Shown: positions 1 to 64,000 of the stretch, piece by piece
Layout of the letters: each line of letters opens with the position of its first letter
Numbering within the stretch: position 1 is the stretch's first letter
Assembly (NCBI RefSeq): GCF_003287935.1
Contig: NZ_CP030287.1
Span: 3,934,267-3,998,266, forward strand
DNA: 64,000 nucleotides
Source of the DNA: Streptomyces sp. ICC1
Lineage (GTDB): Bacteria > Actinomycetota > Actinomycetes > Streptomycetales > Streptomycetaceae
Direction of reading: 5' to 3'
Notes under the pieces: generated by a model
What the model saw: the letters and a program-made list of their open reading frames with translations, nothing else
Told to the model about the DNA's origin: nothing
Databases searched by the model: none
Translations under genes and position numbers: made by a program

Positions 1-89
1 ACCGGTGGGAATCGGGTGTGTGAACTCTTCGGCGGCTCCGGTCCCTTCGGTGCGACCCGGACACAAGCGGGGCGCGGGAGAATGGGGGC

Positions 90-368
90 ATGAGTCCTTT
101 GCTGCGCCGAGCCGGAAAGAAGCGTCCCGAGGAGCGGATGGTCACGCTCATCGGGAAGCCGGGGTGCCATCTGTGCGATGACGCCCAGGAAGTGGTCGAG
201 AAGGTCTGCGCCGAGACGGGCGCACAGTGGGAGAAGAAGGACATCTCGCAGGACGAGGAGCTCTACCGCCTGCACTGGGAGCAGATTCCCGTGGTGCTGG
301 TGGACGGCGAACAGCACACCTTCTGGAGGGTGAACCCTGACCGGCTCCGACGGGCATTGCAGGCTTGA
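90..368 (+). CDS. Glutaredoxin-like thiol-disulfide protein (DUF836 type)
   Basis: A 92-residue cytoplasmic protein with a CHLC (CxxC) redox motif at residues 26-29, just after the first beta strand (VTLIGKPG), and a thioredoxin-fold cis-proline region (EQIPVVLVDG). Small glutaredoxin-like proteins of this type reduce disulfides or mixed thiols; the substrate cannot be read from sequence. Two starts are possible: ATG 90 has GGGAG 9 bases upstream, and ATG 138 has GAGGAG close upstream. The longer form is given. The gene lies 273 bases ahead of rex on the same strand. The first 89 bases of the window hold no recognisable gene. Confidence 0.8.
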   Translation: MSPLLRRAGKKRPEERMVTLIGKPGCHLCDDAQEVVEKVCAETGAQWEKKDISQDEELYRLHWEQIPVVLVDGEQHTFWRVNPDRLRRALQA

Positions 369-547
369 CCCCTCGGACGGTTACCATCATGGGCGATTTA
401 TGGGGTCTCGGGGGCGTATTGGTGAGGAGAGTGTGGAGTTTTGCCCCCTTTGGGATTTGAACGGGTTCGGCGTGTCACCCGTTCCCACTCTGTCCGCCCA
501 AGGCGCGTGACCCCGGTCACTTTGCTCGGACAAAGCGGACACAATCT

Positions 548-565
548 TTGTGCACGCGTTCACAA
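548..565 (+). promoter_or_regulatory. Rex operator (ROP) upstream of rex-hemACD
   Basis: The 18 bases TTGTGCACGCGTTCACAA form an inverted repeat with a single mismatch (C at 553, where a perfect palindrome would have A). This matches the known Streptomyces Rex site, TTGTGAA-N4-TTCACAA. It implies that Rex represses its own operon when NADH is low relative to NAD+ and releases the site when NADH rises. Confidence 0.88.
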
Positions 566-576
566 AGACATAGCCT
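548..576 (+). promoter_or_regulatory. Candidate rex promoter overlapping the operator
   Basis: TTGTGC (548-553) and TAGCCT (571-576) are separated by 17 bases and resemble a HrdB-type promoter whose -35 box lies inside the Rex operator. This would let Rex block polymerase directly. The transcript would start near 583, giving a leader of about 60 bases before the rex GTG. Inferred from spacing and sequence only. Confidence 0.45.
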
Positions 577-641
577 GCATTCGACGGGGTGGTCCTGGGA
601 CAAGAGGCCACCTGCAGCCCCGCTCATCCCGCAGGAGCATC

Positions 642-1460
642 GTGGCAACTGGCCGAACTCACCGACCGGCGACCCGCAGCCGAGGTATTCCCGAGGCCAC
701 TGTCGCCCGGCTTCCGCTGTACTTGCGTGCCCTCACCGCGCTCTCCGAGCGATCGGTGCCCACGGTGTCCTCCGAGGAGCTCGCCGCAGCCGCCGGAGTC
801 AACTCCGCGAAGCTGCGCAAGGACTTCTCCTACCTCGGCTCCTACGGGACGCGCGGGGTCGGATACGACGTGGAATACCTCGTCTACCAGATCTCCCGCG
901 AGCTCGGACTGACCCAGGACTGGCCGGTCGTCATCGTCGGCATCGGCAACCTGGGCGCGGCCCTCGCCAACTACGGAGGCTTCGCGTCCCGCGGCTTCCG
1001 CGTGGCGGCGCTCATCGACGCCGACCCGGCCATGGCCGGGAAGCCCGTCGCGGGCATGCCCGTACAGCACACCGATGACCTGGAGAAGATCATCGAGGAG
1101 AACGGCGTCTCGATCGGGGTCATCGCGACCCCGGCCGGTGCGGCGCAGCAGGTGAGCGAGCGGCTGATCGCCGCCGGCGTCACCTCCATCCTGAACTTCG
1201 CGCCCACGGTGCTGTCCGTGCCCGACGGCGTGGACGTGCGCAAGGTCGACCTGTCGATCGAGCTGCAGATCCTGGCGTTCCACGAGCAGCGCAAGGCCGG
1301 CGAGGAAGCCGCCGCAGCCGCTGCCGCCGGCGGCAGCGCCGCGGGCACCGGCACCGGCGCGGCCCCCGCCGCCGCCGTGGTCCCGCCCGCCGGGCGGGCC
1401 GCGGCCGTCGCGCGCAAGGGCAACCCCGAGGGCGACCACCCGGCGGTGATGCCGGCATGA
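642..1460 (+). CDS. rex: Redox-sensing transcriptional repressor Rex
   Basis: A 272-residue repressor that senses the NADH/NAD+ ratio. An N-terminal winged helix (residues about 20-75, with VNSAKLRKDFSYLG as recognition region) precedes a Rossmann fold with GIGNLG at 100-105 and the ALIDAD strand end. The C-terminal tail is Ala/Gly/Pro-rich and low-complexity, as in other Streptomyces Rex proteins. The start is GTG 642, preceded by GCAGGAG; the frame stays open upstream to 441, but that part is poorly conserved in kind and covers the operator. The stop overlaps hemA by ATGA, so the genes are translationally coupled. Rex is expected to repress this operon and respiratory genes. Confidence 0.95.
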   Translation: MATGRTHRPATRSRGIPEATVARLPLYLRALTALSERSVPTVSSEELAAAAGVNSAKLRKDFSYLGSYGTRGVGYDVEYLVYQISRELGLTQDWPVVIVGIGNLGAALANYGGFASRGFRVAALIDADPAMAGKPVAGMPVQHTDDLEKIIEENGVSIGVIATPAGAAQQVSERLIAAGVTSILNFAPTVLSVPDGVDVRKVDLSIELQILAFHEQRKAGEEAAAAAAAGGSAAGTGTGAAPAAAVVPPAGRAAAVARKGNPEGDHPAVMPA

Positions 1461-3214
1461 GTCTGCTCGTCGTAGGGCTGAGCCACCGCAGCGCGCCCGT
1501 GAGCGTGCTCGAACGCGCCTCGCTGCCCGCCGATGCCAAGGTCAAGCTGCTGCACGACACGCTGGCCGCGGAGCCGGCGGCGGAGGCGGCGGTCCTCGCC
1601 ACCTGCAACCGCATCGAGCTGTACGCGGACGTGGACAAGTTCCACGCGGGCGTCGCCGAGCTGTCCACCTTGCTGGCGCAGCACAGCGGCGTCGCGCTCG
1701 AGGAGCTCACCCCGTACCTCTACGTGCACTACGAGGACCGGGCCGTGCACCACCTCTTCTCGGTGGCGTGCGGACTGGACTCCATGGTCGTGGGCGAGGG
1801 ACAGATCCTCGGCCAGATCAAGGACGCGCTCGCGCTGGGGCAGGAGCTCCACACCGCGGGCCGGCTGATCAACGACCTCTTCCAGCAGGCGCTGCGCGTC
1901 GGCAAGCGGGCGCACTCCGAGACCGGGATCGACCGGGCGGGGCAGTCGCTGGTGACCTTCGGGCTGGAGCAGCTCGCCGTGCACACGCCGGTCGAGCAGT
2001 GGGCCGACGGGAAGCGGGCGCTCGTCATCGGGGCCGGATCGATGTCCTCGCTGGCCGCGGCCACGCTGGCGCGGGTCGGCTTCACCGAGATCGTCGTCGC
2101 GAACCGGACCGCCGAGCGGGCGGAGCGTTTGGCCGAGATTCTGGTTGCCTCGGGCACCGGGGTGGCGGCTTCTGCCGTTCCGATGGCCTCGGTCGCGGAC
2201 GAACTGACACGAGTCGACGTCGTGGTGTCGTGTACCGGCGCCACCGGGCTGGTGCTGACCGGGGACGAGGTGGCCGAGGCCGTTGCCCTGGCCGGGCCGG
2301 AGGAGGCGGGACCTGCGGGGGCCGTCCCCCACCCGCCCTTCGACCGTTCCCCGGGCTCCGCCCGGACCCCGCGGGGCTCCGCCCCGGACCCCGCGCCTCA
2401 CACGCCGGCGGGGCTGGATGTGTCCGCCGTCGCGCGGCTCGCCGTGCTCTCGGCCGGCGGTCGGCGGATCGCCGATGGCGGGGCCGTGCGGAGCAAGGTG
2501 GTCGTCGAGGAGCGCGACGGATGCCCCGTCGGGCTCGACGCGCCGGCCGCCGATCCGGGACGCACCGCCGACGGGCGGGCCGCGCTCACCGGCGTCGACG
2601 CCAGCTCGCTCGAACTGCACGGAACCTGGGCCGATCAGGGCGAGGCGACCGCACAGCGGCAGCCCCGCAAGGGAGCCCGCGGCCAGGTGGACGCGCAGCC
2701 CGTACGGCTCGCCCTGCTGGACCTCGCCATGCCGCGCGACATCGACGCCGCCGTCCACCGGATCCCCGGCGTACGGCTCGTCGACATCGAGTCGCTGGCG
2801 GAGGCCTCGGCCGACGCGCCGATGGCCGCGGACGTCGACGCCGTACGCGGGATAGTGGCCGAGGAAGTGGCCGCCTTCGGCGCCGCACAGCGGGCCGCGC
2901 ACATCACGCCCACCGTGGTCGCCCTGCGCGCCATGGCCGCCGAAGTCGTCGCCATGGAAGTGGCACGGTTCGACGGACGGGTACCCGACCTCGACGAGCG
3001 GCAGCGGGCCGAAGTGACCCAGACCGTGCGGCGCGTCGTCGACAAGCTCCTCCACGCGCCGACCGTGCGCGTCAAGCAGCTCGCGAGCGAGCCCGGCGGC
3101 GCCGGGTACGCCGAGGCGCTGCGCGAACTCTTCGATCTCGACCCGCAGACGGTGGCCTCCGTCAGCCGGGCGGACGCGGCAGACCAGAACGACGACTCAG
3201 GACGGGCATCATGA
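1457..3214 (+). CDS. hemA: Glutamyl-tRNA reductase (with expanded insertion)
   Basis: Reduces glutamyl-tRNA(Glu) with NADPH to glutamate-1-semialdehyde, the first committed step of tetrapyrrole synthesis. It shows the GLSHRSAP start, the catalytic cysteine C50 in ATCNRIE, the GEGQILGQIK segment and an NADPH-binding GAGSMSS near residue 194. The C-terminal dimerisation helices lie after about residue 410. At 585 residues it is far longer than the usual 420-450, because a disordered, Pro/Ala-rich insertion sits around residues 280-420 in the NADPH domain. Part of that insertion looks like a Streptomyces interspersed repeat (see 2321-2420). ATG 1457 overlaps the rex stop and the TGA overlaps hemC. 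Confidence 0.95.
   Translation: MSLLVVGLSHRSAPVSVLERASLPADAKVKLLHDTLAAEPAAEAAVLATCNRIELYADVDKFHAGVAELSTLLAQHSGVALEELTPYLYVHYEDRAVHHLFSVACGLDSMVVGEGQILGQIKDALALGQELHTAGRLINDLFQQALRVGKRAHSETGIDRAGQSLVTFGLEQLAVHTPVEQWADGKRALVIGAGSMSSLAAATLARVGFTEIVVANRTAERAERLAEILVASGTGVAASAVPMASVADELTRVDVVVSCTGATGLVLTGDEVAEAVALAGPEEAGPAGAVPHPPFDRSPGSARTPRGSAPDPAPHTPAGLDVSAVARLAVLSAGGRRIADGGAVRSKVVVEERDGCPVGLDAPAADPGRTADGRAALTGVDASSLELHGTWADQGEATAQRQPRKGARGQVDAQPVRLALLDLAMPRDIDAAVHRIPGVRLVDIESLAEASADAPMAADVDAVRGIVAEEVAAFGAAQRAAHITPTVVALRAMAAEVVAMEVARFDGRVPDLDERQRAEVTQTVRRVVDKLLHAPTVRVKQLASEPGGAGYAEALRELFDLDPQTVASVSRADAADQNDDSGRAS
2321..2420 (+). repeat. Interspersed GC-rich repeat-like segment inside hemA
   Basis: This stretch contains two nearly identical copies of GGGCTCCGCCC(C)GGACCCCG and ends with GCGCCTCACACGCCGGCGGGGCTGGA-type sequence, written here in parts: GCGCCTCACACGCCGG then CGGGGCTGGA. 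From memory this matches a repeat usually found between genes in many Streptomyces genomes. Here it is translated in frame as a Pro/Ser/Ala-rich linker (about HemA residues 289-321). The identity to a known repeat family is recall, not a search result. Confidence 0.55.
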
Positions 3215-4179
3215 ATCCACGTCTCGACCAGCCCCTCCGGCTCGGCACGCGACGCAGCAAGCTGGCCATGTCCCAGTCCGGACATGTGGCCGAGGCGGTA
3301 CGGGCGATCACCGGCCGACCCGTCGAGCTCGTGGAGATCACGACCTACGGTGACGTGTCCCGTGAGAGCCTCTCGCAGATCGGCGGCACCGGCGTCTTCG
3401 TCACCGCCCTGCGCGAGGCCCTCGTACGCGGCGAAGTCGACTTCGCCGTGCACTCGCTGAAGGACCTGCCCACCGCGCAGCCCGCCGAGCTCGTCATCGC
3501 CGCCATGCCGCAGCGCGAGGACGCCCGCGACGCGCTCGTCGCCCGCGACGGCCTGACCTTCGAGCAGCTGCCCGACGGCGCGCGCATCGGTACCGGTTCG
3601 CCGCGCCGCACGTCCCAGCTGCACGCCTACGCCAAGTCGCTCGGCAAGGTCATCGAGACCGTCGCCATCCGCGGCAACGTCGACACCCGGATCGGGTTCG
3701 TGCGGGACGGAGAGCTCGACGCCGTCGTCCTCGCCGCCGCCGGACTCAACCGGATCGGCCGCGGCGACGAGGCCACCGACCTGATCTCCGTCGACAACGT
3801 GCTGCCCGCACCCGGCCAGGGTGCCCTGGCCGTGGAGTGCCTCGCGTCCTCGACGGACCTGATCGCCGCGCTCGGCGAGCTCGACGACCCGTACACCCGG
3901 GCCGCCGTGACCGCCGAACGTGCCCTGCTCGCCGCCCTGGAGGCCGGCTGCAGCGCCCCCGTCGGGGCGCTCGCCGACCTGCTGGCCGACGGGCAGATTG
4001 TCAATGAGATGCGCCTGCGGGGAGTCGTGGGAACCCTCGACGGTTCCACGCTGGTGCAGATGTCCACCACCGGTCCCGTGCCCCAGTCGTACGACGAGGC
4101 CATGGCGCTCGGCCGCGAACTCGCGGACGAGATGCTGGCCAAGGGCGCGGCCGGTCTGATGGGGGAGCGGTCGCTTTGA
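3211..4179 (+). CDS. hemC: Porphobilinogen deaminase (hydroxymethylbilane synthase)
   Basis: Polymerises four porphobilinogens to hydroxymethylbilane. The 322-residue length is normal. It begins LRLGTRRSKLAMSQS and carries the ALKDLPT-type segment (VHSLKDLPT), the RIGTGSPRRTSQL motif, and the cysteine that carries the dipyrromethane cofactor at C247 in LEAGCSAPVG. ATG 3211 overlaps the hemA TGA (ATGA), and the stop overlaps the TTG of hemD. It is the third gene of the Rex-controlled operon. Confidence 0.96.
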   Translation: MNPRLDQPLRLGTRRSKLAMSQSGHVAEAVRAITGRPVELVEITTYGDVSRESLSQIGGTGVFVTALREALVRGEVDFAVHSLKDLPTAQPAELVIAAMPQREDARDALVARDGLTFEQLPDGARIGTGSPRRTSQLHAYAKSLGKVIETVAIRGNVDTRIGFVRDGELDAVVLAAAGLNRIGRGDEATDLISVDNVLPAPGQGALAVECLASSTDLIAALGELDDPYTRAAVTAERALLAALEAGCSAPVGALADLLADGQIVNEMRLRGVVGTLDGSTLVQMSTTGPVPQSYDEAMALGRELADEMLAKGAAGLMGERSL

Positions 4180-5843
4180 ACCCCACAAGTCCCACCACCT
4201 CCGCTTTCCCGGCGGTCGCCGTCCACGGGCACGTCACCTTCCTCGGTGCCGGTCCGGGCGACCCGGGTCTGCTGACGCTGCGCGCCGTCGAGGCACTCGC
4301 CGCCGCGGACGTCCTGATCGCGGAGCCCGAGGTGCTCGAGGTCGTACGTACGCATGCGCGCGCGGGGGTGGACACGCCGCAGCTGACGATCGCTGACGAG
4401 AAGTCAGCAGCCGCCGGGGTCCCGGTGATCCGAGATGCCGCCAATCTTGTCATGGAGGCCGCACGCTCCGGCAGGCGGGTCGTCCGTGCCGTCACCGGCG
4501 ACCCCGGACTCGACGGACACGCGGCCGACGAGATGCTCGCCTGCGCCACCGAGGGCATCCCCTTCGAGGTCGTCCCCGGCGTCGCGACCGCCGTCGGCGT
4601 GCCCGCGTACGCCGGTGTGCCGCTCAGCGGCAAGCAGGGCGCGGACGTGCGGTTCGTGAACGCACGGAGCGCCTCCCAGCGCTGCTGGAGCGAGGCGGGC
4701 GCCAGCGACGGCATCCTCGTCGTCTCCGCCACGCTGGAGACCGTGTCGGCGGCCGCCGCCGAGCTGGTGAGCGCCGGGCGCAAGCCCGACACCCCGCTCA
4801 CCGTGACCGTGGCCGGCACCACGACCCGCCAGCGGACGTGGAGCGCGACCCTGGGCACCATCGCCCAGGTGTTCAAGCAGGGCAAGATCCTCCCCTCGCC
4901 CGAGGGATCACGGCCCGTCATAGCCGTGGTCGGGGAGCACGGCGCCGCCGCGCGCCGCGAGGAGCTGTCCTGGTTCGAGTCGAAGCCGCTGTTCGGCTGG
5001 CGCGTGCTCGTACCGCGGACCAAGGAGCAGGCAGCCTCGCTCTCCGACCAGCTGCGCTCGTACGGCGCCGTCCCGCACGAGGTGCCCACCATCGCCGTGG
5101 AGCCCCCGCGCACCCCGCAGCAGATGGAGCGGGCCGTCAAGGGACTCGTCACCGGCCGCTACGAGTGGATCGCCTTCACCTCGGTGAACGCGGTGAAGGC
5201 CGTGCGCGAGAAGTTCGAGGAGTACGGGCTCGACGCCCGTGCCTTCGCCGGCATCAAGGTCGCCGCCGTGGGCGAGCAGACCGCCGCCGCGCTGGTCGAA
5301 TTCGGCGTCAAGCCCGACCTGGTGCCCAGCGGCGAGCAGTCCGCCGCCGGACTGCTCGAGGACTGGCCGCCGTACGACCCGGTCTTCGACCCGATCGACC
5401 GCGTCTTCCTGCCGCGCGCCGACATCGCCACCGAGACCCTGGTCGCCGGGCTGATCGAGCTCGGGTGGGAGGTCGACGACGTCACCGCCTACCGGACCGT
5501 GCGCGCGTCCCCGCCGCCGCAGGACACCCGCGAGGCGATCAAGGGCGGCGGCTTCGACGCCGTGCTCTTCACCTCCTCCTCGACCGTGCGCAACCTCGTC
5601 GGCATCGCCGGCAAGCCGCACAACGTCACCGTCATCGCCTGTATCGGACCGGCGACGGCCAAGACGGCCGAGGAGCACGGCCTGCGGGTCGACGTCCTCT
5701 CGCCGGAGCCGAGCGTCGGCAAGCTGGCGGAGGCCCTCGCCGAATACGGCGCGGCGCGCCGCGAGGCCGCGAAGGAGGCCGGGGAGAACGTCTACCGGCC
5801 GAGCGAGCGGCGCCCGGGCGCGCGCAGGCGCCGTACGACGTAG
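4176..5843 (+). CDS. hemD: Fused SUMT-like domain and uroporphyrinogen-III synthase
   Basis: A 555-residue two-domain protein. The N-terminal domain resembles uroporphyrinogen-III methyltransferase (GAGPGDPGLLTLRAVEAL, residues 24-41; VTGDPGLDG; EVVPGVAT). The C-terminal half (from about residue 270, GWRVLVPRTKEQA, AFTSVNAVKAV, LFTSSSTVRN) is uroporphyrinogen-III synthase, which closes hydroxymethylbilane with ring-D inversion. In the methyltransferase part, the segment after GVPL reads SGKQGADVRF rather than the usual THR-containing sequence, so methylation activity is doubtful. The TTG start at 4176 overlaps the hemC stop and has GGGGGAG at 4161-4167, ideally placed. This is the last gene of the operon. 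Confidence 0.93.
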   Translation: MNPTSPTTSAFPAVAVHGHVTFLGAGPGDPGLLTLRAVEALAAADVLIAEPEVLEVVRTHARAGVDTPQLTIADEKSAAAGVPVIRDAANLVMEAARSGRRVVRAVTGDPGLDGHAADEMLACATEGIPFEVVPGVATAVGVPAYAGVPLSGKQGADVRFVNARSASQRCWSEAGASDGILVVSATLETVSAAAAELVSAGRKPDTPLTVTVAGTTTRQRTWSATLGTIAQVFKQGKILPSPEGSRPVIAVVGEHGAAARREELSWFESKPLFGWRVLVPRTKEQAASLSDQLRSYGAVPHEVPTIAVEPPRTPQQMERAVKGLVTGRYEWIAFTSVNAVKAVREKFEEYGLDARAFAGIKVAAVGEQTAAALVEFGVKPDLVPSGEQSAAGLLEDWPPYDPVFDPIDRVFLPRADIATETLVAGLIELGWEVDDVTAYRTVRASPPPQDTREAIKGGGFDAVLFTSSSTVRNLVGIAGKPHNVTVIACIGPATAKTAEEHGLRVDVLSPEPSVGKLAEALAEYGAARREAAKEAGENVYRPSERRPGARRRRTT

Positions 5844-5862
5844 GGGCAGGCAGCTCTCCACG

Positions 5863-5891
5863 GGGCCCGGGCGCGGTGCGCGCCCGGGCCC
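5863..5891 (+). terminator. Terminator of the rex-hemACD operon
   Basis: A perfect 13-bp GC-rich stem (5863-5875 with 5879-5891) and a GTG loop, 19 bases after the hemD stop. There is no clear T-tract, as is common in Streptomyces. The next gene starts only 17 bases later, so read-through or a separate promoter inside the hairpin region is possible. Confidence 0.75.
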
Positions 5892-5908
5892 TGTGGCATG
5901 TTCGGGGC

Positions 5909-7289
5909 ATGACGGCACTGGGGGAAGCGGCACGGGCGGGCGACGCTGAGGCGGTACGGGAACTGCTGCGGGAGGGCGCCGAACCCGACGCGGTGGACGC
6001 GCGGGGCCTGCCGCCGCTGTGCGCGGCGGTGGCGGCGTACGCGCACGAGGCGGCCGATCTGCTGGTGGAGGCCGGCGCGGACCCGGACCGGGTGCTGCCG
6101 GACGGTACGACCCCGCTGCTGCGGGCCCGTCGAGAGCGGCTCCCCGGCGGTGGTCCGCGCGCTGCTGTGGTCCAGGGACCTCCCCGACCCGGCGGAGCGG
6201 CTGCCGGAGGCGGAGCGGGCACGGCTGCTGGACGCGGCCCGGCACTGGTACGGGGCGGGCGCGGAGGCGGAGCTGCGGCGCCGGACGGGTGCTGCGGGCC
6301 CGGCCGAGACCGCGACGGTGGAGGACGAGTGGTGCCAGGTCGAGGAGATCACGCTCGGCGGGCTGACGGTACGCGCGGGACACGGCGCCGTACTGACCAC
6401 CCTGGAGGCGCTGTTCGGCGTCCCGGTCCCCCTGGAGGAACTGGTCGCCCGCGCCGTCCGGCACACCGAATCGCACGTGGACTGGTCCGCGGCCGGCAGA
6501 CGGCTCGAGGCCCGGCTCGCGGAGGGCAGCCGGGAGGTCGTGACGGCTCTGCGGCACCACCCGTCCCCCGTCCACCGCCGCTTCGCCGCCGACTGGCTGG
6601 TGACCGTGCAGTGGCGCCTCAAGGCCGAGGAGTACCCGTACGACGCGGAGGACCGGGAGCTCCTCGCCGCCTGGGCGGACGTGGAGCCGGACCCCGAGGT
6701 CCTCGCGGCGGTGCTGTGGGCCATCACCGAACACGACGTGGGGCACCCGCGGCTGGAGTCCATCGGCCTGAGGTACGCCGTCCACCCGGACCCCCGGGTG
6801 CGCATGCGGTCGGTGTACTGCATGGGCTGGTCCGACGGGCCGTTCACGGCCGCGGAGCGCGGGGCCCTGGAGCTCCTGGCGGCCGACCCCGACGACGAGG
6901 TGCGGTTCTGCGCCGTCCTGAGCCTGCTGGCGGCGGGACAGGACGTGGACGCCCTGCACGGTGTGGTCCGCGACCTGGTCCGCGACCCGCACAGCCCGAT
7001 GCGGCTGGCGGCCGCGGACAGCATGGCGGAGTCCGCCGACCGCACGGCCGACGCCACGGACCTGCTGCTGTCCCTGCTGGACGCGGGCGAGCAGCTGACC
7101 CGCCTGGTCGGCGCCTACGGGCTGGCCCTGCGGGACCATCCGGGCACCCCGGAGGCGTACGCGCGGGCGGAGGAACTCGGCCCGTTCTTCACGCCCGACC
7201 ACCGGGTGAACGCGCTCTGGAGCTGGCAGGAGCGCAACGACCCCGCCCGGGGCGCCGCCGGTGCACGGTACCCAGACGGCACTGAGTAG
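5909..7289 (+). pseudogene. Ankyrin/HEAT-type repeat protein, frameshifted
   Basis: From ATG 5909 the frame encodes ankyrin repeats (LGEAARAGDAEAVRELLREG, then PLCAAVAAYAHEAADLLVEAGADP). At 6126-6128 a CCC run appears to carry one C too many: removing it restores the ankyrin continuation LLRAVESGSPAVVRALL and leads without a break into the +1 frame that runs to 7289. That frame encodes helical HEAT-like repeats (DEVRFCAVLSLLAAGQDVDAL, SPMRLAAADSMAESAD). The intact protein would be about 459 residues, cytoplasmic, and a protein-interaction scaffold. The frameshift may be a sequencing error or a real mutation. Function unknown. Confidence 0.75.
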
Positions 7290-7333
7290 CCGAGCGGGTA
7301 CCGGCGGGCGGGCGGCCCGAGTTGAGTGGTCCC

Positions 7334-7699
7334 ATGACCGCCCACGACCTCGCCCGCAACCCCGACGCCGACCGGGACCGCCGGGCCTACATCGCCCCGC
7401 TGGCCTCCACCCTGCTGACGCTGCCGCTCGCGTTCCTGTCCCTGCTGTACGCGGGGCTGTCGCCGATGGCCTGCGACTCCTGCGCCACGGAGGCCGCCCA
7501 CGCCTTCGACGCGAGCTTCGAGACCGCCTGGCCGGTGTTCTGGGTCGGCCTGCTGGGCACGCTGGCCCTGCTGGTGTGGTGCTGGGCCCTCCCGTGGCGG
7601 ACCGGCAACGCCGCCCGCCGCGTCGGCATCGCGCTCGCCGCGCCCGCGCTGGTGCTCCTGAACGCGGCGGTGTTCTGGGCCCTGCTGGACCTGCCGTAG
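7334..7699 (+). CDS. Small integral membrane protein, unknown function
   Basis: A 121-residue protein with a short charged N-terminus and three predicted membrane segments: about residues 22-42 (LASTLLTLPLAFLSLLYAGL), 66-86 (PVFWVGLLGTLALLVWCWAL) and 96-117 (IALAAPALVLLNAAVFWALL). A CDSC pair sits in the loop after the first segment (PMACDSCATEA) and could be a disulfide or metal site facing outward. ATG 7334 is chosen over the in-frame GTG 7322, which has no better ribosome site. No family recognised. Confidence 0.65.
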   Translation: MTAHDLARNPDADRDRRAYIAPLASTLLTLPLAFLSLLYAGLSPMACDSCATEAAHAFDASFETAWPVFWVGLLGTLALLVWCWALPWRTGNAARRVGIALAAPALVLLNAAVFWALLDLP

Positions 7700-7795
7700 G
7701 ACCCCGCCGGGCCTCGGGACCGGGGCCCGCCCTCCCGGCGGCAGCGCCTAGGCTTGGCAGCGACTGCTGTCGAAGCGCGAAGAGGCGACCAGAAG

Positions 7796-8797
7796 ATGAG
7801 CACGTACGGATCCTTCCCCGGCTCGCGGCCCCGCCGGCTGCGCACCACCCCGGCGATGCGGAGGATGGTCGCGGAGACCAGGCTGCACCCCTCGGACCTG
7901 ATCCTCCCGGCCTTCGTGCGGGAGGGGATCTCGGAGCCGCTCGCCATCTCGGCGATGCCGGGCGTGGTCCAGCACACCCGGGACACGCTGCGGAAGGCCG
8001 CCGTGGAGGCGGTCGCGGCGGGCGTCTCGGGGATCATGCTGTTCGGGGTCCCGGCGGACGAGAACAAGGACGCGCGGGGCACGGCGGGCACCGAGCCGGA
8101 CGGGATCCTGCAGCTCGCGATCCGCGACGTGAAGGCCGAGGTCGGGGACGAGCTCGTCATCATGTCGGACCTCTGCCTCGACGAGTACACCGACCACGGG
8201 CACTGCGGGGTCCTGGACGAGCACGGGCGCGTCGACAACGACGCGACGCTGGAGCGCTACGCCGAGATGGCGCAGGTCCAGGCCGACGCGGGCGTCCACG
8301 TGGTCGGCCCCAGCGGGATGATGGACGGCCAGGTCGGCGTCGTCCGCGACGCGCTGGACGAGACGGGCCACGAGGACGTCTCCATCCTCGCGTACACGGC
8401 GAAGTACTCCTCCGCCTTCTACGGCCCCTTCCGCGAGGCCGTCGCCTCCTCGCTCCAGGGCGACCGCAAGACGTACCAGCAGGACCCGGCGAACGCCCGC
8501 GAGTCGCTGCGCGAGCTCGCCCTCGACCTGGAGGAGGGTGCGGACATGGTCATGGTCAAGCCGGCCGGTCCCTACCTCGACATCCTGTACCGGGTCGCGC
8601 AGGCGGTCGACGTGCCGGTGGCGGCGTACCAGATCAGCGGCGAGTTCGCGATGATCGAGGCGGCGGCGGAGAAGGGCTGGATCGAGCGAGACCGGGCCAT
8701 CCTGGAGACGCTGCTCGGCATCAAGCGCGCGGGCGCGGACACGATCCTGACGTACTGGGCGACGGAGGTCGCGGGCTGGCTCCGCGCGGAGCGCTGA
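7796..8797 (+). CDS. hemB: Delta-aminolevulinic acid dehydratase (porphobilinogen synthase)
   Basis: Condenses two 5-aminolevulinates to porphobilinogen, the step between HemA/HemL and HemC. The protein is 333 residues, normal for the family. It has the Schiff-base lysine K255 ([12 protein letters not shown]), the second active-site lysine in [14 protein letters not shown], and the metal loop [15 protein letters not shown]. That loop keeps two of the three cysteines of the zinc-type enzymes, with Asp in place of the third. ATG 7796 follows a GAAGAGGCGACC ribosome site. The gene is separate from the rex-hemACD operon, and no Rex-type operator was seen directly upstream. Confidence 0.95.
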
Positions 8798-8815
8798 CGC
8801 TGGCCGCTGGGTTTG

Positions 8816-8848
8816 GGGGGCGGTGCGGGGCGGGACGCAGCCGCCCCC
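8816..8848 (+). terminator. Possible hemB terminator
   Basis: GGGGGCGG (8816-8823) can pair with CCGCCCCC (8841-8848) across a 17-base G-rich loop, 19 bases after the hemB stop. There is no T-tract. The stem is short, so this is a weak call. Confidence 0.35.
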
Positions 8849-8921
8849 GTGCCGCCGACTCGCGTCGTGTCCCGCCCAGGCGCACGCTGGAAGCAGGGTG
8901 AACCCCTGGAGGTGATGCACC

Positions 8922-9194
8922 ATGTCCACACTCGTCGGGTGGCATGCGGAGCTCGAATTCACCGAGGAGGGCCACCGCACCAGTGCGGCGGCCCTGGTAA
9001 GGCTCGGGGACGGCTCCGAGATCAGAGCGCACGGCTACGCCATGCGCCACCCCTCCGACCCGGAGCAGCTGAGGGTCGGGGAAGAGATCGCGGGTGCTCG
9101 CGCGCTCATGGATCTCGCGTCGCAGATGCTGCAGAAGGCCCACTCCGAGATCGACGAGGCGACGGGCCGCCATTCCTACCCGCTCAATCGCTGA
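8922..9194 (+). CDS. DUF1876 domain-containing protein
   Basis: A 90-residue soluble protein of the actinobacterial DUF1876 family (start STLVGWHAELEFTEEGHRTSAAALVRLGDG, with RHPSDPEQLRVGEEIAGARAL in the middle). Its role is unknown; members are small and often found near stress or dsRBD-fold-like genes. ATG 8922 has GGAGG 12 bases upstream (CTGGAGGTGATGCACC). It stands alone between hemB and a convergent ABC transporter. Confidence 0.85.
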   Translation: MSTLVGWHAELEFTEEGHRTSAAALVRLGDGSEIRAHGYAMRHPSDPEQLRVGEEIAGARALMDLASQMLQKAHSEIDEATGRHSYPLNR

Positions 9195-9232
9195 GCGCAC
9201 GGCCGACCCCTGGCCGCCCCCACCCGGAGCCG

Positions 9233-10003
9233 TCAGCGGGTCCGGCCGCGGAACAGGGTGCCCGCCAAGGCCACGGCCACCGCCGTGATGCCCGCGCACC
9301 AGGCCAGCGCCACCCAGGGGGAGTTCCCCGCCGACTGCGCCAGCAGCAGTGCGCGCAGGGATTCGATGACCGGGGTCAGCGGCTGGTTCTCGGCGAAGCC
9401 GTGCAGCCAGGTCGGCATCGTGTGGATCGGGACGAACGCGCTGGACGGGTACGGCAGGAACATCATCAGGAACGTGAAACCGCCAGCCGCCTCGGGGGAC
9501 TTGGCGAGCAGACCGAGTACGGCGGCAAGCCACGAGATCGCCGTGATGTACGCGAGCAGCAGTCCGGCCGCAGCGAGGAAGGCGAGCGGTCCGGCCTGGG
9601 GTCGGAAGCCGATGGCGAGGGCGACGGCGAGGACCAGGACGGTGGACAGCAGGTTGCGCAGGACGGAGGCCGTGACGTGGGCGGCCAGGATCGGGACGCC
9701 TCCGATGTCCAGGGAGCGGAAGCGGTCGACGATCCCGTTCTTCATGTCGTCCGCGACGCTGACGGCGGTGCTCGCCGCGCCGAAGCCCGCGCAGAGGAGC
9801 ATGGCGCCGGGGACGACGTACGTCACGTACTCGGTCCCGGTGTCGATGGCGCCGCCGAAGAAGTAGACGAAGATCAGCATCAGCATCACGGGGAGCATCA
9901 GCGCGGCGATCAGCGCGTCCGGGCTGCGGCGGCTGATGCGCAGGCTGCGGCCGGCCAGCGCGAGCGCGGCGGTGGGGGCAGTCATCGTGGTCGTCATGGT
10001 CAT
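9233..10003 (-). CDS. ABC-2 type transporter permease (drug-export type)
   Basis: A 256-residue inner-membrane permease with six predicted helices (LIAALMLPVMLMLIFVYFF, VVPGAMLLCAGFGAASTAV, VLRNLLSTVLVLAVALAIGF, LLAYITAISWLAAVLGLLA, FLMMFLPYPSSAFVP and a C-terminal helix). It is related to the DrrB family that exports antibiotics. Its ATG at 10003 overlaps the stop of the ATPase gene (ATGA), so the two form one coupled exporter. The substrate is unknown. Expression is probably controlled by the divergent TetR gene at 11037. Confidence 0.88.
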   Translation of the reverse strand: MTMTTTMTAPTAALALAGRSLRISRRSPDALIAALMLPVMLMLIFVYFFGGAIDTGTEYVTYVVPGAMLLCAGFGAASTAVSVADDMKNGIVDRFRSLDIGGVPILAAHVTASVLRNLLSTVLVLAVALAIGFRPQAGPLAFLAAAGLLLAYITAISWLAAVLGLLAKSPEAAGGFTFLMMFLPYPSSAFVPIHTMPTWLHGFAENQPLTPVIESLRALLLAQSAGNSPWVALAWCAGITAVAVALAGTLFRGRTR

Positions 10004-10929
10004 CGGGCAGCTCCCGTCAGGGCGAGGAACACGTCGTCGAGGGTGGCGGTGCGCACCGCGAAGCGGGCGATGTCGGTGCAGTCCGGGTCGAGTTCGTCGA
10101 GCAGGGCACGGACGTGGGCCGCGCTGCCGTCGGTGGGCAGGCCCAGGGTGAGCTCGTCCGGTACGAGGTGCACCGCGCGCGGGGTCAGTGCGTCGTAGGC
10201 GGCCCGGTGGGTCAGGGTCAGGTCGAGGCGGTGGCCCGCGACCCGCGACTTGAGCGCGGCGGGCGTGCCCTCGGCGACGATCCGCCCCTCGGCCAGGACG
10301 ACGACGCGGTCGGCGAGCCGGTCGGCCTCCTCCAGGTACTGGGTGGTGAGCAGCACGGTCGTGCCGTCCGCGCGCAGTTCCCGTACGAGGTCCCACAGGT
10401 CCTGGCGGCTGCGCGGGTCGAGTCCGGTCGTCGGCTCGTCCAGGAAGATCACCTCCGGCTGCGAGACCAGGCTTGCGGCGAGGTCGAGGCGCCGTCGCAT
10501 GCCTCCCGAGTACGTCTTCGCCGTGCGCGCGGCGGCCTCGGCGAGTCCGAAGCGCTCCAGCAGTTCGTCGGCCCGGGCCCGCGCCGCGCGCGGGCGCAGT
10601 CCGCGCAGGCGGCCCATCATGCGCAGCATCTCGGCGCCGGTCTGGAGTTCGTCGACGGCCGCGAACTGCCCGGTGAGGCTGATGGAGCGGCGTACGAGGG
10701 CCCGTGCGGACGCGGTGTCGTGGCCCGCGACGCGGGCGGTCCCGGAGTCGGGCTCGGTGAGGGTCGCCAAGATGCGGACGGTGGTGGTCTTCCCGGCGCC
10801 GTTGGGGCCGAGGAGGGCGAGGACGCTGCCGCGCGGGACGGCGAGGTCGATGCCGTCGAGGACGCGCAGGGCGCCGTAGGACTTGGTCAGGGCGGTGGCG
10901 TGGATGCCGAGGTCGTCGTGCGTGGTCAT
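10000..10929 (-). CDS. ABC transporter ATP-binding protein (DrrA-like)
   Basis: A 309-residue ATPase with Walker A (LLGPNGAGKTTT), the signature motif (YSGGMRRRLDLAASL), Walker B (VIFLDEPTTGLD) and the C-terminal DrrA-type extension. Together with the downstream permease it would form a drug or lipid exporter. The GTG/ATG start at 10929 faces the TetR gene across about 107 bases that contain inverted GCGTA/TACGC repeats, a likely shared operator. Confidence 0.92.
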   Translation of the reverse strand: MTTHDDLGIHATALTKSYGALRVLDGIDLAVPRGSVLALLGPNGAGKTTTVRILATLTEPDSGTARVAGHDTASARALVRRSISLTGQFAAVDELQTGAEMLRMMGRLRGLRPRAARARADELLERFGLAEAAARTAKTYSGGMRRRLDLAASLVSQPEVIFLDEPTTGLDPRSRQDLWDLVRELRADGTTVLLTTQYLEEADRLADRVVVLAEGRIVAEGTPAALKSRVAGHRLDLTLTHRAAYDALTPRAVHLVPDELTLGLPTDGSAAHVRALLDELDPDCTDIARFAVRTATLDDVFLALTGAAR

Positions 10930-10955
10930 CGCGGACCGCGCTCCCTTCTGGCTTC

Positions 10956-10983
10956 TGCGTATGGGTTACGCGCTACTGCGTAA
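10956..10983. promoter_or_regulatory. Candidate TetR operator between exporter and regulator
   Basis: TTACGC (10966-10971) and GCGTAA (10978-10983) form an inverted repeat with a 6-base spacer. A further GCGTA at 10956-10960 pairs with the same TACGC at 10967-10971. The position between divergent TetR and ABC genes suggests it is the regulator's binding site. Inferred from position and symmetry. Confidence 0.5.
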
Positions 10984-11036
10984 GTAATACACAGAACTAG
11001 GATGTGGGTCAACGACTCATCAGGGAGGAGGCGGCG

Positions 11037-11807
11037 ATGGCGAAGGACCCCGACGGGGAAACCGGGCTCCCGGCGAGCCTGGAGATGGCCTGGGGTCTGC
11101 GCGAACGCCCCGGCAAGGGCCCCCGCCCCACCCTCACGCTCCCCCGGATCGTGGACGCCGCCGTCGCGCTCGCCGCGGGGGAGGGGATGGACGCCGTCTC
11201 CATGGGCCGGGTGGCCAAGGAACTGGGCGTCTCGACGATGTCCCTCTACCGGTACGTCACGGCGAAGGAAGAGCTGTACATCCTGATGGCCGACGCGGGC
11301 GTCGGCACCCCGCCGCCCGAGCCGTCCGGCGGCGGGGAGGGGATGGGCTGGCGGGAGCTGCTGTCGCAGTGGGCGTACGCGCAGCGGACCGTCCTGATGA
11401 TGAACACCTGGATCCTGCGCATCCCGATCACCGGGGCGCCGGTCAGCCCGAACCAGCTCGCCTGGATGGAACGCGGGCTCGCGGCGATGGCCGGGACCGC
11501 CCTGCGGGAGAGCGAGAAGGTCTCGGCGATCGTCCTCATCGGGGGCCTGGTCCGCAACGAGGCGACGATGGCCGCGGACATGATGGACGCCATCGTGAAG
11601 TCCGGCGTCGCACCGGACCAGGTGCTGGGCCAGTACGTGCGCACGCTGCGGCTGATGACCGGCCCGGACACGCACCCGGCGGTGACCCGGCTGCTGGAGT
11701 CCGACGCGTTCACGGGCTCGGACGAGCCGGACTTCCAGTTCCGCTTCGGCCTGAACCGCATTCTGGACGGCCTGGCCGCGCTGATCGGCGAGCGGTCCGC
11801 TCCGTGA
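11037..11807 (+). CDS. TetR family transcriptional regulator
   Basis: A 256-residue repressor. The N-terminal helix-turn-helix runs through about residues 35-80 (IVDAAVALAAGEGMDAVSMGRVAKELGVSTMSLYRYV), followed by a TetR_C-type ligand-binding domain (PNQLAWMERGLAAMAGTALRESEK). ATG 11037 has AGGGAGGAG just upstream; the in-frame GTG/ATG at 11004 lacks this. It is divergent from a drug-type ABC exporter and probably represses it until an inducer binds. Confidence 0.88.
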   Translation: MAKDPDGETGLPASLEMAWGLRERPGKGPRPTLTLPRIVDAAVALAAGEGMDAVSMGRVAKELGVSTMSLYRYVTAKEELYILMADAGVGTPPPEPSGGGEGMGWRELLSQWAYAQRTVLMMNTWILRIPITGAPVSPNQLAWMERGLAAMAGTALRESEKVSAIVLIGGLVRNEATMAADMMDAIVKSGVAPDQVLGQYVRTLRLMTGPDTHPAVTRLLESDAFTGSDEPDFQFRFGLNRILDGLAALIGERSAP

Positions 11808-11959
11808 GCCCTTGGGGCGGACGTGAGGGAGGCGCAGGAGCGGGCCGCCGCCCTCTACGGCAGCGACGGGGAGCTTGAGGGCGAGGCCGTGGCGGTCGGC
11901 AACGCTCCGCCGGCGTCCGAGCCCCAAAGCCCGCCGGCCCCGCCGCCGGCGCGACCGCT

Positions 11960-12430
11960 TCAGGCGCTGAGCCGGCCCGCCAGCCGGGTCATCGCCTCCC
12001 GGAGTTCGCGTTCCGCGCCCAGCGGGACGATCGCCGCGCGGGTCGGGACGCGGACGCCGCCCGTCAGGGCCACCCGGGTGCCGCCGCCCGGTTCCGGGGC
12101 GGCGGCCATGCCGATGATCAGGAAGCGGCTCTGGAGCCAGCACCAGCCCGGGCGCAGGACGCCGCGGAAGTGCGCGCGCAGACCGTATTTGCTGCGCGCC
12201 AGGGCCTCCACGCGGTCGCCCGTGACCCGGAGCACGCGCACGGTGCGCATGTCCGGCTGGAAGCGGCCGAACTCGCCCTCCAGGTCCGACATCACCGCCC
12301 AGACGGCCTCCACGGGGGCCGGGAGGACCCCTTCGACGACCCGGGCTCCCGGGACGCCGGCCGCCATGACGCGCAGGCGGGCGATCGAATCCATCTCGTA
12401 CGTCCTGTCGTATGCCCTCTCGTACGTCAT
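11960..12430 (-). CDS. SRPBCC-fold protein (polyketide cyclase/START-like)
   Basis: A 156-residue protein that reads like an SRPBCC domain: VVEGVLPAPVEAVWAVMSDLEGEFGRFQP near the N-terminus, beta strands in the middle and a C-terminal helix (ELREAMTRLAGRL). Such domains bind hydrophobic ligands in the cytoplasm. ATG 12430 overlaps the stop of the sigma-factor gene (ATGA), so it is the third gene of a coupled unit and may serve the same response. The 150 bases between its stop and the convergent TetR gene show no gene. Confidence 0.72.
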   Translation of the reverse strand: MTYERAYDRTYEMDSIARLRVMAAGVPGARVVEGVLPAPVEAVWAVMSDLEGEFGRFQPDMRTVRVLRVTGDRVEALARSKYGLRAHFRGVLRPGWCWLQSRFLIIGMAAAPEPGGGTRVALTGGVRVPTRAAIVPLGAERELREAMTRLAGRLSA

Positions 12431-12966
12431 GCGGACCACGCCTTCCGGAAGCTCGAACGGGCCCGGTGCAGCCGGGACTTGGCGGTGCCCGGCGGGACGC
12501 CGAGCAGGGCGGCGGCGGACTCCTCGTCGAGGCCTTCGACGTCCCGGAGTACGAGGACGGCCCGGTGAGCGGGGGAGAGGCGGGCCAGGACGTCCTCGAT
12601 GTCGACGGCGAGCTGCGGGTCGTCCGGGGCGGGTACGTCGGCCAGTTCGGCCGGGCGGTCGCGGGCCGCGCGCCGGGCGGTGCGGACGGCTTCGCGGACC
12701 GCGACGGACCGGACCCAGCCGTACAGGGTCTCCGGGTCCCGCAGGGTGCGCAGCGACCGAAAGACGTTGAGCAGGGCCTCCTGCGTGGCGTCCGGGCCGT
12801 CCGCGAGGGCGATCGGTACGCAGATCCGGGCGATGTACGGGGTCAGGTGGTCGAGGAGGTCGTGCAGCGCGAGGGTGTCTCCGCCCCGGGCCGCGCGCGC
12901 GAGGGCGACTCCCCGGGCGCGGGCGGCGGGGGTGAGGGGTCCCCTCGGCGGGGCCGGCGGGTTCAC
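12427..12966 (-). CDS. ECF-type RNA polymerase sigma factor
   Basis: A 179-residue sigma-70 family protein. Region 2 covers about residues 30-100 (DATQEALLNVFRSLRTLRD, LYGWVRSVAVREAVR), and region 4 is at the C-terminus (LSPAHRAVLVLRDVEGLDEESAAALLGVPPGTAKSRL). No zinc-finger anti-sigma gene is adjacent. The upstream partner is a four-helix membrane protein (DUF3995), which might act as the sensor. The GTG start at 12966 overlaps the upstream stop (GTGA). Confidence 0.88.
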   Translation of the reverse strand: MNPPAPPRGPLTPAARARGVALARAARGGDTLALHDLLDHLTPYIARICVPIALADGPDATQEALLNVFRSLRTLRDPETLYGWVRSVAVREAVRTARRAARDRPAELADVPAPDDPQLAVDIEDVLARLSPAHRAVLVLRDVEGLDEESAAALLGVPPGTAKSRLHRARSSFRKAWSA

Positions 12967-13394
12967 CGGGCTCGCGCCAGACGCGCCGCGGCCCAGCCGA
13001 AGCCGAGGCAGGCGGGGGTGTAGAGCGCGAGGTTGAGGGTGCGGAAGGGGCCGTCCGCCGGGCTGTCGAGGAGGCCGGCGGCCCAGCCCAGGCCCGCGAG
13101 GCCGCGTACGGCCAGACCGGCGGCGACGGCTGCCGTCACCAGGCGGGCGGGCCGCCCTCCCTGGCCCCGCGCGTGCGCGAGTACGGCGGCGGCCCCGGTC
13201 AGGGTGAGCGCGGCGAGCGGCAGGACGACGGGCGGCCCGAAGGACACCTCCGTGCCGAGCACGGCCAGCGACAGGGTCCGCTCGTCGGGGGCGGGCCAGG
13301 TCAGGCCGGTGGCCCAGTACAGGTGGACCAGCCCGTCGGTGGCGAGCAGCGCGGCGAGCGTCCGCCCGGTGCGCCTTCGCGTCGTGTCCTTCAT
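12963..13394 (-). CDS. DUF3995 membrane protein
   Basis: A 143-residue membrane protein with four predicted helices: LAALLATDGLVHLYWATGL, VVLPLAALTLTGAAAVLA, LVTAAVAAGLAVRGLAGLGW and LALYTPACLGFGWAAARLA. It matches the DUF3995 pattern, a family of unknown role. ATG 13394 is preferred to the upstream in-frame start at 13475, because the extra part lies in an inverted-repeat leader. It is the first gene of the DUF3995-sigma-SRPBCC unit and could modulate the sigma factor (inference). Confidence 0.75.
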   Translation of the reverse strand: MKDTTRRRTGRTLAALLATDGLVHLYWATGLTWPAPDERTLSLAVLGTEVSFGPPVVLPLAALTLTGAAAVLAHARGQGGRPARLVTAAVAAGLAVRGLAGLGWAAGLLDSPADGPFRTLNLALYTPACLGFGWAAARLARAR

Positions 13395-13436
13395 GTGTGC
13401 CCCCTCGGTGGTGAAACGCTCCGGCACACAGAGGAG

Positions 13437-13470
13437 GGGGCTCACAGGGGAGACGTTCCCTGTGAGCCCC
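13437..13470. promoter_or_regulatory. Large inverted repeat upstream of the sigma-factor unit
   Basis: GGGGCTCACAGGG (13437-13449) and CCCTGTGAGCCCC (13458-13470) are perfect 13-base complements around an 8-base loop, 43 bases upstream of the DUF3995 ATG. It could be an operator, a leader hairpin, or a terminator for whatever gene truly lies to the right. That region is unreliable because adapter sequence begins only 36 bases away. Confidence 0.6.
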
Positions 13471-13505
13471 GTCACGCGAGCGGGTGAGCGGCTGAGGGGG
13501 TGGGG

Positions 13506-13581
13506 CTGTCTTTTTTACACATCTCCGAGCCCACGAGACTAGGCATGCCCTCGTCTGGCGTTTTCTGTTTGAAAAAAAAAA
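13506..13581 (+). other. Illumina Nextera adapter, index and poly-A embedded in the assembly
   Basis: Bases 13506-13539 match the Nextera transposase read-through sequence (CTGTCTCTTATACACATCT followed by CCGAGCCCACGAGAC) at 32 of 34 positions. Bases 13540-13547 read TAGGCATG, which I recall as index N706. Bases 13548-13571 match the P7 flow-cell sequence at about 18 of 24 positions. A run of ten A follows at 13572-13581, as produced when a read runs past the end of its fragment. This is library sequence, not genome, so the join is probably an assembly artefact. Confidence 0.95.
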
Positions 13582-15602
13582 GCTGGGGTCGGGGCCATGG
13601 GAGGACACGGGGACTCCACGGTTCGGGGCTTCGGCGCGGCGCGCCGGATGAAGCCGAGGTAACTGCCTCCGGCGGCGATCGTCAGGAAGAACATCCCGGC
13701 GAACATCGGGAAGCTGAGGGCGTCGAAGGTGGCGGCGCTGACCAGGGCGACGAGGGCCGAGGCGAAGAAGGCCTGGCCGAGCTCGCGGTCGGACTCGCAG
13801 GCGGCGATTCTCCGGATGGCGCCGCCCTGGTGGATCCCGGTGAGGAACAGGGCCAGGAGCGCGACGAGGCCCAGCAGGCCCATTTCCGCCAGGGTCAGCA
13901 TGTACTGGTTGTCGGTGAAGAAGTAGAGGTCGGGGGTGAAGGTGCCCAGGCCCCGTCCGAACAGCGGGCGGTCCTCCAGGTAGGGGACGATCGCGCTGTA
14001 CTTGACGGTTCGGGCCTGGGTGCTGCTGTCGGAGTTCGACAGGAAGGACGCGAAGAGCGTGGTGATCGTGCCGATCAGCCCCGGTACGAGGACCTTGAAG
14101 ATCGCCACGGAACCCAGGAGCAGGCCGAAGGTGGTCCAGCGCCGCTGCGGCTTCCACCGCGGCACCATCACCAGGACGACGATCAGCGCGCCGATGATGG
14201 AGGTGCGCGACACCGTCAGCGGCAGGGCCCCGCCCATCAGGGCCACCGGTGCCCAGCGGCGCCACCGGGTCAGGTGCGCGCGGGCCGGATCGAAGGCCTG
14301 CTGCACGGCGAAGGGCAGCATCAGGGCGAGCATGCCGCCGAACTCCAGCGGCTGCGCCGTCGTCGAGCGCGGCCTGGTGAAGGCCCCCCGGTCGAGCGCG
14401 GTGATCTGGGCCACGCTCGACTGGAGCCCCGGGATGCTGATCTTCTCGGCGATGTTCGTGGCGGTGAAGAAGTCGTAGTAGCCGATGGCGGCCACCAGCG
14501 CCCCCATCACCACGGCCCGTCGCAGCAGGACGTCGAGGCGGGCCCGGTCCTGGATGCCGGCCGACACCAGCACCACGATCGAGACCCAGACGAGCAGTCC
14601 GATCAGCCCGCGGTCGGCCCCCAGCACCTCCTTGTGGGTACTGCCCCGGGAGGCGTTCCCGAGGTAGGAGGCGAGGACCGACACGGCCAGCAGCCACATC
14701 GCGATCCGGGGCAGCCGGGTGCCGTGAGCGGGCCGGATCCGGCCGGTCAGCCAGGTCGCGAGGTACCAGAACAGCCCCAGGATCGCGAACACGTTGGCCG
14801 GGGTGCCCACCCCTCCCAGCCCCGGAAGGGTGAGGTTCGAGGGGATGAAGAAGGCCAGCGCGAGATAGCCGGTGAGCAGCGCGGTGGCGTCCAGTTGCCG
14901 GGCCCTGGTCCGCCTGCGCACCCGCGCCGTCGCCCCGGCGGCCGCTCCGCCGGCTTCGGCGGCCCGCGCGGCTTCGACTGCTTCGCGCCGCCGGCGCCGG
15001 GACGCGAGCAGGCTCTCCGTCACGAAGGACAGGGTGAAGCCGGCGACCAGGCCGGCGATGAGGACGGCGAGCACCTGTTGGTAGCGGCTCTTGAGCTGGG
15101 GCTTGGGGGTCTGCGGGAGCACCACCGGGGCGGTCTGCACGAAGTAGGCGGGTTGTACCTTGGCCGCCGACTGGAGGGCGTTGAGCTGCTCCCCGGCGAA
15201 CGCGGTGAGCGTGCTGGTCTCCTTGAGCACCTTGGCCCGGTCGTTGCCCGTGACCGTTAACGTGAGCATGGGGCCCGAGGTGTTCGCGGCGAATCCGACG
15301 GTGTAGGGATCGGTGACGCCGAGCCCCTGCAGGTCCCGGGCCGCGTCGGCCCCCGACAGGGTCCTGATGAGCACGTCGGCGGTGACGACCAGCGAACCGC
15401 CCGCGTTGGAGATGGGGTTGCCGAAGGTCGGAGCCAGTTCCGCGACCGCCGAGGAGTCGAGCAGCGCCACCGAGCTCTGCGACTGGTAGGACACCGGAAC
15501 CGACTCGTACAGGTGCAGGCCGGCGAGGATTCCCATCATCGTCAGGGGCATCATCACGTACCAGCGGCGCCTCAACACGGCGCCTATCTCACCGATGTTC
15601 AC
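13539..15602 (-). CDS. Wzz-like chain-length domain fused to Wzy/O-antigen-ligase-like polymerase; 3' end artefactual
   Basis: The frame encodes 687 residues. Residues 1-215 resemble a polysaccharide co-polymerase (Wzz): a first helix at about 16-32, a periplasmic-type domain, then a second helix at about 175-198 followed by a basic stretch. Residues 240-680 hold about ten more helices and the loop DRPLFGRGLGTFTPD, typical of Wzy/WaaL glycan polymerases or ligases. The fused form would couple polymerisation with length control at the membrane. About the last 13 residues (FFFQTENARRGHA) and the TAG stop come from adapter and poly-A, so the true C-terminus is missing. It is divergent from a second Wzz-like gene. 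Confidence 0.8.
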   Translation of the reverse strand: MNIGEIGAVLRRRWYVMMPLTMMGILAGLHLYESVPVSYQSQSSVALLDSSAVAELAPTFGNPISNAGGSLVVTADVLIRTLSGADAARDLQGLGVTDPYTVGFAANTSGPMLTLTVTGNDRAKVLKETSTLTAFAGEQLNALQSAAKVQPAYFVQTAPVVLPQTPKPQLKSRYQQVLAVLIAGLVAGFTLSFVTESLLASRRRRREAVEAARAAEAGGAAAGATARVRRRTRARQLDATALLTGYLALAFFIPSNLTLPGLGGVGTPANVFAILGLFWYLATWLTGRIRPAHGTRLPRIAMWLLAVSVLASYLGNASRGSTHKEVLGADRGLIGLLVWVSIVVLVSAGIQDRARLDVLLRRAVVMGALVAAIGYYDFFTATNIAEKISIPGLQSSVAQITALDRGAFTRPRSTTAQPLEFGGMLALMLPFAVQQAFDPARAHLTRWRRWAPVALMGGALPLTVSRTSIIGALIVVLVMVPRWKPQRRWTTFGLLLGSVAIFKVLVPGLIGTITTLFASFLSNSDSSTQARTVKYSAIVPYLEDRPLFGRGLGTFTPDLYFFTDNQYMLTLAEMGLLGLVALLALFLTGIHQGGAIRRIAACESDRELGQAFFASALVALVSAATFDALSFPMFAGMFFLTIAAGGSYLGFIRRAAPKPRTVESPCPPMAPTPAFFFQTENARRGHA

Positions 15603-15682
15603 GAACGCCCCCCATGAGGGCCGGGAACCGATGGCGGGCCGACCCGCGTCCTGGGAAGATCGATCACGACGGAAGGAATCCT

Positions 15683-16372
15683 GTGTCGCCTGGTGAGTTG
15701 TTCCGCACGCTGCGCCGCCGCTGGTACGTCCTGGTGCTGGCGGCGGCGCTCGCGGCCGCCGGAGCCCTGCAGGTGCTCCGCCCCACCCAGACCTACGTGA
15801 GCACGGCGATCGTCGTGCTCAAGCCGCCGGTGACCGGCAACCAGCCCAACCAGCTCGCCAACCTGCAGCCGCCGCTGGCCGCGGTCTCCTACGCGGCGGT
15901 GCAGCAGTTGGACTCCCCGGACGGGGAGGCCGAGTTGCGCGCCGCGGGGGTGGAGGGCGAGTACCGGATGACACCGCGCAACAGCGGCACGAGCGTCACC
16001 CCCCGCTATCTGATCCCCTCGCTCCAGGTGCAGGCGGAGCACGTGGACCCCGTCGTGGCCGACCGCTCCGTCCTGAAGGTCGTCGAGGTCTACACGAAGC
16101 ACCTCTCGGACATGCAGGCCGAGCAGCGGATCCCGGCGGCGGCGCGGATGAGCGTGACCCTCCTCGTACCGCCGACCTCGGTCGCGCAGACCGGTACGAA
16201 GAGCCGTGGCCTGGCCGGGACGGCGCTGCTGGCCGTGGTCGGCGGAGTCGCGTGCACGCTGTGGACCGACCAGCTCCTGACACGCCGGAGCCGGAGCCGG
16301 CGCGAAAGCGCCGACGCCGGTCCGCAGGAGACGGCCGAAGGCCGTGTACCCGCGGCCGCGGCGGCCCGCTGA
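15683..16372 (+). CDS. Wzz-like polysaccharide co-polymerase/chain-length protein
   Basis: A 229-residue membrane protein. The N-terminus SPGELFRTLRRRWYVLVLAA places a first helix at about residues 15-35. An extracytoplasmic domain with VLKPPVTGNQPNQLANLQ follows, then a second helix near residue 185-205 and a short basic tail. This is the layout of Wzz/KpsE-like proteins that govern glycan length or export. It lacks a BY-kinase domain. GTG 15683 has GGAAGGA 5 bases upstream. It is transcribed away from the Wzz-Wzy fusion gene over a shared 80-base promoter region. Confidence 0.78.
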   Translation: MSPGELFRTLRRRWYVLVLAAALAAAGALQVLRPTQTYVSTAIVVLKPPVTGNQPNQLANLQPPLAAVSYAAVQQLDSPDGEAELRAAGVEGEYRMTPRNSGTSVTPRYLIPSLQVQAEHVDPVVADRSVLKVVEVYTKHLSDMQAEQRIPAAARMSVTLLVPPTSVAQTGTKSRGLAGTALLAVVGGVACTLWTDQLLTRRSRSRRESADAGPQETAEGRVPAAAAAR

Positions 16373-16387
16373 GGAAGCGGGCCGCCG
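16359..16387 (+). terminator. Hairpin terminator over the stop codon of the Wzz-like gene
   Basis: An 11-bp GC stem (16359-16369 with 16377-16387) whose 7-base loop contains the TGA stop at 16370-16372. It probably ends transcription from the left and separates it from the convergent glycosyltransferase gene. Confidence 0.65.
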
Positions 16388-16458
16388 GGCCGGGTGTGCC
16401 CCAACCGCGGGGCGGTGGTGCGGATGGTGCATGTGGTGCGGGTGGTGCGGAGAATTCA

Positions 16459-17505
16459 TCAAATCCCTCGGCGTTTCCAGGACTGCCACCAGAGCCACTC
16501 GCGCCCCCGGTCGGCGAAGGCCGAGAGCACCAGCGGCTGGAGGTACGGCATCACGCGTGCTCCGACCCGCCGGCGCCTGCGCAGCGCCCCGTACTCGGCG
16601 AGCTCGGTGTAGTCCGGCCGGCATTCGGCGGCGAAGGCCTCCAGCTCCTCGACCGGGACCACCCCGGTGCGCCCCCGGTCGTAGGCCCGGTACGCCCTGC
16701 GCAGGGCGTACCGGGCGAGCCGGGTGCGCGCCGCCGCCGACAGCCGGGCGGCCTCCGGGAGGAGGCCGCCGCACTTCTCCAGTACGGAGTCGAAGGCGAC
16801 GAGGCGCTGGCGCAGGTCGTCGAGCTGCCCGCCGAAGTCCGTGGTGGACATGTTGTTGCCGTGGACGCGGTAGAAGGCCTGGTCGGCCCCCCGGACGTAG
16901 CCCACGTCGGCGTGGGCCGCGAGCCGCATCCACATCTCGATGTCGCCCGCGTGCGGAAGCTCGGGGTCGTAGCCCCCGACCTTCCGCTGGAGGCTGGTGC
17001 GCACGACCACCTCGGGCGAGGTGATGCACCCGGTGCCCTCCCTGAAGCGCCGCTCCAGCCACCACCGCCCGGGGTAGACCACCGATCCGGTGGTCCGGGT
17101 GCGGGCCTCGGGCAGCGGCCCGCCGTGCTGGAACCGCAGCGGCCTGCCGTAGGCGAAGCCCGCCTCCGGGTGGGCGTCCAGCAGGGCCGCGGCGCGCACC
17201 AGGGCGCCGGGGACCAGCCGGTCGTCGGCCGAGAGCAGGGCCACGTAGTCCCCGTCGGCCCACTCCAGCAGGCCTTCGTTGTACGTGGCGATGTGACCCC
17301 GGTTGCGCTCGTGGACCCGGACCTCGATCCGGGGGTCGGCGGCCGCGAGGGCGCGCGCGACCTCCGCCGAGTCGTCGGGCGAGGCGTCGTCGATGATCAG
17401 TACCCGTACGTCGACGCCCTCCTGCTCGTCCAGCACGCTCTTGACGCAGTCCGCCAGGAAGTGGCCGTACTTGTAGCAGGGGATCACCACGCTGACGGTG
17501 CTCAC
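16459..17505 (-). CDS. Family 2 glycosyltransferase
   Basis: A 348-residue cytoplasmic GT-A enzyme. It starts STVSVVIPCYKYGHFLADCVKSV and has the nucleotide-sugar site IIDDASPD and the metal site LLSADDRL (DxD-like). A His/Asn-rich acceptor region (RVHGNNMSTTDFGGQ) follows, and the C-terminal 100 residues are helical. It would transfer a sugar during assembly of the surface polymer. The GTG start at 17505 overlaps the stop of the large secreted-protein gene (GTGA), so the two are co-translated. Confidence 0.9.
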   Translation of the reverse strand: MSTVSVVIPCYKYGHFLADCVKSVLDEQEGVDVRVLIIDDASPDDSAEVARALAAADPRIEVRVHERNRGHIATYNEGLLEWADGDYVALLSADDRLVPGALVRAAALLDAHPEAGFAYGRPLRFQHGGPLPEARTRTTGSVVYPGRWWLERRFREGTGCITSPEVVVRTSLQRKVGGYDPELPHAGDIEMWMRLAAHADVGYVRGADQAFYRVHGNNMSTTDFGGQLDDLRQRLVAFDSVLEKCGGLLPEAARLSAAARTRLARYALRRAYRAYDRGRTGVVPVEELEAFAAECRPDYTELAEYGALRRRRRVGARVMPYLQPLVLSAFADRGREWLWWQSWKRRGI

Positions 17506-20500
17506 TGGCCGGCCACCTCCGAGCCCTGCGCCGCGAGGCCCGACGGTGCCGTGGTGCTGAAGACCGGGCCGACCCAGTAGTTCACCGAGCCGAAGGTGTT
17601 CGTGGGGAAGACCGTGGCCGACCCGTACTTGTAGAGGCCGTTGGCACCGCCGCTGCCGTCGGCCGGAGCCACCAGCGGATAGGAGCGGTGCGCCGCCGTG
17701 AAGTAGCCGCCGTCCACCGAGTACTTGCCGTTCGGCGCGTGGTAGGAGGCCACGTAGGTGGTGCCCGCCGTGATGGGCACGGCGGTGGTGAAGTGGAGCT
17801 GCTGCCAGCCCGACAGGGTCTCGCTGCCGAAGGTTCCGGTGGCCAGCAGGGTGCCGTCCTGCGCCCAGAGGCTGCCGGTGTGGGTGCCGGTGTTGCCGGC
17901 GCCCTTGTAGAAGGTCACGCCGGTGACGTAGCCGCTGACGGTGGACTGGAAACGGGTGCCCAGTTCAACGGAGTTGGTGTCGTCCCCGACGTTGGCGGTG
18001 GTCGGTGTGGCGGCCGGACCCCACAGGGTGCAGGGGCAGTTCACCACCGGCGGGGTCGTGCTGGTGGTGAAGTTCCAGGTCACCGGCGCCGCCATGGCAT
18101 TGCCCCACAGGTCTTCGGCCTGCACCGAAGCCGTGTAGGTGGTGTTCAGCTGCAGTTCGGAGGACGGGGTGAAGGTGGCGCTGTTGGAGGCGTCGAGGCC
18201 CTTGCTGCCCGGGACGGTGACGCCGCCCGCATCCTTGAGCGTGAACACCAGGGTGTCGGCGTCCACGGCCGTGCTGAAGGTGGCCTTCACCGCCGCGGTG
18301 ATCGCGGTGCCGGTCGCCGCCGACTGCGGTGTGGTCGAGGTGACCGTGGGAGGCGTGGTGCTCGCGGTGGCGGTGTCCAGGACCGCGTCGACCCAGTAGT
18401 TGCTGCCGGACGAGGCGCTGGACGGGAACCCGCCGGTGCCGCTGTAGCGGTAGACGCCGTTGCCGCCGTCCGTTCCGCTCTTCAGCGCGGTGAGCGGGGC
18501 GAGCCCCGCTGCGGAGGAGGCGAAGGTGGTGTCGAAGGAGTACCCGCCGTTGGGGGCGAAGTACGAGGCGATGTACGTGGTGTTGGCCTTCACGGGGACC
18601 GGCGAGGAGAAGTTCAGCTGCTGCCAGCCGGACGCCGTCTCGTTGGTGAAGGTTCCCGTGGCCAGGCGCTGTCCGGAGCTGCTCCACAGGCTGCCGGTGT
18701 GGGTGCCGGTGTTGGCCGGCGACTTGTAGAAGCGGACGCCCGTGATCGAACCGGGGGCCGAGGAGCGGATCTTGGCGCCGAGCTCGACGGCGCTGCCGTC
18801 ACCGGCGTTGACCGTGCCCGGCACGGCCGAGGCCGGCCAGACGGTGCAGGGGCATTGCTGGGGTCCCACGGTCAGCGGCACGGTGGTGGTGGCGCCGATG
18901 TTGACGCTGTCGTCCACCGCGCGGACCTTGATCTGCGCGGCGCCGGGGACCGTCGGGGTCCACTTGTAGCTCCAGGACCCGACGCCCGTGGTGGCCTTCC
19001 AGGTGGTCCCGCCGTCGGTGGAGACCTCCACGCGGGCCACGACGCCGCCGCCGGTGTCGGCCGAGGTGCCGGTGATGGTCACCGGACGCAGCGCGGGCAC
19101 GGTGGCGTTCGCCGCGGGGCTGGTCACGGTGATGGTCGGGCCCGTGGTGTCCGTGGAGGCGGTGGCCGCCACCAGGTTGCTCTGCAGGGACTTGGGCTGG
19201 ACCCCCATGTCGGCGAAGATGTTCACCGTCGCCTGCTGCATCCGCTTGTCCTCGGTGACCACCGCGTCGTCCGGGTTGCCGGTCGGCATGTTGGTCAGGC
19301 CCCAGGACCACTGCACGGTGCCCGATCCGAAGACCAGGGCGTGCGAGGTCTGGTCCCGGAAGGCGACGAGGCTGTGCGTCGCGGTCCCGTTCCCGTAGGT
19401 GTTGCCGTAGTCCAGGCGGTACTTGCCGTCGTTGATGTCCACCGTGGTGGAGGACATCGCGATCTGCCCGGCCGGGCGCGCCGCGTCCTCCACGTCGCTG
19501 TCCCACTCGTAGCCGAGCGTGCCGACGGGGAAGGTGGCGGTCTGCGAGGGGGTCAGGTTGGCGACGGTGGTGTTGCGCCACAGCCGCATCTTCGCGTAGG
19601 CGCCGGGCACGGTGATCGCGTCGCTGCGGTAGCCGTTCACGCTGAACAGCGAGCCGGTCACCTGGTTCTGCGGCTGGAAGGGACGCCCGTTCGTGGCGCT
19701 GGCCGGGTCCATGAAGGTGCCCGTCCAGATCCCGCTCGGGTCGGGGATGCCGTTGGGCTGCGGGAAGGAGAGCTTGGTCTCCTTGTAGCAGACCAGCGTC
19801 CGGTTGGCCGTGTTGGCGCCGTCGATGCTGGGGGCGAGACGGGTCTTCCAGAAGACCTCGTTGCCCGCGAAGTACGTCTGGTTGACGCCCGCGCGGCGCG
19901 CGTTCAGGGCGTTCGTGAACTGATCCTGGGTCCAGTACTCGTCGTGCCCCGAGGACATGAACACCTTGTGGTTCTGGAGCTGGGCGGCGCCCTTGGTCGA
20001 CATGTCGATCCCGGACATGTAGCTGACGTCGTACCCGTTGCGCTCCAGCCAGGCGATCATCTGGTACTCGGACCCGTAGATCCCGTTCTCGCCGCCGATG
20101 TCCATCGGCCGGTTGTAACTGACCTCGTACGCGCGGCCGTCGGGCGCGGGCCCGGCTCCGTCGTAGAGGTCCTGGCCGCCGTAGTTGTTGTACGCCTGCC
20201 AGGTCTGGTCGGCGGTCTGCACCACGATGTCGGAGTGGCTGGAGTCGTTGCGGACCACGAACGGGTAGGGCATCACGCCGTTGCCGTCCGCCTGGTCGAA
20301 GTTGGCGATGTAGAGGCCCGAGACGGCGTCGGAGGGCACCGTCCACGTCGAGGTGACGGGCCAGTTCCCGCAGTCGACCAGCCCGGTGGTGGGCTTGGTG
20401 GTGCAGCTGTGCGGGCTGCCTCCCGCGGGGAAGTTCGCCGGGAAGGTCTGGGCCGCCTGCGCCGCGGTCGACATCAGGCGGGCCCCGTCACCCCCGTAGT

Positions 20501-20798
20501 GGCCCAGCCGGTAGACCGACACCTTGTACGCGGTCGGCGACTGGACCTTGAACTGCACGGTCTCACCCGCCTGGACGCTCATCTGGGCGCTGAAGCCCTT
20601 GATGTCGCCGTAGGCGCTGGGCGCGAACCAGTCGGACATCGGTGTGCCCGGCTTGGAGTTCTCGCACACGATCGCGTTCGTGCCGGGACCGCAGGGGTCC
20701 GCCGCGTCGGCCACCGCGAAGGGAGGTAAGACCGTGGCCGTGAGAGCCGCGACCGCGGTGAAGAGGCCGTACCGGAGCAACCTTGTCCGTCTGTTCAT
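17502..20798 (-). CDS. Large secreted protein: DMFase-like region, Ig-like and DUF4082-type repeats
   Basis: A 1098-residue exported protein. A signal peptide (residues 1-32, ending FAVADAADP) is followed by a 500-residue region resembling the N,N-dimethylformamidase large-subunit fold (SAYGDIKGFSAQMSVQAGE, YRLGHYGGDGARLM, VSYNRPMDIGGENG, SSGHDEYWTQDQF). Next come an Ig-like domain (TITVTSPAANATVPALRPV), a DUF4082-type module (ITGVRFYKSPANTGTHTGSLW), a Big_5-like domain, and a second DUF4082-type module ending near the C-terminus. The two modules each begin with a CPC-T-W motif. It is probably a wall- or glycan-associated factor of the polysaccharide locus. The enzymatic activity is unproven. 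Confidence 0.82.
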   Translation of the reverse strand: MNRRTRLLRYGLFTAVAALTATVLPPFAVADAADPCGPGTNAIVCENSKPGTPMSDWFAPSAYGDIKGFSAQMSVQAGETVQFKVQSPTAYKVSVYRLGHYGGDGARLMSTAAQAAQTFPANFPAGGSPHSCTTKPTTGLVDCGNWPVTSTWTVPSDAVSGLYIANFDQADGNGVMPYPFVVRNDSSHSDIVVQTADQTWQAYNNYGGQDLYDGAGPAPDGRAYEVSYNRPMDIGGENGIYGSEYQMIAWLERNGYDVSYMSGIDMSTKGAAQLQNHKVFMSSGHDEYWTQDQFTNALNARRAGVNQTYFAGNEVFWKTRLAPSIDGANTANRTLVCYKETKLSFPQPNGIPDPSGIWTGTFMDPASATNGRPFQPQNQVTGSLFSVNGYRSDAITVPGAYAKMRLWRNTTVANLTPSQTATFPVGTLGYEWDSDVEDAARPAGQIAMSSTTVDINDGKYRLDYGNTYGNGTATHSLVAFRDQTSHALVFGSGTVQWSWGLTNMPTGNPDDAVVTEDKRMQQATVNIFADMGVQPKSLQSNLVAATASTDTTGPTITVTSPAANATVPALRPVTITGTSADTGGGVVARVEVSTDGGTTWKATTGVGSWSYKWTPTVPGAAQIKVRAVDDSVNIGATTTVPLTVGPQQCPCTVWPASAVPGTVNAGDGSAVELGAKIRSSAPGSITGVRFYKSPANTGTHTGSLWSSSGQRLATGTFTNETASGWQQLNFSSPVPVKANTTYIASYFAPNGGYSFDTTFASSAAGLAPLTALKSGTDGGNGVYRYSGTGGFPSSASSGSNYWVDAVLDTATASTTPPTVTSTTPQSAATGTAITAAVKATFSTAVDADTLVFTLKDAGGVTVPGSKGLDASNSATFTPSSELQLNTTYTASVQAEDLWGNAMAAPVTWNFTTSTTPPVVNCPCTLWGPAATPTTANVGDDTNSVELGTRFQSTVSGYVTGVTFYKGAGNTGTHTGSLWAQDGTLLATGTFGSETLSGWQQLHFTTAVPITAGTTYVASYHAPNGKYSVDGGYFTAAHRSYPLVAPADGSGGANGLYKYGSATVFPTNTFGSVNYWVGPVFSTTAPSGLAAQGSEVAGQ

Positions 20799-20835
20799 CT
20801 GTACCTCTTTGTGTTTTGCGTCAGCACAGTGCTGG

Positions 20836-21951
20836 TCAGCGCAGGGCGTCGATGAGCGCGCCCACGACCCTCTGCTGGTCCGCGGCGGTGATCTGCGGGA
20901 AGAGCGGGAGGGAGAGCATCCGGTCGGCGGCGTCCTCGGCGTGCGGGAAGGCCCCGCGTCCGTGGCCGAGGTGGCCGAAGGCCGGCGTGAGGTGGACGGG
21001 GGCGGGATAGTGCACGCCGGCGCCGATGCCCTCGGCGTTCAGCTTGCCGACGACCGCGTCGCGGTCGGCGCCCCGGACCCGGACCACGTACAGGTGCCAC
21101 ACGTGGACGTTGCCCCTGTCCGTCACCGGCAGGGTCAGGCGTCCGTCGGCGGCGACATCGGCGAGCAGCTCGTCGTACCGGGCGGCGGCGGCGCGGCGGG
21201 CCGCGTTGCCGTCGGCCAGCCGGGCCAGCTTGGCGCGCAGCACGACGGCCTGCAGTCCGTCCAGGCGGCTGTTGAACCCGGCCACGTCGTGCCGGTACTT
21301 GGCGACGCCCCCGTGGTTGGCCAGCGCCCGGACCAGGTCGGCGGTCTCCTCGTCGTCGGTCACCACCGCGCCCGCGTCCCCGTACGCGCCCAGGTTCTTG
21401 CCCGGGTAGAAGCTGGTCGCGGCGATCCCGCCGGTGCCCGGGGAGCGGCCGCCGCGGGTGGCGCCCTGGCTCTGCGCGGCGTCCTCGACGAGCCTGACGT
21501 GCGAGGGCAGCAGTGCGGCCAGCTCGGCGGCGGGCGCGCACTGCCCGTACAGGTCGACGGGGACCACCGCGCGGGTGGCCTTGCCGACCGCGTCGAGCGC
21601 GGCCTGCGGGTCGATCAGCAGGGTGTCGGGGAGGCAGTCCACGAGGACCGGCCGGGCGCCGATGCGGGCCACGGCGCCGGCGGTGGCGACGAACGTGTTG
21701 GCCGGCAGCACGACCTCGTCGCCGACGCCCACCCCGCTGGCGCGCAGGGCCAGTTCCAGTGCGTCGGTGCCGTTGGCGACGCCGACGCAGTGGCCGACTC
21801 CGGCGAACTCGGCGTACTCGCGCTCGAAGGCGCGGACCTCCTCACCGCCGATGAAAGCAGTGCCGGCGAGCACCCGGTCGAAACCGGCGCGTATCTCCTC
21901 CGCGACCTCGGCGTGCGCCGCCTTCAGGTCGACGAGCGGTATCTGGTTCAT
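20836..21951 (-). CDS. DegT/DnrJ/EryC1/StrS sugar aminotransferase
   Basis: A 371-residue PLP enzyme. It opens IPLVDLKAAHAEVAEEIRAGFD and has the family motifs VGVANGTDALELAL, VEDAAQSQGA and the PLP lysine in SFYPGKNLGAYGDAGAVVT. Enzymes of this type transaminate keto-sugars on nucleotide diphosphates. ATG 21951 overlaps the stop of the acyltransferase gene (ATGA). With the second aminotransferase, the oxidoreductase and the acyltransferase nearby, it points to synthesis of an N-acylated amino sugar for the surface polymer. Confidence 0.92.
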   Translation of the reverse strand: MNQIPLVDLKAAHAEVAEEIRAGFDRVLAGTAFIGGEEVRAFEREYAEFAGVGHCVGVANGTDALELALRASGVGVGDEVVLPANTFVATAGAVARIGARPVLVDCLPDTLLIDPQAALDAVGKATRAVVPVDLYGQCAPAAELAALLPSHVRLVEDAAQSQGATRGGRSPGTGGIAATSFYPGKNLGAYGDAGAVVTDDEETADLVRALANHGGVAKYRHDVAGFNSRLDGLQAVVLRAKLARLADGNAARRAAAARYDELLADVAADGRLTLPVTDRGNVHVWHLYVVRVRGADRDAVVGKLNAEGIGAGVHYPAPVHLTPAFGHLGHGRGAFPHAEDAADRMLSLPLFPQITAADQQRVVGALIDALR

Positions 21952-22739
21952 CCGGCTGTGCTCCCCATCCGTGTCTCCGGCCCGCGGCCGGTCTCCGACT
22001 CATCGGCCCGCAGCTCGTCGAGCGCCGGGCCACCCGCCTCGCGCAGTCGGCGGGCCGGGCTCCCGGCCCACACCTCGCCGGGCGGCACGTCGGCCAGGAC
22101 CGTGCTTCCCATCCCGGTCAGCGACCAGGCGCCGACCGTCGTGTACTCCCGTACGAGCGCGCCCGCGCCCACGTACGCCCCCCGGCCCAGCCGCACCCCG
22201 CCGCCGAGGCGGACCCCCGAGGCGAGGGTCGCGAAGTCCCCGACCGTGTCGTCGTGGGTGAGGACGACGTGCGGCATCACCGCCACGTGGGACCCCAGCC
22301 GTACGGCGGCGGTCAGCACGCAGTGCGCGAGCAGCACCGAGCCCGCGCCGAGCACCGAGGACGCGGAGACCGCCGCGGTGGGGTGGACCACCGTCGCGTA
22401 GCGGCTCTCGGGCAGGGCCAGGCGGCGCACCAGGCGGGCCCGCACCCCGTAGTCGCGCGGGCTGCCGACGCAGACCACCACCCGGGCGGCCGGCCTTGCG
22501 CGCGCCAGGTCGCAGCCGCCCAGCACCGGCGTGCCGTCGACGTCCCGGCCGTGCAGGGCCGGGTCGTCGTCCAGGTGGCCGGCGAGCCGCAGGCGCGGGG
22601 CGCGGCCCAGCCGCAGGTCCGCCGCGGCCGCGTCCCGTACGGCCTGGGCGGTCTCCCGGGCGAAGCCGCCCGCGCCGACGATCAGCAGGTCCTCGGTGTC
22701 CGGACCCGCCGCCCCGTCCCGTCCGCCCGGCCCGCTCAT
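21948..22739 (-). CDS. NeuD/PglD-type sugar O- or N-acyltransferase
   Basis: A 263-residue protein with an N-terminal Rossmann-like part (DLLIVGAGGFARETAQAVRDAA) and a left-handed beta-helix of hexapeptide repeats (VHPTAAVSASSVLGAGSVLLAHCVLTAA, then VGDFATLASGVRLGGGVRLG). The His in MPHVVLTHDDTVGDF matches the catalytic position of the PglD group. It would acylate the amino group made by the flanking aminotransferases. ATG 22739 overlaps the upstream stop and its own stop overlaps the next gene. Confidence 0.88.
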   Translation of the reverse strand: MSGPGGRDGAAGPDTEDLLIVGAGGFARETAQAVRDAAAADLRLGRAPRLRLAGHLDDDPALHGRDVDGTPVLGGCDLARARPAARVVVCVGSPRDYGVRARLVRRLALPESRYATVVHPTAAVSASSVLGAGSVLLAHCVLTAAVRLGSHVAVMPHVVLTHDDTVGDFATLASGVRLGGGVRLGRGAYVGAGALVREYTTVGAWSLTGMGSTVLADVPPGEVWAGSPARRLREAGGPALDELRADESETGRGPETRMGSTAG

Positions 22740-23899
22740 CCGCCGGCCCGTCCGCGCAGCGCCGCCACCACCCGGTCCTGCTGCTCGCGGGTCATCGTGT
22801 GGAACAGCGGCAGGATCAGCGAGTCGCGGCTGATCCGCTCGGTCACCGGCAGCGGTGCCGCCCCGTGCCCGGCGTAGGCCGGCTCCAGGTGCGAGGCCAT
22901 GATCCCGCGCCGGGCCGAGATCCCGGCCTCGGCGAGCACGTCGAGCAGCTCGTCCCGGCCGACCGGGAAGTCCTCGGTCAGCAGCACCCAGTACGACTGG
23001 AAGTTGCCCTCGCCGTGACCGGGGTCCCGGACCGGGCGCAGGCCGGGGATCCCGGCGAGCAGTTCCCCGTAGCGGGCCGCCAGCTCGCGCCGGCGGGACA
23101 CGATCGCGTCCAGCTTGCCCAGTTGCACCAGGCCGACCGCGGCCTGGATGTCGGTCATCCGGTAGTTGTAGCCGACTTCCAGGTAGCTCTCGGCGATCGG
23201 CTTGCTGCTCGCGTGGCGCTGCGCGGCGGACACGTTCATGCCGTGTTCGCGCAGGCGGCGCAGCCGCTCGGCCCACTCGGCGTCGTCGGTGGTCACCATG
23301 CCGCCCTCGCCGGTGGTGATCACCTTGCGGGGGTGGAAGGACCAGGCTGCCAGCAGGGCGCCCTGGCCGACCGACTTGCCGCCCACGGTCGCGCCGATGC
23401 CGCAGGCGGCGTCCTCCACCAGCGGGACGCCCCAGTCGGCGCAGGCCGCGCGCAGGGCGTGCACGTCCGCGGGCACCCCGCCCTGGTGGACGGCGAGCAC
23501 GGCCTTGGTGCGCGGGGTGCGCACGGCGTCCACGGTGGCGGGGGTCAGGTTCCCGGTGGCTTCCTCGACGTCCGCGAACACCGGGTGCGCCCCGACGTAG
23601 CGCACCGCGTTGGCCGTGGCGATGAAGGACAGCGAGGGCACGACGACCTCGTCGCCCGGACCGAGGTCCAGTGCGATCAGCGCCAGGTGCAGCGCGGTGG
23701 TGCACGAGCTCACGGCGATGCCGTGCTCGGCGCCCACCCGCTCGGCGAAGGCCCGCTCGAACTCCGCGACCCTGGGGCCCTGGGCGACCCAGCCGGACAG
23801 GACCGCGTCGGCGGCCGCCCGGGCCTCCTCCTCGCCGAGCCACGGGATCATGACGGGGATCCGGGCGGGTCCGGCGGCGGGCTCGGTCGCGGCGCTCAT
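22736..23899 (-). CDS. DegT/DnrJ/EryC1/StrS sugar aminotransferase (second copy)
   Basis: A 387-residue PLP enzyme (start IPVMIPWLGEEEARAAADAVLSGW). Motifs are GIAVSSCTTALHLAL, LVEDAACGIGA and the PLP lysine in SFHPRKVITTGEGGMVT. It is only distantly similar to the neighbour at 20836, so the two probably act on different sugars or positions. ATG 23899 overlaps the epimerase stop (ATGA). Confidence 0.92.
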   Translation of the reverse strand: MSAATEPAAGPARIPVMIPWLGEEEARAAADAVLSGWVAQGPRVAEFERAFAERVGAEHGIAVSSCTTALHLALIALDLGPGDEVVVPSLSFIATANAVRYVGAHPVFADVEEATGNLTPATVDAVRTPRTKAVLAVHQGGVPADVHALRAACADWGVPLVEDAACGIGATVGGKSVGQGALLAAWSFHPRKVITTGEGGMVTTDDAEWAERLRRLREHGMNVSAAQRHASSKPIAESYLEVGYNYRMTDIQAAVGLVQLGKLDAIVSRRRELAARYGELLAGIPGLRPVRDPGHGEGNFQSYWVLLTEDFPVGRDELLDVLAEAGISARRGIMASHLEPAYAGHGAAPLPVTERISRDSLILPLFHTMTREQQDRVVAALRGRAGG

Positions 23900-24912
23900 C
23901 GGCCGGCCTCCGCGGCGGGGGCCTCGCCGGCGGCGGCAGCGGCGGCGTCCGCGGCGCGCTCGGCCCGCCACCAGTCCACCAGGTCGCGCAGCCCCGCGCG
24001 CAGGTCGATCCCGGCGGTGAAGCCGAGGCGCTCCGAGGCCGCCGAGGTGTCCGCGAGGCGGCGGGTCACCCCGTTCACGGCGCGGGCCGGTCCGTGCTCC
24101 GGCACCATGCCCTGCGCGTCCATGGCCTCCAGCAGGCCGTTCGCCAGGTCGAGGAGGCTGGTCTCGGACCCGCTCGCGACGTTGAACACCTCGTCGGTCA
24201 GGTCCGATTCGGCGGCCAGCAGGTTGGCCCGCGCGATGTCCCTGACGTGGACGAAGTCCATGGTCTGGGTGCCGTCGCCGAGGATCAGCGGCGGCTCGCC
24301 CGCGGCGATCCGCTCCATCCAGCGGATCAGCACCTCGGTGTACAGCCCGTGGATGTCCATCCGGGGGCCGTAGACGTTGAAGTAGCGCAGCGCGACGTAG
24401 TCCAGCCCGTACATCGCGTGGAAGCTGCGCAGCACACCCTCGTTGAAGGCCTTCGCGGCCCCGTAGAAGGTGTCGTTGTTGTACGCGTGGTGGCGCTCGG
24501 TGGTCGGGAAGGACTCCGCCATCCCGTAGACGGAGGCCGAGGACGAGGCGATGACCTTGCCCACCCCGGCGGCCGCGGCGGCCTCGAGCACGTTGAACGT
24601 GCCGTCGACCATCACCTCGTTCGCCAGCCGCGGCTCCTCCGCGCACTGGGTGATCCGGATCGCGGCGAGGTGGAAGACCAGATCGGCCCCCTCGGTCGCC
24701 TTGCGCACCGCGGCGACGTCGCGGATGTCGCCCTCGACCAGGTCCACCACTCCGCTGGGCAGGGCGCGGGCCAGGTTCGCGGTCCGCCCCCGCACGAAGT
24801 TGTCGAGCACGACGATCTCGCGCGCCCCGTTGTCCACCAGCAGGTCCACCAGGTGCGAGCCGATCGTGCCCGCTCCGCCGGTGACCAGAATCCTCTTGCC
24901 TCGTACGCTCAA
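23896..24912 (-). CDS. NAD-dependent sugar epimerase/dehydratase
   Basis: A 338-residue extended SDR. The N-terminal GGAGTIGSHLVDLL (GxxGxxG) binds NAD; the SASVYG segment and YGAAK (YxxxK) form the catalytic site. It is related to UDP-glucose 4-epimerase and the WbpP/GalE-type enzymes of surface-glycan clusters. The start is TTG 24912, since no ATG or GTG lies close by; a GGGGCAGGG stretch stands just upstream. It probably leads the four-gene amino-sugar run below it. Confidence 0.9.
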   Translation of the reverse strand: MSVRGKRILVTGGAGTIGSHLVDLLVDNGAREIVVLDNFVRGRTANLARALPSGVVDLVEGDIRDVAAVRKATEGADLVFHLAAIRITQCAEEPRLANEVMVDGTFNVLEAAAAAGVGKVIASSSASVYGMAESFPTTERHHAYNNDTFYGAAKAFNEGVLRSFHAMYGLDYVALRYFNVYGPRMDIHGLYTEVLIRWMERIAAGEPPLILGDGTQTMDFVHVRDIARANLLAAESDLTDEVFNVASGSETSLLDLANGLLEAMDAQGMVPEHGPARAVNGVTRRLADTSAASERLGFTAGIDLRAGLRDLVDWWRAERAADAAAAAAGEAPAAEAGR

Positions 24913-25013
24913 CGCCCTGCCCCTACTGAGTCGGTCATGGTGTTACCCGCCGTGCCCGCCGCCGCGCTGTGCGCGATTGCGGGCACGAGGACTTCGTGAA
25001 CGGTGGACAGCGG

Positions 25014-26114
25014 TCAGCGCCCGGTGCGCAGTCCGACGACCGCGCCGCGGAACTCCAGGCTCCGGGAGGCTGCTTCGAGGATGTCGAGCACCTGCAGGCC
25101 CGCCCGGCCGTCGGTCAGCGGGCGCCGCCCGGTCCTGATCGAGGAGGCGAACTCCTCGACCATGGTGCGCAGGGCCTCCTTCTCGCCCAGCGCGGGAGCC
25201 ACCATGTCGCCGGTCCGGTAGGAGACGAGCATGTCGCGGCGCTCGTCCGCGCCGATCTCCTGCGGTGCCGTCAGGTCCACGCCCCGGTCGAAGACCGCGA
25301 CGCGCTGGGTGGGATTGAGGTCGTCCCACACCAGGGTCCGCTTGGAGCCGCCGACCATGGTGGTGCGGACCTTCACCGGAGACAGCCAGTTGACGTGCAC
25401 GTGGGCGATGGCGCCGGTGTTGAGCTGCAGCGTCAGATAGGCCACGCAGGACTGGCCGGCGCCGATCGGGTCGGCGCCGTGCGCGGCGACGGCGACCGGG
25501 TGGACGTTCTCCGGGAGGATGAAGTCGAGGACCGAGAGGTCGTGGGGGGCCAGGTCCCACAGGACGTCGATGTCCTTCTGGACCAGCCCGAGGTTGATCC
25601 TGACGGAGTCCACGAACTGGATGTCGCCGAGCTCGCCGGAGCGGACCATGTCCCGGATGCGGGCCACCGCCGGGGTGTAGCAGTAGGTGTGGTCGCACAT
25701 GAGGGTGAGGCCGCGCTCCTCGGCCTCGTTCACCAGGCGCAGCCCGTCCTCGTAGGTGGCGGCGAGGGGCTTCTCGACGAGGACGTGCTTGCCCGCGCGC
25801 AGGGCCGCCAGTGCCACGTCGAGGTGGGTGCCGGCCGGGGTGGCCACGGCGACGGCGTCGACGGCCGGGTCGGCGAGGACCGCAGCGTAGTCGGAAGTGG
25901 CCTGGACGGTGGAGTAGCCGCCCAGCACCTGGCGGGCCCGGTCTACGTTCAGGTCGCAGAGCCAGCGCAGCCGGAACTCCGGGCTGGACTGGAAGTTGCG
26001 GACCAGGTTGGGGCCCCAGTAGCCCGCGCCGACGACGGCTACGCCTAACGGCTCCGCCTGCCCCCCGCCTGCGGCTCCGGCGCCCCGCCCCACGTCCTTC
26101 GCGGTGTCCTTCAC
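25014..26114 (-). CDS. Gfo/Idh/MocA family oxidoreductase (WlbA/WbpB-like)
   Basis: A 366-residue NAD(P)-dependent dehydrogenase. The Rossmann start is PLGVAVVGAGYWGPNLVRNF, and the family motif LVEKPLA is present (KHVLVEKPLAATYEDG). The substrate domain has DLAPHDLSVLDF, with His in the usual catalytic place. Relatives oxidise the C3 hydroxyl of UDP-sugars before transamination, which fits the two aminotransferases and acyltransferase downstream. GTG 26114 has AAGGGA a few bases upstream; longer in-frame extensions look non-coding. Confidence 0.9.
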   Translation of the reverse strand: MKDTAKDVGRGAGAAGGGQAEPLGVAVVGAGYWGPNLVRNFQSSPEFRLRWLCDLNVDRARQVLGGYSTVQATSDYAAVLADPAVDAVAVATPAGTHLDVALAALRAGKHVLVEKPLAATYEDGLRLVNEAEERGLTLMCDHTYCYTPAVARIRDMVRSGELGDIQFVDSVRINLGLVQKDIDVLWDLAPHDLSVLDFILPENVHPVAVAAHGADPIGAGQSCVAYLTLQLNTGAIAHVHVNWLSPVKVRTTMVGGSKRTLVWDDLNPTQRVAVFDRGVDLTAPQEIGADERRDMLVSYRTGDMVAPALGEKEALRTMVEEFASSIRTGRRPLTDGRAGLQVLDILEAASRSLEFRGAVVGLRTGR

Positions 26115-26521
26115 AGCGTTCCCTTTCCTTCCGCGCACGCCCGTAGGCGTGTCGACGACCCATGGCCGGGACGCGTGCGAAGGAAGGAGGTGCCGTCGAC
26201 GGCAGGCCGGGCCGCCTGCGCGACCCGTGTCCGACCCGCCCGACGACGATGGCCCCCACGACCGATGCCGTACGTGTTGCACGTACTTCCGCCCCCCGGC
26301 CGTCCGGCACCCCTCGCGCCGGTCCGGCCCCGGGCAGGCGGCCTGTTCCCCCAAGCCGCCGTACCCGTCCCTGACTCAACTTCCCTGCACCGATCGGACC
26401 ATGGCGTCGCCGAAGCACGCCGAATCCGGTCGGCTGCGTTCAATCTAGACCACCGGGCGTACCCCCGGGGAGACTTGGAGGAAACGGTCGGTACGGGCGT
26501 TCGGCCGTGCATACTTCCGGG
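26115..26521. other. Intergenic region with divergent promoters
   Basis: About 400 bases between the divergent oxidoreductase and glycosyltransferase genes. Short frames here read as GC-rich shadows without ribosome sites. It must carry promoters for both sides of the glycan locus. The only clear signal is a 17-base palindrome at 26270-26286. Confidence 0.6.
26270..26286. promoter_or_regulatory. Palindromic candidate operator GTACGTG-N3-CACGTAC
   Basis: A perfect 7-base inverted repeat around TTG, placed midway between the divergent glycan-locus transcripts. It looks like a site for a dimeric regulator. The regulator is unknown and no gene for it lies next to the site. Confidence 0.45.
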
Positions 26522-27388
26522 GTGACCAGCATCGTGATCCCGGCCCACAACGAGGGCCGGGTCATCGGCCGGCTCCTCGACGCGCTCCTGGCCGAAGCCC
26601 CGGCTTCCGGGCCCGACATCGTCGTGGTGTGCAACGGCTGTACGGACGACACCGCCGCGGTGGCGGGCGCGCGCGGTCCCCGCGTACGCGTGGTGGAGAT
26701 CCCGACTCCCTCCAAACACCGGGCACTTCGGGTCGGCGACGAACACGCGCGGGGCTTCCCCCGGCTGTACGTGGACGCCGACGTCGAGGTCGGGGCCGCC
26801 GACGTACGGGTGCTGGCGGGCGCCCTCGCCGACCGTCCGGAGCTGCTCGCCGCGGCCCCCGGGCGCGACATCCCCCTGACCGGCTGCGCCTGGCCGGTCC
26901 GGGCCTACTACCGGGTCTGGCAGCGGCTGCCGGCCGTCCGCGAGGGCCTGTTCGGGCGCGGGGTCATCGCGGTGTCCGAACCGGGCCACGCGCGGATCGC
27001 CGCCCTGCCCCCGCTGATGGCGGACGACCTCGCCGCCTCCCTCGCCTTCGCGCCGGGAGAGCGCAGCGTGGTCGAGGCGGCCCGGGTCGTGGTGCACCCG
27101 CCGCGCACCTGGTCGGACCTGGTCAAACGGCGGGTCCGGGCGGCGACTTCGTCCGCCGAGCTGGAGCGCTTCCAGGCCGCGGAGCCCGCCGGGGCGGCCT
27201 CGTCCGTACCGTCCGCGCGGACCGGTACGGGAGACCTGCGCGCCCTGCTCCGGGCCCAGCCGCGGCTGCTCCCCGGGGTCGTGGTGTTCGTCGTGGCGGC
27301 CCTCGCGGCCCGCCGGGGCGCCCGCAAGGCCATCCGGACCGGGGACTTCTCCACCTGGCTGCGCGACGAGAGCAGCCGGCAGGGCTGA
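26522..27388 (+). CDS. Family 2 glycosyltransferase with C-terminal membrane helix
   Basis: About 288 residues. The start TSIVIPAHNEGRVIGRLLDALL and VVCNGCTDDTAAVA are GT2 hallmarks, and LYVDADVEV carries the DxD-type metal site. A hydrophobic helix near the C-terminus (LLPGVVVFVVAALAARRG) anchors it to the membrane. GTG 26522 is chosen because the conserved fold begins there; GTG 26507 is also in frame, and GGAGG lies 25-40 bases upstream. It opens the three-gene rightward run of the glycan locus. Confidence 0.85.
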   Translation: MTSIVIPAHNEGRVIGRLLDALLAEAPASGPDIVVVCNGCTDDTAAVAGARGPRVRVVEIPTPSKHRALRVGDEHARGFPRLYVDADVEVGAADVRVLAGALADRPELLAAAPGRDIPLTGCAWPVRAYYRVWQRLPAVREGLFGRGVIAVSEPGHARIAALPPLMADDLAASLAFAPGERSVVEAARVVVHPPRTWSDLVKRRVRAATSSAELERFQAAEPAGAASSVPSARTGTGDLRALLRAQPRLLPGVVVFVVAALAARRGARKAIRTGDFSTWLRDESSRQG

Positions 27389-27501
27389 AGCCGGCCACCG
27401 GCCGAATCGGGCCGTACACCGTCCAGTTGGCCCGTACAACCATTAGGGTGCCACTCGTACGCACGAGTGACTCAGACCGTCTGCACCGGGAGCTCGAGAG
27501 C

Positions 27502-28878
27502 ATGTACCTCGCGGACCGCTCCGCGCCGGCGGGCGCGAAGACCGCACCGGACGGCAGCCCCGTCCGGGCCCCCGCCGTCGCCTCGGCCGTCCTCGCACTG
27601 GGTGCGGTCAGCCTGATCACCGACATCTCCTCGGAGATGGTCACCGCCGTCCTGCCGCTCTACCTGGTCGCCGGACTGGGCCTGAGCCCGCTGGGCTTCG
27701 GTGCGCTCGACGGCCTGTACAACGGGGTCAGCGCGCTGGTGCAGCTGACCGGCGGCCACCTCGCCGACCGGATCCGCAACCACAAGCTGATCGCCGGGAT
27801 CGGCTACGGCCTGTCCGCGCTGTGCAAACCGCTGCTGCTGCTCGCCCACAGCCTCGGCCCGATCAGCGTGGTCCTCGCCCTGGAACGCACCGGCAAGGGC
27901 CTGCGCACTGCCCCGCGCGACGCGCTCATCTCCCTTTCCACGCCTGCCGAGTTGCAAGGCCGCGCCTTCGGCGTGCACCGCGCCATGGACACCACCGGGG
28001 CGCTGCTCGGCCCCCTCGCCGCCTTCTTCATCCTGAGCGTCACGGTCGACGGGTACGACGCCGTGTTCGGGGTCAGCGCCTGCATCGCCGCACTCGGCGT
28101 CGTGGTGCTCGTGCTCTTCGTCCCCTCCGGCGCGGACCCGGGCGCAGCCGGCACACCCGCGCGCCCCGCCCCCGCGCGCCCCGCCGCTCCCGCGAAGCCG
28201 GTCCCGGGCACACCCGCCGCCCCGAAGCCGGGCGCGGGCGCGGTCAACGTGCGCGAGGCGCTGGCCCTGCTGCGCCTGCCCCGGCTGCGCGCCCTGGCGG
28301 CCTGCGCGGCCCTGCTGGGCCTGACCACCGTCAGCGACGCCTTCCTCTACCTGCTGCTCCAGGACCGCACCGGCATCGGCGAGCAGTGGTTCCCGCTCCT
28401 GCCCCTGGGCACCGCCGCCGTGTTCCTGCTGCTGGCCGTGCCGGCCGGCGCCCTCGCCGACCGGATCGGACGCCGCACCGTGTTCCTGGCCGGGCACGCC
28501 CTCCTGCTGACCGGCTACGGGCTGCTGCTGTGGGCCCCCGCCTGGCCCGCCCTGCCCTATCTGGTCCTCGTCCTGCACGGCATGTTCTACGCCGCCACCG
28601 ACGGGGTGCTGCCCGCCGCCGTCGCCGCGACCGTCCCGGCGAAGCTGCGGGGCACCGGCATCGCGGTCGTCGGCACCAGCCAGGCGCTGGCCCGCTTCGG
28701 CTGCTCGCTCGCCTTCGGCGGGGCCTGGACGCTGTGGGGTTCGGGCCCCGCGCTCGCCGCCGCGGCGGCCGGGCTGTGCTGCTGCGCGGCCGTCGCCGGA
28801 TTCGTACTCCGCCCCACGGCCCCGGACGGCGCGTCCGGCCGGACCCCGCACCCCCGACGCACCCGAGGAACCCGATGA
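27502..28878 (+). CDS. MFS transporter
   Basis: A 458-residue inner-membrane carrier with about twelve helices in two halves, joined by a Pro/Ala-rich loop at about residues 210-245 (repeats of ARPAPARPAAPAKP type). The motif-A-like loop GGHLADRIRNHK between helices 2 and 3, and GALADRIGRRT in the second half, are typical MFS signatures. Substrate unknown; position suggests export or uptake linked to the glycan locus. ATG 27502 follows GGGAGCTCGAG. TAGGGT at 27444-27449 may be its -10 box. The stop overlaps the next gene (ATGA). Confidence 0.85.
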   Translation: MYLADRSAPAGAKTAPDGSPVRAPAVASAVLALGAVSLITDISSEMVTAVLPLYLVAGLGLSPLGFGALDGLYNGVSALVQLTGGHLADRIRNHKLIAGIGYGLSALCKPLLLLAHSLGPISVVLALERTGKGLRTAPRDALISLSTPAELQGRAFGVHRAMDTTGALLGPLAAFFILSVTVDGYDAVFGVSACIAALGVVVLVLFVPSGADPGAAGTPARPAPARPAAPAKPVPGTPAAPKPGAGAVNVREALALLRLPRLRALAACAALLGLTTVSDAFLYLLLQDRTGIGEQWFPLLPLGTAAVFLLLAVPAGALADRIGRRTVFLAGHALLLTGYGLLLWAPAWPALPYLVLVLHGMFYAATDGVLPAAVAATVPAKLRGTGIAVVGTSQALARFGCSLAFGGAWTLWGSGPALAAAAAGLCCCAAVAGFVLRPTAPDGASGRTPHPRRTRGTR

Positions 28879-29888
28879 CCCGCTCACGCCGGCTGCTCGT
28901 ACTCGCCCTGGCCGTGCTGCTCCTCGGAGGGGCGGCCGGCGCGATGGTGGTGCGCGCCGCCGCACGCGCCGAGCAGACCCGGGAGGGCGATCCGACGGCC
29001 ACCGAGGGCCGGGTCACGCTCGACCGGCAGGACGGGCTGGCCTTCCTCAACGGCGCGCAGGGGCCGCACCGCGGAGCCGTCGTCTCGGTTCCGGCCCAGT
29101 CCCCCCAGGGCGGGCGGACCGCCTCCGACCTCACCTGCCAGCGCTTCCACGCGGCGGCCGGCACGGGCGTCTGCCTCAACTCCTCCCCCGGCGCGCTCGC
29201 CCAGGACAACAAGGCGCTCATCGTCGACGCGCAGCTGCGCACGGTGCGCAGCTTCCCGATGGCGGGCACCCCGTCCAGGGCCCGGGTGTCCCCGAGCGGG
29301 CACTTCGCCGCGTGGACGGTCTTCGTCGCCGGGGAGTCCTACGGCGCCGCGTTCTTCTCCACCCGCACCTCGATCGCGGACGTCCGCACCGGCACGCTCG
29401 AACCGGACCTGGAGAAGTTCGCCATCGAGCTCGACGGCCGGCCCTACAGCGCGGGCGACGTGAACTTCTGGGGCGTGACCTTCTCCAAGGACGACGACAC
29501 CTTCTACGCCACGCTCGGCACCGGCAACCAGACCTACCTGGTGAAGGGCTCGATCTCGCGGCGCAGCGTCACCACCCTCGCCAAGAACGTCGAGTGCCCT
29601 TCGCTGTCCCCCGACGAGACCCGGGTCGCCTACAAGAAGCGCGTGCAGCGCGGCGCGTCCCTGTGGCGGGAGCACGTCCTGGACCTGCGGACCCTGCGGG
29701 AGCAGCCGCTCGCGGAGAAGCGCAGCGTGGACGACCAGGCGCTCTGGCTCGACGACCGCACCCTGGCCTACGCACTGCCCACCGAGGGGTCGGTGGACAC
29801 CACCGACCTCTGGACCGTGCCGGCCGACGGCACCGGCGCCCCGCGCGTCCTGGCGCCGGCCGCCTCGTCGCCGACCCGCCTCGGCTGA
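28875..29888 (+). CDS. Secreted/anchored TolB-like beta-propeller protein
   Basis: A 337-residue protein with an N-terminal signal or anchor helix (LLVLALAVLLLGGAAGAMVV, residues 7-26) followed by beta-rich repeats in which conserved SPSGHFAAW, SPDETRVAYKK and DDQALWLDDRTLAYAL units mark TolB/WD-like blades. It is probably outside the membrane. Its ATG overlaps the MFS stop, so it is made with the transporter and may assist it. It ends one base from the convergent MerR-like gene. Confidence 0.75.
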   Translation: MTRSRRLLVLALAVLLLGGAAGAMVVRAAARAEQTREGDPTATEGRVTLDRQDGLAFLNGAQGPHRGAVVSVPAQSPQGGRTASDLTCQRFHAAAGTGVCLNSSPGALAQDNKALIVDAQLRTVRSFPMAGTPSRARVSPSGHFAAWTVFVAGESYGAAFFSTRTSIADVRTGTLEPDLEKFAIELDGRPYSAGDVNFWGVTFSKDDDTFYATLGTGNQTYLVKGSISRRSVTTLAKNVECPSLSPDETRVAYKKRVQRGASLWREHVLDLRTLREQPLAEKRSVDDQALWLDDRTLAYALPTEGSVDTTDLWTVPADGTGAPRVLAPAASSPTRLG

Positions 29889-29889
29889 C

Positions 29890-30228
29890 TCAGGCCTGGG
29901 CCGTCTCGTGCGAGCCGCCCTCCGCCCGCCGGTACTCGGCGTTGATGCGCTGGGCTTCCTCTAGCTGGTCCTCGAGGATGACGATCCGGCACGCGGACTC
30001 CACGGGCGTCCCCTGGTCGACGAGCTCCCGGGCGCGGGCGGCGATGCGCAACTGGTAGCGGGAGTAGCGGCGGTGGCCGCCCTCGGAGCGCAGGGGGGTG
30101 ATCAGCCGGGCTTCGCCGATCGCGCGCAGGAAGCCCGGTGTGGTGCCGAGCATCTCGGCGGCCCGGCCCATGGTGTAGGCCGGATAGTCGTCGTCGTCGA
30201 AACGGCCGAGCGTGTTCTCTGGTGTCAC
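29890..30228 (-). CDS. MerR-family-like DNA-binding regulator
   Basis: A 112-residue protein with a single winged helix-turn-helix: YTMGRAAEMLGTTPGFLRAIGEARLITPLRSEGGHRRYSRYQL, which holds the MerR wing motif GGHRRYS. A short helix (residues 70-105, ILEDQLEEAQRINAEYRRAE) follows as dimerisation coiled coil. There is no C-terminal sensor domain, so it is like stand-alone MerR/BldC-type proteins. GTG 30228 has GAGG 6 bases upstream; the GTG at 30234 and longer frames are less likely. Targets unknown. Confidence 0.85.
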   Translation of the reverse strand: MTPENTLGRFDDDDYPAYTMGRAAEMLGTTPGFLRAIGEARLITPLRSEGGHRRYSRYQLRIAARARELVDQGTPVESACRIVILEDQLEEAQRINAEYRRAEGGSHETAQA

Positions 30229-30440
30229 TTTCACCTCGTTTGTGGGACGCGTCGAAGGCCCTGCTGCCGTCCGGCACCAGGTCCCCGAGGGAAATTCAAC
30301 ACCATGGGCGGGGTCCCTCTGCCCCTCGGACCGGCCGGAAGGCGGTGCGCGACCGTCGCGCGTGCGTCGGACCGCCGTCCACGGCCGGGCCCGTCGACGC
30401 CGGGGCGTGCCCGTGGGCGCGCAGAATCGTTGGGGCGGGC

Positions 30441-30779
30441 ATGGGCACTCCACACGCCGTCTCCCCGTCCCCGGCCCGGCACCGGGCACCCGAGCGCAGC
30501 CCCGCCGCGGCGGCGCGGGGCATTCCCCGGCAGCATCCCGGCAGATCCGCCCCGGCCGGCGGGGCGGCCCTCTTCGAGCAGCTCGCCCGCGAGTGGGAAG
30601 CGCGCGGCGCCACCGTCCCCGGCAGGCCCGACCCGCTGTGGGACCGGCTGATCACCTACGCGCACTTCCAGCGCGAGACGGACGCCACGCTGCGCAGCCT
30701 GCGCCTGGACGGGGCCGAGCCGCCGGCGGCCGCCACGGCGGCGGGCCCGGCGGCGGGCCCGCGCTGGACGCGGGCATGA
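30441..30779 (+). CDS. Conserved-looking hypothetical protein
   Basis: A 112-residue protein of unknown function. The first 50 residues are Pro/Ala/Arg-rich and probably disordered. The conserved-looking core is LFEQLAREWEARGATVPGRPDPLWDRLI followed by a helix with TDATLRSLRLDG. ATG 30441 is chosen because GC3 bias continues up to it; upstream in-frame starts run into the MerR-gene leader. It is flanked by a strong terminator downstream. Confidence 0.5.
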   Translation: MGTPHAVSPSPARHRAPERSPAAAARGIPRQHPGRSAPAGGAALFEQLAREWEARGATVPGRPDPLWDRLITYAHFQRETDATLRSLRLDGAEPPAAATAAGPAAGPRWTRA

Positions 30780-30806
30780 GCCGGGAGCCGTGTCCGGGGA
30801 ACGCCG

Positions 30807-30840
30807 AGGGCCCCGGTCGGCTGCTGCCGACCGGGGCCCT
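30807..30840 (+). terminator. Bidirectional terminator hairpin
   Basis: A perfect 14-bp stem (30807-30820 with 30827-30840) around CTGCTG, between the gene ending at 30779 and the convergent gene ending at 30874. It can serve both. Confidence 0.8.
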
Positions 30841-30873
30841 GGGGTCCGTACGTGGTGTTCGATCCGCCCGCGG

Positions 30874-31185
30874 CTACACGCCCGCGGGGGCGCCGAGCAT
30901 GGCCGACGCCTTCTCGAGCGGGGTCTGCTCGGCGGCCGGCGCCGGGACCGGGGCGAGCCCGCGGCAGGTGAAGCCGAGCGCGGTCAGCGCCCTGATCACC
31001 TCGCCGGCGGTGAAGTCGCGGCGGTCCTGGCGGGTGATGACGGCGCCCACTTGCTTGACGGGGTAGGCGCGCCGGCCGACGATCACGGACTCAGCGGTGA
31101 TCGGTTCGGGCTTGATGCCCTTCATCGACTCCAGCACACCGCTTTTGGTCAGGTCGAACGGAAAACGGGCGATGACGCAGCGCAT
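30874..31185 (-). CDS. Small conserved protein next to the cold-shock helicase
   Basis: A 103-residue soluble protein starting MRCVIARFPFDLTKSGVLESMKG, with KPEPITAESVIVGRRAYPVKQVG and ITRQDRRDFTAGEVIRALTALGF. I recall proteins of this kind in many Streptomyces next to cold-shock or helicase genes, but know no function. The charge pattern (RRAYPVKQVG, RQDRRDF) allows nucleic-acid binding. It lies 48 bases downstream of the DEAD-box gene on the same strand and may be co-transcribed. Confidence 0.7.
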   Translation of the reverse strand: MRCVIARFPFDLTKSGVLESMKGIKPEPITAESVIVGRRAYPVKQVGAVITRQDRRDFTAGEVIRALTALGFTCRGLAPVPAPAAEQTPLEKASAMLGAPAGV

Positions 31186-31233
31186 GGTGCCTCACAGGTA
31201 GCAGAGAACCGGTCTGGGGACTGTCCGGGAGAT

Positions 31234-32841
31234 CTAAGCGGCTGTGGCGAGGGCAGGACGGCCCTCGGACCCCCTGGGCGCCGTGCTCGTGCGGCTGCGC
31301 CGGTCCTGTGCGGGACGGCTGCGCCGACCCCTGGAGGAGCTGGCCCCACGGTTGGCGCGCTCGCTGACGGGCGCCGTGATGGTGACGGGGATGCCCGACG
31401 GCGCCTGCGCGCCGGTGATGCGGCTCAGCTCGGCCTCGCCGGAGCGGACGTTCGCGGTGTTCGGGGTGATCCCGGCCGCGGCCATCAGGCGGGTCATCTC
31501 GCGGCGCTGGTTGGGCAGCACCAGGGTGACGACGCTGCCGGACTCGCCGGCCCGGGCGGTACGGCCGCCGCGGTGCAGGTAGTCCTTGTGGTCGGTCGGC
31601 GGGTCCACGTTGACGACCAGGTCGAGGTTGTCGACGTGGATGCCGCGGGCCGCGACGTTGGTGGCGACCAGCACGCTGACGTGGCCCGTCTTGAACTGCG
31701 CGAGCGTACGGGTGCGCTGGGGCTGCGACTTTCCGCCGTGCAGTGCCGCGGCGCGCACCCCGCTGCTCAGCAGGTGCTCGGTGAGCCGGTCCACGGCGTG
31801 CTTGGTGTCCAGGAACATGATCACGCGGCCTTCGCGGGCGGCGATCTCGGTCGTGGCGGCCTGCTTGTCGAAGCTCTGCACGTGCAGGACGTGGTGCTCC
31901 ATCGCGGTGACGGCGCCGGCCGAAGGGTCGACGGAGTGCACGACGGGGTCGGTCAGGTAGCGACGGACCAGCAGGTCGATGTTGCGGTCGAGCGTGGCGG
32001 AGAAGAGCATCCGCTGGCCCTCGGGGCGCACCTGGTCGAGCAGGGCGGTGACCTGGGGCATGAAGCCCATGTCGGCCATCTGGTCGGCCTCGTCCAGGAC
32101 GGTGATGGCGACCTGGTTCAGCCGGCAGTCACCCCGCTGGATGAGGTCCTTCAGGCGGCCGGGCGTGGCCACGACCACTTCGGCCCCGGCGCGCAGCGCG
32201 CCGGCCTGCCGGTGGATCGGCATGCCGCCGACCACGGTGGCCAGGCGCAGCTTGACCGCGCGGGCATAGGGGGTGAGGGCTGCCGTGACCTGCTGGGCGA
32301 GCTCACGCGTCGGTACGAGGATCAGAGCGAGCGGCTGCCCCGACTCGGCGCTCTGGCCGGCCGTACGGGCCAGCAGCGCGAGGCCGAAGGCCAGGGTCTT
32401 GCCGGAGCCGGTGCGACCGCGGCCCAGGACGTCACGGCCCGCGAGGGTGTTGGGCAGGGTGGCCGCCTGGATCGGGAACGGCGTGGCGACGCCCTCGGCG
32501 GTGAGCGCCTTGAGCAGCGGGGCCGGCATGGCCAGGTCGGCGAACGCCTCGACGGCGGGCAGCCCGGGGACCACGGTGACCGGCAGGGCGAACTCGCCCT
32601 GCGGGCCGGAGGAGCGTCGGCCGTAGCTGCCGCCACCGCCGCCGCCGGAGCGCTTCGGGCCGCCGGACCGGCTGGGGGCCGACGAGGAACCGAAACGGGT
32701 CCCCCGGCCGCCGGAAGAACCGGAAGAGCCGCCATAGGAGCCGCCGTACGAGCCGGAGGAGGAGCCGCCGTACGAGCCGGAGGATCCACCACCCGTACGG
32801 GTGCGGGAAGAGCGGTCATTCATGCGAGTCGTACGGTTCAT
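31234..32841 (-). CDS. DEAD-box RNA helicase (cold-shock type)
   Basis: A 535-residue ATP-dependent RNA helicase. The first 75 residues are a low-complexity Gly/Ser/Tyr/Arg tail. The core shows the Q motif (PFPIQAATLP), Walker A (GRTGSGKT), PTRELAQQ, DEAD (VLDEADQM), SAT (MLFSATL), and in the second RecA domain ATNVAARGIHV and HRGGRTARAG. Such enzymes unwind mRNA and rRNA structure in the cold. ATG 32841 has AGGAAGG 7 bases upstream; that site lies partly in a 9-bp hairpin. The cold-shock protein gene just upstream supports the role. Confidence 0.93.
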   Translation of the reverse strand: MNRTTRMNDRSSRTRTGGGSSGSYGGSSSGSYGGSYGGSSGSSGGRGTRFGSSSAPSRSGGPKRSGGGGGGSYGRRSSGPQGEFALPVTVVPGLPAVEAFADLAMPAPLLKALTAEGVATPFPIQAATLPNTLAGRDVLGRGRTGSGKTLAFGLALLARTAGQSAESGQPLALILVPTRELAQQVTAALTPYARAVKLRLATVVGGMPIHRQAGALRAGAEVVVATPGRLKDLIQRGDCRLNQVAITVLDEADQMADMGFMPQVTALLDQVRPEGQRMLFSATLDRNIDLLVRRYLTDPVVHSVDPSAGAVTAMEHHVLHVQSFDKQAATTEIAAREGRVIMFLDTKHAVDRLTEHLLSSGVRAAALHGGKSQPQRTRTLAQFKTGHVSVLVATNVAARGIHVDNLDLVVNVDPPTDHKDYLHRGGRTARAGESGSVVTLVLPNQRREMTRLMAAAGITPNTANVRSGEAELSRITGAQAPSGIPVTITAPVSERANRGASSSRGRRSRPAQDRRSRTSTAPRGSEGRPALATAA

Positions 32842-32849
32842 GCAGAACC

Positions 32850-32876
32850 TTCCTCGATACGGCACACATCGAGGAA
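32850..32876 (-). promoter_or_regulatory. Leader hairpin covering the helicase ribosome binding site
   Basis: In the mRNA, a 9-base inverted repeat (arms 32868-32876 and 32850-32858, 9-base loop) places GAGGAA of the ribosome site AGGAAGG in its 3' arm. Closing the stem would hide the site and opening it would allow translation. This could be a temperature- or helicase-dependent switch. Seen by eye; folding energy not computed. Confidence 0.5.
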
Positions 32877-33137
32877 TTCTCGGCAGCGGAAATACGAGCC
32901 GCGCGACGATTCACAAGAATGAGCCGGAGTAAAATCAGATGCGACGGGACCGGAATGCAATGCGACCGGGCCGTCATGAAAGGGGCACCGCACTGCGCGC
33001 CGAGATGACCGGCGATCGTGTGCGGGCGGAGAGCCGAGGAGCGGATCCATCGGCCGAACAGGTGGGCGTCTGGGGGCTTGCGCCCCCGCGCCGCTCTCAC
33101 GGGCCGTGACGGCCGGCGGAGCCGGGGAAAAGCAACG
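32877..33137. other. Long helicase leader/promoter region without genes
   Basis: With the hairpin and terminator on either side, the helicase gene and the cold-shock gene are about 350 bases apart. No frame here has a credible start and ribosome site. Locally AT-richer stretches (around 32880-32945) suggest promoter and long untranslated leader, as is usual for cold-induced helicase mRNAs. Confidence 0.5.
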
Positions 33138-33173
33138 AGCTGGGGCCCGCACCCCAAGGTGCGGGCCCCAGCT
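33138..33173 (-). terminator. Cold-shock gene terminator
   Basis: A perfect 16-bp stem (33138-33153 with 33158-33173) with loop CCAA, 20 bases after the cold-shock stop codon. One of the strongest hairpins in the window. Confidence 0.88.
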
Positions 33174-33192
33174 GCGTGGTTGCGCTTGAACG

Positions 33193-33396
33193 TCAGGCCG
33201 TGACGATGTTCTCGGCCGTCGGGCCCTTCTGGCCCTGCGCGATGTCGAAGCTGACCTTCTGGCCTTCCTGGAGCTCGCGGAAGCCCTGGGAGGCGATGTT
33301 CGAGTAGTGGGCGAAGACGTCAGGACCGCCGCCCTCCTGCTCGATGAAGCCAAAACCCTTTTCCGCGTTGAACCACTTCACGGTGCCGTTAGCCAT
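33193..33396 (-). CDS. CspA-type cold-shock protein
   Basis: A 67-residue single cold-shock domain: [17 protein letters not shown] holds RNP1 (KGFGFI) and VFAHYSNI holds RNP2. It binds single-stranded RNA and DNA as an RNA chaperone. The family usual is VFVHFS in RNP2; here Ala and Tyr replace Val and Phe, as seen in several Streptomyces paralogues. ATG 33396 has a strong AAAGGAG ribosome site. It lies upstream of the DEAD-box helicase with its own terminator between. Confidence 0.95.
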
Positions 33397-33786
33397 GTTG
33401 AATCTCCTTTGTGGGCTCAGCCCAGAGACCCGCACTGTACGGATCTCGAGTCGCCGAATGATCGCCCAGCCCGGAAAGCACCGGAAAAACTGGGAACACT
33501 CGCGCCGGTCGTTGAAGAGCCAGCGAAGGTGTTCGAAATTTTTGGGAACCACAACTGCAACTGGAACCACAGTAGCACGGCGGATCACGACGGGTCCGGA
33601 AGATTGACCCGCAAATCGGCCGCTCCTTCACTGCGCCAGAAATTCTCACCGCCCCCCGTATTCAATTCTGCCCTCGCGGGGATAGATAATCGGGAGCGGC
33701 GCGGACCCGCCCCAGGCCACTCCCTTGGGGCGCCCCGCGTGAGTGGCGTGGGGCGCCCGGGAAGTCCCGTACAGTGGTGTCAACGA
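33397..33786. other. Cold-shock leader and promoter; tRNA promoter region
   Basis: About 390 bases with no gene. On the minus strand the cold-shock mRNA leader contains a small TGGGC-TGA-GCCCA hairpin before the ribosome site. The AT-rich block at about 33520-33545 (AAATTTTTGGGAACC) probably holds its promoter. Toward the right, GGGGCGCCCC palindromes at about 33727-33758 and TACAGT at 33770-33775 precede the tRNA and may be promoter elements. Confidence 0.45.
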
Positions 33787-33860
33787 CGCGGGGTGGAGCA
33801 GCTCGGTAGCTCGCTGGGCTCATAACCCAGAGGTCGCAGGTTCAAATCCTGTCCCCGCTA
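33787..33860 (+). tRNA. Initiator tRNA-fMet (anticodon CAT)
   Basis: A cloverleaf can be drawn: acceptor CGCGGGG with CCCCGCT and an unpaired first position (C1 opposite T72), D arm GAGCAGCTCGGTAGCTC, anticodon arm CTGGG-CTCATAA-CCCAG, and T arm with TTCAAAT. The first-pair mismatch and three G-C pairs beside the anticodon loop are the hallmarks of initiator tRNA. CCA is not encoded; the sequence after discriminator A is CGAAAG. Confidence 0.95.
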
Positions 33861-33868
33861 CGAAAGGT

Positions 33869-33904
33869 CCGGCCCCCTTGACGCCCACGCGTCAAGGGGG
33901 CCGG
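33869..33904. terminator. Terminator after tRNA-fMet, shared with GH18 gene
   Basis: A perfect 16-bp stem (33869-33884 with 33889-33904) with loop CCAC, 9 bases after the tRNA and 18 bases beyond the stop of the convergent gene. It can act for both strands. Confidence 0.85.
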
Positions 33905-33922
33905 AGCCGTTTCCGGGGTCCT

Positions 33923-34993
33923 TCACGTGCCCTGGGCCGCCAAGGCGTCCCACAGCTCGGGCTCCTCGAACCCCAGGGCCCACAGTCCGGCGCCCCGCAC
34001 CCCGTGCCGCGCGAGGACCGCCAGGTGCGCGGCCGCCCCGTTCGCGTCCTGGTACCAGACCTGGTGCTCTTCGCCCTCGTCGTCCGTGTAGTCGAAGTGC
34101 GGGGTGCCGGACACCTCGTCGAGGTCGTACTCCGCACCCACCTCGAGGCGCAGCTCCTCCGCTTCCAGCGAGGTGACGTGCCGGGCTCGGGCCTTGGAGC
34201 CCACCGTCCAGTTCCACCCGTACGCGGGCAGCGCCACCTCCAGCTTGTCCCGCGGGACGTGCGCGGTGGCGTAGGCGAGGAACTCCTCGTACCAGGCGGT
34301 CGAGGACAGCGGGCCCGGGTCCTGCAGGGCGTTGTGCAGGTTGTAGCCCATGATCCGCAGGCGGTCCGCGACGGAGCCCAGGTGCGCGTAGTCGAAGGCC
34401 TGGCCCGTGTCCTTCGTGCGCGGCATGACGGTGACCACGCAGCTCTTGGCGAGCGCGTGCAGGCGGGCGCAGAGCTCGCTCGTCAGCGCGTTGTACCCGG
34501 TGCGGACCCGCTCGCGCAGGGCGGCGTCCGCGGTCTCCGTCATCACCTCGTAGTCGAGGTCGAGGCCGTCGTAGGCGCGGCTCGTGGCGACGGCGACGAG
34601 GGCGTCCACGTGGGCCGTGCGGCGGGCCGGGTCGTTCATCAGGTCCGCCATCGCGGGGGCGCGCAGGCTCTCGGTGACCGTGGGGACCACTTTGACGCCC
34701 TTGGCGCGCAGTCCGTCGATGACCCGGCGCTCGCCGGCCCCGGTCTCGCTCTTGACCTCCGTCGCGGACGAGGTCGCGTACCAGAACGGGCTGACCGTGT
34801 GGAGCTGGTCGGCGTGGGCCAGTGCGTCCCGGTAGCCGGTCTCCAGGTCCCACCAGGGAAGCCAGGCGGACACGGTGCGGGCGGGCGCGGCGCGGGCCTG
34901 GGCGGGAGCGGGAACCGGCGCGGCCGCCGTCAGCGCGAGCGCGACGGCGGCCGCGAGGGCGGCGGAGAGACTGGCGGAGCGGGCGGTCTTCAT
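33923..34993 (-). CDS. Secreted GH18-family glycoside hydrolase
   Basis: A 356-residue exported protein. The signal peptide (residues 1-34, ASLSAALAAAVALALTAAAPVPAPAQA) precedes a TIM-barrel GH18 domain: VSAWLPWWDLETGY, then the catalytic motif DGLDLDYE with E149 as the expected acid. VMPRTKD, MGYNLHN and LPAYGWNW follow in the usual order. It resembles spore-cortex/chitinase-like hydrolases (YaaH/SleL group), which cleave beta-1,4-linked GlcNAc polymers. There is no LysM or chitin-binding domain. Stands alone. Confidence 0.88.
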   Translation of the reverse strand: MKTARSASLSAALAAAVALALTAAAPVPAPAQARAAPARTVSAWLPWWDLETGYRDALAHADQLHTVSPFWYATSSATEVKSETGAGERRVIDGLRAKGVKVVPTVTESLRAPAMADLMNDPARRTAHVDALVAVATSRAYDGLDLDYEVMTETADAALRERVRTGYNALTSELCARLHALAKSCVVTVMPRTKDTGQAFDYAHLGSVADRLRIMGYNLHNALQDPGPLSSTAWYEEFLAYATAHVPRDKLEVALPAYGWNWTVGSKARARHVTSLEAEELRLEVGAEYDLDEVSGTPHFDYTDDEGEEHQVWYQDANGAAAHLAVLARHGVRGAGLWALGFEEPELWDALAAQGT

Positions 34994-35004
34994 GCCACCG
35001 ACCT

Positions 35005-35028
35005 TGGCTCCCCCGCACGGGGGGGCCA
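35005..35028 (-). terminator. SDR gene terminator
   Basis: A 10-bp GC stem with one G-T pair (35005-35014 with 35019-35028, loop GCAC), 45 bases past the SDR stop and just ahead of the GH18 start. Confidence 0.55.
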
Positions 35029-35073
35029 GGCGACGGCACGTCGGGCAGACGGGTGGTGGCGGGCCGACGGGCC

Positions 35074-35838
35074 TCAGGCCGCCGCGCCACCGTCGATCAC
35101 CAGGTCGGTGCCGACCACGGAGGCGGCGTCCGAGGAGGCCAGGTACAGGACGGCCGCCGCGACCTCGGCCGTGGCGGACACCCGGCCCAGGGGTGACTCG
35201 TCCTTCATCCGGGCGGCGCGGCCGGCTTCGTCCTCGCCCTGCCACAGCGACATGTCGGTGGCGACCGGCCCGGGGCTGACCGCGTTGATGCGGATGCCCT
35301 CGCCGATGTGGTCCAGGGCGGCGGCCCGGCTCAGGGCGGAGACGGCCGCCTTGGTGGCGATGTAGCCGGCCGCGCCCGGGATGCGGGCGTGTGCTCCGAG
35401 GTTCGAGGAGATGTTGACGATCGCCCCTCCGGTGGGCTGCTCGCGCATCCGGGAGACCTCGGCCTGGAGGCTGAGGAGGACGCCGGTGACGTTGACGTCG
35501 AGGAGGGTGCGCCAGTCCTCCTCGGGAAGGTCGGCCACGGGGCCGCCGCCCCGGAAGACTCCCGCGTTGTTGACGGCGACGTCGAGGCTTCCGAAGTGTT
35601 CGACGGTGCTGCGGACCAAGGCGCGTACGTCCTCGGACCGGGTCACGTCGGCGGTGACCGCGACGGCCGTGCCGCCTTCCTCCTCGATCAGCGCGACCGT
35701 CTCCCCGAGGGCCGCGGCGCCGCGGCCGGCCGCGACCACCGAGGCCCCTTCGGCGGCGAAGGCGAGGGCGACGGCTCGGCCTATGCCGGAACCCGCGCCG
35801 GTGACGAGGACGCTCTTGCCGGTGAAACGTGCGGACAT
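35074..35838 (-). CDS. Short-chain dehydrogenase/reductase
   Basis: A 254-residue classical SDR that oxidises or reduces a small alcohol or ketone with NAD(P). It has the cofactor motif TGAGSGIGRAVAL (TGxxxGxG), NNAG at about residue 90, a Ser in IVNISSN, the catalytic YIATK (YxxxK), and SPGPV after it. Asn-Ser-Tyr-Lys are all present. Substrate unknown. Its upstream region has a 14-base tandem repeat. It follows the MFS/TetR pair on the same strand and could be part of the same detoxification response. Confidence 0.93.
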   Translation of the reverse strand: MSARFTGKSVLVTGAGSGIGRAVALAFAAEGASVVAAGRGAAALGETVALIEEEGGTAVAVTADVTRSEDVRALVRSTVEHFGSLDVAVNNAGVFRGGGPVADLPEEDWRTLLDVNVTGVLLSLQAEVSRMREQPTGGAIVNISSNLGAHARIPGAAGYIATKAAVSALSRAAALDHIGEGIRINAVSPGPVATDMSLWQGEDEAGRAARMKDESPLGRVSATAEVAAAVLYLASSDAASVVGTDLVIDGGAAA

Positions 35839-35865
35839 GGTGGTGGATCCCCTGCTCTGTGAGTG

Positions 35866-35930
35866 GTGTTCGGTGCTGTGTGTTCGGTGGTGTGCATTCG
35901 GTGGTGTGTGTCCGGTGGCCCGTGTCCGGT
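35866..35930. repeat. 14-base tandem repeat upstream of the SDR gene
   Basis: About 4.6 copies of GTGTTCGGTGGTGT with substitutions: GTGTTCGGTGCTGT, GTGTTCGGTGGTGT, GCATTCGGTGGTGT, GTGTCCGGTGGCCC and a partial copy. They lie in the 138-base gap between the MFS stop and the SDR start, where the SDR promoter should be. Confidence 0.75.
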
Positions 35931-35940
35931 CACCGGGGAG

Positions 35941-35966
35941 GGCCGGCCACCCCGGGGTGGCCGGCC
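35941..35966 (-). terminator. MFS gene terminator (perfect palindrome)
   Basis: A 26-base perfect palindrome (13-base arms, no spacer), 10 bases past the stop of the MFS gene at 35977. Confidence 0.7.
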
Positions 35967-35976
35967 GTGGTGACGG

Positions 35977-37356
35977 CTACTTGGTCCGGCTGCCCAGGAA
36001 GGCGACCGCGGCGAAGGCGGCCGCGGACACCGCGAGGGAGATCGCGTCGGAGCCGAAGGCGAGCACGGCGGCGAAGACGACCGTCGGACCCAGTTCCATC
36101 GCGGTGTTCATGACTCCGCCCGCGAGTCCCGCCTGGTGCGGCTCCACTCCGTCGGTGGCCAGCACCGCGGCCCCCGCGAAGGCCGCGGCGGCGCCGGCCG
36201 GCAGCAGGATCAGGCCGGGCAGGAGGCCGACGGCGTACGGGATGTCCGCGGTCAGGCCGGTGAGCGCGAGGAGTGCGAGGCCGGCCGCCGCGGTCACGAG
36301 CCCGGCCGTGCTGACGCGCGGTGCCCCGTACCGGGCGACGAGCGGGCCCGCCGCCCGGCCCGCGGCCAGCAGCACCACGGCGAAGGGGACGAAGGCGGCG
36401 GAAGTGCGCAGCGCCGACCAGCCGAGCTCCTGCTGGAGGTGGAGCGAGAGGAGGACGAACACCGTCGCCGTGCCGGCCGCGGTCAGGCCGATGGCCGCGA
36501 GGGCCAGGACCCGGCGCCGGTCGCGGAGGAATCCGAGCGGGAGCAGCGGGTCACGGGCCCGGCGCTCGACGAGCGGGAAGGCCAGCAGGAGCAGGGCCGC
36601 GGTGAGCAGGGAGAGCAGGACGGTGCGCGAACCCCAGGAGTGGGCGTCGGTCAGGACGAGTCCGTAGCTGGCCAGGCTGATGCCGGTGGTGGCCAGCAGT
36701 GCGCCGGGCAGGTCCAGGGAGCGGCCCTCGCCCGCCGGGGTGGCGGGCAGCAGCCGGGGGGCGAGGACGAGGGCGACGACGGCCACCGCGACCGGGACGG
36801 CGAAGGACAGCCGCCAGCCGACCAGTGCGGAGATCACCCCGGAGAGCAGGTTCCCGGCGGTCGCGCCGAGGACGGAGAGGCCGCCCCAGGTGGCCATGGC
36901 CCTCCCGTACGCGGCGGGCTGGGGGAAGACGGCGCGCAGTACGGCCATGGCGGCGGGTGCGGTGAGCGCGGCGCCGACGCCCTGGGCGAAGCGGGCGGCG
37001 AGCAGGAGGCCGGGGCCCTGGGCGAGCGGCGCGACGAGGGAGGCCGCGGCGAACACGAGCAGTCCGGCGCTCAGTACGCGGCGCCCGCCGAACCGGTCGG
37101 TGAGCCGGCCGCCGAAGAGCAGGAGGCCGGCGAAGGTCAGCCCGTAGGCGGCGCTGAGGAGGATGAGGTCGTCACGGGCCAGGGAGAACTCGCGGCCGAT
37201 CGTGGGCAGCGGCACGACGAGCGAGGTGAGCGCGAAGATCAGCGACATCTGGACGGTGCCGAGCAGCGCGAACGCGGGGCCGGTGGCAGGGCCGGCCGCT
37301 CCCCTTCCGGCCGCCGCGGCCTCGTTCGTGCTCTCGTGGTGCGTGGTGACGGTCAC
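35977..37356 (-). CDS. MFS drug transporter (DHA2-like)
   Basis: A 459-residue membrane protein with about fourteen helices. LTSLVVPLPTIGREFSL, LLFGGRLTDRFGGRR (motif A) and GVGAALTAPAAMAVL match proton-driven drug efflux pumps. The start is GTG 37356, with GGGGGAG directly upstream. It is preceded by an imperfect palindrome (37371-37388) like one before the TetR gene at 37429. Same strand and 72-base gap: the TetR product probably represses this pump. Confidence 0.9.
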   Translation of the reverse strand: MTVTTHHESTNEAAAAGRGAAGPATGPAFALLGTVQMSLIFALTSLVVPLPTIGREFSLARDDLILLSAAYGLTFAGLLLFGGRLTDRFGGRRVLSAGLLVFAAASLVAPLAQGPGLLLAARFAQGVGAALTAPAAMAVLRAVFPQPAAYGRAMATWGGLSVLGATAGNLLSGVISALVGWRLSFAVPVAVAVVALVLAPRLLPATPAGEGRSLDLPGALLATTGISLASYGLVLTDAHSWGSRTVLLSLLTAALLLLAFPLVERRARDPLLPLGFLRDRRRVLALAAIGLTAAGTATVFVLLSLHLQQELGWSALRTSAAFVPFAVVLLAAGRAAGPLVARYGAPRVSTAGLVTAAAGLALLALTGLTADIPYAVGLLPGLILLPAGAAAAFAGAAVLATDGVEPHQAGLAGGVMNTAMELGPTVVFAAVLAFGSDAISLAVSAAAFAAVAFLGSRTK

Positions 37357-37370
37357 GACTCCCCCTTATA

Positions 37371-37388
37371 CTTGAACGTACATTCCAG
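37371..37388. promoter_or_regulatory. Candidate TetR operator before the MFS gene
   Basis: CTTGAACGTACATTCCAG is an imperfect palindrome (14 of 18 positions self-complementary) in the 72-base gap before the MFS gene. The complement of 38034-38051 agrees with it at 13 of 18 positions and has the same end sequences, CTTGA and TTCCAG. Confidence 0.5.
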
Positions 37389-37428
37389 AATGAGCCTATA
37401 AGAACACTCCCCCAGGGGGAAGTGCTTT

Positions 37429-38013
37429 TCAGTCGAGCAGCGCCAGCGCCTGCTCCGCCGCGTCCCGCAGCCGACACGGGTCCTCCGACGCCTTGCCGAC
37501 GATCCGCATGCCCTGCATGAGCACCAGCAGCATCCGGGCCAGCGCGCGCGGATCGCGGTCCGCCGGCAGCTCGCCCTGCGCCCGGGCCCGGGCCAGCGCC
37601 GAGTGGAACAGGGTCTCGATGTGGTTCCAGCTCGCCTCGACCTTGCGGGCCGCCACCGGGTCGTGCGCCCCCAGCTCGGCGGCCGTGTTGGTCACGAAGC
37701 AACCGGTCAGCCGCTGACCGGCGGAGCTCGACTCGGCGGCGAAGCGGCGTACCACCGCCCGCACGGCCGGCAGCGCCGCCCCCGGCTGGGACAGCTCGTG
37801 GAGCAGGACCGCGTCACGGTTCTCGTTGTAGCGGTCCAGCGCCTTCAGGTACAGGTCGTGCTTGTTGCCGAAGGTGGCGTAGATGCTGGCCCGCCCGATG
37901 CCGAGGCGGTCGACGAGGTCCGCCATGGACGTCGCCTCGTAGCCGCGCTGCCAGAACAGCTCCAGAGCTGACTGCAGTGCGGCTTCCGGATCGAATTCCT
38001 TGGTCCTGGCCAC
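37429..38013 (-). CDS. TetR family transcriptional regulator
   Basis: A 194-residue regulator. The helix-turn-helix covers residues 10-55 (ALQSALELFWQRGYEATSMADLVDRLGIGRASIYATFGNKHDLY). The C-terminal domain has GCFVTNTAAELGAHD, typical of the AcrR/YxaF-like group. It lies upstream of the MFS pump on the same strand. A similar palindrome at 38034-38051 overlaps its promoter, so it probably represses itself and the pump. Confidence 0.92.
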   Translation of the reverse strand: MARTKEFDPEAALQSALELFWQRGYEATSMADLVDRLGIGRASIYATFGNKHDLYLKALDRYNENRDAVLLHELSQPGAALPAVRAVVRRFAAESSSAGQRLTGCFVTNTAAELGAHDPVAARKVEASWNHIETLFHSALARARAQGELPADRDPRALARMLLVLMQGMRIVGKASEDPCRLRDAAEQALALLD

Positions 38014-38033
38014 GTCCCAGACTCTACGGGATA

Positions 38034-38051
38034 CTGGAACGGTCAGTCAAG
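38034..38051. promoter_or_regulatory. Candidate TetR autoregulatory operator
   Basis: CTGGAACGGTCAGTCAAG lies 21 bases upstream of the TetR ATG. Read on the other strand it resembles the site at 37371-37388, with CTTGA and TTCCAG at its ends. Confidence 0.45.
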
Positions 38052-38148
38052 TAAGGCGTTCGAGGTTCTGTGGCCGACGGGGTGGCGCGGCCAGGAACGT
38101 ACAGTCACGTGCGTGCGCCACACACCCGTACGTCCATGGAGGACAGCC

Positions 38149-38541
38149 GTGAGCCGGACCGACATCACCGCCGCCCTGACCGATCTGCTCTTCACCCCGG
38201 GGCTCGATCTCCACGAGGCGGCCGACCGGCACTTCGCCCCCGACTACCGCCAGCGCACCAACGGCACGTGGGACGATCGTGCCGGATTCCTCGCGCACAT
38301 CGCCCACCTGCGCACGGTGGTGGCCGGCGGCACCCTCGAGGTCCACGAGGAGTTGAGCGACGGCACCCGCTACGCCGACCGCCACACCGTGAACGTCACC
38401 AAGACGGACGGTTCGAGCGTCCGCATGGAGGTCTACCTCTTCGGCGAGTTCGCCCCCGACGGCCGGTTCCGCCGCATCGAGGAGACCACCCTCATGCTGG
38501 CCGGCGCGGAAGCGGACCGGGACCTCGGCAGCGCGCGCTGA
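38149..38541 (+). CDS. SnoaL/NTF2-like protein
   Basis: A 130-residue cone-shaped alpha+beta fold of the SnoaL-like group: ALTDLLFTPGLDLHEAADRHFAPDYRQRTNGTWDD, then beta strands LEVHEEL, TVNVTKTDG, VYLFGEFAPDGRFRRIEETTLML. Members act as cyclases, isomerases or ligand-binding proteins; nothing here fixes the role. GTG 38149 is preceded by GGAGGAC. It is divergent from the TetR gene and could be regulated by it. Confidence 0.8.
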   Translation: MSRTDITAALTDLLFTPGLDLHEAADRHFAPDYRQRTNGTWDDRAGFLAHIAHLRTVVAGGTLEVHEELSDGTRYADRHTVNVTKTDGSSVRMEVYLFGEFAPDGRFRRIEETTLMLAGAEADRDLGSAR

Positions 38542-38555
38542 CCCGCGAGCGGGCC

Positions 38556-38590
38556 ACGGCCGCGCCAAGACCCCGGCGCGGCGCGGCCGT
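38556..38590. terminator. Convergent terminator
   Basis: An 11-bp stem (38556-38566 with 38580-38590) with a 13-base loop, in the 64-base gap between the SnoaL-like gene and the ACT gene, which converge. Confidence 0.65.
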
Positions 38591-38605
38591 TCAGCCGACC
38601 GGCGT

Positions 38606-38938
38606 TCAGCCGACCGGCTGGTCCGACGCCAGGCGGGCCGTGAGGCCGACGACCTCGACGCAGCGCAGGAGCTTGGCCTGGGCCCGGGGCGAGTCGGAGG
38701 CCGGGACGACGATCTCGCACACGGCGGGGCCGCCGTCCTCGGAGGCCCTGAAGGAAAGCGCCCTGACGGAGAGGTTGTTGAGCATCGAGGAGATGCGGGT
38801 GAGGGCGTGGCCGCCGTCCTGGACGGTGACGGTCAGCGCGTGACAGACGGGGGCGGCGGCCCGCGCGGTACGCACGGCGGGGACGGCAGTGACGGCGGAG
38901 ACGGCGGAGACGGCGGGGAGAACATCGCTGCGGGTCAT
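38606..38938 (-). CDS. ACT-domain amino-acid-binding protein
   Basis: A 110-residue protein with an Ala/Val-rich N-terminus and one ACT domain (CHALTVTVQDGGHALTRISSMLNNLSVRALSFRA), similar to the regulatory subunit IlvH. No catalytic partner lies nearby, so it is probably a stand-alone sensor of an amino acid. ATG 38938 overlaps the stop of an upstream 49-codon frame (ATGA). A terminator-like hairpin lies within that frame, which suggests attenuation. Confidence 0.8.
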   Translation of the reverse strand: MTRSDVLPAVSAVSAVTAVPAVRTARAAAPVCHALTVTVQDGGHALTRISSMLNNLSVRALSFRASEDGGPAVCEIVVPASDSPRAQAKLLRCVEVVGLTARLASDQPVG

Positions 38939-39084
38939 GAGTGGTGGGCTCCTGTCCTGGGGCGGGGGCCTTGCCGGCCGGGCTGTGAGGTTCGCAGGGA
39001 GGGCGGGCGCGTGGGCCCGGAAACCAAGAAGACCCCTCGCGGGTGCGAGAGGTCTGCGTGCGGGCGGTGAGCTGCTGGGGTCAT
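38935..39084 (-). CDS. Candidate leader ORF coupled to the ACT gene
   Basis: A 49-codon frame beginning MTPAAHRPHADLSHPRGVF and ending at a TGA that overlaps the ACT-gene ATG. It has histidines at positions 6, 9 and 14 before the hairpin at 39030-39055. It could be a leader peptide for ribosome-mediated attenuation of the ACT gene. The 5' end lies antisense to the terD start. Its codon bias is weak, so translation is unproven. Confidence 0.4.
   Translation of the reverse strand: MTPAAHRPHADLSHPRGVFLVSGPTRPPSLRTSQPGRQGPRPRTGAHHS
39030..39055 (-). terminator. Attenuator-like hairpin upstream of the ACT gene
   Basis: An 11-bp stem with one mismatch (39030-39040 with 39045-39055, loop GGGT). 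On the minus strand it is followed by TCTTGGTTT. It lies 92 bases upstream of the ACT ATG, inside the leader ORF. Confidence 0.55.
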
Positions 39085-39798
39085 CGCCTGGCCGGCGCGC
39101 TCATCGCCCTCGGCGGCGCCTCCCCCTGGCTCGGCGCCGGTGCGACGGGCGCGCCGGCACCGGTCGCACCCGCACCGGTGGCACCGGCGCCGGTCGCCGC
39201 GGCCCCCGCCCCCGGCGCCGGGAAGATCAACCTCGACAAGGGTCGGGTCAGCCTCCAGAAGAACCAGACCGTCTCCCTGGTCAAGGGCGGCCGCCCGCTG
39301 CTCTCCCAGGTCAAGATGGGCCTCGGCTGGGAGCCGGCGTTCCGCGGCCGCGACATCGACCTCGACGCCTCGGTCATCGCCTACGGCGCGCAGCGCAACC
39401 ACATCGACAGCTGCTACTTCGGCAAGCTGTCCATCCTGGGCGGCTCCGTCAAGCACTCCGGCGACAACCTCACCGGTGACGGCGCGGGCGACGACGAGGT
39501 GATCGTCGTGGACCTCGGCCGCCTCCCCGCCGAAGCGACGGGCCTGGTCTTCACGGTCAACTCCTTCTCCGGCCAGAAGTTCACCGAGGTGGCCAAGGCC
39601 TATTGCCGCCTGATCGACGCGGCGACCGGCGAGGAGCTGGTGCGCTTCGACCTGACCCAGGCGGAGCCGCAGACGGGCGTGATGATGGCCAAGCTGATCA
39701 AGCAGTTTTCCGGCGAATGGGAGATGACGGCCATGGGCGAGTTTGTGAAGTCGCGCACAGTGCGCGGCATGGTCAAGCCCGCCGCGCAGGCACTCTGA
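39043..39798 (+). CDS. TerD-family protein with Ala/Pro-rich N-terminal extension
   Basis: The C-terminal 190 residues form a TerD domain: KINLDKGRVSLQKNQTVSLVKGG, then the calcium-site-like acidic run DIDLDASVIAYG, SGDNLTGDGAGDDEVIVVDLGRLP and FTVNSFSGQKFTEV. TerD proteins bind calcium and belong to tellurite/stress-response systems. The first 60 residues contain repeats of APAPVAP type. The GTG start at 39043 is only the longest frame; GTG 39067 or one inside the Ala/Pro stretch may be real. No strong ribosome site was found. Domain call firm, start uncertain. Confidence 0.75.
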   Translation: MREVCVRAVSCWGHRLAGALIALGGASPWLGAGATGAPAPVAPAPVAPAPVAAAPAPGAGKINLDKGRVSLQKNQTVSLVKGGRPLLSQVKMGLGWEPAFRGRDIDLDASVIAYGAQRNHIDSCYFGKLSILGGSVKHSGDNLTGDGAGDDEVIVVDLGRLPAEATGLVFTVNSFSGQKFTEVAKAYCRLIDAATGEELVRFDLTQAEPQTGVMMAKLIKQFSGEWEMTAMGEFVKSRTVRGMVKPAAQAL

Positions 39799-39900
39799 GC
39801 AGGTGAGCGGGCACATGGAGCGACGGACGCCCCCCGCGGGTGATCTGTTCCACCCTTAATGCGGAGGTGGCTGTCAGTGCGCGCCCGTAGCCTTGGACGT

Positions 39901-40068
39901 ATGCACCAGACACTCCAGCCCGCGGGTCCCGCGCGCCCGTCCGCCGCCGAGGCGAACGAGGCGATTCGGCAGCTCGTCGAGAGCCGGGTGGACGGCGAGT
40001 GGCCCTCCGAGGCGTATGAATTCCTCCTCGAGGAGTGGGCCACGGCCAGCCGCGCCGAAGCTCATTGA
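39901..40068 (+). CDS. Small conserved-type hypothetical protein
   Basis: A 55-residue protein (MHQTLQPAGPARPSAAEAN, then EAIRQLVESRVDGEWPSEAYEFLLEEWATASRA) of a kind seen in many Streptomyces, with no known role. It is mostly helical and acidic, and its C-terminal half contains the Trp-rich WPSEAYEFLLEEW. ATG 39901 is preferred to the upstream in-frame ATG. A strong terminator follows. Confidence 0.65.
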   Translation: MHQTLQPAGPARPSAAEANEAIRQLVESRVDGEWPSEAYEFLLEEWATASRAEAH

Positions 40069-40115
40069 TCCAGCCGACCCGACAGGCAGACGAACAGACG
40101 AACCGATGACATGAC

Positions 40116-40150
40116 AAGAGCCGCCGGAGCCCGAGGGCCCGGCGGCTCTT
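40116..40150. terminator. Terminator between convergent genes
   Basis: A 12-bp outer stem (40116-40127 with 40139-40150) that can be extended by an inner GCCC/GGGC pair. It ends in CTCTT and is followed by CTCATT, so it acts as intrinsic terminator for the gene at 39901, and in reverse for the gene ending at 40172. Confidence 0.85.
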
Positions 40151-40171
40151 CTCATTCCTGCCCGTCGCCGC

Positions 40172-41611
40172 TCAGTGCCCGCGCCGCCACGGCCCGGTGA
40201 CGGCCAGCATGATGCCCGGGTCCTGGATGTTGGCGAACAGCGTCCGACCGTCCGGGGAGAAGCAGACGCCCGTGAACTCCGAGTACTCCGGCGCCTCGGC
40301 GGTCCCCATGTTCATCTCGTTGCGCGCCAGCGGGTACGTGCGCCCCGACTCGGTCGCGCCGAACAGGTGCTGGAGCCCCGAGCCGTCCTCGGCGATGATC
40401 AGGCCGCCGTACGGGGAGACCGTGATGTTGTCGGGGCCGTCGTACCCGCCGTCCACCGACGGGTCGGCGTTCACCCCGATCAGGACCGTCAGCCGGACCG
40501 TGCGCCGCTTGGGGTCGTAGAACCACACCTGGCCGTCGTGGGCCTTGCCCGGGCTCTCCTCGCGGGCGTAGGAGGAGACGAAGTACGCGCCGCCGTCAGC
40601 CCACCACATGCCCTCCAGCTTGCGGCCGCGGGTCACGGCCGCCGCCCCGAACTGCTTGCGCACCGGCACGGTGCGGGCGTCCCGGTCCACGACCGGCACC
40701 CAGTCCACCCCGTAGGTGGTCCCGATCTTCGTCGCCCGCGAGAGGTCGTCGACGAACACTCCCGTGCTGTCGAAGCACTTGGCGGCGGCCAGCACGCCGG
40801 CGTCGGCGGCGAGCGTACGGAGCTTGCCGCGCCCGTGGTGGAAGCCGCTCGGCGGGGCCCAGCGGTAGAGCAGCCCGTTGGGGCCGGAGGCGTCCTCGGT
40901 CAGGTAGGCGTGGCCGCGCTTGGGATCGATGACGACGGCCTCGTGCGCGTACCGGCCGAAGGCCTTGACGGGCTTGGGGTCGCGGTTGGCGCGGCGGTCG
41001 TGCGGGTCCACCTCGAAGACGTAGCCGTGGTCCTTGGTCATGCCGTTCTTGCCGGCCAGGTCCTCGTTCTCCTCGCAGGTCAGCCAGGTGTCCCAGGGGG
41101 TCGAGCCGCCCGCGCAGTTGGTCGACGTACCGGCGACGCCGACCCATTCGGCGACCTCGCCACCGCGCCGGACCTCGACGACCGTGCAGCCGCCGGACGC
41201 CGCCGGGTCGTAGACGAGGCCCTCGGTGAGCGGGACGGGGTGCGTCCAGCCCGAGCGCGGGCCCTTCAGCTCGTGGTTGTTGACGAGGAGGGTGACTCCC
41301 CGGTGGCCTTCGAAGGCGGCCGTTCCGTCGTGGTTGGACGGGGTGATCTCGCCGGAGTCGAGCTTCGTGACACCGCTGTGGGTGATCACGCGGTACTTGA
41401 ATCCGGCCGGGAGGGCCAGGATTCCGGCCGGGTCGGGGACGAGCGGGCCGTAGCCGGGGCCGTGCGGGTGGCCGTGCCCGCCGCGCAGCGTCTCGTCGTC
41501 GGCGGCGAGGGCCCCGGGGGCGGTGGCGAGTGCGCCGACCGTCCCCGTGAGGGCGACTCCCGCGCCGGCGAGGACGGTGCGGGCGGTGAAGTCTCTACGG
41601 CTGAGCGGCAT
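40172..41611 (-). CDS. Tat-exported DUF839/PhoX-type protein
   Basis: A 479-residue protein exported through the Tat pathway: the N-terminus has RRDFTARTVLAGAGVALTGTV. It belongs to the DUF839/PhoX family: the glycine-rich GHGHPHGPGYGPLVPDPAGILALPAGFKYRVI, then HDGTAAFEGHRGVTLLVNNHE, TWLTCEENED and MGYNxx-like beta-propeller blades with SPYGGLIIAEDG. PhoX members are calcium-dependent phosphatases outside the cell. ATG 41611 has GGAGACCCG upstream. No phoP box was searched for. Confidence 0.85.
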   Translation of the reverse strand: MPLSRRDFTARTVLAGAGVALTGTVGALATAPGALAADDETLRGGHGHPHGPGYGPLVPDPAGILALPAGFKYRVITHSGVTKLDSGEITPSNHDGTAAFEGHRGVTLLVNNHELKGPRSGWTHPVPLTEGLVYDPAASGGCTVVEVRRGGEVAEWVGVAGTSTNCAGGSTPWDTWLTCEENEDLAGKNGMTKDHGYVFEVDPHDRRANRDPKPVKAFGRYAHEAVVIDPKRGHAYLTEDASGPNGLLYRWAPPSGFHHGRGKLRTLAADAGVLAAAKCFDSTGVFVDDLSRATKIGTTYGVDWVPVVDRDARTVPVRKQFGAAAVTRGRKLEGMWWADGGAYFVSSYAREESPGKAHDGQVWFYDPKRRTVRLTVLIGVNADPSVDGGYDGPDNITVSPYGGLIIAEDGSGLQHLFGATESGRTYPLARNEMNMGTAEAPEYSEFTGVCFSPDGRTLFANIQDPGIMLAVTGPWRRGH

Positions 41612-41776
41612 CGGGTCTCCAGGGGTGGGGAGGTGCTGCGCCTGTCGTGCGGTCGTCGGCGGACACGCTCCCGCCCGCACGTGAACGCCGACTGAACTAC
41701 CCGGGAAAACGAATCGACCCCTTGCCGGTCCCCCCGATGGCCGACTCCCTTTCGGGAACGGCCGGTTACCGCCGCC

Positions 41777-43348
41777 TCACACTCCCCGCGACCGCGCCTT
41801 GAACGCGGCCTTCCGGGCCTCCTTCGCCGCCTTCTTGTCGGGGTGCAGCCGGCCCATCGCCTCCAGGACGTACGCCGTCGCCGGGTGCTCCACGCGCCAC
41901 GCCTGGTCGAAGAAGCCGGTGTGGTGGGCGGTCAGCGACTCGATCAGCAGCGGCAGTTCCCGCGCCTCGTCCTCCCCGTCCGCCGCGAGCTGCGCGGCGA
42001 TCGTGTCGACGGTCAGCCAGAACACCATCGCCCCGTCCGGAGCCGGTACGCCGACCACCCCGCGCTCGGCCAGCCAGACGCGGGCGAGCCCGCCGAGCTC
42101 CGGGTCGTCCAGCACCGCGCGGACGGCCTGCTCGGCCTCGGCCGCATCGCCGTCGCCGCTGCCGCCACTGCCGGCTCCGGCTCCGACTCCGCCTCCGACC
42201 TGCGCGAGGGCCTGCTGGCAGCGCAGTCGGCGCAGCGGGGCACCCGGGTCGGCGCCACGGGCCGCGGCGAGCAGTTCGGCGACGGCCGCGGCCACCGGGC
42301 GGTCGGCGAGCCAGTGCTCGATCTCGGCCTGGGCGGCGCCCTCGGAGTAGTGGGAGACCGCGTCGAGCAGCACCTCGGCGCCCTTGTCGGCCAGGTCTCC
42401 GACGGCCGGGGCCTCCACGCCGGCCTCCAGCATGCGCGCCCGGATCCCGTACAGGCCGAGCGGGGTCAGGCGGACCATGCCGTACCGGGCGACGTCCTCA
42501 TCGTCGGCCACCCCGCCCGCGCCCGCGAGGAACTCCTCGTCGTCGGCCTCCGCCATCAGCTCCTCGTCGACGGGGCGGAACACGACCAGCCCGATCGGCT
42601 CCAGCTGCCGGAACTGGTCGTCGAGGCGCATCATCGCGTCCGAGACCTGTTCCAGTACGGCATCGGTCGGATCGCCCATGTCATCGGGCACCACCATCGA
42701 GGCGGCGAGGACGGGCAGCGGGACCGGGCCGTCGGCCGTGCCGCCCTCGGCGACGGCGAGCAGGTAGAGGTTGGCGAGGACCCCGTCGAGGAAGTCGGCC
42801 TCGCGGCGCGGGTTCCAGTCGAGCTGCTCGAAGTCGATCTCGCCGCCCGCGTCGAGGGCGTCCACGAGGTCGTCCAGGGCGGGCACGGCGGCGTCGGCGA
42901 GCACGGTGTCCAGGGCGGCGAGCCACAGGTCGAGCACGTCGCCGGGGGTGCCCGAGGTCAGCAGCGCCAGGTCCTCGCCGGGCTCGGCCGTACCGAACTC
43001 CGTGTCGGGGCCGAACTCCGTGTCGGGGCCCGACTCCTCCCCGGGCCCGGCCGCGTCCTCCTCCGGCTCGGTGACGTCGACGAGTCCGGTGTCGACGGCC
43101 ACGCGCCAGGCCTGGCCCGCGTGGCCGGCGGAGTCCTCGTCGGCGGCGTCGAGGCCGAGCAGGGCGACGGCCTCGGGGAGTTGCGCGGCGACGAGCTCGC
43201 CGCCGATGTCGACGCGGGTGTCCGGGCCGGCCCAGCGGGCGAGGCGGACCGCGCGGGCGAACAGCGGGGCGGCGAGGGCTTCGCGGGCCAGCTCCGCGTC
43301 GGAGGGCAGCCGTACCGGCGGCAGCGTGGGGTGCGAGTCTGCGGACAT
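41777..43348 (-). CDS. Large acidic conserved-type hypothetical protein
   Basis: A 523-residue, very acidic soluble protein. Helical stretches dominate (LAREALAAPLFARAVRLARW, DALDAGGEIDFEQLDWNPRREADFL, DDMGDPTDAVLEQVSDAMMRLDDQ). A GPDTEF hexapeptide is repeated in tandem at about residues 107-118 (18 bases repeated exactly at 42993-43030). The C-terminus is basic (KKAAKEARKAAFKARSRG). The region near ARYGMVRLTPLGLYGIRARM resembles a winged-helix strand. I do not know a function. ATG 43348 is the likely start. Confidence 0.7.
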   Translation of the reverse strand: MSADSHPTLPPVRLPSDAELAREALAAPLFARAVRLARWAGPDTRVDIGGELVAAQLPEAVALLGLDAADEDSAGHAGQAWRVAVDTGLVDVTEPEEDAAGPGEESGPDTEFGPDTEFGTAEPGEDLALLTSGTPGDVLDLWLAALDTVLADAAVPALDDLVDALDAGGEIDFEQLDWNPRREADFLDGVLANLYLLAVAEGGTADGPVPLPVLAASMVVPDDMGDPTDAVLEQVSDAMMRLDDQFRQLEPIGLVVFRPVDEELMAEADDEEFLAGAGGVADDEDVARYGMVRLTPLGLYGIRARMLEAGVEAPAVGDLADKGAEVLLDAVSHYSEGAAQAEIEHWLADRPVAAAVAELLAAARGADPGAPLRRLRCQQALAQVGGGVGAGAGSGGSGDGDAAEAEQAVRAVLDDPELGGLARVWLAERGVVGVPAPDGAMVFWLTVDTIAAQLAADGEDEARELPLLIESLTAHHTGFFDQAWRVEHPATAYVLEAMGRLHPDKKAAKEARKAAFKARSRGV

Positions 43349-43595
43349 GGGGCGGTTCTCCTCGCGGGCACGGGGTGGTTCGGGTCGTTCGGGTGGGGTC
43401 GGCCGCCCGGGCGGGGCCGGTCCCACGGCGCACCAGCGTAGACGTACTTGGGGTGCGTCCGGCCTGCGATCGCCTTTGGTTCATCCCACAGTCAGATTCC
43501 GTATCCCCTGTAGGGCTTGACAACTTTGCTGGCCACGAAGGAAATTGACGCGCGTAGATATCTGCCCTCTCCTCCACACACCGGAGTTCCTGCCC

Positions 43596-45437
43596 ATGCG
43601 CTCCTCGCATCCCCGTTCCGCCGCCGTCGCGGCCCTCGTCGCCACCGCGCTGGCCACCGGCCTCCTCGCGGGCACCGCCGACGCGGCCGAAGGCGCCGCG
43701 TCCGCCGATCCGACACGCATCCACGACATCCAGGGCACCACCCGGACCTCCCCGCTCGTCGGCAAGCAGGTCACCGACGTCGAGGGCATCGTCACGGGCG
43801 TACGCACCTACGGCTCGCGCGGCTTCTGGATCCAGGACCCGGACGCCGACGACAACGACGCCACCAGCGAAGGCGTGTTCGTCTTCACCAGCTCGGTCCC
43901 GACCGTCGCCGTCGGCGACGCCGTCAAGGTCTCCGGCACGGTCGGCGAGTACATACCCGGCGGGGTGACCTCCGGGAACCAGTCGGTCACCCAGATCTCC
44001 AAGCCGGTCGTGACCGTGGTCTCCTCCGGCAACGCGCTGCCCGCGGCCACCGCCGTCAACGAGTACTCCGTGCCGTGCGCCTACGCCCCGGCCGGCGACC
44101 CGGCCGCCGCCGGCAGCATCAACGCCCTGACCCTGGAGCCCGCGCGCTACGCCCTGGACTACTACGAGTCCCTCGAGGGCATGAGCGTCAAGATCGGCAC
44201 CTCCCGCGTGGTCGGCGCCACCGACCCGTACGCGGAGCTGTGGGTCACGGTCAAGGGCTGGGAGAACAACGCCAAGCGCGGCGGCACGGTCTACGGTTCG
44301 TACGAGTCCCAGAACACCGGCCGCCTGCAGATCCAGCAGCTCGCGCCGCTCGCGCAGCAGCCGTTCCCGGTGGCCAACGTCGGCGACAAGCTCGTGGGCA
44401 CCACCGAAGGCCCGCTGGACTTCAACCAGTTCGGCGGCTACACCCTGGTGGCCCGGACCCTGGGCACCGTGACGGCGGGCACCCTCGCCCCCGAGAAGAC
44501 CAAGGCGCAGGCCTCGAACGAGCTCGCGGTGGCGACGTACAACGTCGAGAACCTCGACCCGGGCGACCCGCAGGAGAAGTTCGACAACCTGGCGAAGGCC
44601 GTCGTCGAGAACCTCGCCTCCCCCGACGTCCTGGCCCTGGAGGAGATCCAGGACGACAACGGCGCCAAGAACGACGGCACCGTGTCGGCCGAGCAGACCC
44701 TGACGAAGTTCACCGCGGCGATCGCGGCCGCGGGCGGCCCCGCGTACCAGTGGCGGACCATCAACCCGGAGGACAAGAAGGACGGCGGCGAGCCCGGCGG
44801 CAACATCCGCCAGGTGTTCCTCTTCAACCCGGCGCGGGTCTCCTTCACCGAGCGCGCCCCGGGCGACGCCGTGACGGCGACCGGCGTGGTGAAGGAGAAG
44901 GGCAAGCCCGCCCTGACCCACTCCCCCGGCCGGATCGACCCGGCGAACGCGGCGTGGACCGACAGCCGCAAGCCACTGGCCGGCGAGTTCGTCTTCCGCG
45001 GCAAGACCGTCTTCGTGATCGCCAACCACTTCGGCTCCAAGGGCGGCGACGAGGGCCTGACCTCCTCGCACCAGCCTCCGGTGCGCTCCTCCGAGGCCAA
45101 GCGGCTGCTGCAGGCGCAGGCCGTGAACGGCTTCGTGAAGAGCATCCTGGCCGTGGACAAGAAGGCCGCGGTCCTCGTGGTCGGCGACATCAACGACTTC
45201 GAGTTCTCGGGCACGACGAAGGCGCTGGAGGACGGCGGGGCGCTGTACGCGGCGATCAAGTCGCTGCCGAAGGCGGAGCGCTACTCGTACGTCTACCAGG
45301 GCAACGCGCAGGTCCTCGACCAGATCCTGACGAGCCCGGGCATCAAGCAGTTCAGCTACGACAGCGTGCACATCAACGCGGAGTTCGCGAACCAGAACAG
45401 CGACCACGACCCGCAGATCGTCCGCTTCCGCCCGTAG
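43596..45437 (+). CDS. Secreted endonuclease/exonuclease/phosphatase-family protein
   Basis: A 613-residue exported protein. A signal peptide (residues 1-30, AAVAALVATALATGLLAGTADA) is followed by an OB-like domain (residues 40-150, TRIHDIQGTTRTSPLVGKQVTDVEGIVTG), common in extracellular nucleases. The EEP catalytic domain begins at about residue 305 (LAVATYNVENLDPGD), with LALEEIQDD, FVIANHFGSKGGD, VVGDINDFE and the C-terminal NSDHDPQI. It probably degrades extracellular DNA. ATG 43596 follows CCGGAGTTCC. Confidence 0.9.
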   Translation: MRSSHPRSAAVAALVATALATGLLAGTADAAEGAASADPTRIHDIQGTTRTSPLVGKQVTDVEGIVTGVRTYGSRGFWIQDPDADDNDATSEGVFVFTSSVPTVAVGDAVKVSGTVGEYIPGGVTSGNQSVTQISKPVVTVVSSGNALPAATAVNEYSVPCAYAPAGDPAAAGSINALTLEPARYALDYYESLEGMSVKIGTSRVVGATDPYAELWVTVKGWENNAKRGGTVYGSYESQNTGRLQIQQLAPLAQQPFPVANVGDKLVGTTEGPLDFNQFGGYTLVARTLGTVTAGTLAPEKTKAQASNELAVATYNVENLDPGDPQEKFDNLAKAVVENLASPDVLALEEIQDDNGAKNDGTVSAEQTLTKFTAAIAAAGGPAYQWRTINPEDKKDGGEPGGNIRQVFLFNPARVSFTERAPGDAVTATGVVKEKGKPALTHSPGRIDPANAAWTDSRKPLAGEFVFRGKTVFVIANHFGSKGGDEGLTSSHQPPVRSSEAKRLLQAQAVNGFVKSILAVDKKAAVLVVGDINDFEFSGTTKALEDGGALYAAIKSLPKAERYSYVYQGNAQVLDQILTSPGIKQFSYDSVHINAEFANQNSDHDPQIVRFRP

Positions 45438-45450
45438 CGGCGGTGCCGAG

Positions 45451-45479
45451 GGGGCCGGGCCGCACCGCCGCCCGGCCCC
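45451..45479 (+). terminator. Terminator after the EEP gene
   Basis: A 10-bp stem (45451-45460 with 45470-45479, loop 9 bases) followed by TTT, 13 bases after the stop. Good intrinsic terminator. Confidence 0.8.
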
Positions 45480-45496
45480 TTTGGCATGATCCGGGC

Positions 45497-45982
45497 ATGA
45501 TCTTCCGTACCGCGACACGCCAGGACCTGCCCGCCGTACTCGCCCTGCTGACGCAGGACGACCCGCCGGGGGCCGTGGCCCCCGAGGCGGTCGAGGTCAC
45601 CGCGGCCCACGAGCGGGCCTTCGCGTCGATCGGGGCCGACGCCCGCAACGAGATGCTGGTGCTGGTGGAGGACGGGGCCGTCCTGGGCTGCCTGCAGCTG
45701 ACGTACATCCCGGGCCTGGGCCAGGGCGGGCGGGAGCGGGCGCTCGTCGAGGCGGTACGGATCCGGGCGGACCGGCGGGGCGGCGGACTCGGCGCCCGCC
45801 TGATGGAGCTGGCGGCGGAGCGGGCCCGCGAGCGCGGCTGCGGCCTGATGCAGCTGACCAGCGACAAGCGGCGGGGCGCCGCGCACCGCTTCTACGAGCG
45901 ACTGGGCTTCACCCGCAGCCACGAGGGCTTCAAGCTCCCGCTGGACCGGGCCGTCTCCTTCGGATCCCGCCGGGCCACATAG
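45497..45982 (+). CDS. GNAT-family N-acetyltransferase
   Basis: A 161-residue acyltransferase. FRTATRQDLPAVLALLTQDDPPGA opens the fold, and the acetyl-CoA loop is RADRRGGGLGARLMEL (RxxGxG). HRFYERLGFTRSHEGFKL is the C-terminal GNAT motif. It acetylates a small amine or a protein; no substrate is suggested by the context. ATG 45497 lies 17 bases after the upstream terminator, so it has its own promoter or is weakly read through. Confidence 0.92.
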   Translation: MIFRTATRQDLPAVLALLTQDDPPGAVAPEAVEVTAAHERAFASIGADARNEMLVLVEDGAVLGCLQLTYIPGLGQGGRERALVEAVRIRADRRGGGLGARLMELAAERARERGCGLMQLTSDKRRGAAHRFYERLGFTRSHEGFKLPLDRAVSFGSRRAT

Positions 45983-46089
45983 GGACCTTGGGCCCTTGCG
46001 TGACGCTCAGCACATCCCTACCCATTCGGGCGGTTCTGGTGTTGAGTGTCCCCACGCCCGATCTTGTACCGCACTCTTGGGAGGACCGC

Positions 46090-46344
46090 GTGTTCCCCTC
46101 CGTTTCCCTGGCCCAGGAAATCGGCATCGCCGTCCTGCTCGTGGCCGCCCTCATCTGGTTCATCGGCCTCGGCCACATGCTGTGGGACAGCCGCTTCCAC
46201 CACCCGGAGCCGGGCGCCTTCGAGGGCCTCTCGGTGATCCCGGCCCAGCGCGGCTCGGCCTCCCACCCGCTGGAATCGGTGGAGCTCACCGAGGCGGAGC
46301 AGCAGGCCTTCGCCGGCCTGGTCCGCACGATCCCCCTGCACTGA
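46090..46344 (+). CDS. Small single-pass membrane protein
   Basis: An 84-residue protein with one membrane helix (EIGIAVLLVAALIWFIGLGHML, residues 8-29) and a soluble tail with HPLESVELTEAEQQAFAGLVRTI. GTG 46090 has an excellent GGGAGGA ribosome site, so the long upstream frame is not used. Function unknown. Confidence 0.75.
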   Translation: MFPSVSLAQEIGIAVLLVAALIWFIGLGHMLWDSRFHHPEPGAFEGLSVIPAQRGSASHPLESVELTEAEQQAFAGLVRTIPLH

Positions 46345-46365
46345 CCCCACGGTCCCGCCCGCGAA

Positions 46366-46394
46366 CGCCCTCCCCCGCTCGGGGCGGGAGGGCG
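46366..46394. terminator. Convergent terminator between membrane gene and dapD
   Basis: A 9-bp stem CGCCCTCCC/GGGAGGGCG (46366-46374 with 46386-46394, loop CCGCTCGGGGC), with extra pairing outside it. It lies in the 74-base gap between two convergent genes. Confidence 0.75.
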
Positions 46395-46418
46395 CTCGCG
46401 CGGCCGGTTCGGTGAGCG

Positions 46419-47399
46419 TCAGTTGTGGCTGTGGAGGACCTCGTTCAGGCCGCCCCAGGCAGCCTTGTACGGGCGGGCCTCGACGGCGCCGGAGACCGAG
46501 TTGCGGCGGAACAGGATGTTGTTGGCGCCCGAGAGCTCCAAGGCCTTGACGATCTGGCCGTCCGGGAGGGTGACGCGGGTGCCCGCGGTCACGTACAGGC
46601 CGGCCTCGACGACGCACTCGTCGCCCAGCGCGATGCCCACGCCCGCCTCGGCGCCGATCAGGGTGCGCTCGCCGATCGAGATGATCTGCTTGCCGCCGCC
46701 CGACAGGGTGCCCATCGTGGACGCGCCGCCGCCGATGTCGGAGCCGTCGCCGACGACGACGCCCGCCGAGATGCGGCCCTCGACCATGGAGGTGCCCAGC
46801 GTGCCGGCGTTGAAGTTGACGAAGCCCTCGTGCATCACGGTGGTGCCCTCGGCGAGGTGCGCGCCCAGGCGGACCCGGTCCGCGTCGGCGATGCGCACGC
46901 CCTTGGGGGCGACGTAGTCCGTCATCCGGGGGAACTTGTCGATCGAGGTGACCTGGAGGTGCAGGCCCTCGGCGCGCGCGTTCAGCCGTACGGTCTCCAC
47001 CTGGTCGATGGCGACCGGGCCGAGCGAGGTCCAGGCGACGTTGGCCAGGAGGCCGAAGACGCCGTCCAGGTTCTGGCCGTGCGGCTTGACCAGGCGGTGG
47101 CTGAGCAGGTGCAGGCGCAGGTACGCGTCGTGCGCGTCCAGCGGCTTGTCCTCCAGGGAGGCGATCACGGTGCGGACGGCTACGACCTCGACGCCGCGGA
47201 CGGCGTCCTGGCGGATCGCCTTGGGCGCGGTGGCGCCCAGCAGCTCCACGGCCTGCTCGGCGGTGAGGCGCTCGGTGCCGGCCGGGCCGGGCTCGGCGAC
47301 GAGCTGGGGAGCGGGGAACCAGGTGTCGAGGACGGTGCCGTCGGCGGTGATGGTGGCAAGTCCGGCGGCGACGGCGCCGGTGGTACGCGTAGCAGTCAT
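46419..47399 (-). CDS. dapD: Tetrahydrodipicolinate N-succinyltransferase
   Basis: A 326-residue left-handed beta-helix enzyme that adds succinyl to tetrahydrodipicolinate in lysine and meso-diaminopimelate synthesis. Typical segments are [24 protein letters not shown], then hexapeptide turns [47 protein letters not shown] and the C-terminal [12 protein letters not shown]. It belongs to the actinobacterial DapD type. The start at 47399 lies 9 bases beyond the stop of a truncated MFS gene, so its promoter may lie inside that remnant. Confidence 0.95.
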
Positions 47400-47408
47400 G
47401 CCCGAAAC

Positions 47409-47975
47409 CTAACCGGCGACGGCCCGCGGTCGCGAACCGGTCTCATGTGCCGGGCGCGGGTCGCGTCGCCCGTCGTGTCGCGACGCGTCCCGGGCCGGCC
47501 GCGCCGACATCCACAGCACGGCCGCGCCCGCGCCCGCCGCCAGCACCGCGCAGACCGGCCACAGCAGTCCGGGCGCCGCCGCGTACAGCGCTCCGCCGAG
47601 CGGTGCGCCGAGTGCGACTCCGCTGACCGAGACCCCCGCGTACAGGCTCTGGAACCGCCCGATGGCGTGTGCCGGGGCCTGGTCGGCGACGTAGGCGGTG
47701 GCGGTGGTCTTGTAAAGGATCTCGCCGAGGCTCAGCAGCACCATCATCAGCACGGCCGCCCTGATCCCGCTCCCGAGCAGCAGCGCGCCGTATCCGGCTC
47801 CGACGAGCAGCAGGCCTGCGCCGACGACGCGCAGCGGCGGGCGGGAGCGCAGGGCAACGGCGGCGGGGAGTTCCAGGACGAGGATGACGGCCCCGTTGAG
47901 GGCGATGACCAGCCCGTAGACGCCGGTGTCGAGGCCGTGGTCGGCGAGGAAGACCGGGAAGGTCGAGTACTGCTG
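47409..47975 (-). pseudogene. MFS transporter, N-terminal half lost at the IS insertion
   Basis: About 190 residues of the C-terminal half of an MFS carrier: QYSTFPVFLADHGLDTGVYGLVIALNGAVILVLELPAA, then GLLLVGAGYGALLLG, FQSLYAGVSVSGVALGAPLGGAL, and a final helix before PARDASRHDGRRDPR. The frame runs on into the mobile element, where it becomes meaningless. The N-terminal helices are nowhere in the window. Together with the peroxiredoxin stub on the other side of the element, this indicates a deletion of both 5' ends. Confidence 0.85.
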
Positions 47976-47987
47976 GCGTTGAAGTGC

Positions 47988-48009
47988 TCTCCCGGCTGGA
48001 GCCGGGAGA
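47988..48009. repeat. Subterminal IS hairpin
   Basis: TCTCCCGGC-TGGA-GCCGGGAGA: a 9-bp stem with a 4-base loop just inside the left boundary of the element. IS200/IS605 transposases recognise such hairpins as single-stranded DNA. Confidence 0.65.
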
Positions 48010-48016
48010 TTCCTGC

Positions 48017-49297
48017 TTACCTCGCGGCAGCGGGCTTGACGCGCTTCGCGCGCCTGACGACTGCCCTCCCGGCAGCCGGGATGAGCGCGAGGCCCATCCG
48101 GTACAGGTGCAAGACGTTGCGGGCCGCGTTGTGGTCGGCGGTGCCCGACCACCCGCAGTCCGGGTTCTTGCACACGAACACGGCCTGGGACTCCCGACTG
48201 CCCGGCGTGGTGAAGCCGCATGCCGAGCAGCGTTGGGAGGTACCGGGGGCGGGGACCTTGCGCAGGGTGCCGCCGTGCCGAGCGGTCTTGTACGTCAGCA
48301 TGGCGACCGTCCGGCCCCACGCCTCTCCGCTTATCGAGCGGTTCAGCCCGGATTTCTGGGCGACGTTCCTTCCCGGCTCTTCGATGGTTCCCTTGGCGGA
48401 CTTGACCATGTTCGCAATGGCGAGTGCTTCGACCACGACGGTGCCGTAGGTGCGGGCGATGGTGGTGGTCGTCAGGTGCTGCCAGTCGAGTGCCCGGCGC
48501 TTGGCTTTCGCGCGGAGTCCTGCGATCTGGTCGTAGGTGCGGTGCAGCCGGCGGCTGGCGTGCTCGCCGGGCTTGCGGTGCTACTTACGCTGCGAGGCGC
48601 GCTGCTCCAGGCGCAGGAGCGTGGCCTTCTCTCGATCGGTCAGCCACTCGCCGTGCTCGTACGTCTCACCGTCAGAGAGAGCCATGGGCACGGTGACGCC
48701 CACGTCGATGCCGACCTCCGGCCCCCGGTGAGGCTCAGGCTCGACCTCCAGGGCTTGGACGCGGAAGGCGATGTGCCAGCCGAGCGCGTCCTTGACCAGC
48801 CGCGCCCCGGTGATCCGGTTCTCCGCGTTGGCACGCTTGCCCACCGGCAGGTCTTTGGTCCACCGGAAACGCACCCGGCCGATCTTCGGCAGGTTGGCCA
48901 TGCCCCAGCGGCGATGCACTCGGGTGATGTTCAGGTCGCGGCCCTGTGGGATGTCCACGGACATCACCGTGCGGAACCGGCCCTTGAAGTTCGGGGCGTC
49001 GGCGCAGCCGTCCCAGCAGTTCTTCCACGCCTGAAAGTACGTCTTAAGCACCGCTTGCGCGGCCTGCGCGGGGAGGACGGCGAGGAAGTCGATGTCCTCG
49101 CGGGCCTGGCGGATCGCGGCGTCCGCGTTCGCCAGGGTCCGTTTTTCCTTCGGCATCATCTGCCACCAGGCGTGCAGCAGGTTCCACATGGTGCGGGCCG
49201 CGTGCGCCTGGCTATCACTCTTCAACACCTCGGCGCGCGATAGCGCGAGCCGGGCGCGGTGCCCGAACTACCGCTTGACCAGGGTGTCTTGACTCAT
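48017..49297 (-). pseudogene. tnpB: IS605-family TnpB with two in-frame TAG stops
   Basis: One continuous frame from ATG 49297 to 48017 (about 426 residues) encodes a TnpB RNA-guided nuclease relative. The RuvC motifs are EVGIDVGV (Asp), TVVVEALAI (Glu) and TADHNAARN (Asp). A zinc-ribbon CSACG followed by CKNPDCG lies near the C-terminus. RFRTVMSVDIPQGRDLN is typical of the Streptomyces group. TAG codons at 49268-49270 (LVKR-stop-FGHRAR) and 48581-48583 (SQRK-stop-HRKPGE) interrupt it, with no frame change. The catalytic residues themselves are intact. Pseudogene unless the TAGs are sequence errors. Confidence 0.88.
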
Positions 49298-49320
49298 GAT
49301 CAGGAACCTAGCAGTGGTTT

Positions 49321-49502
49321 ATGTCACCTCGCTGGAACCCTCATCGCGATGAACGCACCGGACGCCATGTTGTCCACAACCTGCACGTTCACTTGGTTTT
49401 CGTCACCGAGTACCGGCGGAATGCGTTCACCGACGCCACGCCGACCCGCACCGAAGAGAGCACGCGGGAGGTCTGCGCCGACTTCAAGGCCGAGCTGAAA
49501 CA
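49321..49502 (+). pseudogene. tnpA: Truncated IS200-type TnpA
   Basis: About 60 residues of the N-terminus of a Y1 transposase (MSPRWNPHRDERTGRHVVH, LHVHLVFVTEYRRNAFTD, REVCADFKAELKQ). The frame leaves the family at about 49,500, before the HUH metal motif (usually DHVHLL) and the catalytic tyrosine. Inactive. The break coincides with the start of the peroxiredoxin remnant. Confidence 0.8.
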
Positions 49503-49661
49503 GTGTTGCGGCTGCCGACGTTCCGGGCGGGCGGCATCAGCCGGCTGAAGCGGCTGACGCTGGTCGTGGACCGCGACCGCACGGTCCGCGAGGCCCTCTA
49601 CCCGATCCGGGACATCGAGGCGAGCGTGGCATCCGCCCTCACGGCGGTCCGCGGAGCGTAG
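49503..49661 (+). pseudogene. 3' remnant of a peroxiredoxin (AhpC/TSA) gene
   Basis: The plus-strand frame from 49,503 reads VLRLPTFRAGGISRLKRLT, then LVVDRDRTVREALYPIRDIEASVASALTAVRG, then TAG. This is the C-terminal 52 residues of an AhpC/TSA or redoxin-domain protein as known in Streptomyces. The N-terminal two thirds, including the peroxidatic cysteine, are missing. The frame meets the tnpA stub directly. Confidence 0.75.
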
Positions 49662-49699
49662 GCCCCGGCCGGCCCCGGCCCGGCCGCACGGCCCGCCCG

Positions 49700-50224
49700 T
49701 CAGGGGCGCAGGACGCGGCCCAGGACCTCGCGCGCGTACGGCTCGTCGTATTCCGCGCCCGTCAGCAGGACCTGCAGGCTGATCCCGTCCATCACCGCCA
49801 CCACCGCGCGCGCCGTCGTCGGGTCCACCCGGCCCGACAGGGACAGCGCCGCGGCCATCGACTCGCACCACTCGGCCGCCACGGAGCGCAGGGCCGGGCG
49901 GCGCAGGGCGGCCAGGTAGAGCTCGTACTCCAGCTCCGCCCGCGCCCGGTCGGCCGAGAGCAGCTCCCCCAGCAGCCCGGCCAGCGCCTGCGCGAGGTCC
50001 ACCCCGGGGGGCAGTGTCGGCGTGAACGCCTCGTTCGCCTGCCGCAGCGCCGCCACGAGGAGGTCGTCCAGGGTCGCGAAGTGGTACGTCGTGGAACCGA
50101 GCGGGACGTCCGCCTCCGCGGCCGCGCTGCGGTGGCTCAGTCCCGCGATGCCCTTCGCGCCCACCACCCGGATCGCCGCGTCGATGATGCGCTGCCTGCG
50201 CCCGGGGTCGTACCGGCGGGCCAT
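49700..50224 (-). CDS. TetR family regulator of the SMR pump
   Basis: A 174-residue regulator with helix-turn-helix RRQRIIDAAIRVVGAKGIAGLSHRSAAAEADVPLGSTTYHFATLDDLL (residues 8-55), followed by a short helical effector domain. ATG 50224 shares one base with the stop of the SMR gene (TGATG), so both genes form one coupled unit. It probably represses the pump and itself through repeats before the SMR start. Confidence 0.9.
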   Translation of the reverse strand: MARRYDPGRRQRIIDAAIRVVGAKGIAGLSHRSAAAEADVPLGSTTYHFATLDDLLVAALRQANEAFTPTLPPGVDLAQALAGLLGELLSADRARAELEYELYLAALRRPALRSVAAEWCESMAAALSLSGRVDPTTARAVVAVMDGISLQVLLTGAEYDEPYAREVLGRVLRP

Positions 50225-50547
50225 CAGTGCGCCGCCCCTCCGAGGTTCAGCAGGACGACCCCGGCGATCACCAGCACGATGCCGCCTATCTTCGCGGCGG
50301 TCGCGGCCTCCCCCATGAAGATCATGCCGATCGCGGCGATCGCCGCCGTGCCGACGCCGGCCCAGATCGCGTACGCCGTGCCGACCGACATCGACTTCAG
50401 CGTCTGCGCGAGCAGCGTGAAGGCCACGACGTACCCGACGAGGGTGATCAGCGAGGGCCACAGCTTGGTGAAGCCGTCGCTGAACTTCATGGCGGTGGTC
50501 CCGGCGACCTCGGCGGCGATGGCCGCGGCAAGCAGTACATAGGGCAT
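50224..50547 (-). CDS. SMR-family multidrug/guanidinium exporter
   Basis: A 107-residue protein with four membrane helices. PYVLLAAAIAAEVAGTTAMKFSDGFTKLWPSL contains the essential membrane Glu (AAEVAGT); WAGVGTAAIAAIGMIFMGEA is typical of EmrE/SugE. It exports small cations in exchange for protons, as a dimer. The gene is coupled to a TetR gene on its 3' side, an operon pattern common in Streptomyces. Confidence 0.94.
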   Translation of the reverse strand: MPYVLLAAAIAAEVAGTTAMKFSDGFTKLWPSLITLVGYVVAFTLLAQTLKSMSVGTAYAIWAGVGTAAIAAIGMIFMGEAATAAKIGGIVLVIAGVVLLNLGGAAH

Positions 50548-50557
50548 GCGTACAACA

Positions 50558-50583
50558 GTACAGATCGTTGCGGACACCTGTAC
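50558..50583. promoter_or_regulatory. Candidate operator of the SMR-TetR unit
   Basis: GTACAG (50558-50563) and CTGTAC (50578-50583) form an inverted repeat with a 14-base spacer, 10-36 bases upstream of the SMR ATG. A second GTAC-N4-GTAC occurs at 50550-50561. Plausible TetR site. Confidence 0.35.
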
Positions 50584-50591
50584 ACATCCGT

Positions 50592-50623
50592 GAGGGCCTG
50601 GCGACCGAGCTCACCAGGCCCTC
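50592..50623 (-). terminator. Terminator of the secreted-protein gene
   Basis: A 10-bp stem (50592-50601 with 50614-50623, loop 12 bases), about 40 bases past the stop at 50662. Between them lies the direct repeat CTCCGAGGAG twice (50641-50660). Confidence 0.6.
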
Positions 50624-50661
50624 CGAGGGACTCCCCGACGCTCCGAGGAGCTCCGAGGAGC

Positions 50662-52062
50662 TCAGTTCAGCGTGAACCAGGCCGCGCGCGCCTTCTTCCA
50701 CTCCGGGTGCGCGAGGTCCTTGGCTTCCGTGCCGTCCCCGTAGAGGTCGGCGGAGCCGCTGTCGGTGATCAGCTGGACGCGGGCGCCGGGCACCCGCAGG
50801 TCGGGAACGGCCACGATGGCTTCCCAGCCGCCCGGGTCGGTGGTGGGCAGGTCCGCCCGCTTGACCGGGGCGTGGCCCGCGATCCCGTCCCACTGGTAGA
50901 GCGCGTAGGGGTCGGAGTTGTCGTCCGCCGCCCACGAGCCGGCCAGGATCAGGTACTGGTCGGCCGCGTTCTTGCGGATGTCGCGGACGGCCAGGCCGCC
51001 GAGGTTCATCTCGATCGGCTCGCCGAAGACCGGCTTGGCCGCACCGGAGAGCACCTTGTCGATGTTGGTGACGGGCACGACGAGCGCCTTGCCGCCGGGC
51101 ACCGCGGGAGCCAGCGGGGCCCGGAAGCCCAAGTAGGCGGTGCTGGTGGAGCCGGGCGCGAACTCCAGGCCCTCCACGTTGAAGCCGTCGATGCTCTTGG
51201 GGATCCGGCCCGCCGCCGTGCCGGCCGCGAAGCCGTAGCGGTTTCCGTTCGCCGTGTCCCAGGCGATCAGGTCCTCGCGCAGGGCCTTGTACGCCGAGCC
51301 GAAGACGATCTCGGTGGCGGCGCCCGTCCCCACGAGCCTGGTCGTGAAGACGGTGTTGCGCTCGGCCTTGTACTTGCCGTCCTTGTTGTTGCCGAGCGAG
51401 CCCGTCCAGTACACAGTGTCGCCGACCCGGGCGGCCGCCTCGATGTCGGCTTCCTTCTTGGCGCCGAGCGCGGCGCCGAGGTCCCAGCTCTTCACCGGGG
51501 CGCCCGAGCGGGCACGGTCGTACAGGCGCAGCACGTTGCTCTCGTCGTCGGCCACCAGCGCGTAGCCGCCGCCCACGTCCACGGCGGCCGAGGCGTCGGA
51601 GGAGCCGGTGAGGTAGCGGGTGGCGAAGGCCCCGGAGCCCACGCGCGCCGAGGCGGCGTAGGAGAGGGTGGCCGTGGCCGTCTTCCCGCCGCGGCCGGTC
51701 ACCTTGAGCGTCAGGTCCGTGTAGCCCTGGCCGCGCGGGTGGACGGTCAGCTCACGGCCGGTGCGCGTCCGCTCGATCCGCACGTCGCCGGGCCGGGCGA
51801 CGGCCGGGTTGCTGGAGGAGACGACGGTGACCCTGAGGAAGGCGGCGGACGTCCCGTCCTGCGCGATGTCCAGGGTCACGCCGGGGTCCGCGAAGGCGCC
51901 GACGGCCCCGGACAGGTGGCCGGCGGAGAGCGCGATGGTCGGATCGGCGGCGGCGTCCTGGGCGGCGTACGCGGGCGCGGTCAGCCCGGCGACGAGCAGG
52001 GCGGCGGCCCCGGCGGCTCCCACGGCACCCAGGCGGCGTGCCGGTGAAAGGCGAACGGTCAC
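50662..52062 (-). CDS. Secreted beta-propeller-like protein, unknown function
   Basis: A 466-residue protein with a signal peptide (LGAVGAAGAAALLVAGLTAPAYAAQ, about residues 12-36). An Ig-like N-terminal part (residues 40-125, LTVHPRGQGYTDLTLKVTGRGGKTATATLSY) precedes a propeller-like region (YALVADDESNVLRLYDR, KKEADIEAAARVGDTVYWTGSLGNNKDG, DGFNVEGLEFAPGSTSTAYLGFRAPL) that resembles DUF3616-type proteins. GTG 52062 follows GAGGACCTTCT. It is probably extracellular; ligand unknown. Confidence 0.75.
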   Translation of the reverse strand: MTVRLSPARRLGAVGAAGAAALLVAGLTAPAYAAQDAAADPTIALSAGHLSGAVGAFADPGVTLDIAQDGTSAAFLRVTVVSSSNPAVARPGDVRIERTRTGRELTVHPRGQGYTDLTLKVTGRGGKTATATLSYAASARVGSGAFATRYLTGSSDASAAVDVGGGYALVADDESNVLRLYDRARSGAPVKSWDLGAALGAKKEADIEAAARVGDTVYWTGSLGNNKDGKYKAERNTVFTTRLVGTGAATEIVFGSAYKALREDLIAWDTANGNRYGFAAGTAAGRIPKSIDGFNVEGLEFAPGSTSTAYLGFRAPLAPAVPGGKALVVPVTNIDKVLSGAAKPVFGEPIEMNLGGLAVRDIRKNAADQYLILAGSWAADDNSDPYALYQWDGIAGHAPVKRADLPTTDPGGWEAIVAVPDLRVPGARVQLITDSGSADLYGDGTEAKDLAHPEWKKARAAWFTLN

Positions 52063-52165
52063 AGAAGGTCCTCTCGAGTGCGCCGTCGCGTTGTGACGGC
52101 CGTCGAGAAGATTCGGCCACCGTGGCCAACTCCCGGTGCACGCCGCCCGTCGGAGGGGAAAACAG

Positions 52166-52197
52166 AGGACCCCCGGCACACCCGTGCCGGGGGTCCT
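52166..52197 (-). terminator. suf operon terminator
   Basis: A perfect 14-bp stem (52166-52179 with 52184-52197) and ACCC loop, about 90 bases past the last suf gene and ahead of the promoter of the secreted-protein gene. Confidence 0.8.
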
Positions 52198-52261
52198 GTG
52201 TTCACTCGCCCGCTGACCGCGGTCCATCTCGGATCATCCGAAGATCGCCGGGGTCAGCTCG

Positions 52262-52288
52262 GATCAGCTGGTGATCAGCTGGTGATCA
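52262..52288. repeat. Short tandem repeat at the end of the suf operon
   Basis: GATCAGCTGGT occurs twice and is followed by GATCAG, overlapping the last stop codon. Possibly replication slippage; no function suggested. Confidence 0.7.
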
Positions 52289-52630
52289 GACGTTGAAGCC
52301 GAGGGCGCGCAGCTGCTCGCGGCCGTCGTCGGTGATCTTGTCCGGGCCCCACGGGGGCATCCAGACCCAGTTGATGCGCAGTTCGCTGACGATGCCGTCC
52401 GTCGCCGACTTCGCCTGGTCCTCGATGACGTCCGTCAGCGGGCAGGCCGCGGACGTGAGCGTCATGTCGAGGGTGGCGATGTTCGCGTCGTCGACGTGGA
52501 TGCCGTAGATCAGGCCCAGGTTGACGACGTCGATGCCCAGCTCGGGGTCGACCACGTCGTAGAGGGCCTCGCGGACCTCTTCCTCGGTGGCCGGCTTGAT
52601 CGACGCCTCGGGCGTCGCGTTCTCGGTCAT
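52286..52630 (-). CDS. sufT: SufT-like Fe-S cluster assembly protein (MIP18/DUF59)
   Basis: A 114-residue MIP18-domain protein (VREALYDVVDPELGIDVVNLGLIYGI; MTLTSAACPLTDVIEDQ with the conserved Cys). Such proteins help Fe-S cluster maturation at the end of SUF systems. ATG 52630 overlaps the sufU stop (ATGA). The N-terminus is acidic and short. Last gene of the operon. Confidence 0.9.
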   Translation of the reverse strand: MTENATPEASIKPATEEEVREALYDVVDPELGIDVVNLGLIYGIHVDDANIATLDMTLTSAACPLTDVIEDQAKSATDGIVSELRINWVWMPPWGPDKITDDGREQLRALGFNV

Positions 52631-53088
52631 GCCGTCTTCCTCTCGGCGTCGCCCAGTGCCTGGGCGGTCGCGTCCTTCCACGCCATCCAGCTCAGCAGAG
52701 CACACTTCACCCGGGCCGGATATTTGGAGACGCCGGCGAACGCGACCGCGTCCTCCAGCACCTCCTCCATGGCCTCGTCGGGCTCCATCTTGCCCTTGGA
52801 CTGCATCAGTTCCAGGAAGACTTCCTGGATCTTCCGCGCCTCGCCCAGCTCCTTGCCGACGAGCAGTTCGTTCAGTATCGACGCGCCGGCCTGGCTGATG
52901 GAGCAGCCCTGGCCCTCGTACGAGATGTCCGTGAGGGTCTCGCCGTCGTACTTCACGCGCAGGGTGATCTCGTCACCGCACGTCGGGTTGACGTGGTGCA
53001 CCTCGGCGTCGCCGTCGCGCAGGCCACGCCCGCGCGGGTGCTTGTAGTGGTCCAGGATCAGTTCCTGGTACATCGATTCCAGCTTCAC
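52627..53088 (-). CDS. sufU: SufU sulfur-transfer protein
   Basis: A 153-residue IscU-fold, zinc-type SufU. The three conserved cysteines are in NPTCGDE, GQGCSISQAG and RVKCALLSW. It receives sulfur from SufS and passes it to SufBCD. GTG 53088 is the start (VKLESMYQELILDHYKHP). It lies 29 bases past sufS and overlaps the next gene. Confidence 0.95.
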   Translation of the reverse strand: MKLESMYQELILDHYKHPRGRGLRDGDAEVHHVNPTCGDEITLRVKYDGETLTDISYEGQGCSISQAGASILNELLVGKELGEARKIQEVFLELMQSKGKMEPDEAMEEVLEDAVAFAGVSKYPARVKCALLSWMAWKDATAQALGDAERKTA

Positions 53089-53117
53089 TGCGCCCTCGTC
53101 GCCTTCGTCGCTTCGTC

Positions 53118-54374
53118 TTATCCGAAGAAGTTCCGTACGTGCTCCAGCCCGTCGATCAGCGCGTCGACCTCGGCCGGAGAGGAGTACAGGTAGAAAGACG
53201 CTCGCGTCGTCGCCGGAATTCCGTACCGGAGGCAGACCGGGCGGGCGCAGTGGTGTCCCACGCGGACCGCGATGCCCTGCTCGTCCAGTACCTGGCCGAC
53301 GTCGTGCGGGTGGATGTCGCCGAGCACGAAGGAGATCGCGGCGCCGCGGTCCTCGGCCGTGGTGGGGCCGATGATCCGCAGGTCCGGGACCTCCGAGAGA
53401 CGCTTGATCGCGTACTCGGTGATCGCGTGCTCGTGCGCGGCGATCTTGTCCATGCCGATCGCGGTCAGGTAGTCCACGGCCGCGCCGAGGCCGATGGCCT
53501 GGGCGATCGGGGGCGTGCCGGCCTCGAACTTGTGCGGCGCCGGGGCGTACGTCGAGGAGTGCATCGAGACGGTTTCGATCATCTCGCCGCCGCCCAGGAA
53601 GGGCGGCAGGTCCTCGAGCAGCTCCTGGCGGCCCCACAGGACGCCGATGCCGGTCGGGCCGCACATCTTGTGGCCGGTGAAGGCCACGAAGTCGGCGCCG
53701 AGTGCCTGGACGTCGAGCGGCATGTGCGGAGCGGCCTGCGAGGCGTCGATCAGCACCAGCGCGCCGACCTCCTGCGCCCGCCGGACGATCGCGTCGGTCG
53801 GGTTGACCGTGCCCATGATGTTGGAGACCAGCGTGAAGGAGACGATCTTCGTCTTCTCCGTGATGACCTCTTCGATGTTGGACAGGTCCAGGCGGCCGTC
53901 ATCGGTCAGGCCGAACCACTTCAGCTTCGCACCGGTGCGCTGCGCGAGCAGCTGCCACGGGACGATGTTGGAGTGGTGCTCCATCTCCGTGATGGCGATC
54001 TCGGTCTCGCGGTCGACCCGGTAGGGCTCGTCCGCCCAGCCGAGCATGTTCGCGACCAGGTTGAGCGACTCCGAGGCGTTCTTGGTGAAGATCACCTCGT
54101 TGCGGCTCGGTGCGTTGATGAAGGCGGCGACCTTGTCGCGGGCACCCTCGTACAGCGCCGTGGCCTCCTCGGCCAGCACGTGCACGCCACGGTGGACGTT
54201 GGCGTTGTGCTGCTCGTAGTACTCGTTCAGCGCGTCGAGCACCTGGCGCGGCTTCTGCGAGGTCGCCGCGTTGTCCAGGTAAACGATCTTCTTCCCGTCG
54301 TGGACCACACGATCCAGCAGGGGGAAGTCCTTGCGGATCGCCTCGATGTCGAGGAGGCCAGGCAGCTGTGTCAC
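53118..54374 (-). CDS. sufS: Cysteine desulfurase SufS
   Basis: A 418-residue type II PLP desulfurase giving sulfane sulfur from cysteine. LDNAATSQKPRQV, EHHSNIVPW, the PLP lysine in FTGHKMCGPTGIG, and the catalytic loop VGHHCARPVC with the nucleophilic Cys are all present. GTG 54374 overlaps the sufC stop (GTGA). Confidence 0.96.
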   Translation of the reverse strand: MTQLPGLLDIEAIRKDFPLLDRVVHDGKKIVYLDNAATSQKPRQVLDALNEYYEQHNANVHRGVHVLAEEATALYEGARDKVAAFINAPSRNEVIFTKNASESLNLVANMLGWADEPYRVDRETEIAITEMEHHSNIVPWQLLAQRTGAKLKWFGLTDDGRLDLSNIEEVITEKTKIVSFTLVSNIMGTVNPTDAIVRRAQEVGALVLIDASQAAPHMPLDVQALGADFVAFTGHKMCGPTGIGVLWGRQELLEDLPPFLGGGEMIETVSMHSSTYAPAPHKFEAGTPPIAQAIGLGAAVDYLTAIGMDKIAAHEHAITEYAIKRLSEVPDLRIIGPTTAEDRGAAISFVLGDIHPHDVGQVLDEQGIAVRVGHHCARPVCLRYGIPATTRASFYLYSSPAEVDALIDGLEHVRNFFG

Positions 54375-55138
54375 GCGGTCGCGCCACCCTTCGTGCTGTA
54401 GGACTCGTAGCCCTCGGCCTCCAGCTTGTCGGCGAGCTCGGCGCCGCCGGACTCGACGATGCGGCCCTCGGAGAAGACGTGGACGAAGTCGGGCTTGATG
54501 TAGCGGAGGATCCGCGTGTAGTGCGTGATCAGCAGGGTGCCGGTGTCGCCGGTGTCGCGGACGCGGTTGACGCCCTCGGAGACCTGGCGCAGGGCGTCGA
54601 CGTCGAGGCCGGAGTCGGTCTCGTCGAGGATCGCGATCTTCGGCTTCAGGAGCTCCAGCTGCAGGATCTCGTGGCGCTTCTTCTCACCGCCGGAGAAGCC
54701 CTCGTTGACGTTGCGCTCGGCGAAGGCCGGGTCCATCTGGAGCTGCTCCATCGCGGACTTGACCTCCTTCACCCAGGTACGCAGCTTCGGCGCCTCGCCG
54801 CGGATGGCGGTGGCCGAGGTGCGCAGGAAGTTGGAGACCGAGACGCCGGGGATCTCGACCGGGTACTGCATCGCGAGGAACATGCCGGCGCGGGCGCGCT
54901 CGTCGACGGACATCTCCAGGACGTCTTCGCCGTCGAGGGTCACGGTGCCGCTGGTGATGGTGTACTTCGGGTGACCGGCGAGGGCGTAGGCGAGGGTGGA
55001 CTTGCCGGAGCCGTTCGGACCCATGATGGCGTGCGTCTCACCCTGCTTGATGGTGAGCTCGACGCCCTTGAGGATCTCGCGGGCGCCGTTCTCGGCCTCG
55101 ACGGAGACGTGCAGGTCGTGGATTTCAAGCGTTGCCAT
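54371..55138 (-). CDS. sufC: SufC ATPase
   Basis: A 255-residue ABC-type ATPase of the SufBC2D scaffold. Walker A is IMGPNGSGKST, the signature is FSGGEKKRHEILQL, Walker B is IAILDETDSGLDVDAL. ATG 55138 begins MATLEIHDLHVSVE; the upstream in-frame start is inside the preceding gap. It lies 7 bases after the Rieske gene. Confidence 0.96.
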   Translation of the reverse strand: MATLEIHDLHVSVEAENGAREILKGVELTIKQGETHAIMGPNGSGKSTLAYALAGHPKYTITSGTVTLDGEDVLEMSVDERARAGMFLAMQYPVEIPGVSVSNFLRTSATAIRGEAPKLRTWVKEVKSAMEQLQMDPAFAERNVNEGFSGGEKKRHEILQLELLKPKIAILDETDSGLDVDALRQVSEGVNRVRDTGDTGTLLITHYTRILRYIKPDFVHVFSEGRIVESGGAELADKLEAEGYESYSTKGGATA

Positions 55139-55145
55139 GGATACC

Positions 55146-55475
55146 TCAGGACTCCTGGGTGAGGGAGGCGCGTACGTCAACGAGGACGCTGCCCCCTTCG
55201 ATCTTTACGGGGTATACGGGGACGGGGCGCGTCGCGGGCAGACCGGACGGCTTGCCGGTGCGCAGGTCGAAGGACGACCCGTGCAGCCAGCACTCGATCA
55301 TGCAGTCTTCCACCTCGCCCTCCGAGAGCGAGACGTTCGCGTGCGAGCAGATGTCGTTGATCGCGAACACCTCCCCCCCGGTGGAGACGAGGGACACCGG
55401 CGTGCCGTCGAGTTCCACCCGCTTGGGGGTGTTCTCCTCCAGCTCGCTCAGCGCGCAGGCCTTGACGTAGGCCAT
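55146..55475 (-). CDS. Rieske-type ferredoxin within the suf operon
   Basis: A 109-residue Rieske 2Fe-2S domain. The cluster ligands are CSH (NDICSHANVSLSEG) and CxxH in MIECWLHGSSFDLRTG. It resembles the NirD/dioxygenase-ferredoxin group and is regularly found between sufD and sufC in actinobacteria. It may supply electrons to cluster assembly. Its start shares one base with the sufD stop. Confidence 0.93.
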   Translation of the reverse strand: MAYVKACALSELEENTPKRVELDGTPVSLVSTGGEVFAINDICSHANVSLSEGEVEDCMIECWLHGSSFDLRTGKPSGLPATRPVPVYPVKIEGGSVLVDVRASLTQES

Positions 55476-56653
55476 CAGACGGACGCCTGCAGCTCGGTTT
55501 CGATCTTCGCGAGCAGGCGCTCCTCGATGTCGGGGACACCGATCTGCTGGACGAGCTCGCCGAAGAAGCCGCGGACGACCAGCCGGCGGGCCGTGTCGGC
55601 CGGGATGCCGCGGGACTGGAGGTAGAAGAGCTGCTCATCGTCGAAGCGGCCGGTCGCCGAGGCGTGGCCGGCGCCGACGATCTCGCCGGTCTCGATCTCC
55701 AGGTTCGGCACCGAGTCGACCCGCGCGCCGTCCGTGAGGACGAGGTTGCGGTTCATCTCGTAGGTGTCGGTGCCCTCGGCGGTCTTCTCGATGAGCACGT
55801 CACCGATCCAGACGGCGTGGGCGTCCTGGCCCTGCAGCGCGCCCTTGTAGACCACGTGCGACTTGCAGTGCGGGGCCTTGTGGTCGACCAGGAGGCGGTG
55901 CTCCTGGTGCTGGCCGGCGTCCGTGAAGTACAGGCCGAAGAGCTCGGCCTCGCCGCCGGGGCCCGCGTAGTTCACGCGCGGGTGGAGGCGTACGAGGTCG
56001 CCGCCGAAGGTGACGATGATCGACTTGAAGGTCGCGTCGCGGCCGATCAGGGCGTTGTGCTGGGAGACGTGGACGGCGGTGTCGTCCCAGTCCTGCACGG
56101 ACACCACGGTGAGCTTGGCGCCGTCGCCGACGAGGAAGTCGACGTTGGCGGCGCGCACGCCGTCACCGGTGTGGTCGATGACGATGACAGCCTCGGCGAA
56201 GGCCTGGACGTCGAAGACGGTGTGGCCGAAGGTCGTGCCGCCCTCGCCGTGCAGCGAGACGCGCACGGGCTCGGTCAGCACGGTCTCCTTGGGCACGGTG
56301 ACGACCGTGGCCTTGGCGAAGGACGAGAACGCCTGGGCGGCGATCCGGTCCACCGGGGTGCCCGCCTTGCCGATGCGCGCGTCGCCGCGCTCCACCGACT
56401 CGACCGTGACGCCCTCGGGCGCGTCGATCTGGGCCTTCATCGTGCCGTTGGCGACCGCGGTGCCGTCGTGCAGGCCCTTGAGCCGGGCGAGCGGCGTGAA
56501 GCGCCACTCCTCCTCGCGGCCGTTGGGCACGGGGAAGTCCGCCACGTCGAAGGACGGGGGGGCACTCATCCGGGTGGCGACGGTGGACTCGGCGGCCACC
56601 GCGATCGCGCCGGCGGTGGTCGAACCCGCCGGAATGTTCTGAGCCTCAGCCAT
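55475..56653 (-). CDS. sufD: SufD scaffold subunit
   Basis: A 392-residue SufB/D-family protein. FPVPNGREEEWRFTPLARLKGL at the start and the beta-helix core lead to HKAPHCKSHVVYKGALQGQDAHAVWIGDVLI and the C-terminal GHASATGRFDDEQLFYLQSRGI. It forms the SufBC2D complex with SufB and SufC. ATG 56653 is the start; a 59-base gap separates it from sufB. Confidence 0.95.
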   Translation of the reverse strand: MAEAQNIPAGSTTAGAIAVAAESTVATRMSAPPSFDVADFPVPNGREEEWRFTPLARLKGLHDGTAVANGTMKAQIDAPEGVTVESVERGDARIGKAGTPVDRIAAQAFSSFAKATVVTVPKETVLTEPVRVSLHGEGGTTFGHTVFDVQAFAEAVIVIDHTGDGVRAANVDFLVGDGAKLTVVSVQDWDDTAVHVSQHNALIGRDATFKSIIVTFGGDLVRLHPRVNYAGPGGEAELFGLYFTDAGQHQEHRLLVDHKAPHCKSHVVYKGALQGQDAHAVWIGDVLIEKTAEGTDTYEMNRNLVLTDGARVDSVPNLEIETGEIVGAGHASATGRFDDEQLFYLQSRGIPADTARRLVVRGFFGELVQQIGVPDIEERLLAKIETELQASV

Positions 56654-56712
56654 GGCTGTCGTGTTGCTCTCTTCCTTAAAGAATCTGCTGCGGGACGTCG
56701 GGCGGGCCGGGA

Positions 56713-58128
56713 CTATCCGACCGAGCCCTCCATCTGCAGCTCGATCAGCCGGTTCAGCTCCAGCGCGTACTCCATCGGCAGCTCGCGGGCGATCGGCTCG
56801 ACGAAGCCGCGCACGATCATCGCCATGGCCTCGAACTCCGTCAGACCGCGGCTCATCAGGTAGAAGAGCTGGTCGTCGGAGACCTTGGAGACGGTCGCCT
56901 CGTGGCCCATGGACACGTCGTCCTCGCGGACGTCCACGTAGGGGTAGGTGTCCGAGCGGGAGATGGTGTCGACCAGGAGCGCGTCGCACAGCACGTTGGA
57001 CTTGGAGCCGTGGGCGCCTTCGCCGATCTCGACCAGGCCGCGGTACGAGGTGCGGCCGCCGCCTCGCGCCACCGACTTGGAGACGATGTTGGAGGAGGTG
57101 TTCGGCGCCATGTGGACCATCTTGGAGCCGGCGTCCTGGTGCTGGCCCTCGCCCGCGAAGGCGATGGAGAGGGTCTCGCCCTTGGCGTGCTCGCCCATCA
57201 GGTAGACGGCCGGGTACTTCATGGTGACCTTGGAACCGATGTTGCCGTCGATCCACTCCATGGTCGCGCCCTCGTACGCCACGGCGCGCTTGGTGACCAG
57301 GTTGTAGACGTTGTTCGACCAGTTCTGGATCGTCGTGTAGCGGCAGCGGCCGCCCTTCTTCACGATGATCTCGACCACGGCGCTGTGCAGCGAGTCCGAG
57401 GAGTAGATCGGGGCGGTGCAGCCCTCGACGTAGTGGACGTAGGCGTCCTCGTCGACGATGATCAGCGTCCGCTCGAACTGGCCCATGTTCTCCGTGTTGA
57501 TACGGAAGTAGGCCTGGAGCGGGATGTCGACCTTGACGCCCTTGGGGACGTAGATGAACGAGCCGCCCGACCACACGGCGGTGTTCAGCGAGGCGAACTT
57601 GTTGTCGCCGACCGGGATGACCGTGCCGAAGTACTCCTGGAAGAGCTCCGGGTGCGTCTTCAGCGCGGTGTCCGTGTCGAGGAAGATGACGCCCTGCTCC
57701 TCCAGGTCCTCACGGATCTGGTGGTAGACGACCTCGGACTCGTACTGGGCCGCGACACCGGCGACGAGGCGCTGCTTCTCTGCCTCCGGGATGCCGAGCC
57801 TGTCGTACGTGTTCTTGATGTCCTCCGGCAGGTCCTCCCAAGAAGCGGCCTGCTTCTCGGTGGAACGCACGAAGTACTTGATGTTGTCGAAGTCGATGCC
57901 GCTGAGGTCGGAACCCCAGTTGGGCATGGGCTTCTTGCCGAACAGCTTGAGGCCCTTGAGGCGGAGGTTCAGCATCCACTCCGGCTCGGACTTCTTCGCC
58001 GAGATGTCGCGGACGACCTCTTCGGACAGACCCCGCTTGGCCGTGGCACCGGCCGCGTCGGAGTCGGCCCAGCCGTATTCGTAGGTGCCCAGGCCATCGA
58101 GCTCAGGGTGAGCAATCTCCGTGGTCAT
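56713..58128 (-). CDS. sufB: SufB scaffold subunit
   Basis: A 471-residue scaffold on which the 4Fe-4S cluster is built. [48 protein letters not shown], and [20 protein letters not shown] (containing the conserved Cys) match SufB. The C-terminal [22 protein letters not shown] is intact. ATG 58128 overlaps the sufR stop (ATGA). Confidence 0.96.
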
Positions 58129-58904
58129 GCGGGGTTCCTCCCGGCCGTTCTTGCAGATACTGATGTGTCGGTCTGTGCGGCGCCTGCGGCACCGACGCCG
58201 CTTCCGCTGCGCGGAATGAACGTCGTGCACACCCCGTCGCCGTGGGCGATCGTGGCGAGACGCTGCACGTGCGTCCCGAGCAGGCGGGAGAAGATCTCGG
58301 TCTCCGCCTCGCAGAGCTGCGGGAACTGCTCGGCAACGTGTGCGACCGGGCAGTGGTGCTGGCAGAGCTGTTCACCGCTGTGCGGACCGGGAGCGCTCTT
58401 CGCCGTAGCAGCGTACCCGTCTCCGGTCAACGCCTTGGCAAGGGCCTCGGCCCGGCTTTCGGGGGCGGCCGCCTCCACGGCCTCCCGGTAAGTCTCCGCC
58501 TGCGCCGCCAGTCTCGCCTTCGCGAAGGCGGCGACCGCCGCTTCTCCCTGCACACCGCCGCCGGCGGCCTGCGCGATCCAGCGCATGGCGTCCGCGGCGA
58601 GCGTGTCGTAGGACTGGTCGAAGGCGTCCCGTCCGCAGTCGGTCAGCGCGAAGACCTTGGCGGGCCGGCCCCGGGTGCGAGCGCCGTACACGCGCTGCTC
58701 TCGGGGTGCGACCACGTCGTCGGCGACGAGCGTGTCGAGGTGGCGGCGAACGGCGGCCTGGGTGAGGCCGAGACGCAGTGCGAGGTCGGCGACGGTGGAA
58801 GGACCGTGGTCCAGGATCGACCGCGCGACCCGGTTGCGGGTTGACCGCTCGCCGGTCGCGAGTTCGCCCTGGGGGGCCTCGCTCATCCGTTCGCCGTATT
58901 TCAC
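58125..58904 (-). CDS. sufR: SufR iron-sulfur-sensing repressor
   Basis: A 259-residue DeoR/ArsR-like regulator. The winged helix is at residues 20-80 ([37 protein letters not shown]). The C-terminal domain carries CQHHC followed by a third Cys 12 residues later ([10 protein letters not shown]), a likely 4Fe-4S site. Holo-SufR represses suf and releases it when clusters are lost. GTG 58904 is used, although ATG 58886 is also in frame; neither has a clear ribosome site, so the mRNA may be leaderless. The operator lies at the start codon. Confidence 0.92.
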
Positions 58905-58917
58905 AACGCCATTGTTG
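58904..58917. promoter_or_regulatory. SufR operator CAAC-N6-GTTG
   Basis: CAAC-GCCATT-GTTG occurs exactly at the start of sufR. I recall that Streptomyces SufR binds a 14-base palindrome of this form. Position and match support autoregulation of the whole suf operon by its first gene. Confidence 0.8.
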
Positions 58918-58943
58918 CGTAATTAGTCGCGACCCGACAAGCC

Positions 58944-58976
58944 GTGATGGAGACCACCTCTGGTGGCCTCCATCAC
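58944..58976 (-). terminator. Terminator of the formate/nitrite-transporter gene
   Basis: A stem of 9 plus 5 bp with one internal mismatch (58944-58958 with 58962-58976, loop TCT), 41 bases past the transporter stop and just before the sufR promoter. Confidence 0.75.
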
Positions 58977-59017
58977 TAAGGGTTACCTTATTTATGCACG
59001 GCGCCCTAAAGGGCGGC

Positions 59018-59812
59018 TTAAAGGGAAGCGGTCTCCCCACCCTCGCGCACGGCCCCGCCGGTGAACCAGTAAACGGCTCCCACCAGCAGTCCTCCGCCCA
59101 CGATGTTCCCCGGAACGGTGAACATCAGATTCCGGAAAAGATCACCGAAGCCCGCTGAGCCATCCAGGATCGCGAGGCTGAAAAGGGCCATGTTCGCCAC
59201 GCAGTGTTCAAATCCGACGGCCACGAACACGGCCACGGGCAGCCACAGCACGAAAATCTTGGCCGCGTCGCCGCGCGCACGGGTGAACATCCAGATGGCC
59301 AGGCAGACGAGCATGTTGCAGAGCACCGCGCGCCAGAACAGCTGGCCCCCGCCGAGCTCCATCTTCGCGTGCACCATCTCGGTGAGCATGGCCCGCGCGG
59401 AGGGCGAGGAGGTCACCCCGGAGGCGTGCACCATGGCCCCGAAGGCGAAGGCCCCGGCCAGGTTGCCGCAGAGCGAGAGCGCCCAGGACAGCGCCAGGTC
59501 CTTGGCGCCGGTCCGCCCGGACAGGGCGCCGACCAGCATGACCATCACGTTGCTGGTGAAGAGCTGGGCGCCGGCGAACATCACGATCGTCAGCGCGATC
59601 GGGAAGACCGCGCCCTCCAGCAGCTTCACGGCCGCCGAGCCCTTGGCCACGAACGGGGAGATCGCCACGAGGAGCAGCACCTCGCCGATCCCGATGTAGG
59701 CGCCCGCGAGCATCGCCGACACGAAGTAGCGGGGCGGATGACCGAGGTCATGGGCCTTGTGCTCGGCCTGCCCCGAGGTGGCTTCGACGTTCTGAGCGAT
59801 GCTGTTCACCAT
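59018..59812 (-). CDS. Formate/nitrite transporter-family channel
   Basis: A 264-residue membrane protein with six to seven helices. FAGAQLFTSNVMVMLVGALSG and FEHCVANMALF are conserved FNT elements, including the constriction His-type region. FNT channels pass small anions such as formate, nitrite or hydrosulfide; the exact one cannot be deduced. ATG 59812 begins MVNSIAQNVEATSGQAEHKAH. It stands alone upstream of the suf operon on the same strand with a terminator between. Confidence 0.9.
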   Translation of the reverse strand: MVNSIAQNVEATSGQAEHKAHDLGHPPRYFVSAMLAGAYIGIGEVLLLVAISPFVAKGSAAVKLLEGAVFPIALTIVMFAGAQLFTSNVMVMLVGALSGRTGAKDLALSWALSLCGNLAGAFAFGAMVHASGVTSSPSARAMLTEMVHAKMELGGGQLFWRAVLCNMLVCLAIWMFTRARGDAAKIFVLWLPVAVFVAVGFEHCVANMALFSLAILDGSAGFGDLFRNLMFTVPGNIVGGGLLVGAVYWFTGGAVREGGETASL

Positions 59813-59943
59813 TCGACGTTAGGGCCGCGGACCCTGCCCGGGGACTCCGAAAAGGTCATGAAAGCGCAGGTCCACGACCCCTCCGGGGCGGGACCTACGG
59901 CCCCGCCCCGGGGACTTCCCGCGGCTCCGTAGACTCAGGCCCC

Positions 59944-60870
59944 ATGAGCAACGACCCCGCCGTGGAAATCCGCGGACTGGTGAAGCGGTACGGCCCCAAA
60001 GCAGCGGTGGACGGCCTGGACCTCACCGTCCGGAGGGCCTCGGTCACCGCAGTCCTCGGTCCCAACGGCGCGGGCAAGACGACCACTGTGGAAACCTGCG
60101 AGGGATACCGCCGCCCCGACGCCGGATCCGTCCGCGTCCTCGGCCTCGACCCCGTCACCCAGGGTGACGCCCTGCGCTCCCGCATCGGCGTGATGCTCCA
60201 GTCCGGCGGGGTCTACTCCGGCGCCCGCGCCGTGGAGATGCTGCGCCACATGGCCAAGCTCTACGCCGACCCGCTCGACGTCGCCACCCTGGTGGAGCGG
60301 CTCGGCCTGGGCGGCTGCGGCCGCACCCCCTACCGCCGGCTCTCCGGCGGCCAGCAGCAGCGCCTGGCCCTCGCCATGGCCGTCGTGGGCCGCCCCGAGC
60401 TGGTCTTCCTGGACGAGCCGACCGCCGGCCTCGACCCGCAGGCCCGCCGCGCGACCTGGGAGCTCGTACGGGAGCTGCGCGCCGACGGGGTCTGCGTCGT
60501 CCTCACCACCCACCACATGGACGAGGCCGAACAGCTCGCGGACGAGGTCGCCATCGTCGACGCCGGCAAGGTCATCGCGCACGGCACCCCCGACCAGCTG
60601 TGCCGCGGCGGCGCCGAGAACACCCTGCGCTTCACCGGCCGCCCCGCCCTCGACCTCGCCTCGCTGCTCAAGGCCCTGCCCGACGGCACCCAGGCCGCGG
60701 AGCTCGTCCCCGGCGTCTACCGGGTCGTCGGCGACGTCGACCCGCAGCTGCTGGCCACCGTCGCCTCCTGGTGCGCGCAGCACGGCGTGATGCCGGACAG
60801 CCTCGCGGTGGAGCGGCACACCCTCGAAGACGTCTTCCTCGAACTGACCGGTAAGGAGCTGCGCGCATGA
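59944..60870 (+). CDS. ABC transporter ATP-binding protein
   Basis: A 308-residue ATPase: Walker A LGPNGAGKTTT, signature LSGGQQQRLALAMA, Walker B LVFLDEPTAGLD and switch His in TTHHMDEAE. The C-terminal 70 residues have a DrrA-like extension. It pairs with the following permease (ATGA overlap) as an exporter. The substrate is unknown; the position near ctaA, with an intervening unknown gene, may hint at a link with heme or cytochrome oxidase assembly (inference). Confidence 0.93.
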   Translation: MSNDPAVEIRGLVKRYGPKAAVDGLDLTVRRASVTAVLGPNGAGKTTTVETCEGYRRPDAGSVRVLGLDPVTQGDALRSRIGVMLQSGGVYSGARAVEMLRHMAKLYADPLDVATLVERLGLGGCGRTPYRRLSGGQQQRLALAMAVVGRPELVFLDEPTAGLDPQARRATWELVRELRADGVCVVLTTHHMDEAEQLADEVAIVDAGKVIAHGTPDQLCRGGAENTLRFTGRPALDLASLLKALPDGTQAAELVPGVYRVVGDVDPQLLATVASWCAQHGVMPDSLAVERHTLEDVFLELTGKELRA

Positions 60871-61649
60871 GCGCCGGTACGTTCACCCCCCGTCCGGGGG
60901 CCGCGCCCGTGTCCCGCATGATCCTCGCGCAGACCGCGCTGGAGACGCGGATGCTCCTGCGCAACGGCGAGCAGCTGCTGCTGACCGTGATCATCCCCGC
61001 GCTGCTGCTGGTGCTGTTCTCCGCGGTCGACATCGTCGACCTGCCCCTTCGGGAGGGGGGCGCCGAGAAGTCCGTGGACTACCTCGCCCCCGGCATCCTG
61101 GCGCTGGCCGTGATGTCCACCGCCTTCACCGGCCAGGCCATCGCCACCGGCTTCGACCGCCGGTACGGGGTCCTCAAGCGGCTCGGGGCCTCGCCGCTGC
61201 CGCGCTGGGCGCTGATGGCGGCCAAGACCCTGTCGGTGCTGGTCACCGAGGTGCTCCAGATCGCGCTGCTGACGGCGATCGCCTTCGCGCTGGGCTGGTC
61301 CCCGCACGGCGACCCGTTCTCGGTGGCCGCGCTGATCCTGCTCGGCACCGCCGCGTTCTCCGGGCTCGGCCTGCTGATGGCGGGCACGCTCCGAGCCGAG
61401 GCGACGCTGGCCGCCGCCAATCTGGTCTTCCTGCTGCTGCTGGTCGGCGGCGGGGTCATCGTGCCCCTGGAGAAGTTCCCGGCCGGGGCGCAGACCGTGC
61501 TCGGGCTGCTGCCGATCTCGGCGCTCTCCGACGGACTGCGCGAGGTGCTCCAGCACGGGGCCGCGCTGCCCTGGGGCGACGCGGCCGTCCTCGCGGTCTG
61601 GGCCGTACTCGGTCTGGGCGCCGCCGGACGCCTCTTCCGCTGGGAGTGA
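60867..61649 (+). CDS. ABC-2 type permease
   Basis: A 260-residue membrane protein with six helices (LLLTVIIPALLLVLFSAVDI; LAPGILALAVMSTAFTGQAIATGF; TLSVLVTEVLQIALLTAIAFAL; ALILLGTAAFSGLGLLMAG; NLVFLLLLVGGGVIVPLEKFP; AAVLAVWAVLGLGAAGRLF). FDRRYGVLKRLGASPLPRW between helices 2 and 3 is typical of ABC-2 permeases. Coupled to the ATPase upstream. Confidence 0.9.
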   Translation: MSAGTFTPRPGAAPVSRMILAQTALETRMLLRNGEQLLLTVIIPALLLVLFSAVDIVDLPLREGGAEKSVDYLAPGILALAVMSTAFTGQAIATGFDRRYGVLKRLGASPLPRWALMAAKTLSVLVTEVLQIALLTAIAFALGWSPHGDPFSVAALILLGTAAFSGLGLLMAGTLRAEATLAAANLVFLLLLVGGGVIVPLEKFPAGAQTVLGLLPISALSDGLREVLQHGAALPWGDAAVLAVWAVLGLGAAGRLFRWE

Positions 61650-61728
61650 ATCCCTTCCCCTGAGCGTTCCCCCGGCAGGAGGATGGGCGCGTCCACACGA
61701 CAGCGCACCACAGACGCCGGGGGGCGGC

Positions 61729-62865
61729 ATGGCGCAGCGGGAGGCCGTTCTGCGGCTGGACGAACAGTGGGCGCGGATCCGGTCGGGGGCGGCGCACGCG
61801 GAGCCCGCGGAGGCCGACGCCCTGCTGGCCGAGCTGATCGGCGCGCTGCGCGAGCCGGCCCGCGGCGACGCCGAGTGCACGGCCCGGCTGGGCCTGCGGC
61901 TGAGCGACCTCGCGGCCCGCCGCTTCGGCGCGGGCGACCGGGCCGGGGCACTGGCCGCCATCGAGGAGGGGCTGCGGTTCTCGCAGCAGGCCGCCGGACA
62001 CGCCCCCGAGTACGCGCGCTGGTACGCCCGGGGCCTGATCAACCAGGGGGTCTGGCTGTCCTGGCCGCTCAGCGACGGGGACCGGCTGCCCAGGCACCCC
62101 CTCGGCCCCGGCGCCGAGAGCGGTCCCAGCGCCATGGAGCGGGCGGCGGGCGAGCGCGCCCGGGACCTGACGCGCGGAGCCGTGGAGGTCTGGGCGGCCC
62201 TGGACCAGGAGGATCCGGTCAACCAGCGGGGCCTCGCCCAGGCGAAGGTCTTCCTCGGCGACCGGCTCGCGGAGCTGGGCCTGGCCGAGGAGTCCGTGGG
62301 ATGGGCGGTCGACGCGGAGGGCGCCTTCCGGCGGCTGCTGCTCGCCGCTCCGGGCTCCGAGGAGTCGCAGGAGGCCGAGGAGGCCCTGGACCACATCGGC
62401 CGCCAGCTCGAACTGCGCCTGCGCTTCCTCGCCTTCGGTTCCCTGGCGGGCCTGCGCGCCCGCGGGCTGCTGCCCGAACGGCTGCTGCCCCAGGCCGTGG
62501 TGGCCGCCCGGATCCAGGGCGTGGCCGAGGAGGAGATCGCCGGCCGGCTGCGGCTGGAGGCCGACCAGGTCCGCACGATGCTGGAGGTGACCCCCTGGCT
62601 CGCGGTGTGGCGGATCGAGGTGCGCGGCTCCGACGGACTGTGGAACGTACAGTCACATCCCTGGCGCAGCGGTGCGGAAGTGCGAAACAGGACAGCCGAG
62701 GACGTAGCGTCCGAATTGGTACGGAGCTTCGCGGCGTCTCCCGACTACCCGGGCGACGGCGCGCATTGGCGGATCCGCGTCTGGTGGCATGCGGAAGGCG
62801 ACCCCGCCGGGGCCCGGTTCCGGCTGGTCATCGGCCCGGACGCTCCTGCCGCCACCCCCTCGTGA
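61729..62865 (+). CDS. Unrecognised helical-repeat protein
   Basis: A 378-residue soluble protein. The first 250 residues are helical, TPR-like (LSDLAARRFGAGDRAGALAAIEEGLRFSQQAAG, LGDRLAELGLAEESVGWAVDAEGAFRRLL). A helix-turn-helix-like stretch follows (LLPQAVVAARIQGVAEEEIAGRLRLEADQVRTML). The last 110 residues form a beta-rich domain (WLAVWRIEVRGSDGLWNVQSHPW, HWRIRVWWHAEGD). ATG 61729 sits 79 bases after the permease and 34 bases before ctaA. I do not know its function; the combination suggests a regulator or adaptor. Confidence 0.7.
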   Translation: MAQREAVLRLDEQWARIRSGAAHAEPAEADALLAELIGALREPARGDAECTARLGLRLSDLAARRFGAGDRAGALAAIEEGLRFSQQAAGHAPEYARWYARGLINQGVWLSWPLSDGDRLPRHPLGPGAESGPSAMERAAGERARDLTRGAVEVWAALDQEDPVNQRGLAQAKVFLGDRLAELGLAEESVGWAVDAEGAFRRLLLAAPGSEESQEAEEALDHIGRQLELRLRFLAFGSLAGLRARGLLPERLLPQAVVAARIQGVAEEEIAGRLRLEADQVRTMLEVTPWLAVWRIEVRGSDGLWNVQSHPWRSGAEVRNRTAEDVASELVRSFAASPDYPGDGAHWRIRVWWHAEGDPAGARFRLVIGPDAPAATPS

Positions 62866-62899
62866 AACTTTGCACAAGTGTCCGCGTACGATAAGGGCC

Positions 62900-63859
62900 G
62901 TGTTGACCCCCCTCGCATATCTCGCCCGCCGCTGGACTCCGTCGCCCCGGACCGTCCAGCGGGCCGCGTTCGCAGCGGTGCTCATGAGCGTCGTCATCGT
63001 CGTCACCGGCGGCGCGGTACGGCTGACCGGATCCGGTCTCGGCTGCGACACATGGCCCAAGTGCACCGACGGCAGCCTGATCGTGACCCAGGAGCAGGGC
63101 TTCCACGGGGTCATCGAGTTCGGCAACCGCATGCTGACGTACGTGCTCTGCGCGGCCGTCGGCTGGGCGATCACCGCGGCCCGCTGCGCCACGCCGTGGC
63201 GGTGCTCGCTGACCCGGCTCGGCTGGCTCCAGTTCGCCATCGTGATGGGCAACGCGGTCCTCGGCGGCATCACCGTCCTGACGGGGCTCAACCCCTACAG
63301 CGTGGCCGGGCACTTCATGCTCGCCACCGCGCTGATCACCGTCACGACGATCACCTGGCAGCGCACCCGCGAGGGTGACGGCCCCGCCCGTCCGCGCGTG
63401 CCCGCTCCGGTGCGGGCCCTCTCGCGGGCGCTGATCGCGGCCACCGTCGTCCTGGTCGCGGCGGGCACCGTGGTCACCGGCTCCGGCCCGCACGCGGGCG
63501 ACAGCAGCGAGATCAAGCGGATGCCGTTCGACTGGGCGACGACCGCCCACGTGCACGCGGTCTCCGCCTGGCTGGTGTGTGCGCTCGCCGTCGCGATGTG
63601 GCTGCTGCTGCGCGTGGCCGACTCCCCCGTCGACACCCGGGCCCGCGCCCGCGACCTGCTGATCGTGCTGCTCGCGCAGGGCGCCATCGGCTACGTCCAG
63701 TACTTCACCAAGGTTCCCGAGGCCCTGGTCGCCGCCCACATGCTCGGCTCCTGCCTGGTGTGGATCGCGGTGCTCCGGGTCGCGCTGAGCCTGCGCGAGC
63801 GGCCGTCGGCGCAGGCCGGCATCCCGGCCCAGGGCGACGCCCAGCTCACCAACGCCTGA
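62900..63859 (+). CDS. ctaA: Heme A synthase (COX15/CtaA)
   Basis: A 319-residue membrane enzyme that oxidises the C8 methyl of heme O to formyl for cytochrome aa3. It has eight helices in two similar halves. The expected heme-ligand histidines lie in GFHGVIEFGNRMLTY, SVAGHFMLATAL, TTAHVHAVSAWL and VAAHMLGSCLVW. A Cys pair (C49 and C55, GLGCDTWPKC) in the first loop matches the redox-active pair of Bacillus CtaA. GTG 62900 is the start. TACGAT at 62887-62892 and GAAAC at 62864-62868 may be promoter parts, so the mRNA may begin near or at the start codon. Confidence 0.94.
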   Translation: MLTPLAYLARRWTPSPRTVQRAAFAAVLMSVVIVVTGGAVRLTGSGLGCDTWPKCTDGSLIVTQEQGFHGVIEFGNRMLTYVLCAAVGWAITAARCATPWRCSLTRLGWLQFAIVMGNAVLGGITVLTGLNPYSVAGHFMLATALITVTTITWQRTREGDGPARPRVPAPVRALSRALIAATVVLVAAGTVVTGSGPHAGDSSEIKRMPFDWATTAHVHAVSAWLVCALAVAMWLLLRVADSPVDTRARARDLLIVLLAQGAIGYVQYFTKVPEALVAAHMLGSCLVWIAVLRVALSLRERPSAQAGIPAQGDAQLTNA

Positions 63860-63872
63860 GCCGTCCGCTCCC

Positions 63873-63907
63873 GTGCGGGGCTTGCCGCGCGGGGCTTGCC
63901 GTGCGGG
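63873..63907. repeat. 14-base tandem repeat after ctaA
   Basis: Units GTGCGGGGCTTGCC and GCGCGGGGCTTGCC followed by GTGCGGG. Lies between the convergent ctaA and amidohydrolase ends. It may also fold as a weak hairpin. Confidence 0.65.
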
Positions 63908-63909
63908 CG

Positions 63910-64000
63910 TCAGCCCCGCTCGTCGAGCCGGTAGACGCGGCGTGCGTTGCCCGCCGCGACCATCGCCGCCACCCGCTCCGCGTCCCGCCAGGACCAGGAG
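63910..64000 (-). CDS. Amidohydrolase-type C-terminus (partial)
   Basis: The last 29 codons of a gene that runs off the right edge: SWSWRDAERVAAMVAAGNARRVYRLDERG, stop TGA at 63910-63912. The ending (AAMVAAGNARRVYRL) is like that of metal-dependent amidohydrolases of the 2-amino-3-carboxymuconate decarboxylase group. Too short for certainty. Confidence 0.5.
   Translation of the reverse strand, partial: SWSWRDAERVAAMVAAGNARRVYRLDERG

Follow-up and report, generated by a model that had tools for sequence, protein, structure and literature searches.

Three blocks of genes lie in the 64,000-nucleotide window analyzed here, which corresponds to positions 3,934,267 to 3,998,266 of the one contig (9,034,319 bases) of Streptomyces sp. 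ICC1. The first block runs from hemA and hemB to a DUF3995 gene, the second contains wzy and wzz, and the third carries a TerD-domain gene and suf genes. The first and second blocks are separated by 76 bases that resemble sequencing adapter, and the second passes into the third near 39.1 kb. Coordinates and the evidence for each feature are collected in Table 1.

Table 1. Features of the window, numbered from its first base
Feature	Position	Strand	Evidence
End of left contig: hemA, hemB, ABC transporter, TetR, SRPBCC-like, sigma factor, DUF3995	1..13505		Collinear, with indels, with one ISL-43 contig to 13478
Nextera read-2-side transposon arm	13506..13539	+	32/34 bases match
i7 index TAGGCATG (N706)	13540..13547	+	8/8 exact, directly after arm
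P7 flow-cell sequence with errors	13548..13571	+	18/24 bases match
Ten A beyond the fragment end	13572..13581	+	10/10
Wzy_C ORF, final 13 residues and stop adapter-derived	13539..15602	-	Pfam, ISL-43 comparison
Middle contig, about 25.5 kb: Wzy, Wzz, GT2, others	13582..39087		Collinear, with gaps, with ISL-43 contig C76 (219,853 bases)
TerD-domain ORF with artificial start	39043..39798	+	Pfam TerD
Second join, 30 bases	39088..39117		ISL-43 C76 homology to 39087, C107 homology from 39118
Right contig: TerD, PhoX, sufB, sufC, sufS	39118..64000, on to about window-equivalent 64,411		Collinearity with ISL-43 and S. flavotricini

Sequencing adapter and a chimeric wzy reading frame

Across its whole length, the stretch from 13506 to 13581 matched the series produced by Nextera read-through (transposon arm, i7 index TAGGCATG, P7, and ten A), with 68 of 76 bases identical and no indel. 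A previous reading of the letters alone had reported the arm match, named the index as N706, and described a degraded P7 sequence followed by ten A; each of these elements was recovered with the values given in Table 1. When up to three mismatches were allowed, the arm was matched once in the 64-kb window and never in 100 shuffles. A chance match to adapter was rejected on this basis and on the agreement of the full series in order. The P7 segment was the top match to P7 on either strand of the window, with runners-up at 17 of 24 bases, so that P7 alone is not significant and draws its weight from its position in the adapter series. The ten A constitute the sole run of eight or more A or T within the window, the GC content of which ranges from 67 to 77% in 2-kb bins. 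That poly-A and not poly-G follows P7 presumably reflects four-colour chemistry. The arm corresponds to the sequence that one report (PMC3906532) gives for trimming Nextera XT data at read 1, and TAGGCATG is identified as N706 in two others (PMC7770539 and PMC7589761). The 76 bases are leftover sequencing adapter, an artefact without biological origin.

The adapter also supplies the end of a predicted protein. The Wzy ORF terminates with FFFQTENARRGHA and a stop codon, both encoded by the poly-A, P7, and index, giving a product of 687 residues compared with 692 in Streptomyces sp. ISL-43, whose tail differs; in nine other close relatives examined the protein ranged from 669 to 697 residues. 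Pfam searches of the ORF at 13539 to 15602 returned Wzy_C only. A Wzz match of 25.0 bits (cut-off, 25.5) was obtained for a separate gene on the opposite strand, at 15614 to 16372. Of the Wzz-Wzy gene with an adapter-derived end that had been described previously, the last 13 residues and stop codon hold, and the Wzz domain does not, as it belongs to this separate gene.

Displaced neighbours on both sides of two joins

The genomes compared most closely, ISL-43 and Streptomyces flavotricini NGL1, belong to other species and are themselves drafts or scaffolds. The alignment with ISL-43 extended at 93% identity from 25560 down to 13582, the base directly after the poly-A, and the sequences to the left and right of the adapter were found on separate contigs in that strain. 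Positions 13479 to 13505 did not align to any sequence compared. To place this in a broader set of relatives, 72 loci collected by a scan with the Wzy protein were searched for neighbouring genes by tblastn (E value, 1e−5). Wzz was present in all 72 loci, GT2 (≥70% identity) in 70, and a DMFA-like protein in 69. None of six left-hand proteins (two ABC proteins, TetR, SRPBCC-like, sigma, and DUF3995) was detected in any of the 72 at this threshold; sequence beyond Wzy extended for at least 5 kb in 66 loci and was shorter in 6. At a loose threshold (E value up to 10), the top left-hand match among the 72 loci was to the sigma protein (31% identity; E value, 2.8e−4), which is read as a distant family match.

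The sequence that follows wzy in ISL-43 could be located elsewhere in the same assembly, at 8,481,587 to 8,485,802 (91% identity), 4.5 Mb away. More of it was found on the other strand at 7,260,435 to 7,265,766 (93% identity), 3.3 Mb away. An adapter-like match at 7,265,810 lies 44 bases past the break of the 7.26-Mb piece, and no adapter was found at the ends of the 8.48-Mb piece. The continuation of the left side, as taken from ISL-43, was similarly identified at 1,438,803 to 1,441,592 (87%) and 1,428,796 to 1,435,868 (90%), 2.5 Mb from the window, with an adapter-like match at 1,441,684, 92 bases from this continuation. In S. flavotricini NGL1, where both sides can be placed on one scaffold, the left side's hem block maps to 4.16 Mb and the right side to 7.787 to 7.804 Mb, leaving the main blocks 3.6 Mb apart. 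The part of the left side closest to the join (12003 to 13475) had its top S. flavotricini match at 8.16 Mb (75%) and not with the hem block; this position is 0.36 Mb from the right block and still not adjacent to it. The same part shares a contig with the hem block in ISL-43, AP-93, and CB00455, the three remaining relatives searched.

Gap filling can pull adapter-bearing reads into a gap, and the two sides could accordingly be true neighbours with adapter erroneously inserted into a short gap between them. This was rejected as very improbable, given that both true continuations lie elsewhere in the same assembly, that the arrangement occurs at none of the relatives' 72 loci, and that the main blocks are so distant in S. 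flavotricini. The sequence-only reading had called the genes on the two sides unrelated, proposed a probable false join marked by adapter, and suggested synteny with close relatives as a check. The flanks proved to be non-adjacent, and the false join is supported by the adapter, the break in the ISL-43 alignment at 13582, and the displaced neighbours. That reading was right but too narrow, having missed a pattern that involves the whole assembly as well as an adapterless join near 39.1 kb.

At this second join, the position of the matching sequence in S. flavotricini shifts: matches on the left, the last of them at 29888, lie at 7.79 Mb, and those on the right, the first of them at 39172, lie at 6.54 Mb. 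No adapter remnant was found from 39088 to 39117. The counterpart in ISL-43 of the TerD-domain ORF begins 582 bases ahead of the join, and the 5′ part of the gene was identified in the same assembly at 8,637,852 to 8,638,775 with 90% identity (other matches of the 5′ part, 65 to 77%), displaced 4.66 Mb from the remainder of the gene. The second false join cuts the TerD gene. As joins without adapter exist, both here and at the ends of the 8.48-Mb piece, adapter alone cannot be used to map the joins. Furthermore, hemA and hemB are located in the first piece of the window and sufB, sufC, and sufS in the third, so that an argument made previously from the separation of hem and suf loci crosses two joins.

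Adapter remnants, piece lengths, and rRNA genes across the assembly

A 24-base piece of the P7-side arm was matched 30 times in the assembly with up to three mismatches (18 and 12 by strand; control, 0), and the 19-base mosaic end 162 times (74 and 88 by strand; control, 0 and 1). No mosaic-end match was exact and 3 had a single mismatch; 100 of the 162 were placed by position, a set that is complete up to two mismatches. Adapter sites were read at 62 positions, in stretches mostly chosen around the 24-base P7-side matches. The index consensus from 33 P7-side sites was TAGGCATG, with 9 exact copies, 17 within two mismatches, and 16 further off. P5-side adapter copies also occur in the assembly. 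Of 161 mosaic-end substitutions across the 62 sites read, 119 were from A or T to G or C, perhaps through read correction towards a GC-rich genome. At 7,255,626 to 7,255,713, a pair of adapter copies in facing orientation lies within about 90 bases, like two joined contig ends, and the piece to the right extends for 10.1 kb as far as 7,265,810, where another adapter-like match comes next.

The Nextera mosaic end originates from Tn5, and the stretch at 13506 could therefore be conceived of as real DNA of the organism, for example, a construct that had integrated or a mosaic end of the Tn5 type. It continues, however, in the order in which a sequencer would read them, through the read-2 arm, a sample index, P7, and poly-A; the index recurs elsewhere with differing errors, and P5-side copies are present. 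Real DNA was rejected on the strength of this series and of the recurring sample index, and its probability is negligible.

Adapter remnants were unevenly distributed. The last 220 kb of the assembly contained 36 adapter sites plus 6 N-runs, compared with 2 sites in the 224 kb that surround the window; the reversed control gave 0 for each. Within the final 140 kb, five N-runs had lengths of 47, 26, 39, 47, and 33 bases. Both of the 47-base runs precede poly-A, and 47 is the combined length of the arm remainder, index, and P7; a mosaic-end remnant was found ahead of one of these runs, and none was visible ahead of the other. It appears that better adapter copies were masked with N. No N was present in the other stretches of the assembly examined. 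Mosaic ends with up to two mismatches (n = 92) numbered 4, 2, 4, 3, 6, 3, 15, 21, and 34 in successive 1-Mb bins, the last reaching 9.03 Mb, a climb in density along the sequence with a KS P value of 5e−16. After merging, 87 seams remained, for which interval and position were negatively correlated (rho, −0.73; none of 10,000 permutations as low). The shortest seam intervals per Mb were 55, 198, 262, 92, 72, 202, 12.6, 7.1, and 0.6 kb and are not monotone, which adapterless joins can explain; strict order is not proved by these intervals.

Piece lengths around the window were compared with a prediction fixed beforehand from the 25.5-kb middle piece, which placed the start of the left contig near 3,922,1xx and the end of the right contig near window-equivalent 64,5xx. 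The left contig was found to be homologous to S. flavotricini from 3,922,251 onward, with the ISL-43 contig and CB00455 reaching only 3,923,5xx. Collinearity of the right contig stopped at 64,411 (ISL-43) and 64,410 (S. flavotricini), beyond which the sequences of both relatives continue. The three consecutive pieces are at least 25,521, then 25,506 to 25,536, and then 25,294 to 25,324 bases long, in agreement with the length-order prediction within about 100 to 150 bases. Strict length order was measured at these three contigs only, and given the uncertainty of the contig ends, the first two do not differ in length. The next adapter match, at 4,049,265, lies 50,588 bases onward, which is twice 25,294. 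The left contig begins just before a 5S gene identified with Rfam, and a position beside rRNA is a usual breaking place for short reads. At this contig start Rfam identified 5S only, as it did at the same place in S. flavotricini; the bases before the 5S gene are what we take to be the 3′ end of a 23S gene. An inverted repeat with arms of about 24 bases was observed at about 3,998,677 (window-equivalent 64,411), where the homology of the right contig ends.

False joins could also have resulted if the contigs had been placed in the order of a reference genome, or arbitrarily, instead of by length. In its favour, strict order by length was measured directly at three contigs only and is represented elsewhere by adapter density. 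It is nonetheless unlikely, since the pieces of the window correspond to 4.16, 7.79, and 6.54 Mb of S. flavotricini and so are out of its order, adapter density climbs steeply to the end of the sequence, and the lengths fell where the prediction had placed them. Ordering by reference is unsupported by these S. flavotricini positions.

Repeats were collapsed in the assembly as they are in short-read drafts, with a single 16S gene, located at 8.898 Mb. In a search that scored at most 10 candidates per genome, five single-contig congeners (G005, G007, G009, G012, and G014) had 6, 5, 6, 6, and 6 copies, respectively, and single-contig genomes from other genera (G026 and G033) had 3 and 4. Seven copies were found in G004 (5 contigs), and G010 (2 contigs) had two weak matches. 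The latter, at 6,244,398 and 2,479,896 of its second contig, scored only 443 and 282 bits, compared with about 1,590 in other genomes, so the rRNA genes of this congener may be error-rich. No 16S gene was found in 11 of the 25 genomes searched, and as each of these 11 is in at least 10 contigs, a low count goes with a short-read draft. Completeness of the assembly was 100 and contamination 1.19.

Origin of the record and its consequences

The account that follows starts from direct observations, namely, the adapter, the non-adjacency of its flanks, the places of their true neighbours, the recurrence, the single 16S gene, and the length order around the window. When a Nextera insert is shorter than the read, the sequencer would run into the arm, the i7 index, and P7 and then make A calls. 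An adapter tail that bears errors could escape trimming and lengthen the end of a contig. Draft contigs would subsequently have been ordered by falling length over the whole sequence and fused, no gap Ns being present at the joins checked; better adapter copies may later have been masked with N. Under such end-to-end joining of length-sorted contigs, 13505 and 13582 would be adjacent by chance. We regard it as nearly certain that adapter-tailed Illumina draft contigs were arranged from longest to shortest and fused end to end into one 9.03-Mb sequence. It is also highly likely, with slightly less assurance, that the single-contig 9.03-Mb genome is a disguised draft, probably made up of hundreds of Illumina contigs that were length-sorted and fused without gaps.

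Pseudomolecules can be made by concatenating draft contigs. The record resembles these in consisting of one sequence per genome, in having an order that is not that of the chromosome, and in its collapsed repeats, but it differs in being length-sorted and in lacking an N or linker spacer at the joins checked. The missing spacer and the length-sorted order make the record look finished. A literature search did not identify a description of a length-sorted concatenated record, which is weak evidence of absence. The adapter itself is the same as in Nextera read-through contamination, with an identical arm sequence followed here by index, P7, and A calls. Such contamination is described for reads in PMC3906532, whereas here it was found inside an assembled single-contig chromosome, at joins.

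The stretch itself holds no biology, and its importance lies in data quality. The record looks like a finished chromosome and represents its species in a genome set, and neither its completeness score nor its contamination score reveals the joins. Studies of gene order, operon calls, cluster boundaries, and chromosome evolution that use the record are wrong at each join. This window by itself contains a chimeric Wzy ORF and a TerD gene cut by a join. If the proposed origin is true, gene order across the joins would be meaningless, neighbourhoods and clusters that span them would be false, and chimeric join proteins may sit in databases. Three signs, error-bearing adapter remnants, rRNA copy number, and falling piece length, could provide a cheap screen for other disguised drafts.
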